DNA of 28,430 nt from a virus: IMG/VR virus record IMGVR_UViG_3300006790_000088, positions 1 to 28,430 of that record; one strand, given 5' to 3'. Positions within the stretch are counted from its first letter, which is position 1. Each line of letters opens with the position of its first letter. Both the position numbers and the translations under genes were made by a program. Below, in pieces: positions 1-28,430 of this stretch. The notes under the pieces are model-generated. The model was given only the letters and a program-made list of their open reading frames with translations, did no database searches and was not told the origin of the DNA.

Positions 1-2
1 CT

Positions 3-2093
3 GAACCATCATTTGAACTAGAAAGTACTGAGCCTGCAGCAGATAGTAGAAAATCAAAATTTACACAGCAGACCCCAGGTAATGTTGATGGAAGCATAGA
101 AACAAAAACTTTTTCATACCAAAAGAAAAAAAATAGTTCAGGTGCTTATTATTTAGTCTTTGATGAAAATGAAAATCCTATAACAAGAGACAAAGATTTT
201 GGTATAAGCTTTAATGATGATCTGCTTGCAAATCCTAATCTAATAAATGAAAACACTAAAGTATACGTAAGACCTTTTGAAACTCCTTACTTCAGAAACG
301 AAATAGCAAATAATCCAGGTCGTAATCCTTCCAATGATTATATGGAGATTCCAATGATCTTGTATATCGAACATGAAGGAAATAAAGTAGCAGTAGGTAT
401 ATTAAAAGCAGCTAATACAACAGAAGAAGAACAACAAATTCGAAATGCTATATTTCAAAATTGGACTAAAACTAACAAAGAGGGTTATACAGTAGCGAAC
501 TTAGTACCCACAGACGAAGATGTGTTTATAAATTTCACAGGTGGTCAAAATCTAAGAAACGTAAGAGATGATCAGAATAAACCAGTACTTAAACCTGTAG
601 CAGAAAGATGGACATCAGCATGGCAAGACGATGGAGAAGGAAACATTGAATTCTACACAGATGAAGATGTGGAGCTTAAATTTGGATATGTAAATAAACC
701 ATTAGAAGGAGCACCACAAATAATAATTCCACAAGAAGGAACTTCTAACTTATCAAGGGAAGCAAAGGTTCTTAGACCAGAAAGAAGTGAAGCAGGTCAA
801 ATATACGGTGTTATTTTAAATGGTAATGGACAATATATTTTTCCAAAACTATCGACATCACAAATAAGTGAAAAAGCAGCTAAAGTAATAAGCGATATTT
901 TAAATCAGGATAAAGTTTCCAAACAAGATGTTGAAGCAATACAAGAAATTATATTCACTGAATACGAAAATTCAGACATAATAGAAGCTATTGCAAGCTT
1001 AACAAATGTTCCTGATAATAGAAATATTGACCCTATTATTAGAATAGCTTGGAATCACACTAAAAAAAATGCCTATATCCAATTTATACATAATGATAAG
1101 GTTTATAGTGTAGATGTAAACGATCTAAAAGATGATGAACCTGCAAGTCTAAGAAGAAAAAAAGTAGTAGTAAAAGAAAATGCAGCTGCTAATAAAAAGG
1201 AACAATCACTTTCAACAGAAGGTATAGATGCTAAAGTCATATATAATGAGTTAGGTGTGCATCCACTTGTAATAATTAATGAAATTATAAAAAGAAAAAA
1301 ATACAATGTTCGAAGAGAAAGTCTAAATGACTTTACAGAGGAATATACAAGTCGTGTTACTGGTCAAGTATACAAAAACTATAATGACTATATATCTGGA
1401 AGAAAAGATCAAAACGGAAATCCAAACAATGAAATCAATAATAAAAGAGCAATTCTACAAACCGACATACAACCATCGAGTGAAGGAAATTACTTCTATG
1501 ATTTACAATTACAAATCACAATCAAAAAGGAAGAAGTTCAGGAAGAAGATGCCGAAGTTAAGGAAGAAAGTAGAATGCCAGAGGATCTTGAAGAACCAGA
1601 GGATAAATATGATAAATTCGCAAAAGGAAAGAACTTATTTGGACTTGGAAAGGACCCATCTGAGAATCCATCTGGAACTATAGGAGGCATACCTTCAATG
1701 TCACCTAGAGGAAGATTCAATATGTTCCTTAACAAATTCAATATTCAAATATCAGGGTTTAGCTCGATAAGACCAGGAAAGGTAGATCCAGTAACAGTAA
1801 AGCAATTTAAGAATGAAGCTAAAATATTTGGACTGGAAGGAAGAGTATCTACTAATGGGTCATTGTATCTGTATGATCCATCAACAAAAAAAGCGTTAGT
1901 AAAAGATAACAGTCCATCAAATAATCCTAACTTTAAATTGAAATTGAGTAGAGTAAAACCAATTAAGACGGATTACCCTTATCAAACTACACGTACTAAA
2001 AATGGAAGAACAATATTCCAACTTGGAATAACTCCTATTGAATGGGCGACTACTCCCGTTAAAGAAAAAGAAAACATTATAAATTGTAACTAA
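3..2093 (+). CDS. C-terminal part of a giant phage virion-associated protein (5' end outside window)
   Basis: The reading frame is open from base 3 with no stop, so the gene starts left of the window. The first in-window ATG (342) is only an internal methionine: 113 further codons are readable upstream in the same frame. About 696 residues are visible. I do not recognise a catalytic domain. A strongly acidic, Glu/Lys-rich linker lies around visible residues 510-545, followed by a Gly/Pro/Ser-rich stretch and a compact C-terminal region containing GRFNMFLNKFNIQISGF. The stop TAA shares its last A with the ATG of the polymerase gene, implying translational coupling. In crAss-like phages the giant polymerase gene is flanked by other giant virion proteins, so a capsid-cargo role is inferred from position only. 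No signal peptide or membrane segment is visible in this part. Confidence 0.8.
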   Translation, partial: EPSFELESTEPAADSRKSKFTQQTPGNVDGSIETKTFSYQKKKNSSGAYYLVFDENENPITRDKDFGISFNDDLLANPNLINENTKVYVRPFETPYFRNEIANNPGRNPSNDYMEIPMILYIEHEGNKVAVGILKAANTTEEEQQIRNAIFQNWTKTNKEGYTVANLVPTDEDVFINFTGGQNLRNVRDDQNKPVLKPVAERWTSAWQDDGEGNIEFYTDEDVELKFGYVNKPLEGAPQIIIPQEGTSNLSREAKVLRPERSEAGQIYGVILNGNGQYIFPKLSTSQISEKAAKVISDILNQDKVSKQDVEAIQEIIFTEYENSDIIEAIASLTNVPDNRNIDPIIRIAWNHTKKNAYIQFIHNDKVYSVDVNDLKDDEPASLRRKKVVVKENAAANKKEQSLSTEGIDAKVIYNELGVHPLVIINEIIKRKKYNVRRESLNDFTEEYTSRVTGQVYKNYNDYISGRKDQNGNPNNEINNKRAILQTDIQPSSEGNYFYDLQLQITIKKEEVQEEDAEVKEESRMPEDLEEPEDKYDKFAKGKNLFGLGKDPSENPSGTIGGIPSMSPRGRFNMFLNKFNIQISGFSSIRPGKVDPVTVKQFKNEAKIFGLEGRVSTNGSLYLYDPSTKKALVKDNSPSNNPNFKLKLSRVKPIKTDYPYQTTRTKNGRTIFQLGITPIEWATTPVKEKENIINCN

Positions 2094-5000
2094 TGGCATT
2101 AGGTTGTATAAACATATTATCCCCTGACTTTTTAGATCTCAAAAAACAAACAGGGCTTAACGAGCATATTTTAGCTGCTAAAATAAAGTCTTGGCAAGAT
2201 CGTAATAAGCGTGAGTTAGATGAATTTCCTACAGCTGATGATTTAGGATACATTGCTAGGTACAATTTCAGTAGCGATATAGATACAAATACTATAAACT
2301 ATAATCTTAAAGTTGTAGATGCCCTTTTAAAAATATCCGAAAATAGAAAAACAATACGTCTAAATACAAAAGACAAGCCTTACATAGAAGAAAACCTTAC
2401 TAAAGCTCTAGCCACATCTGTACCTAAAGCTCAGATCAAAATGGTATTTGATAAGCTTAGAGAGAAAGGTGTAACAAGCATGCCTGTTGATCAATTGATC
2501 ACTGATCTATTAGCTGAAAATAGTTTTGCTATTGAAATTAGCACTGCTGTTGAGTATACTAAACGTGATAAAGCTTCGGGAGTAGAAACATTTATTTCAA
2601 ATGGGTATGTGTATAGCGGAGTTCAAGGCATATATAATAGATATAAGTTAAAAGACAGTTCTTTAGAAGATAGTTCTGAGTCTAATGTTGATTTTGATAC
2701 AGAAGAAACTATTTCTGAAACTGATTTTGAAACAGCTAAGAAAACAGCAGTTGGTTTTAAAACACCTAGTCGACATTTTGATTATGTAAACATTACAGGA
2801 GGTGAAAATTATAGAGAAAATGCTATTAGAACTCCTGGTATTCTAAATATTTCTTCTGGTCTAGGTAGTCATATTACAGACTTTAGTGAGGGTATACCTG
2901 ATATGTTAGGTTGGTTTAGAAGCGACGATAGAGCTATGATATCAAAAGCTAAATTAGCATCTGAGCTTACAAAAGATCTAAAAGATAATTTAGTAGTACA
3001 AATAACAAATGGTAAAATAACTGTACTTGATAGTTGGGAAGATGCAGATGAGTCTGAACATCTAGATCAAATAATGGAATACCCCAATGTATTTGATAGT
3101 TCAGAGTTATACAATGGAAAATTTGTAGTTGATAAATCAGTTATTGAAGAAGCTGTAGGATCGGGATACACATTAGATTCCGTAGAAGTATCCGAAGACG
3201 CTTATACACGTAGAATACTAGAACTACAATCTTATTTATTTCAGGAAAATAGGGATAAAAGTAAGTTAACTAAGCAAGAGTATAAAAAAGGTGATAAGGT
3301 TTTCGTAAACGGTGAAGCATATATATTTGGTAAAAAAGCTATACCTTCTACTGGACTTGAACCAAAAATATATTTACATCATGTAAACAATACTACTCAG
3401 CAAAAATATGATTTAATAGTAGACCCAAGTTCTGTGACTTCTACCAGTAATCAATTCCTACAACTATTAAACACAGACAATAACTGGGTAACATTCTTTG
3501 TTAAATCTATACTACAAGATAGTGCTAGAAGAGGGTATGAAAAAGTATTATTTCCTACAGGTAGAACTGCTGCTAAAATTGAACAACACGTTCCTCTTAA
3601 AGACCAATTAACAACACTAGAAGAACAAATTCAAAAGCTTAGTGATTTTGATAAAGCAAAATTACAAGAAGAACTTAAACAAACTCAAATAGAGGTTAAA
3701 GAAAAAGAAGATGAGATTGCAGAATTAGAAGAAAAAATGCAAGCTCTTGTAGATAAAGCTGAGTTTGGATTTCAAGAGATTTATGTAAACGTTGAAGGAT
3801 ATGACAATGCAAGAATACAGCATACAGATAGCCCTGCTAGAAAAGGTAATGACACGTATCTTGCACTACTTCCTGAAAACTATAAAGGTTACTATATCTA
3901 TGCCTATAATGTAGGAAGGGACAGGGACAATAATGCATTTCCTCCAATTGTACCTTCAAAAGTTGCAATACCTATTACAGATGAAAAAGCTTTAGAATAT
4001 TATGAAGCTGAAACTCATACTATTCTTAAACTTAATGTACATGATAGACAGGAGTATCTAAACCTTAAAAATAAAGTTGATTTTCTCTCACAGGAAGGTA
4101 AAATTATACAACTTAAAGACAATATTAAAAACTTTGAAGTAATAAAGCGTTCAAATGAAAAAAGAATAGAAGAGTACAGAAATGAGAAAGCTGATCTGTT
4201 AAAAACTGGTCCCCCTATTGAAAGTTTTTATGAAAACCGTGTAACAAATACTTTGAATAAAATTTTTGGTAAAAGTAATGTCAAGAAAATTACTGATGAA
4301 CACAGTAATACCTGGAATGAAGTTAATGTAGGAGAAGAACAATTAGCAGATGTAGCATTTAGTAGAAAACCAGTAACATCAGCATTTAGAATTTCAAAAA
4401 CCAAAAGTGGTCAAAAAGAATATGACCTGGATAAAAAACCAAAAGGTGAGTCTACTGAAGTAGAACTCGTAATTGATCCTTCAAGAACACTCGATATTAC
4501 AGAAGCTCAAGAAAGTGGAATAGCTACCAATGACATGCTTATATATGAGCAGATATTAAGAGAGGCTAAGTATGAGTACGATTATGTTACAAGTGATACA
4601 TACAAGCAAATGTCACCATTATCTCGTGATGAAGATATAGGTGCTATTGTAGCTAAGAAAGCATTAGAGAAAGGATATGAAGGTGTAATACAATACAAAT
4701 CGCCTTATGCACCAAATGTACAAGCAATACGAGATAAAGGACGTAAGTACACAAAGTTTGGTTCATTAAATCCTAATCAGATAGATCTGGATGATGCTAA
4801 ACAATGGCTTGAATCAAGAGGTCTTTCTTTTGATATGGCTCAACAAACCATTGAAATAGCTAAAGGAATGCCTCATGGTGTAGAAGGATTATTCTCAGAA
4901 GGTGTTATTTACTTATCTAAGTACGCAACCAAGGGTACAGAATATCACGAAGCATTCCATGCAGTGTTCAGAATGTTTCTTACAGATGAGCAACAAGATG

Positions 5001-8000
5001 CAATACTTGCTGAATCTAAAAAGCAACGACCTGTAAGTCAAGAAGAACTTGATGAGCTTGAGGAAGCAGGATACTTTAGAATAGGAGATGATGGAAAGAT
5101 CTATAAGAACATTGATGTAAAGGCACAAGGAAAAGGTAAACCTACAATTATTACTGGAGAAGAGTTAGAACGATTAGTTCTTGAAGAAAGACTTGCTGAA
5201 CAATTCAGATCTTACGTAATATCAAATCAAAAAGTAAAATCATTAAGTGAAAAAATACAAAAGTTCTTTAGTGATCTATGGAAGTATATCAAATATTACT
5301 TCTCAAACAAGATGACAATCGACAGATTGTTCTTCAATATTGACAAAGGTAGAATCAATAAAAAGAATCTCAATATGAGATTTGCTTCTAAGGGAGCAGC
5401 TGCTTCTTTTAGTAGAAATGAAAGTAAACTATACAACAAATTCAGCGATAGTCAAATAGAAAATATCATAAATGACATAAACAGTTATTTCATTTCACTC
5501 AATAAACAATTCCCTGAAGATTCACCTAATGATCTGTACTCTGCTATAAGAAGACAAATTAAAAAAGGAATATTCGTAAAAAACAATAATCTGCTAACAT
5601 CAAAAGAAGCAAGTTTTCATATTGAAAACCTAAAAATGTTACTTGATGATGATCTCAACATAACAAAAGAGTTTCAAGATTATATGACCAATAATAATTT
5701 AGTCTTCCGTCAACACAACGGTATTAAAATTGGTAAAACCTTATTGTTTACCGATTTATTATGGGAAGATGCTTCAGCAGAATACGGTAACATAGAAGAC
5801 CGTGGTATTCTATACAAAGCAAAAATTGGACTACAAAGATTTGGATACAAAGTGTATGGTGATGAAGTAAGTATTCATGAAGATCAAGATGATATAGATG
5901 AAAAAATATACGATAAGTCACACCTTGAAGAGAATAGAAAAGACACTCTATCAAAAGATATAAAAGAGTTCTTAACATTTATTCCAGTATTGGTCAAAGA
6001 CAGCAATGACCAATTTGTTAAAAAAGTAGGAATACTTGGTGCGGATGTTTATTACAATTTTGACGAACTATACTCCAATATTGCTTTCTCACTTACAAAT
6101 AGTAAGAGTTATGATCACATGATCAAGAACCTTGAACTAAGATCTAATAATTTTCCAGAGTTAAAATCTGTATTAAATGAGTTAAAGTCAAAGCAGAAAA
6201 ATGAAATGTTCAAATCAAAATTCTATTCTGCAATGGCAAATACTTATAACAACTTCATTGGGGCCATTGAAGAAGTAATGTTAGATGCTAATGGTACGAA
6301 AGCTGGAATAAGAGTAAGATACTATAACTCGAATTTAAATAATGTTGAAAAGAAGTTATTGAAAAGATGGAAAAATAACTCTAGAGCAAGTGACGGTACA
6401 GGCTTATTAACTAATTCTGATGAAAATGAATTAGTGATAAATGAAGACATTTTAGATAGACTCAATGATACATCTGAAGATTCAATAGGTAATGTACTAA
6501 TGAATTACTATAACAGAAGAAAGAGATCATTAAATAGCATTCCATTAGATGAAGAAATAGATGCAATAGCTGAATTTGCAAACCTATTAGGTATGGATAT
6601 ACCAAGAGAAACTTTTGAGTTAGCTTTTAACAACGGAATAATAATTAAAAATCAACCTATAAAAGGCTATGATCTATTTGGATATCTTACTGGTGGCGCT
6701 TCAACTGTAGATGACGCACTAAAATTGAAACTGTACGAAAAAGCAAACGACAATACTCCCGTAGCTACTTTAGTAAAAGAGGATGCGAATGGATACATAA
6801 TGGATCCTTATACAGAGTATGTAAGCGTAATAAAGAAGTTTGCACTGTTAAGTGCTTCTTTTGAGAGAAACGCCCACGGATCATTTATAAATGCAGCAAA
6901 TAAAAGTACATATCCAATAAATACAAATACTACACTTGACAGAATAATAAATGCTGCAAAAACATACGATTCTAAATCTACAGAGTTTTGGGATGAATGG
7001 CTCAGACAGTTCAAAGAAGATCCTTTTTACATGCCAAGTAGAGGATCTAGCAATAGAGATAAAAGAAAGTATGATAGCATATTAATTAGTGAGATTTTAA
7101 ACAGCACCTCAACATTTATCAATGACATGCTTGAAATCTCAGATTTCGATGCATACAAAAAGAGAAATGAATTTGTAACTAAAAATACATTTGAATTACT
7201 TTCTGACAAATTATCATTAATTCATAGATTAAACGCTTTCGGTAATAATGGTAACGCAAATGAAATGCTTATTGTATTACCTACCCTTGCAGATAGAACT
7301 AGAATGATGATGCTTAGTTTGCCAAGACTAAGTCATTATTTTACAAACAATGATGGGTATACGTTTACAAATACAAATAAACTACAAGACAAGGATGGGA
7401 ACTATTCAATTTTCATGAGGTATGTAGTGCAGGATATACTTGATGCACAGAATGGTGAAAAAATGACTACTAGAATAAAGAATTATGATAAAAATCATAA
7501 ACTCTTTAGACAACTTCCATACCTGAATGAAACAGAAGCAGGTAAAAAATTAATGGAATATGCTCTTGCTAATCCAGATGCCCAGCTTACAAATCCATCT
7601 GAAGAAGTAAGTAAACTACTTGATCAAGTACAGCTCGAAATAAATAAATACGTTGAAAATGAAATTCAGCAAAAAACAAGAACGTATAAAACAACAGTAG
7701 GGAAAAACATATCTGATGAGGTTTTAAACATATATGAGAAAAAAGGAAGAGGTCAATCTGATTTAAGTAAAAATGAAAAGAAATCAATGTTCATAAAAGA
7801 TTATATAGTGAACACAATGATCTTTGAAGCTGAAATCATAAAACTAACTTCAGGTGATCCTGGTCTATATAAAAATAGCCTTAAAGGCGATGAGCAAATA
7901 AATACTTTAGAAAATGAAAGTAAACGATATGGTAGTTTAGCTACACCTGGAACTGAATTTAGGATACAAGATGCTCCTGATAGCTATGGTAGTAAACCAA

Positions 8001-11000
8001 AATATACAATAGGTGTAATAAATGATATTTTCAGAAAGAATGAAACACTTCTAGAATCACTTGATAAGATAATAACTGATAAGCGTGTACTAGACGTATA
8101 CAAAGAAGGAAACAAAAAACAAGGTTCAAATGTAGCAGATGGTATGGGGATAACCACTCTTGAATATTATAGAAGTATTTCTAGAGGTAATGGTACATGG
8201 GGCGATAAGAACGGTGTCAAAGAACAAGCATATCAAAACTATAAAAAAAACGGAGGAAGATTTGTAGATAACAAAGGAAGGCAAGTAAAACTTAAACCAT
8301 TAAAGACATATTCTGACGGATTATACCTAAAGGATTTTGGTAATGGTGTGAAAAAAGTAGTTAGGATAATGGTTAAGCATTCAACCTTTCCATTACTTGC
8401 TGAATTTACAAAGGGTACGGGATTCGATAATATTAGAATGCGAATGGAAAAATCAGGTCCATTTGAAAAAATTGAAAACATTAGTCCTATAGATGAAATA
8501 AATATGGATTCTGCAATAAAGTCAGGATTGCACAACGCCATAGATCTCGAATTAGATAATGATGGTAATCCTTCAATAGAGTCACTATCTAAAATGCAAG
8601 GAATAGAACTGGATACACATTTCTTAAGAATGCCTCAGATAATTCCAGATACTGCAAAAGAATCAAGAATAGGTTCACAGTTCATGAAATTATTAATCAC
8701 AAACCTCAAAAAGAATTTTGATAACCCATATGTAGTAGGAAATACAGTATTAACTGGTAAACAACTTTATGACATATATGGTGAGCTAATAGAACAGCAA
8801 CTTGAAATGGGTGTAGATAAAGTATTCAGTGATTTTGGAATACCTAAAAATGAAAAAGGTCAATATGACTTAGACGGTGTGTTTAATTCTGCTGATAAGA
8901 CATTGGCAATGTTAAAAAACATAAGAAAAGTACTCAATAATTCAATAGAGGAAAGAGAGCTACCTGACACATATCTTAAAGCATTGAATATTGTAAAAGT
9001 TGAAGAAAGTAATGAAAAAGATTATGACTTTGCCAGTCCTTTAGCTATGCCCGTATTTGCAGAAAAATTTGCCAATATAATATTAGCTATATGTAAAAGA
9101 GGATTCATGAGAATCAACATTAATGGGCAAGGTCTTGTGCAAATAGCAGAGATAGGTAAGGTCAAAACAGACGAAGAAGGTACTCATGGACTTAAGTTTA
9201 TACAAGGAAAAGAAGAAACAGTAAGTGCTAGTGCAGTAGAAAATGTGGTTAAAGATGTAGATGAAGAAACAGGGAAAGAAACTTTCTATGAAAAGATTGT
9301 ACAATACAATGATGAATACTGGACTGTAAAAGAAAAAAGAGGCGATAAAGTAAAAATTCAAAAAATAATTAGTGCGGAGATTGCCATGCCTTGGGAGTTT
9401 GCACAACGTCTTAATCTACCAAAAAATAAAAATGGTGAGTATGATATTAGTTCAATTCCTAAAGATGTATTAACGCTTATCGGATACCGTATACCTACAC
9501 AAGGTAAGAACTCAATGCTACCGTTAAAAATAGTTAAGATACTCCCTAAGTCGATGTCAAAAATGATAATGGTTCCTGCAGAGATCACTACTCAAATGGG
9601 ATCTGACTTTGATATTGATAAACTATTCACAATGATACCTAATCTAAAGGTAAAAGGTACATTGAAAGATGGGCAAAAGTTTGATTGGTTTGAAACCTAT
9701 AAGAGTGAGCTGCTAAAGAACTTACCTAAAAACATCAAGCTATCAGACAAGCAGATATCATTATTGCTTGAAGATACTGAGTACTACCTTGAAATCGAAG
9801 GTTTAGATGCAGATGAAGAAACTGCAGTACATGGTGCAGCAATACAGGCTAAAAAGAAAACAGTAAAAGCACTCAATAATCTTAAAAACTGGACCATATC
9901 TAAAGTAAAATACGATATAAACAATCTTAAAAAAGCTACTAAAAAAGGTCTTGAAAATGCATACATAGATATTGCACATGCAATGCTTACAAGTCCATAT
10001 CATATAGATGATGTACTTAAAACTATTGATTCACCTTTACTTCCTGGATTAGCCAACTTCTTTAAAAGAACAATAGCTGACTATAATGCAATACTTGATC
10101 GTAATAACGTAGATTCACAAAGAGCTCTTGAGGAAAGAAATAAGGCTGGTAGTAAAGGTATTAGTATTTCGGCAGTTGCAACTACAGGTCAAGCAGGAAG
10201 ACAATTTACGAAACTTAAAACAGGCATTCCCTACTTAATAGACAATAAAAAATATAGTGATCTCACATTAACAGAAGATAAAGAAGGTAATGATATAAGC
10301 TATCAACTACAGCAACACCTTACGATAGCTGTAGATAATGCAAACGATCCTATAATGCTCTTCTTAATGGATAATGCATTTACTTCTGGTGTACGTAATG
10401 CCATTATATCTTTAGGTATTTCTCATGAAAGCATGAAGGGAGATAGTCTAAAAAAGATGTCTAAAGAAAAGGGTATTGACGTAGAAGGACTTGATGATCT
10501 TTTTAAATCAGCTAACGGTGATGCAGTTGTATGGGCTTCTTTCTTTTTAAATCAACCAATAATCAGAAAACTCTATAAAGAATACATAAACAAAGAAGGT
10601 ACTCCTGGAAAACTATACAGAATTGCCAATAGTATATTGAGCAGTAAAATGAAAGCTGAAATTATAAATGCAACTGGAGATACAGAATTAGATAGCTTAG
10701 TAAATTACGTACAGTTGGATATCCCACTAAAAAGTGAAAAATTAATAGAAAACTTTAATAAGTCACTAGACGATAAAAGTGATGTTTTTGCCAAAGATCA
10801 ATTACAAGTACTTGGGTTATTTTTACAATTGTTCACCACAGGAAATGACATAAGCAAAGTAAACAGGATATTAAATAGTGACAGAATCAAAGACTTTAAT
10901 AATCCTGCAGGTATTGAAGCACATCTTGATCTTATAGATTACTTCGAAAAAAAGAAAATAATTACAGAAAGAGTTAGAGCAGTTGAAAAAGCAAATGTAA

Positions 11001-13126
11001 ATATATACAAAGGAGGATTTGAAGATAAAGGTAAAGGAACTCCCCAGGGGGATGGTAAAGACAAAGCTATGCGTAAAATAGCAGACGGATTTATTGGAGA
11101 AGTTTCAGATAAATCCAAAAAATCAAGTACGCTTACTAGTCATACTAAAATTAATTCTGAAAAAAATAGATTAGAATACCCTGATTCTCCTACCGTATCT
11201 TATGAACCTTTTAATATAGCTCCTAAAGTAATAATGCTAGCTAGAAACGGGGCTTTAAAAGGAAAAGACCTAAGTTCTTCTACTTTGGGAATGATAAAAT
11301 TATCTCATGAAAACGGTGCTAAATTTGTTGTTGGTGATATGCCTGGAGTGGATAGTCAATTTATAGATTATCTAAAAGAGATAGGTGCTAATTTTACTAT
11401 TTATCATACAGGTAAAACACCTAGAATTAAAGTTAGTGTAACTCAACCACAAGTTAAAATGGAAACAGATGTTGAATACATACCCACTCGTGGTATTGAT
11501 GACATCTCAAGTATACTTGAAGGAGATTATCCAATAGCAAATTCCTACATCAAGATGATAGGTACAGCTAAAGCATTAGTATCAAAATTTTTCCCATACT
11601 ATGAATCTGGTTTAGAAGATGCAAAAGCAAATATCGCAAACGAACTTGCCACTGAGTCATTAACAATAGATCAAATAAAAGCTATCAATAAAGATGCATT
11701 CATGCACCTAATAAGTCAAAAGCAGGAAGGATATGCACCATCTCCATTTGCTCCATTGTTTTCAACACAATGGGAAAACAAATTGTTAACTGGAGACAAT
11801 AATATTGCAGTACAATTCAGAAAACTAAGAAGTGAAATTGCTGATGCAGATCCAACGGATTCAATAAAAACATTAATGAACCCTGATACTGCAGAGTCTA
11901 AGTTTTTTAGTAAACTCGATGAGAATGAAGATAACACTGCAAAAGAAAAAACCACTAGTATTACAATGGATGGTCTTAGAACCATGCTTAGAAAAAGATT
12001 TAGTATCACAAAGAATGAAAAAGACATGATACGGAATAAAAGAAAACCCAAATCTTTGCTTCTAAGGACAAAAAGATCTAATGAATTTTCAAGAATAGGT
12101 AGTGAAAAGAATATCAAAATTGGAAATGAAATGTATACCATTAAATACAAAGGGGCTCATACATTAGACACAATAAAAACATCAAAAGATGTATTGATCA
12201 AAAAATTAGCATTAAAGAAAGCAGACAAAAGAAGACAAAAAGATTACAAGAACAATTATCTAGTAAAAAACTCTAAAGGGGAGAAATTTATCATTCAAAG
12301 AAAAACGTTCAAAAATTTCCTGGAAGGAACTGGAAAACAAATACACTTGTATGATATCTTTAGAACACCTCCAAAACAACAAAGAAAAATAGAAGAGAAA
12401 AAAGAAACTGATAGATATAGACATAAAACATTATCGTTCAATCAAGACTTTGCATATAGTAAAGAAGAAAAAGATACAATGACTCAAGGTTTTATGAATA
12501 TGTTAACTCATGAAAATGAAAAAGTAAGAGAGTTTGCGAAGAATCTTGTATACTATCACATTTTATCCAGAGGATTTGATAATGGTGTAAACGCATTTAT
12601 TGATATGATTCCAAATGAAGTGTGGGATGATCCAGGAATGTCTTTGCTATACAAGAAAGATGAAGAGGGAAATTTAGTACAAGAGCTAATCTCACTAAAC
12701 GAATACATTAGAAAGCACCAGCTTAATTACTTCAAGGATCCTAAATTTTTCAAAACCTTCATTGAAGATTTTATTGCACATAGGAGTGCAACTCCATATT
12801 TAATTAGACAAGTAAAACTTAAATCTGGTGAGATCAAAAAACTAAATAATAACAAAAGTGTTAGTTTGCCACCTGATAGCAAATTAGGATTGTATCCTAA
12901 GTTTTACAAAACTTTACATCAAGGTAAATTTATGCTATTGGTAAGAACAGCCCCAGGTAAATATGTAAAGTTTAATTCTTATGATCCAGCTAATACAAGC
13001 GGTGAAATAAATGATATGTGGAGATTTCAAAGATTTAATATTGAAAGACTAAAAGACAAAAAAGATTTAACTACAAACAGCGATAGACAACAAGATCAAA
13101 ATGAGAATTTTATCTGTGCATTTTAA
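2093..13126 (+). CDS. Giant crAss-like virion RNA polymerase fused to zincin and SLOG-like modules (3,677 aa)
   Basis: Probably a single-polypeptide DNA-directed RNA polymerase packaged in the capsid and injected to transcribe early genes, as established for phi14:2 gp66. The catalytic motif GSDFDIDK puts the metal-binding aspartates at D2505, D2507 and D2509, preceded by a Pro-Thr-Gln-Gly segment as expected for the second double-psi barrel. Other polymerase-like blocks are IGSQFMKLL (about 2193-2201) and VDNANDP (about 2747-2753). Upstream, HEAFH (H952, E953, H956) with a following Glu-rich helix (to E1036) marks a zincin metallopeptidase module. A heptad-like coiled coil lies near 503-560, and two A-x-x-GY-type motifs at 477-490 and 855-868 recall modules of phage polyvalent proteins. 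Residues about 3043-3115 (GDMPGVD, 3081-3087) look SLOG/Rossmann-like. The protein appears much longer than phi14:2 gp66. It starts in the TAATG overlap with the upstream gene. The polymerase call is strong; the accessory modules are motif-level readings. Confidence 0.88.
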   Translation: MALGCINILSPDFLDLKKQTGLNEHILAAKIKSWQDRNKRELDEFPTADDLGYIARYNFSSDIDTNTINYNLKVVDALLKISENRKTIRLNTKDKPYIEENLTKALATSVPKAQIKMVFDKLREKGVTSMPVDQLITDLLAENSFAIEISTAVEYTKRDKASGVETFISNGYVYSGVQGIYNRYKLKDSSLEDSSESNVDFDTEETISETDFETAKKTAVGFKTPSRHFDYVNITGGENYRENAIRTPGILNISSGLGSHITDFSEGIPDMLGWFRSDDRAMISKAKLASELTKDLKDNLVVQITNGKITVLDSWEDADESEHLDQIMEYPNVFDSSELYNGKFVVDKSVIEEAVGSGYTLDSVEVSEDAYTRRILELQSYLFQENRDKSKLTKQEYKKGDKVFVNGEAYIFGKKAIPSTGLEPKIYLHHVNNTTQQKYDLIVDPSSVTSTSNQFLQLLNTDNNWVTFFVKSILQDSARRGYEKVLFPTGRTAAKIEQHVPLKDQLTTLEEQIQKLSDFDKAKLQEELKQTQIEVKEKEDEIAELEEKMQALVDKAEFGFQEIYVNVEGYDNARIQHTDSPARKGNDTYLALLPENYKGYYIYAYNVGRDRDNNAFPPIVPSKVAIPITDEKALEYYEAETHTILKLNVHDRQEYLNLKNKVDFLSQEGKIIQLKDNIKNFEVIKRSNEKRIEEYRNEKADLLKTGPPIESFYENRVTNTLNKIFGKSNVKKITDEHSNTWNEVNVGEEQLADVAFSRKPVTSAFRISKTKSGQKEYDLDKKPKGESTEVELVIDPSRTLDITEAQESGIATNDMLIYEQILREAKYEYDYVTSDTYKQMSPLSRDEDIGAIVAKKALEKGYEGVIQYKSPYAPNVQAIRDKGRKYTKFGSLNPNQIDLDDAKQWLESRGLSFDMAQQTIEIAKGMPHGVEGLFSEGVIYLSKYATKGTEYHEAFHAVFRMFLTDEQQDAILAESKKQRPVSQEELDELEEAGYFRIGDDGKIYKNIDVKAQGKGKPTIITGEELERLVLEERLAEQFRSYVISNQKVKSLSEKIQKFFSDLWKYIKYYFSNKMTIDRLFFNIDKGRINKKNLNMRFASKGAAASFSRNESKLYNKFSDSQIENIINDINSYFISLNKQFPEDSPNDLYSAIRRQIKKGIFVKNNNLLTSKEASFHIENLKMLLDDDLNITKEFQDYMTNNNLVFRQHNGIKIGKTLLFTDLLWEDASAEYGNIEDRGILYKAKIGLQRFGYKVYGDEVSIHEDQDDIDEKIYDKSHLEENRKDTLSKDIKEFLTFIPVLVKDSNDQFVKKVGILGADVYYNFDELYSNIAFSLTNSKSYDHMIKNLELRSNNFPELKSVLNELKSKQKNEMFKSKFYSAMANTYNNFIGAIEEVMLDANGTKAGIRVRYYNSNLNNVEKKLLKRWKNNSRASDGTGLLTNSDENELVINEDILDRLNDTSEDSIGNVLMNYYNRRKRSLNSIPLDEEIDAIAEFANLLGMDIPRETFELAFNNGIIIKNQPIKGYDLFGYLTGGASTVDDALKLKLYEKANDNTPVATLVKEDANGYIMDPYTEYVSVIKKFALLSASFERNAHGSFINAANKSTYPINTNTTLDRIINAAKTYDSKSTEFWDEWLRQFKEDPFYMPSRGSSNRDKRKYDSILISEILNSTSTFINDMLEISDFDAYKKRNEFVTKNTFELLSDKLSLIHRLNAFGNNGNANEMLIVLPTLADRTRMMMLSLPRLSHYFTNNDGYTFTNTNKLQDKDGNYSIFMRYVVQDILDAQNGEKMTTRIKNYDKNHKLFRQLPYLNETEAGKKLMEYALANPDAQLTNPSEEVSKLLDQVQLEINKYVENEIQQKTRTYKTTVGKNISDEVLNIYEKKGRGQSDLSKNEKKSMFIKDYIVNTMIFEAEIIKLTSGDPGLYKNSLKGDEQINTLENESKRYGSLATPGTEFRIQDAPDSYGSKPKYTIGVINDIFRKNETLLESLDKIITDKRVLDVYKEGNKKQGSNVADGMGITTLEYYRSISRGNGTWGDKNGVKEQAYQNYKKNGGRFVDNKGRQVKLKPLKTYSDGLYLKDFGNGVKKVVRIMVKHSTFPLLAEFTKGTGFDNIRMRMEKSGPFEKIENISPIDEINMDSAIKSGLHNAIDLELDNDGNPSIESLSKMQGIELDTHFLRMPQIIPDTAKESRIGSQFMKLLITNLKKNFDNPYVVGNTVLTGKQLYDIYGELIEQQLEMGVDKVFSDFGIPKNEKGQYDLDGVFNSADKTLAMLKNIRKVLNNSIEERELPDTYLKALNIVKVEESNEKDYDFASPLAMPVFAEKFANIILAICKRGFMRININGQGLVQIAEIGKVKTDEEGTHGLKFIQGKEETVSASAVENVVKDVDEETGKETFYEKIVQYNDEYWTVKEKRGDKVKIQKIISAEIAMPWEFAQRLNLPKNKNGEYDISSIPKDVLTLIGYRIPTQGKNSMLPLKIVKILPKSMSKMIMVPAEITTQMGSDFDIDKLFTMIPNLKVKGTLKDGQKFDWFETYKSELLKNLPKNIKLSDKQISLLLEDTEYYLEIEGLDADEETAVHGAAIQAKKKTVKALNNLKNWTISKVKYDINNLKKATKKGLENAYIDIAHAMLTSPYHIDDVLKTIDSPLLPGLANFFKRTIADYNAILDRNNVDSQRALEERNKAGSKGISISAVATTGQAGRQFTKLKTGIPYLIDNKKYSDLTLTEDKEGNDISYQLQQHLTIAVDNANDPIMLFLMDNAFTSGVRNAIISLGISHESMKGDSLKKMSKEKGIDVEGLDDLFKSANGDAVVWASFFLNQPIIRKLYKEYINKEGTPGKLYRIANSILSSKMKAEIINATGDTELDSLVNYVQLDIPLKSEKLIENFNKSLDDKSDVFAKDQLQVLGLFLQLFTTGNDISKVNRILNSDRIKDFNNPAGIEAHLDLIDYFEKKKIITERVRAVEKANVNIYKGGFEDKGKGTPQGDGKDKAMRKIADGFIGEVSDKSKKSSTLTSHTKINSEKNRLEYPDSPTVSYEPFNIAPKVIMLARNGALKGKDLSSSTLGMIKLSHENGAKFVVGDMPGVDSQFIDYLKEIGANFTIYHTGKTPRIKVSVTQPQVKMETDVEYIPTRGIDDISSILEGDYPIANSYIKMIGTAKALVSKFFPYYESGLEDAKANIANELATESLTIDQIKAINKDAFMHLISQKQEGYAPSPFAPLFSTQWENKLLTGDNNIAVQFRKLRSEIADADPTDSIKTLMNPDTAESKFFSKLDENEDNTAKEKTTSITMDGLRTMLRKRFSITKNEKDMIRNKRKPKSLLLRTKRSNEFSRIGSEKNIKIGNEMYTIKYKGAHTLDTIKTSKDVLIKKLALKKADKRRQKDYKNNYLVKNSKGEKFIIQRKTFKNFLEGTGKQIHLYDIFRTPPKQQRKIEEKKETDRYRHKTLSFNQDFAYSKEEKDTMTQGFMNMLTHENEKVREFAKNLVYYHILSRGFDNGVNAFIDMIPNEVWDDPGMSLLYKKDEEGNLVQELISLNEYIRKHQLNYFKDPKFFKTFIEDFIAHRSATPYLIRQVKLKSGEIKKLNNNKSVSLPPDSKLGLYPKFYKTLHQGKFMLLVRTAPGKYVKFNSYDPANTSGEINDMWRFQRFNIERLKDKKDLTTNSDRQQDQNENFICAF

Positions 13127-13137
13127 AATAAGCAGTA

Positions 13138-16100
13138 ATGGCAATATCATGTAAGCATCAAATAGATGCATTAAACAATAAAGGCAGACTTGTAAAAGAG
13201 GATAGTGCGTTATATAAAGAGTTAAATGATCTTCTAGGTAAAGAAGATCTTGCTGATCTTACGTACAATCAAATAAACAGTGATGAGTTTAAAGCTGAGT
13301 TTGGAAATTTTAGACTGTACTACAACTTTGACGTTATTCAAAAGAAAGAATTGAAAAGCGTATACACAGAAGAAACAGCAAAGTCAGAAGCACAAAGAAT
13401 AAACAACATTTACGGAGAAAATAGTGCTGTGGCAATTAAATCTGGAGATAATTGGGATGTAACGTTAATATTACCTTCAGATAACTCAGTAACAAAAGCA
13501 GTTAACCGACAGGGTGAACCATTGATTTTTTATCAAACGGGAGAAAATACATTTACAACTAGTCTTGCTGAAGCAGGATTATATGAAACTCCTGAAGACT
13601 ATGAAGGTACATTGCCAAGAGTTAAAAAAGGAGAAACTTTTCCATTATTCTTGAACATAAAGACAAAAGAAGATGGAGAAATTGAAGAAATGGGCGATCT
13701 TTTTGAAAACGTAAAAGCAACAATAAAAAATGAAGGTGTTGCCTATTTTGCAGCTACAGGTAAAGCAATTACGATAATTACTGAAGAAGAGATAAAAAAA
13801 GAAATAGAACTTGATGTAGACGCAACTGAAGAAGAGATAGAAAGAAATCGAGAATTAAATACACTTGCCCTTACGACAATAGAGTCTCTTGAAAAGAAAC
13901 TTGAAATTATAAAAAGAAAAGAAGAGAAAAAGGATAAGAGTAAAAGAAGAGGTACGTTAGTAGGAAAATTATCTGAACAAATAAAAGAACTTAGAAAACT
14001 TAGATCGCTAACTGGAAATATAAATGATGAAAGTGTAGCAGAAAGAAATTTACTAATACTTCATAAATTTTTACAATTCGCAAAAGACTCAGTAGAAGCT
14101 GTAGATAAAAGAGTAAGTCTTATCGAAAAAGAGATCAAAAGTGGAAAACTTGAACCAAAGCAACTATTAAAAAGAATAGCTACTGCAAAAGATTACATGT
14201 CAGTATTTGATATGGCAACTGATATAGCCGACACCATAAAAGATCTTGAAGGAATTGTTAGCATTGACTTAGACTTAAGTGAAGAGAAATTAAGAACAGA
14301 ATTTGTAGACCCTATAATGGGAAGCATTAATATGTTGAACGGTAAATACATCAGATTAGCTAAACCTATAATTGTTGACTTTTTAAGTAAATACACTGGT
14401 GACACTAAGCTTACAAAAAGAGACATTCATAATATGCTCACACACGTACATGATGATATTGATTATATAACATATTTAGCAGACTCTTTAGCAGATTCAA
14501 CAGATAGGGTGTTAGCACTAGTTGATAAAGTGATCAAGACTGAAAAAGCAAAAATAAATTTTGAGATGGTAAGTTTCAGAAACACAGAAATGAAAAAGGT
14601 AATAAACGATCTCAAAAGATCACAATCTGTTTCTGCAAACAATCACGAAAAGTTCTACAATTTTATGTTAGATCGTGATTCAAAAGGAAAACTAACTGGA
14701 AAATATATAGAAAAAGATTCACAAAGGTATAAAAGCTTAACAGCAGCTCAAAAAGCATTTTATGATTTGTTTCATGAAAATTATCAAGAACATCAAAAAA
14801 GACTTGGTGCAGGGTTTCAAAGGAAATATTTTATTCCATCAATTTTGAAACCAGGAAGCGAAAGAGCATTTCAAGACGTAAGGGGAGTTTCATCAGCAGT
14901 TAATGCTGCAGCTAAATCAATGGGAGACTTAGTAAAAAGAAGAGAAGATGAAAAAGACTACATAGAAGTTTATACAGATGAGCAAGGTAGAGAATTTAAA
15001 TTTATTCCTATAAAATACACCTCAAGGATAAGTAGAGAAAAAGATAAAGGAGTTAATCCAGATGATATATCTCTGAATTTAGAGGAAAGTCTGCAAATGT
15101 TTATGACAATGGCTAAAAATTATACAGCAATGACCAGCGTTGTAACAGAAATTATGGCAGTTCAAGATCTTGTAGCTGTAAGAAGAGTTACTCAAAAGAA
15201 AGGAACTAAACAAATGGTTACTGGTACTTTTAGTAAATTAATAGGTGGTGAAGAAAGAAAAGAAGTTACTGAAGCAGGAATTACAAGTAATGCTTACAAA
15301 CAATTGAAAACATATCTTGATATGCAAATGTTTGGTGAGCGAAAGAAAGATGAAGGTAACTTATTATTTGACTCATTAGACAAAGCAAAAACTCTTGACC
15401 TGCTTGGTAAATATACATCTCTAAGATCACTTGCAGCCAACCTGTATTCAGGTATCAACAACGTATCTGTGGCAAACGTAATGAACATGATCGAAGGAGC
15501 TGGTGGACAGTTCTATGAAAGAAAACATTTACGACAAGCTAAAGCAGATTACGCTAAGAACATATATGGATTTGTAAAAGATGCGGTATCAGAGTTTCCA
15601 GAGAATGAAATAAGCATATGGATGGATTCATATGATATCTTTCAAGAGTTCGATCAATATGGTAATAAGCTACCATCAAAATCTCTTGCTAGACGTTTAG
15701 CAAGTAAAGTAACCTATATTATGCAAAGCTCTGGAGAGCACATGATACAGACCGAAGTTGCTTTAGCAATGGCTAGAAGTCATAGAATTATAAACAAGCC
15801 AGGATCGAAAGATGGAACAATAATGAGCTATCAGGACTGGTTAATCGCTAATCCAGATAAACCAAATAACAAACAAAGTAAAAAAGAATTCGAAAGCTAC
15901 CCAACAGTAAAAGATTCTATAGGTGTAAAGGACGGAGTATCGTGGACACAGACAAAAGACGGAGTAAAAATTACTCAGGAACAAATGATCAGGTTCACAG
16001 AACGAATCAAAGGTGTTTACCAATACCTACATGGTAATTACTCTAAGAATGATGCAGCTGTATTGCAACAAAAAGCATTTGGAAGACTTCTTATTTTATT

Positions 16101-16740
16101 CCGTAAGTGGCTAATGCCTGGATGGAAGAGAAGATGGGGTAAAGATACATATGATAATAGAGATGTATACAATGAAAGATTAGGTGCTAACACTGGAGGA
16201 TATTATGTAATAACTTACAAATTTCTTAAACAGTACATAACTGAGGTAAAAGGAAATGTACTTGCAATGGGAGTGCTTAAAGAACAATGGAGCGCATTAC
16301 CTGAATGGAAAAAATCAGCAGTTAAAAAAACAGTAGCTGAATTCGCAATAGGTGGAGCAGTAATGCTATTACTTACACTTTTAGGAAGTCTTGAAAGTGA
16401 TGATGAAGATGATTGGATGAGATCAATGTTAGTATATCAGCTGCACAGGCTTGATTCAGAAATATCTTTCTACAGAAATCTAGGATCAGGAATAGAAGTA
16501 TTACGATCTCCTTCAGCTGCTATGAGTACTATAGGAGCAGTAGGAAAAGCATTTAAGACTTCATTTGGTCCAGCATTTAACTTTGGAGAAGACTGGATGG
16601 AATATGAAAAGTATGAACGTGGTAAACATAAAGGTAAAACTAAAGCAAGTGTAGCACTTAAAAAACTAGTACCTATCACAAGTCAGATAGAAAGAATGCT
16701 TACACCATATGATGTTGCGAAATATTTGGAAAGTTTATAA
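13138..16740 (+). CDS. Giant virion-associated protein downstream of the RNA polymerase, with C-terminal hydrophobic segment (1,200 aa)
   Basis: Starts 11 bases after the polymerase stop and ends just before a strong terminator, so it is the last gene of the late unit. No known enzyme motif is recognised. Residues about 228-300 are highly charged and helical (Glu/Lys/Arg heptads, probable coiled coil). The middle contains a Tyr/Asn-rich block followed by a Ser/Leu/Ala-rich region around 760-800. Around 980-1000 a basic-aromatic stretch (FRKWLMPGWKRRWG) is followed by one clear hydrophobic segment at about 1069-1086 (AIGGAVMLLLTLLG), then an acidic patch SDDEDDW. A single late hydrophobic helix next to basic aromatics would suit a cargo or ejection protein that contacts a membrane during DNA delivery; this is inference. 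The N-terminus MAISC resembles the MALGC start of the upstream polymerase protein. High confidence that it is a gene, moderate that it is a virion cargo protein. Confidence 0.82.
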   Translation: MAISCKHQIDALNNKGRLVKEDSALYKELNDLLGKEDLADLTYNQINSDEFKAEFGNFRLYYNFDVIQKKELKSVYTEETAKSEAQRINNIYGENSAVAIKSGDNWDVTLILPSDNSVTKAVNRQGEPLIFYQTGENTFTTSLAEAGLYETPEDYEGTLPRVKKGETFPLFLNIKTKEDGEIEEMGDLFENVKATIKNEGVAYFAATGKAITIITEEEIKKEIELDVDATEEEIERNRELNTLALTTIESLEKKLEIIKRKEEKKDKSKRRGTLVGKLSEQIKELRKLRSLTGNINDESVAERNLLILHKFLQFAKDSVEAVDKRVSLIEKEIKSGKLEPKQLLKRIATAKDYMSVFDMATDIADTIKDLEGIVSIDLDLSEEKLRTEFVDPIMGSINMLNGKYIRLAKPIIVDFLSKYTGDTKLTKRDIHNMLTHVHDDIDYITYLADSLADSTDRVLALVDKVIKTEKAKINFEMVSFRNTEMKKVINDLKRSQSVSANNHEKFYNFMLDRDSKGKLTGKYIEKDSQRYKSLTAAQKAFYDLFHENYQEHQKRLGAGFQRKYFIPSILKPGSERAFQDVRGVSSAVNAAAKSMGDLVKRREDEKDYIEVYTDEQGREFKFIPIKYTSRISREKDKGVNPDDISLNLEESLQMFMTMAKNYTAMTSVVTEIMAVQDLVAVRRVTQKKGTKQMVTGTFSKLIGGEERKEVTEAGITSNAYKQLKTYLDMQMFGERKKDEGNLLFDSLDKAKTLDLLGKYTSLRSLAANLYSGINNVSVANVMNMIEGAGGQFYERKHLRQAKADYAKNIYGFVKDAVSEFPENEISIWMDSYDIFQEFDQYGNKLPSKSLARRLASKVTYIMQSSGEHMIQTEVALAMARSHRIINKPGSKDGTIMSYQDWLIANPDKPNNKQSKKEFESYPTVKDSIGVKDGVSWTQTKDGVKITQEQMIRFTERIKGVYQYLHGNYSKNDAAVLQQKAFGRLLILFRKWLMPGWKRRWGKDTYDNRDVYNERLGANTGGYYVITYKFLKQYITEVKGNVLAMGVLKEQWSALPEWKKSAVKKTVAEFAIGGAVMLLLTLLGSLESDDEDDWMRSMLVYQLHRLDSEISFYRNLGSGIEVLRSPSAAMSTIGAVGKAFKTSFGPAFNFGEDWMEYEKYERGKHKGKTKASVALKKLVPITSQIERMLTPYDVAKYLESL

Positions 16741-16916
16741 TATTGTCCTACATTAGTAGTCGATTTTCTAATTTCTGTTTTTCATAATTAATAATTTCTG
16801 ATTGTTAATTGTTTTGATTTGATTTATAATTTGCTCATCTAGCAAGCCCTCTACCGCCAGGTAGGGGGTTTTTTCTTAAATAGCAAATAAAAAAAAAGTA
16901 AACGGCCCCTAACGTA
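16741..16916. other. Convergent intergenic region between the two transcription units
   Basis: This 176-base stretch separates the rightward giant genes from the leftward operon. It is very AT-rich and holds the rightward terminator, two copies of TAATTTCTG about 23 bases apart, and a run of nine A residues (16889-16897) that reads as T9 on the minus strand. That T9 run could end leftward transcription, but the preceding GGGGCC-containing sequence forms only a weak hairpin. No tRNA cloverleaf or gene is visible. Confidence 0.6.
16847..16874 (+). terminator. Rho-independent terminator of the rightward giant-gene unit
   Basis: A 9-bp stem (CCCTCTACC pairing with GGTAGGGGG, one T-G wobble) closes a GCCA loop and is followed by six T residues. 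The upstream AAG can extend pairing into the T run. It lies 107 bases after the stop of the 1,200-aa gene. On the opposite strand the same hairpin has no T tract, so it is a one-way terminator. Confidence 0.9.
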
Positions 16917-17162
16917 TTAGTTCAAGCACTCCAGGTCATCGGTGGGAAATGCAACGAATGGACACCAATTATCGTCATTGATGGACCATAGTGTATCGTA
17001 TCCTTTACTACACAACATCTCAACTGAATACTCCCGTTCTCTAATCTGAGCCATGACATGAAAATAAGCCAATGCTTCACTACATTGCTTATCTGCTACA
17101 ACGGTTTCTTTTTCAAACATATCACTAATATAAAAAAAAGAACAAGATAACATCCAGATCAT
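16917..17162 (-). CDS. Small cysteine-containing protein of unknown function (81 aa)
   Basis: Its ATG overlaps the TGA of the 68-aa membrane protein gene as ATGA, a strong sign that both are real and translationally coupled. The protein has a short hydrophobic N-terminus (MIWMLSCSFFYISDMF), five cysteines (C7, C27, C51, C67, C79) and an acidic, aromatic C-terminal half. The WMLSC segment faintly resembles a lipoprotein box, but there is no positively charged n-region and the hydrophobic stretch is short, so a lipoprotein call is not supported. I recognise no family. As the last gene of the leftward operon next to a small membrane protein, a host-takeover or lysis accessory role is possible but speculative. 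Confidence 0.55.
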   Translation of the reverse strand: MIWMLSCSFFYISDMFEKETVVADKQCSEALAYFHVMAQIREREYSVEMLCSKGYDTLWSINDDNWCPFVAFPTDDLECLN

Positions 17163-17365
17163 GATTTCTCATTCTCATAAAGCTTTACAACAACATACCA
17201 CTGTCTCATCAATACTATCATAAACGACATAGCAATTGCTATCTCAAAGTATAATGGAAGGATTACAAGAAATAGCAACACTATTCCGCCTAAACATACT
17301 ATGTGAAGCAATAGTAATCTGTAGAAAGCTTCATGATTACTTAATAACCATCGAAATAAATCCAT
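17159..17365 (-). CDS. Small two-helix membrane protein (68 aa), holin-like in size
   Basis: Two hydrophobic segments, about residues 17-39 (leucine-rich, containing CLGGIVLLFLVILP) and 42-60 (IAIAMSFMIVLMRQWYVVV), joined by a very short turn, with a charged N-terminus and a KLYENEKS tail. This predicts a helical hairpin in the inner membrane. Size and topology fit class II phage holins, but many unrelated small phage membrane proteins look the same and no endolysin gene is adjacent, so the function is open. The ATG follows immediately after AAAAAGAACAAG, a leader sequence that is duplicated just after the ung stop. It overlaps the downstream 81-aa gene by ATGA. Confidence 0.6.
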   Translation of the reverse strand: MDLFRWLLSNHEAFYRLLLLHIVCLGGIVLLFLVILPLYFEIAIAMSFMIVLMRQWYVVVKLYENEKS

Positions 17366-17495
17366 CTTGTTCTTTTTAAAAGTTAGATAAATTCTTGCTC
17401 ATTTCATGATTAAGTGCATGCGTATGTTCTTGTTTGTATTCTTGCTTATATTCAGAAATCAATGTCTCATGGACATTAAACTTGTTCTTTTTAAA
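17366..17495 (-). repeat. 15-base direct repeat forming the leaders after ung and before the membrane-protein gene
   Basis: CTTGTTCTTTTTAAA (plus strand) occurs exactly at 17366-17380 and at 17481-17495, 115 bases apart. On the transcribed minus strand it reads TTTAAAAAGAACAAG. One copy ends directly at the ATG of the 68-aa gene; the other directly follows the ung stop codon region. A 12-base inverted copy (AAAAAGAACAAG on the plus strand) lies at 17135-17146 inside the 81-aa gene. Confidence 0.6.
17376..17462 (-). CDS. Possible tiny ORF (28 codons) between ung and the membrane-protein gene
   Basis: The minus strand of the 130-base gap after ung is open in one frame, from just after a TAA next to the ung stop to the TAA at 17376-17378. 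The only usable start is a TTG at 17462; there is no ATG at the position matching the neighbouring gene's start. The peptide is hydrophilic with a tandem EYKQEYKQE. It could be a decayed small gene or chance. Confidence 0.2.
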   Translation of the reverse strand: MISEYKQEYKQEHTHALNHEMSKNLSNF

Positions 17496-18200
17496 TTATA
17501 TACCCCAATTGATACAGCTTTCAGCCCCGTTATTCTGGGTAATTATATCATTGGTTTTGCTAAAGTGTTTACAACCCCTAAATGGCGTTGTAGTATTCAA
17601 GGGACTGGGATGTCCAGCCTCTAGAATATAGTTCATCTTTTCGGAAATGTATTGCTTGTAGTCTTTAGCATGATTGCCCCATAATAAATAGATCAATCCT
17701 TGCTTCTCTTCACGCAATAAACGAAATACTTCCTTAGTAAAACTTTGCCAGTATTTCTTATGACTACCAGGTTTCTTCTTCTCAACAGTAAATGCTGTAT
17801 TTAACAACAACACACCCTGTTTAGCCCAACCTGAAAGGTCATAATTACTTGCTCTGTCAAGATTAAGGCCATTATAGCAATCATCTTCTACCTCCAGTAG
17901 TATATTAGCAAGAGATTTAGGACATTTTGTATTACGGGAACCACTAAAGGCTAACCCATCTGCAGATCCATCGTGATACGGGTCCTGTCCTACTATAACA
18001 ACTCTTACTTCATCAAATGGAGTGAGCTTAAACGCCCTAAAACAATCTTCAAATGAAGGATAAACAATACTAAATGTTTTCTTACCCTTAATTGCTTTGA
18101 AATTATTTACCATTTCCTCTGAGGATAGAAAAGGCCAGAGTAACTCTAGCCATTTCTTATCCATTATTTTTTCAAATGCTTCTTTATTCATATTCGACAT
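17496..18200 (-). CDS. ung: Uracil-DNA glycosylase, family 1 (UNG)
   Basis: Removes uracil from DNA by hydrolysing the N-glycosidic bond, starting base-excision repair. The full set of family-1 motifs is present: water-activating loop GQDPYH (residues 71-76, catalytic D73), the uracil-recognition strand LLLNTAFTVE (131-140, N134), and the DNA-intercalation loop HPSPLN (197-202) followed by GCKHFSKTN. The length (234 aa) and C-terminal INWGI match cellular enzymes, so it looks intact. Its start overlaps the end of the upstream unknown gene by 17 bases; a second in-frame ATG three codons in is an alternative start. UNG genes recur in crAss-like phages. Here it is probably co-expressed with the replication genes to keep uracil out of the replicating phage DNA. 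Confidence 0.95.
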   Translation of the reverse strand: MSNMNKEAFEKIMDKKWLELLWPFLSSEEMVNNFKAIKGKKTFSIVYPSFEDCFRAFKLTPFDEVRVVIVGQDPYHDGSADGLAFSGSRNTKCPKSLANILLEVEDDCYNGLNLDRASNYDLSGWAKQGVLLLNTAFTVEKKKPGSHKKYWQSFTKEVFRLLREEKQGLIYLLWGNHAKDYKQYISEKMNYILEAGHPSPLNTTTPFRGCKHFSKTNDIITQNNGAESCINWGI

Positions 18201-19020
18201 TTGGTTTAATTATTTTTTTGATCTTATACTTCTCCAGATACATTTCTTCTTCCAGTAATGGAGGATCATGTAACTCTGCAGCAGGATCGATCTTAATTAT
18301 ATCTGATTCCCTCTCTACAATACCTGTAAGCTTCGTTTCCAGCTTCTCCCGAAACTGTCTTGTCTTCCACAGAATACCATATAGATCAGATGTTCTTGGA
18401 GCATTATGAAATGTCAATATTTGTTCTTTGTATTTAATATGGAATTTGGAATACTTACCATTCATAAAATGTACATATTCATCAAATAGATGTTCTGGTA
18501 TCTTGAGCACATATAATACATGAAAAGAATCTACATCATACATCTTAATGAATAATTCATTATTCTGTATTTTCTTCTCAAAACTACTATACTGCATACT
18601 CTTAGAAAATCTATACAATAAATAGACACACGGTAGATCACAACCGTGATCCAGGTATATATCACTCTCCGTACTAACAAAACAATTAACAAAGTGCTTA
18701 GACCACATAAAATAACTCCTGGTTTCCCCTATAGTCGGCATTAGAAAATAACTAGCCTTAGTTAGTTTCGATGCATGTAATAAAAAATCAGGATCTGCAT
18801 TTTCAATGTAACTAATTTTGAATGGTTCTTTCCCAAGACTAACCTGACTACCCCTCTCTAAGATAAATGACTTGTCATATATCAACTTTACAGTCTCATC
18901 ATCATCGTTGAGAAGAGCTGTAGGTTTTATTCTCATAGAACTAACTGAAACAGATCTTGCATTAAGTGGAGTCAGTATTACAAACTGATTTGTCCCTGTC
19001 TTTAGTGTAGTTCTCTTCAT
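18184..19020 (-). CDS. Conserved-looking phage protein of unknown function (278 aa)
   Basis: Fully open 278-codon gene four bases after the nuclease stop and overlapping ung by 17 bases, so clearly part of the operon. I do not recognise the family. The N-terminal half is beta-rich with alternating hydrophobics, the middle (about 120-200) has many aromatics (YLLYRFSKSMQYSSFEKKI), and the C-terminal third is helical and charged, ending in a Lys/Ile-rich tail after a DPPLLEEE segment. There is no signal peptide, membrane span, nucleotide-binding loop or zinc cluster. Its position between a PD-(D/E)XK nuclease and UNG suggests a role in phage DNA metabolism or repair, inferred from context only. 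Confidence 0.75.
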   Translation of the reverse strand: MKRTTLKTGTNQFVILTPLNARSVSVSSMRIKPTALLNDDDETVKLIYDKSFILERGSQVSLGKEPFKISYIENADPDFLLHASKLTKASYFLMPTIGETRSYFMWSKHFVNCFVSTESDIYLDHGCDLPCVYLLYRFSKSMQYSSFEKKIQNNELFIKMYDVDSFHVLYVLKIPEHLFDEYVHFMNGKYSKFHIKYKEQILTFHNAPRTSDLYGILWKTRQFREKLETKLTGIVERESDIIKIDPAAELHDPPLLEEEMYLEKYKIKKIIKPNVEYE

Positions 19021-19024
19021 TACA

Positions 19025-20182
19025 TTAGTTTGCAGAATTATTAGAATCGGGTTTAGTAATATTAGCTAGAGTCTCGAACAGATCACCTACCATTTCCTGT
19101 GTTGGAACTGGAAGATTTATATTCGTACCATCATTTCTGAAATTATCAATAACAGTAACACCGTTATTTTGATATACCTCACGATGATAATCCCACTTAT
19201 CTGTCTCTCTGTGCCATATAAGATCCTTTATCAATTGACGATAGCCCTTAACTTCCTTACCAAATGTAGTAACTCCACCATGCTCGCCTGTCATAATATC
19301 CTGTGTGGACATCTTGTAGATCATAGGAGGATTTATATTAGCCTGTTCTGCAACAATGAATTCTGGATTCATTACTGTATAATCAGGAAATACATTTCTT
19401 AGGAAATTAGTTGCTGCACGAAAATAGAAAGAACCTTGACGGAAGTATCCAAACTTCATATAGCTTGAGCTAAATGAATAAACACTTTGTCCAGTAGTTT
19501 TGATATCGAATACTCGAATCTCTTTATTCTTATGATCGATAATAAGAAGATCAAGTAACGCCTTACACGTTATTGTTTCATCATCTACTTTGTAGTCAAA
19601 TACAATAGGTAATTGCCACCATCTCTCATACTCATCTCCACTAATAAAGATTTTGGTAAACTCATTGTTATTCAAGCTTTCAACTACAGCTACTATAGAT
19701 TCAAACTCTTCTTGTTTAAGAATCTCTTTACCGTTTGAATCAAATAGCTCATTGAAATAGCTGCTACCTGCATCAACAACTTTCTTTACAAGCGTTTCAG
19801 GTTTCCAGGATTGACCATACTGCTGATAAGCCGCATGCTCTAATATCTCATTAGAAAAATCAGAGAGCTGTGAAAAAGCATGAAGAGAATCTGCTATATC
19901 AATTTCATTGTATACTCCAGTAACGATCTTTTGAATTGTTTCTGAAGGTGGTTCGCTTATGCTACTCACATAATACCTTTCTTGAAACTCACTGGAATCC
20001 TGTGTAATCATACAATCTACAGCACTACCGAATCTCATAGCTGCAGTAGGTTCCTTTTCTACAGCCTCAAGGTTTTGTTTGTACAATAACGGAGAATAAG
20101 AAAGGTCATTCAGTCTTGAAACAGAAATTGCATCAGTTCCTCGAAATTGTTCAAATGTTAGAAATTTCATTTTATTTGCCAT
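19025..20182 (-). CDS. PD-(D/E)XK superfamily nuclease, phage exonuclease-like (385 aa)
   Basis: Probably a 5'-3' DNA exonuclease or related recombination nuclease of the RecB-like/YqaJ-like PD-(D/E)XK fold. Visible motifs in order: an N-terminal helix with FGSAVD (51-56), typical of the family's motif preceding the core; a beta-strand aspartate in CKALLDLLI (D211); the DIK of VFDIKTTG (226-228); and the helix glutamine in YFRQGSFY (Q249). These four fit the metal-dependent active site. It lies in the leftward operon together with SSB, Sak4-like ATPase and RusA-like resolvase, so the set resembles a phage recombination system in which the nuclease makes single-stranded ends for annealing. Its ATG is only about ten bases past a hairpin with a T tract, so transcription must partly read through. 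It is close to DUF3799-type phage nucleases by appearance; this is not searched. Confidence 0.88.
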   Translation of the reverse strand: MANKMKFLTFEQFRGTDAISVSRLNDLSYSPLLYKQNLEAVEKEPTAAMRFGSAVDCMITQDSSEFQERYYVSSISEPPSETIQKIVTGVYNEIDIADSLHAFSQLSDFSNEILEHAAYQQYGQSWKPETLVKKVVDAGSSYFNELFDSNGKEILKQEEFESIVAVVESLNNNEFTKIFISGDEYERWWQLPIVFDYKVDDETITCKALLDLLIIDHKNKEIRVFDIKTTGQSVYSFSSSYMKFGYFRQGSFYFRAATNFLRNVFPDYTVMNPEFIVAEQANINPPMIYKMSTQDIMTGEHGGVTTFGKEVKGYRQLIKDLIWHRETDKWDYHREVYQNNGVTVIDNFRNDGTNINLPVPTQEMVGDLFETLANITKPDSNNSAN

Positions 20183-20187
20183 AATAT

Positions 20188-20212
20188 AAAAAGGGGAGCA
20201 TTACACTCCCCT
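20188..20212 (-). terminator. Intra-operon hairpin with T tract between rIIB-like and nuclease genes
   Basis: On the minus strand a GGGGAG/CTCCCC stem (plus one A-T pair) with a 7-base TGTAATG loop is followed by TTTTT. It sits 24 bases after the rIIB-like stop and about six bases before the nuclease ATG. No room remains for a promoter between them, so it is best seen as a partial terminator or a 3'-end stabilising hairpin. A near-identical stem occurs after the SSB gene. Confidence 0.7.
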
Positions 20213-20235
20213 ATAGTTAAGAATTAATAATTAAA

Positions 20236-21432
20236 TTACAATGCATTGAGCTCATTAAGCTCGTCTTCTCTCACTTCTTCAAGTTCACCAAATTCTTTGA
20301 TGATCTCTTCACGCATCTTAATCCACTGAGCATCAGTTAAAGCAGCGTATTCTGAAGAATGGTAAATAGAACCATTAACTCCAGCAAATGAAGAATGAAC
20401 AAAGTATTGCAAACATCTTAATGCTCCATCTCCATCAGTATGACAGTTAGGAATAGCACCAATATGCATAGGATCTATGAATACATTGTGAGTAACTCTA
20501 TCACCAGTCTGATAACCTCTTATGTAAGATAGTCCACCAACATGCAAACCTTTAACACAAGAAGCATCATTATTTGTATTCACATAAGACCAATCTGGTA
20601 ATCTATGTGTACAACCTACTTTGATAAAATGACCTGGATCTTCATAACCATTATCACCTTCGCAATAGAATGCATCTCCGCTGTCACCCATAAGAGCAGG
20701 TTTAAATACTCGCTTTTCTACATGCTCTGGTTCATCATAGCTTACAATACCTGTATCAGAATCAATAACTTTATTGTATCTTGAAACAGTTATTGGATTA
20801 CCATCTTCATCCAATGCAAACTTCTCGGTAACTTCTGTAGATACCTTATATGTGCACAACAATCCCTCTTTGGTAATCTTTACCTGTAGAACCTTTGCTC
20901 TTTCTTCAGCAAGATCTAGTGTTATACCATGTTCTTCTACAAGCTGTTCTTTTACCTCATCATCCATGAACAATGCATTAACATAATTCACTACTCTATC
21001 AGAGAAGTCAAGCTGACTAGCTGTATTCTTTCTTCTAAGAACAGGGTTTCTTAGCCATCTGGTCCAGAACTTTATCAAAGGCTCTGGATCGATACCTTTA
21101 TCGATAGAATCCTTTATTCTTTCGACGAATGACTTAGGCATAGCTACGGAGCTTACCTTGTCACCAACCTTAAGATGAAATTGACCTGTTGCTTTATTCA
21201 CATAGATGTTAGGGTATTCAGACTCAATAATAGTTTTGAAGTCTTCTTTTGCAAGTTCTGCAAAATCCTCAAGAATCTGGTTGATCTCATCAACACTTGA
21301 TGCGTTGAGAGAAGCTTCTTCCAGCTCTTGCATTTTACTCCAGCGTTCCTCATTAAAAGAAACACCGAAGTTGGTGTTCCCATAACTACCTGTTATGGAA
21401 TCACCAATTCGATTAATTGAAATATATGACAT
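20236..21432 (-). CDS. T4 rIIB-like protein (398 aa)
   Basis: Resembles the phage T4 rIIB family, whose function is still not fully defined; in T4, rIIA and rIIB together allow growth in lambda lysogens expressing Rex. The signature is near the C-terminal half: CVKGLHVGGLSYI (292-304), followed by a beta-rich segment ending in IGAIPNCHTDGDGALRC (about 324-340), matching the Ser/Val-Lys-Gly-Leu-His-Val-Gly block of rIIB. The N-terminal half (about 1-180) has an EF-like Asn/Asp-rich beginning and two helical regions, consistent with the HTH-like middle reported for this family. The gene starts six bases after the stop of a small HTH gene, with a second in-frame TAA between. The rIIA-like gene lies just upstream, as in T4 and other crAss-like phages. 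Confidence 0.8.
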   Translation of the reverse strand: MSYISINRIGDSITGSYGNTNFGVSFNEERWSKMQELEEASLNASSVDEINQILEDFAELAKEDFKTIIESEYPNIYVNKATGQFHLKVGDKVSSVAMPKSFVERIKDSIDKGIDPEPLIKFWTRWLRNPVLRRKNTASQLDFSDRVVNYVNALFMDDEVKEQLVEEHGITLDLAEERAKVLQVKITKEGLLCTYKVSTEVTEKFALDEDGNPITVSRYNKVIDSDTGIVSYDEPEHVEKRVFKPALMGDSGDAFYCEGDNGYEDPGHFIKVGCTHRLPDWSYVNTNNDASCVKGLHVGGLSYIRGYQTGDRVTHNVFIDPMHIGAIPNCHTDGDGALRCLQYFVHSSFAGVNGSIYHSSEYAALTDAQWIKMREEIIKEFGELEEVREDELNELNAL

Positions 21433-21438
21433 TTAGTT

Positions 21439-21738
21439 TTAGTTTTCTTCGTATGCATACTCTGCGTCTTCAACTTCTTCTTGATCGGTAGTTTCAAACT
21501 CTGATGTTTCCTCAGTAGCTTCTTCTTCCGTATCAAGAGTAAGATCGTCTACGTATTTCACCTCGTAGTTTTTCTTTAAACTCTTACCTTTTACCATTCC
21601 AAAAGTAATTAAACCATCCATAACTTCAGATGATGTAATTCCAAATCTCTTGGCGATTTGAGCATTAGTCTGACCTAGACCTTTGTAAGTTGCCAATGCT
21701 CTTTTTGTAACTTCAATCGTTTTAATTTTTGAACTCAT
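21439..21738 (-). CDS. Small helix-turn-helix protein with acidic tail (99 aa) between rIIA- and rIIB-like genes
   Basis: Residues about 10-50 read as a helix-turn-helix: RALATYKGLGQTNAQIAKRF followed by GITSSEVMDGLITFGM, with the GLGQTNAQIAKRFG pattern of sigma-like or resolvase-type recognition helices. Residues about 64-99 are almost all acidic (Glu/Asp/Thr), giving a strongly negative tail. This split is typical of small phage transcription regulators or anti-factors whose tail engages polymerase or mimics DNA, but neither role is shown. The gene is inserted between the rIIA- and rIIB-like genes and probably co-translated with them: the stop is followed by a second in-frame TAA and then the rIIB-like ATG. 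The leader upstream is A-rich without a Shine-Dalgarno sequence. Confidence 0.7.
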   Translation of the reverse strand: MSSKIKTIEVTKRALATYKGLGQTNAQIAKRFGITSSEVMDGLITFGMVKGKSLKKNYEVKYVDDLTLDTEEEATEETSEFETTDQEEVEDAEYAYEEN

Positions 21739-21773
21739 GATTTATATTTATTTGTTATTAATTTACGGTTTAT

Positions 21774-24431
21774 TTAACTGATTTCCAAACGTTTAGACAA
21801 TAAAATGTCTTTTACAAGAACTTCTTGTTCATTAGAAATATCTTTAGAATTTGATAAAAATTCAACATTATTCAATAATGGACCTACCTCTTCAGCATAT
21901 TCCAACAGCTCCTGTAGAATATCATATATTTCGATATCTACAGCTATTGCATTCTTTGCATCATCTATAGAGAATAACTGCATTGATCTCTCTGCTATAG
22001 CTTCAGGATCATTTGGATTATCCTTTACGAATAATTGAAAGTTGAAAACCTTGTCAAAGTATTCCATTATTTCATCTTTCATTTCTGTAGTAGAATATGA
22101 ATACCATCCAAATGCATGCTGATGTTGGTCATAGAACTTTATTAACTTCTCATACTTTTCTGAAAGATCAGAATTGAATACTTCAAAATTTCTAAACATC
22201 TTAAGATTGTTCAACTTATCGGATATCAATCTGGCAGTATGCCAGTTTACTAATTTATTATCCATCGTAATTGTATCGTTTATCATTATCTTAAAGAATC
22301 TATCAATATGTAGAAACTCATTCAAATACTTCTTATTGATATTACTTATCTTAAGAAACTTGTATGGGTTTTCAGAATCTGTATTAGGTTTAAATGTATC
22401 CCAGTTTTCAAATTCATATTGACTCTTACCTCTAACTACAAAATGAGCAGCAAAGCATAACTTCTTATCATCTGCATTATGACCATAATAAATTATGTCT
22501 TCACTCTGTTGTAGCTCTGGAATTTTGATATCTGTCATTTTCCAATGATGAAATCTAGAATCATAATCATCCTTACTCCATTGAGTATTCTTCCAATAAC
22601 GTACAATATACTTTACGGGCATCTTATTCTCAAGCTTACGTAATTCTGCAGGAGTTAACTCCTCATGTTCTGCAAGCTTACCCTCTTCCTCATCACGATC
22701 GTCTATCTTTTTCTGCCAGTCTTCGGGAACTTCAAGACTATCGTAATCTTTATAGAGCTTTGATTTAACAAGATATTCATATACAAGATCTCTACGTTTA
22801 ATGTAATGCTTTTTCATTTTAGCAATATCACTATCGTTTGCATCATCACTAAGATCTTTTACATTGAACTCCTTGGGTATTTCTCCCATCTCAATCATAG
22901 TAAATTGACCCATAGTTTGAATAATATATTCATCCTTGTATTTACTTGTCGAACCTTTCTTATAGAATAACCTTTCAGTATTAAGATCCCACCAAACCTC
23001 AACATCATCTCTTGTTACAACTGTTTTCTTCTTACTTCTATCAAAGTGAGAATTTACTCGTCTTATGTTATAAGACCAAAACAATTCTTTAACGTTAGTA
23101 TACTTTAATAAAGGTTCAGGTTGAAACGCTGGTTTTAGTTTAGACTTATCTATAAGCATAGACATTCTACCTATAACACTTGACCTGTCAACATTACTGA
23201 TCACAGTTCTACATTTTTCCAACCACTCAATAAAGTCATCTTCTACAAGCTCTTTAGCTACAAGAATACTTGCCTCATTAACCACGTCCTGTAGTTTCTT
23301 CAACAAGAATTCTCTTGTATGATCATCCCATATCACTGACTCTCTTGACGGAGTAACCGATACACCATCAATAAGAACCGTTTCCTCACCAGTGATTTCA
23401 TCACGAACTGTAGAACGTATAGGACATTTGATACCAATATTACCCTTGAGATTCTCCATCTCAAGCTGAGTAAAATCAATATAACCGTAACATACACCCG
23501 TAGTATCAAATGAATCATCACCTTTTACAATGACTACATGTGGTTTACTAAATTGATGATTGTTGGAGATAATGATATTGTCAGAATTGTAAATAACATC
23601 CGCAAGAAAGTCAACACTTTCACTTGCTTCTTCATTTTCATACCTATAGTCAAATGTAACATTATTGAAATACAATAGCTGAGATCTTACAGCATTCTTG
23701 ATATTACTTCTATGATGTCTTTTACAAAAGACAGTTACTTTGGTATAATTCTTATCATCAGTATTCTCATAATACACTTCAGTACCATCAGAAAGTATGA
23801 TGCATTCATTATTCTCTCCTGTGTTTAGATTGAATTTACCTATCGCAAAATCTGTCTTATATGCATAACAATTGAAGATAAATTTTCTTCCATTGTGTAC
23901 AGTTTCTATTCTATAATAGTCAGATCTCATTGATAGTGCAACCTTTGCACCTAAACCCCATGCACCAAGAACAGCTTTGTTATTTCTCTTGGTTGAATAA
24001 CCTAAAGAGATAACACCTTCTATTCTTGAATCACCAATACCCACACCAAAATCTTTAATTGTGAGTGTATCACAAAATCCCACACCTTCATTCTCTGTGT
24101 ATTGTATTTCAACATGGTTGTTTTCCATATCAAGATGATTCAGGTCATAGTATGAAGGATCCCAATTACTATCCTTATACTTTTCACCGTCTCTCTCGAT
24201 AAAATATTTAGATGGACTTGCTTTATCTCGCAAGATATCTATAGCAATGTTCTTCTCACGCTGAGAATCTACTGCATTGGAAGCCAGCTCTCGAACCGTA
24301 CTTTCCTCTGGCTTTTGATATTGCGTTGCCTGCAAAATATCAAATACCATACGCTTTGCACCAGAATCGATTTTCTTAGCAAAGCCTTTAGTCCCCTGTG
24401 CGGAACTAACTTCGATTTCCTGTATTGCCAT
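21774..24431 (-). CDS. T4 rIIA-like GHKL ATPase-domain protein (885 aa)
   Basis: Carries an N-terminal Bergerat (GHKL) ATP-binding fold: N-box ELASNAVDS (48-56, metal-binding N52), G1 box DFGVGI (127-132) and G2 box GAWGLGAK (156-163). This order and spacing match the GHKL domains of gyrase, Hsp90 and MutL and of T4 rIIA. In T4 rIIA, with rIIB, counters the Rex abortive-infection system of lambda lysogens. The rest is large and helical with a Lys/Glu-rich region near residues 560-640, and its role is unknown. The length is somewhat above T4 rIIA. Followed by a small HTH gene and the rIIB-like gene. The start is preceded by the A-rich AAAATCAAAAATG context, without a Shine-Dalgarno sequence. 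Good confidence in the GHKL domain and the rIIA relation. Confidence 0.85.
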   Translation of the reverse strand: MAIQEIEVSSAQGTKGFAKKIDSGAKRMVFDILQATQYQKPEESTVRELASNAVDSQREKNIAIDILRDKASPSKYFIERDGEKYKDSNWDPSYYDLNHLDMENNHVEIQYTENEGVGFCDTLTIKDFGVGIGDSRIEGVISLGYSTKRNNKAVLGAWGLGAKVALSMRSDYYRIETVHNGRKFIFNCYAYKTDFAIGKFNLNTGENNECIILSDGTEVYYENTDDKNYTKVTVFCKRHHRSNIKNAVRSQLLYFNNVTFDYRYENEEASESVDFLADVIYNSDNIIISNNHQFSKPHVVIVKGDDSFDTTGVCYGYIDFTQLEMENLKGNIGIKCPIRSTVRDEITGEETVLIDGVSVTPSRESVIWDDHTREFLLKKLQDVVNEASILVAKELVEDDFIEWLEKCRTVISNVDRSSVIGRMSMLIDKSKLKPAFQPEPLLKYTNVKELFWSYNIRRVNSHFDRSKKKTVVTRDDVEVWWDLNTERLFYKKGSTSKYKDEYIIQTMGQFTMIEMGEIPKEFNVKDLSDDANDSDIAKMKKHYIKRRDLVYEYLVKSKLYKDYDSLEVPEDWQKKIDDRDEEEGKLAEHEELTPAELRKLENKMPVKYIVRYWKNTQWSKDDYDSRFHHWKMTDIKIPELQQSEDIIYYGHNADDKKLCFAAHFVVRGKSQYEFENWDTFKPNTDSENPYKFLKISNINKKYLNEFLHIDRFFKIMINDTITMDNKLVNWHTARLISDKLNNLKMFRNFEVFNSDLSEKYEKLIKFYDQHQHAFGWYSYSTTEMKDEIMEYFDKVFNFQLFVKDNPNDPEAIAERSMQLFSIDDAKNAIAVDIEIYDILQELLEYAEEVGPLLNNVEFLSNSKDISNEQEVLVKDILLSKRLEIS

Positions 24432-24447
24432 TTTTGATTTTCTATTT

Positions 24448-24891
24448 TTAATTTACTTTAATCCATACTCCAGGATTTTCCTTATCGTAGGTATACCACT
24501 CACCTTTTACTTTGAAAGGCATTGGTATAAAATGGTCCATATCATCATCCTTAATAAAATCATGTGCCACAAGCAAATCAGCAATAATTTGCACCATATT
24601 ATGGAAATCAAATTTATGCTTGGTTGCTCTGACAAAATGAAAAGATATAATCATATCGCCCTTAGACTTATCAACAAGTGATTTAAACTCGTCTTTGAAT
24701 TTTGCGAATTCATTATCTCGTCTGGCATAACCCATGACTTCTTTTTTAGATACTGAATAACGCTGAATCCCTAGACTGTGTAGATACTTCTTAACTGTCT
24801 TTGACGCAAATATCCCATGCTTGGTTTTTATTTTGGAATTCTTAGATGATGGAACATTACCTGGAATGAAAATTGCATTCCGTACTTTCAT
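24448..24891 (-). CDS. RusA-like Holliday junction resolvase (147 aa)
   Basis: Probable metal-dependent endonuclease that cuts Holliday junctions or branched replication intermediates. Family features are the N-terminal GNVPSSKNSK (11-20), the central KFDFHNMVQIIADLL (93-107; acidic D95 and D105 with N98) and DDDMDHF (115-121), together giving the clustered aspartates expected at the RusA metal site. Length is close to E. coli RusA (about 120 aa). Its ATG overlaps the TGA of the primase gene as ATGA, so the two are coupled. Branch resolution would be needed before packaging and fits with the recombination genes of this operon. Confidence is moderate to good because RusA-like proteins are highly diverged. 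Confidence 0.75.
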   Translation of the reverse strand: MKVRNAIFIPGNVPSSKNSKIKTKHGIFASKTVKKYLHSLGIQRYSVSKKEVMGYARRDNEFAKFKDEFKSLVDKSKGDMIISFHFVRATKHKFDFHNMVQIIADLLVAHDFIKDDDMDHFIPMPFKVKGEWYTYDKENPGVWIKVN

Positions 24892-25880
24892 ATTATTGAA
24901 TCAATTATTTCTTTCAATTCTATAATCCCATTGTTTTTAACAAAATCACTTGCATCTTTAGACCCATACTCTGGCGTAAACATTATAGGCTGAATGCCAT
25001 ATAACTTACGCATCTTCTGTGAAGATAACATTCCCATGCGATCGTAGTCGTAATTTGATATTACATACGTAAATCTTTCAGAGAGCTGTTCTATGATCTG
25101 TGTATTTGGTATTACGCTTTCTGCCTGTGGGGCAATAGCAGGAACACCTAAACTATCATAGACCATTACGTCTTTTAAGCTTTTTGTTATAATTACAAAC
25201 TCACCGTTCTCTGGCAGTTGTGCCCATCCCTGGATAACACTTTGAGAACAATTGGTAAGCCATTTGTATTCTTCAGAATAAGGCTGATAGATCTTGTACA
25301 TATAGTTCCCAAAATGGTAACAATATACAGGATGATCTTTTCTATATCTGAACCATCGATTATTTACATTTACTGCAGAGACGGGACTAACACCAAACTT
25401 ATTAAGAATACTCACTGAAATACCATATGGCTTCCAGTAATCTCTGTCTGTTGTTGAATTCCACTTTCTTCTGCACACACGTATTTTACAAGGAACATGT
25501 AGCTTTGAAGCATCTACTCCCGTAGTTACTCCCACATAGCCCTTGGTTAAATCCTTTTCAAAATTATCTGGATTCAAGCCAAGCTGGAAATCATTATCTA
25601 TGATCTTCAAACATTGTCCAAATGAAACTGCATACAGTCTCATAACAAGGTCAAAACAACTACCTGATTCGCCTGTACCGTGGTCTTTGTACATTATTTT
25701 ACGAATCGTATTAGGACTGTAAAATATGTCAAATGATGGATTTTTATCTTTTCTGAATGGAGATGATATAGTACCTATTTTAAACTTACTACCTATATAA
25801 TAGCTAAAGATATCGTATTCCGATATCCGCTTCAATATTTCAACAGTAGTAAGATCTTTTACATCTTTGGTACTATACAT
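24888..25880 (-). CDS. DnaG-like phage primase with TOPRIM domain (330 aa)
   Basis: Likely makes RNA primers for phage replication. The N-terminal part has the SPFRKDKNPSF pattern (about 40-50) and a GESGSCFDLV segment (about 70-79), which match the CHC2-type zinc-binding primase domain, but the zinc-ligand cysteines are absent. A TOPRIM core follows: ITKSLKDVM (231-239), the metal-binding NYDYDRMG (276-283) and KDASDFV (309-315). In the first motif the usual catalytic Glu is replaced by Lys. The frame remains open upstream to a GTG at 25910, but those ten codons encode the arm of a terminator-like hairpin; the ATG at 25880 is the better start. The TGA stop overlaps the RusA-like ATG. It belongs with the helicase and SSB genes upstream. 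Confidence 0.85.
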   Translation of the reverse strand: MYSTKDVKDLTTVEILKRISEYDIFSYYIGSKFKIGTISSPFRKDKNPSFDIFYSPNTIRKIMYKDHGTGESGSCFDLVMRLYAVSFGQCLKIIDNDFQLGLNPDNFEKDLTKGYVGVTTGVDASKLHVPCKIRVCRRKWNSTTDRDYWKPYGISVSILNKFGVSPVSAVNVNNRWFRYRKDHPVYCYHFGNYMYKIYQPYSEEYKWLTNCSQSVIQGWAQLPENGEFVIITKSLKDVMVYDSLGVPAIAPQAESVIPNTQIIEQLSERFTYVISNYDYDRMGMLSSQKMRKLYGIQPIMFTPEYGSKDASDFVKNNGIIELKEIIDSII

Positions 25881-25892
25881 ATTATTGAAAAT

Positions 25893-25925
25893 AAAAAAGG
25901 GGAGAAGCACTAATTCTCCCCTTTT
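25893..25925 (-). terminator. Intra-operon terminator-like hairpin between SSB and primase genes
   Basis: On the minus strand AAAAGGGGAGAA pairs perfectly with TTCTCCCCTTTT around a 7-base loop, ending in a run of six T. It begins 20 bases past the SSB stop and ends about 12 bases before the primase ATG. The stem is the same GGGGAG/CTCCCC type as the hairpin after the rIIB-like gene. Downstream genes have no room for a promoter, so it probably terminates only part of the transcripts. Confidence 0.8.
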
Positions 25926-25944
25926 CGCTGATTAACTGTAAAAA

Positions 25945-26511
25945 TTAGAAAGGGGCATCATCTTCTGCTGCTTCTTCAACCTCGCTAGAGATCTCAACAT
26001 CAGCAGTAGGAAGAGGCTTCCAATCATACTTGTTAGTTTTATCTAAGACCAGCTTAGTTTCTTCATCACTTACAGGATCGTATTCTGCACCTTTCTTAGT
26101 AGCTTCTGCAAATGTTGGTAATCCAATACCTGCTTTCCACCAGCTACCTTTGTTGCCGTCTACTTCCTCACCTGTAAATTTAACTCTACAGGATTTACCT
26201 CCAAGCAATGTGTCCAATGCTGAACCATAGTCTTCAAGATTATCTGCCTCAATTGCATCGATCTTTTCTTCTGTAACCATCTTTGTTGCAAGATGTTTGA
26301 TCTTTTGTATAGATCGTGCAATAGCTCGTTCACTCATATAAAATCGGATCTGTGCAGTTTTCTCATCAACATCTTCAAATGTTATCTGAACATAAGAAGC
26401 ACCTGTTTCTGAGTCTACGCCCTCAATGCCTGCAATTCTAACTTTGTGAACTCCTGGTTCGATGTATTTACTTACGAACGTTCTTTCTGCTGTACCAGCT
26501 GTTGTGTACAT
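25945..26511 (-). CDS. Single-stranded DNA-binding protein (188 aa)
   Basis: Binds and protects single-stranded DNA during phage replication and recombination. The N-terminal two-thirds are beta-rich (VHKVRIAGIEGVDSETGASY, about 21-40; later CRVKFTG and KGSWWKAGIG, about 108-130) and suit an OB fold. The last 20 residues are acidic and end in EDDAPF, closely like the DDIPF tip that bacterial SSBs use to recruit partner proteins. Sequence similarity to E. coli SSB outside the tip is low by eye, so the call rests on the tail, size and position between a RecA-fold ATPase and a primase. A strong hairpin with T tract follows the stop and could boost or limit its transcript relative to downstream genes. 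Confidence 0.8.
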   Translation of the reverse strand: MYTTAGTAERTFVSKYIEPGVHKVRIAGIEGVDSETGASYVQITFEDVDEKTAQIRFYMSERAIARSIQKIKHLATKMVTEEKIDAIEADNLEDYGSALDTLLGGKSCRVKFTGEEVDGNKGSWWKAGIGLPTFAEATKKGAEYDPVSDEETKLVLDKTNKYDWKPLPTADVEISSEVEEAAEDDAPF

Positions 26512-26538
26512 AAATTCAAATTTAAAAATTAATAATTA

Positions 26539-27330
26539 CTATTTACTCGTTGATGTATAAATTTTCTTCCACGAAAACTCAATGTTCTGTCCTCTCAAAT
26601 GATCACATCTAGAGCCACAGTTCACCTCATCTGCAGATTGAAAATTAATATACAGTTTCTCATCAGTACGATAAAGATAACCTATAGCATCTGCTTGTGC
26701 ACATACAATACGTTTCAATTTACCCGTAAGATCTAAATCTTTTGCATTAACTTCTTTACCTTTCTTCTCGATCATCTTATCCAATAAGTGACCTACAAGA
26801 ATAATATGTGGAGCAAGTGTGTAGATTTTATCAAGCCAATCTTTCATAGCTGACCTTAACCACATATAACCTGCACCGTTTGGTAAAGTCAAAACAGAGT
26901 TCCATTTACTTCTAGGTAAAATATTACCCTTGTTATCTCTGTTAAAATTCTTACCCTGGACTGAGCTCATGTACATACTTGTACCTTCCCACTCACACCA
27001 TTCTTCCAACTTGGTAACCGTGTCAATAGCCACATACTTATATGGTTTACCCTTTTCGTGAATAGCTTTACCTATTTCATCCAGATAGTATTGATTCTTC
27101 TCTTGCCTTTCAGCCAAAGCTTTATCAGATTCTACAGGTTTTTTCAAACCTATTACCTGAACTCGCATTGAATCAAGATACTTAGTACCGTCTTCAAGGT
27201 CTATTATCAAACAATCATCCAACTGACTTAACACAGTTGTCTTACCTACTTTAGGGGGACCATAAAAAAGCATAATGTGTGGATCAACATACGTTGCCGT
27301 CATCTTTTTTGTTGGTAGTTTAATCTCCAT
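26539..27330 (-). CDS. Sak4-like RecA-fold ATPase, phage AAA_24-type (263 aa)
   Basis: A P-loop ATPase of the RecA-like type found in phage recombination systems. Walker A is GPPKVGKTT (24-32), Walker B the hydrophobic strand YKYVAIDTV (97-105, D103), and a sensor-like strand IILVGHLLDK lies at 176-185. The overall order resembles Sak4/AAA_24 phage proteins, which act in single-strand annealing or recombination with a cognate SSB. Here the SSB gene follows within 30 bases, and that pairing supports the call. It ends TAG-TAA. The upstream 113-aa gene ends in a TAG that is in frame with this ATG only two codons away, so readthrough would make a fusion. Confidence in the ATPase fold is high, in the Sak4 role moderate. 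Confidence 0.82.
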   Translation of the reverse strand: MEIKLPTKKMTATYVDPHIMLFYGPPKVGKTTVLSQLDDCLIIDLEDGTKYLDSMRVQVIGLKKPVESDKALAERQEKNQYYLDEIGKAIHEKGKPYKYVAIDTVTKLEEWCEWEGTSMYMSSVQGKNFNRDNKGNILPRSKWNSVLTLPNGAGYMWLRSAMKDWLDKIYTLAPHIILVGHLLDKMIEKKGKEVNAKDLDLTGKLKRIVCAQADAIGYLYRTDEKLYINFQSADEVNCGSRCDHLRGQNIEFSWKKIYTSTSK

Positions 27331-27333
27331 ATT

Positions 27334-27675
27334 CTACTTTGTTTTTTCATTTATAATTTCAGCTGAAACCTCATCAGCCAATTCTTTTTTAACTTTTCTA
27401 TTGCCGCATAGATATTTTTTATCAGGATCTTTTGCAGCGTTCTCCTGAATTAATCTTCTAGCTCTGGATATCACAGGAATAGAAGGAACCTCTCCTTTTA
27501 CAACTGCTTTAAGATAATCCTTCAGGGACAAGTCCAAATAATTCATAAGTGGATTGTTCTTGTCTAACTCTTGAACTAAATAAAAATAAAGAATGTTGTC
27601 GTCGTCTCTTGACCTAGGGTGATTTTCCAATATGTCAAGAACTATATCTTTAAATTTAGTGATTTTACGTGCCAT
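27334..27675 (-). CDS. Small protein of unknown function between helicase and Sak4-like ATPase (113 aa)
   Basis: The ATG at 27675 (MARKITKFKDI) is preferred over the upstream TTG two codons earlier. The protein is helical and charged, with a DILENHPRSRDDDNILYFYLVQELDK segment in shorter form at about 13-37, a conserved-looking central SLKDYLKAVVKGEVPSIPVISRARR region and a Lys/Glu-rich C-terminus. The ARRLIQE helix after PVISRARR could bind nucleic acid, but no recognised motif is present. Its stop is TAG, followed by AAT and then the ATG of the Sak4-like gene in the same frame. Tight spacing with the helicase (9 bases) makes it a replication-operon member; a replication or recombination accessory role is inferred from position. 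Confidence 0.7.
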   Translation of the reverse strand: MARKITKFKDIVLDILENHPRSRDDDNILYFYLVQELDKNNPLMNYLDLSLKDYLKAVVKGEVPSIPVISRARRLIQENAAKDPDKKYLCGNRKVKKELADEVSAEIINEKTK

Positions 27676-27684
27676 ATGCAAATT

Positions 27685-28430
27685 TTAAAAGTCATCAGTT
27701 GACCACTTAACTTTCTTTTTTGGTTCAACTTCAAGGACTTGATTATGTTTTAAATTATTAACCATCTGAGCAATAATAGGATCACCGTCACGTACCTTTA
27801 GATAATGCCAGTAAATGAGATCTTTAGTTGGTAGCTTATCAGGTCCATACTCCCTAATGCCAAGCATTTCTGGACGATGACTAACCAATACCACATCTGA
27901 ATACTGATACAATGCATCTGCACCGAAGATATCTGTCTTCATTGGATAATGCATATCTGTATTCTGTATACGATCTACAGTCTCTATAGTCCTATTTAGC
28001 TGAGAAACAACTATAAAGGAACTCTTTACTCTTTTCTTAACCCTATTAAAACGAAACATTAGGTCATATAATGTTTCTTGCTGATTCATCTGTGCCATTT
28101 TCTTAACAAGAATACTGTGGTCTAATGTAACCAATACACCCTTGTATCTATTTTCAGGCATTTCATTGAATGCATATATGGCTTCTTCTATCTCTTTAGT
28201 AGTACCAGGCATATCAACATAGTTCACTGCCATATTTTCAATTGACTCTACATATTTCTGAGCTTCTGCATATTCTTCATTTGTAATATTAGAATGTACA
28301 TCCATCATATCTGCAGAATACAATTGCTTCATAGTCTTATTCAGCTTGGCTGATATCTTTCTACCAACCAATCTTCTTGCAACCATCTCAAAGTTAAATG
28401 ACAATACAGCAAAGTCCTCTTTAGGATTTA
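27685..28430 (-). CDS. DnaB-like replicative helicase, C-terminal part (5' end outside window)
   Basis: Unwinds DNA ahead of the phage replication fork. The frame continues to the right edge without a stop (visible start ...NPKEDFAVLSFNFEM), so the apparent TTG start at 28404 is internal. Visible features of the DnaB/RecA-fold motor are FNFEMVARRL (11-20, the Phe-Glu-Met/Arg-Leu helix after motif H1a), Walker B VLVTLDHSI (98-106), the H3 strand FIVVSQLNR (138-146) and the H4 segment DIFGADALYQYSD (166-178) followed by VVLVSHRPE, with the Arg matching the arginine-finger region. It ends in an acidic KWSTDDF tail. The Walker A half and N-terminal domain lie outside the window. It is the first visible gene of the leftward replication operon. 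Confidence 0.85.
   Translation of the reverse strand, partial: NPKEDFAVLSFNFEMVARRLVGRKISAKLNKTMKQLYSADMMDVHSNITNEEYAEAQKYVESIENMAVNYVDMPGTTKEIEEAIYAFNEMPENRYKGVLVTLDHSILVKKMAQMNQQETLYDLMFRFNRVKKRVKSSFIVVSQLNRTIETVDRIQNTDMHYPMKTDIFGADALYQYSDVVLVSHRPEMLGIREYGPDKLPTKDLIYWHYLKVRDGDPIIAQMVNNLKHNQVLEVEPKKKVKWSTDDF

Follow-up and report, generated by a model that had tools for sequence, protein, structure and literature searches.

Cysteines at the gene breaks of a crAss-like cargo block suggest that the virion RNA polymerase is the middle link of a reducible protein chain

Introduction

crAss-like phages rank among the most abundant human gut viruses. Their transcription block consists of three large cargo genes, referred to here as a (gp47/gp67-like), b (the RNA polymerase, gp50/gp66) and c (gp49/gp65). 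In phage phi14:2, the corresponding proteins measure 1,797 (gp67), 2,180 (gp66) and 1,421 aa (gp65), with gp67, the neighbor of gp66, being the counterpart of module a. RNA polymerase (RNAP) proteins of the crAss type can reach ~6,000 aa (PMC10136315), and virion packaging followed by early transcription is known only for the phi14:2 and crAss001 homologues (PMC10172136; PMC10136315). The megadalton protein cargo of crAss-like phages must pass tail constrictions of less than 50 Å (PMC10172136).

Here, we describe a cargo block of this type in a 28,430-nucleotide stretch of viral DNA (IMG/VR record IMGVR_UViG_3300006790_000088, positions 1 to 28,430; hereafter the window), together with a cysteine pattern that recurs across its relatives. 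In the open-access literature we found no earlier report that crAss cargo proteins carry terminal cysteines or are disulfide-bonded and, as far as that literature goes, the rule appears to be undescribed.

Results

The window encodes a crAss-like virion RNA polymerase

The ORF at 2093-13126 (+ strand) is open and intact, begins with ATG and encodes 3,677 aa. Within it, GACTTTGATATTGAT at 9605-9619 (+) encodes the catalytic motif DFDID (residues 2505-2509), from which a sequence-only reading of this DNA had placed the protein in the crAss-like single-chain RNA polymerase family. The motif is real and not a product of chance, as the three Asp residues and the Lys that follows are invariant in an alignment of 57 relatives (57/57), and a tblastn search with residues 2001-3002 matched 136 phage records, nearly all of them crAss-like or Flavobacterium phages.

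The family assignment was borne out as well. The RNAP core (7745-11017, +; residues 1885-2975) matches the phi14:2 polymerase structure 6VR4 by sequence (E 9e-18). A phmmer search with the full 3,677-aa chain missed 6VR4, which the core alone recovers, and PHROGs and Pfam searches with whole proteins as queries returned no significant family. An AlphaFold (AF2) model of the core, built from the 57-sequence alignment, had a pLDDT of 84.5 and a pTM of 0.87, and Foldseek identified 6VR4 as its sole significant PDB match (E 3e-35, probability 1.00), with 1,118 columns aligned and a TM score of 0.64 on the query. A predicted fold lacking two double-psi barrels around residue 2505, which the sequence-only reading had named as counting against it, thus did not emerge. 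Because the core matches 6VR4 by sequence and the confident model has 6VR4 as its only significant PDB match, the assignment is secure: the 3,677-aa protein is a crAss-like virion RNA polymerase of the two-barrel type, as modeled, and a new member of a known family. An N4-like virion RNAP (Schitoviridae; a T7-like single-subunit right-hand polymerase) was ruled out by the match of the fold to two-barrel 6VR4.

The sequence-only reading had also stressed that the protein is far longer than phi14:2 gp66. It is indeed ~1,500 aa longer, but neither giant length nor fusion is special in this group: a and b form one ORF in cr4_1 (4,491 aa) and in Flavobacterium phage FPSV-S29 (4,419 aa), and several metagenomic lineages carry a, b and c in one ORF of about 4,600-5,640 aa.

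Organization of the cargo block and origin of the extra length

The cargo genes of the window lie in the order a, b, c. The 3' part of module a (gp47-like cargo) occupies 3-2093 (+), and its full ORF of 2,595 aa is found in a longer, near-identical contig (G001). Module b, the RNAP, overlaps the stop of a with its start (TAATG at 2093). Module c (13138-16740, +; 1,200 aa), RNAP-associated cargo homologous to gp49/gp65, matches phage records by tblastn with a best E of 2e-65, and the a/zincin region is homologous to gp47. Farther along, a divergent replication block on the minus strand (17496-28428) encodes exonuclease VIII-like, RIIA-like and RIIB-like proteins, a RusA-like resolvase, a DNA primase, a Sak4-like annealing protein and a DnaB-like helicase. 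The 234-aa protein at 17496 looks uracil-DNA glycosylase-like by eye and falls in a PHROG of unknown function. The TerL, MCP and portal genes lie outside the window. The RNAP core served to gather the relatives, which therefore constitute one family.

The nearest relative, L008, is ~70% identical over b and 78% identical in the core. Its b protein has 3,001 aa and is without window residues ~52-754, which traces the extra length of the window protein mainly to one ~700-aa N-terminal module plus a zincin region. The ~700-aa module (2246-4354, +; residues 52-754) follows a short N-terminal cap that contains Cys5 (2093-2245, +; residues 1-51; E 2e-19 for the window). This cap motif is portable, with 71 matches that all fall at the N-termini of b or c and none internally, and reads C-[PI]-N-x-x-S-x-E-W-K-x-L, or a relative of it, at both N-ends. 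L022 and L065 have homologues of the ~700-aa module behind the b cap, L252 and L264 have them behind the c cap, and L083 has one close to the C-end of a fused a+b protein; with two further lineages, L133 and L185, the module always adjoins a gene break. Its sequence (NYRENAI..., ILELQS..., GYEKVLFPTG) presumably recalls phage and plasmid polyvalent proteins; a search of phage and plasmid collections gave no match for the module.

The zincin-like domain (4733-5380, +; residues 881-1096) carries HEAFH at 4946-4960 (HExxH, residues 952-956). A zincin profile HMM matches the window with E 2e-75, the window being among the seed sequences. Across 40 sequences, H253, E254 and H257 of the motif are invariant and the downstream EE (332-333; EE(xx)A) nearly so, and p-crAss-type records label the corresponding domain a zincin. 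A model of the region reached a pLDDT of 66, and a fold search with it gave no significant PDB match. The conserved HExxH...E fits the possible peptidase of the sequence-only reading; the domain, with gluzincin-like ligands (HExxH plus a downstream Glu), may tentatively be regarded as a candidate peptidase. In the window, a is separate and the a|b break leaves this domain with the RNAP, as it likewise does in L022, L029, L030, L046 and L053, and existing annotations already record an RNAP-associated protein fused to a zincin.

The nucleotide-binding module proposed alongside the peptidase gained no support. The segment concerned (11222-11434, +; residues 3044-3114) is one that we take by eye to be SLOG-like. 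Pfam searches on segments up to E = 10 gave only coiled-coil noise and no match for residues ~3044-3114. The segment (71 aa, VIMLARNG...VVGDMPGVDSQFIDYLKEIGANFTIYHTG) is found in only a few relatives, also occurring in L047/L246, L123 and L248, and is much more alike than the rest; judged by its sequence, it is likely a recently swapped SLOG-like module.

Cysteines of the cargo proteins face the gene breaks

The three cargo proteins of the window are nearly devoid of cysteine. Complete a (2,595 aa), as read from G001, has a single Cys, which is its second-last residue (...IINCN; codon TGT, 2085-2087). The RNAP has three in 3,677 aa, at positions 5 (MALGC; 2105-2107), 2334 and 3675 (...FICAF; 13115-13117), and c has one in 1,200 aa, at position 5 (MAISC; 13150-13152; all codons on the + strand). 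All four chain ends that face a gene break therefore bear a cysteine, an arrangement with a chance of about 2e-11 under random placement. In L008, b lacks C2334, which is thus not conserved, and contains exactly two cysteines, residue 5 and the third-last residue. All four break-facing positions are likewise filled in phi14:2, crAss001, cr85_1, Dulem virus 41, DAC15 and cr111_1, while other ORFs of the same loci average 0.72% Cys. On the L008 contig (G002, reverse-complement 10015-17372), three large proteins of 901, 557 and 988 aa encoded upstream of a also have no cysteine, as is the case for ejection proteins of N4 and T7.

We surveyed 261 loci from IMG/VR and GTDB genomes, which formed 191 clusters at 70% core identity. 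Classes were assigned by a rule blind to cysteine, in which the position of DxDxD in b scored a as separate or fused and a c profile gave the state of c; an end was counted if it had a Cys within 15 residues of the terminus. Under this rule, 373 of 387 break-facing ends carry a cysteine, where ~1.7 are expected, compared with 4 of 320 outer ends. The break-facing ends comprise the b N-end where a is separate (68/76), the b C-end where c is separate (127/128), the c N-end (127/128) and the a C-end (51/55), the misses at the b N-end being mostly fragmentary GTDB contigs. Controls were the b N-end where a is fused (2/82), the b C-end where c is fused (0/17), the c C-end (0/114), the a N-end (1/40) and the upstream neighbor (1/67).

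In a curated set of 165 rows, from which GTDB contigs were removed, the count is 361 of 367 break-facing ends against 1 of 240 outer ends, a contrast whose Fisher p ignores kinship and for which the state of a was assigned manually in the window, L055 and L081. The latter two were reset, after their cysteines had been seen, on the strength of separate a-like ORFs, and treating them as exceptions returns the rule-based figures. Both had been placed in the a-fused class by a length rule: L055 has a separate, abutting upstream a-like ORF, and L081 has an a-like ORF on the opposite strand, with no match to the zincin profile. Cysteine is 267-fold enriched at curated break-facing ends over the interior, compared with 1.5-fold for the next residue, Lys, and His stands at 0.97% versus 1.11% in the interior. 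The terminal cysteines lie within about 1-10 residues of the chain end, and both TGT and TGC are used.

Inspection of other apparent exceptions showed frameshifts in L123 and L084 and an in-frame stop in L020, and in L085 and L091/L187 the C-end Cys of a lies 24 or 32 residues in, past the 15-residue cut-off. The annotated RNAP starts of crAssZA (L098, 9804) and crAss002 (L099, 9627) appear too early, with MSC found 22-33 residues in. Extra internal cysteines occur in 20 of 78 complete chains, chiefly in gut or MAG contigs (L077, L081, L082), with 13 in L077 and 23 in L082; because of these chains and Cys-rich lineages, strict exclusion of cysteine is not universal. The pattern of almost Cys-free a, b and c proteins with one Cys per break-facing end is nonetheless strongly supported.

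Cysteines are lost with gene fusion and return at new breaks

The number of cysteines follows the number of breaks. All-fused a+b+c proteins of ~5,100 residues contain none in eight of eight cases (40,968 aa in total), and a|b+c arrangements contain exactly one Cys in 5/5. Exactly one is also found in 34/55 a+b|c arrangements and exactly two in 38/57 a|b|c arrangements. Total Cys equals twice the number of breaks in 58 of the 78 complete chains and is never fewer. Where the cargo is in four pieces (L209, the same as L089) there is a Cys at each break, and where a itself is split (L241) cysteine again appears at that break. The ~700-aa module makes the same point: it follows the b|c break in L252 and L264 and precedes it in L083, and the cysteine tracks the break rather than the module.

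To account for kinship, a core tree of the 165 rows was built with FastTree. It implies at least 18 changes of fusion state at a|b and at least 10 at b|c, counts that are soft because the sequences are very divergent. Cys state agrees with fusion state in 145 of 146 rows at a|b and 138 of 139 at b|c, the discordant row being a frameshifted assembly. Among independent pairs with supported branches, cysteine goes with the break 11:0 (one tie) at a|b and 8:0 at b|c. Cysteines are thus lost on gene fusion and are back at new breaks, and this tracking shows that they mark protein chain ends that must meet.

The pattern does not arise at the level of mRNA, as both codons are used, the position varies over 1-10 residues, and a keeps its C-terminal Cys when encoded on the opposite strand (crAss001, cr85, DAC15, bajarodcaudo). 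In bajarodcaudo, b is broken at GSDFD around an endonuclease gene in an intron-like manner, and no Cys is present at that split.

Discussion

The sequence-only reading raised the possibility that the RNAP protein is injected whole, a question on which the cysteine pattern bears directly. We consider the best explanation, at a probability of roughly two in three, to be that the injected crAss-type RNAP is the middle link of an a-b-c chain joined head to tail by disulfides. Slightly less firmly, we think it probable for the group at large that the transcription and entry proteins of these phages are ejected as a single covalent, reducible string, with splits restored by a Cys pair and fusions losing their Cys.

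We infer that a disulfide connects the paired terminal cysteines, so that ejection would handle a single reducible chain, and that threading of the chain is followed by its reduction in the host. The cysteines of each pair would form their bond in the virion, after lysis or in the envelope, such that the cargo would always amount to a single covalent chain of about 5,000-7,500 residues, joined head to tail. This chain would be threaded through the tail in a fixed order, after which the reducing host cytoplasm would cut it into a, RNAP and c, and the freed RNAP would transcribe early genes, as is known for phi14:2. Since one Cys per end alone cannot dictate a-b over a-a, a docking contact must be assumed, for which the N-terminal cap common to the b and c N-ends is a candidate. 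Cysteines would be excluded elsewhere so that no wrong disulfide blocks unfolding, in line with the view of the N4 authors that the absence of Cys avoids disulfides that would block passage during ejection (PMC3715699; PMC3915230). crAss001 virions have resolved disulfides in tail and portal-vertex proteins, and the study compared reduced and unreduced virions, its main text being silent on cargo cysteines (PMC10172136). Thioredoxins are often found near the cargo block in crAss-like genomes (cr111_1, L102; crAssphage ZA, L098) and could bear on disulfide handling. Counting against a disulfide chain, gut phages live with little oxygen.

A rival reading is that the Cys pairs join the chain ends without a disulfide, for example by a shared metal ion or by non-covalent docking for packaging. 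The cap motif surrounding the Cys (C-[PI]-N...E-W-K-x-L) does suggest a docking element at the b and c N-ends, but most Cys-bearing N-ends are without it, and one Cys per end with no enrichment of His would make a poor metal site. By the N4 type of reasoning, moreover, a lone Cys is costly unless used. We therefore regard joining without a disulfide as a distinctly minority prospect.

It is improbable that the cysteines act after entry, joining or regulating the assembly of RNAP b with a and c as a redox switch. Proteins of the gp65-67 type are RNAP-associated, which fits such a role, yet the host cytoplasm is reducing, fused versions without Cys would also need regulation, and recombinant phi14:2 gp66 is active alone (reviewed in PMC10136315). 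More improbable still is the single uncleaved effector of the sequence-only reading, in which polymerase, peptidase and nucleotide-binding functions travel together, unlinked to their neighbors. RNAP and the zincin-like motif do share one ORF in the window, but this account leaves the cysteines unexplained and relies on a nucleotide-binding module that found no support; because some relatives carry the zincin in a and the RNAP in b, physical fusion of the two is not required. Least probable of all, an ordinary injected multi-domain polymerase whose cysteines are left over from common ancestry or reflect a nucleotide signal where genes start and stop would suit the shared descent of all lineages and the frequent translational coupling of cargo genes (TAATG in the window), but not the concordant Cys at repeated fusion-state changes, the use of both codons, the Cys kept by opposite-strand a or the Cys-free outer ends of the same genes. 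Split-intein or native chemical ligation was rejected, as the Cys does not occupy the first position and there was no sign of an intein domain.

If the disulfide-joined chain is correct, passage of the cargo through a narrow tail would be explained as that of one reducible chain, as would the free fusion and fission of genes in the cargo block. From the cysteine code one could predict the linked proteins and their order. Disulfide daisy-chaining would be a rule for ordered delivery of protein cargo and could help in designing disulfide-chained proteins that are to pass narrow channels.

Comparison with known systems

The closest described system is Cellulophaga phage phi14:2, whose gp66 (6VR4), gp67 and gp65 share the two-barrel RNAP fold, the gene order and the role as virion cargo. 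Its cysteines are placed alike, with one in gp67 (the last residue), two in gp66 (position 3 and second last) and one in gp65 (position 3). Window b differs in being 1,500 aa longer, with the zincin-like domain and the ~700-aa module on the b side of the a|b break. In crAss001 (Steigviridae), the same three modules, gp47, gp50 and gp49, were all detected in virions by MS and have Cys at the same break-facing ends; however, the zincin lies at the C-end of a (gp47), which is encoded on the opposite strand.

Unlike the window, where a is separate, cr4_1 and FPSV-S29 hold a, zincin and RNAP in one ORF and have no Cys at the fused a-b junction but do have Cys at the a+b C-end and the c N-end; in the FPSV-S29 giant protein, residue 4418 is the sole Cys among 4,419 aa. 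N4 gp50 (Schitoviridae; 3,500 aa; PMC3715699; PMC3915230) is likewise a giant ejected RNAP and is free of cysteine, but has a T7-like single-subunit fold, no terminal Cys and no cysteine-coupled partners. N4 gp50-52 and T7 gp15 and gp16 have no cysteine at all, and the ejected T7 protein gp14 (L291, 1729-2319) has a single one at position 2. Finally, gp96 of Thermus phage P23-45 also embeds a two-barrel virion RNAP in a giant virion protein, but it belongs to a long-tailed phage and its RNAP lies at the N-end of the tape measure (PMC10770324).
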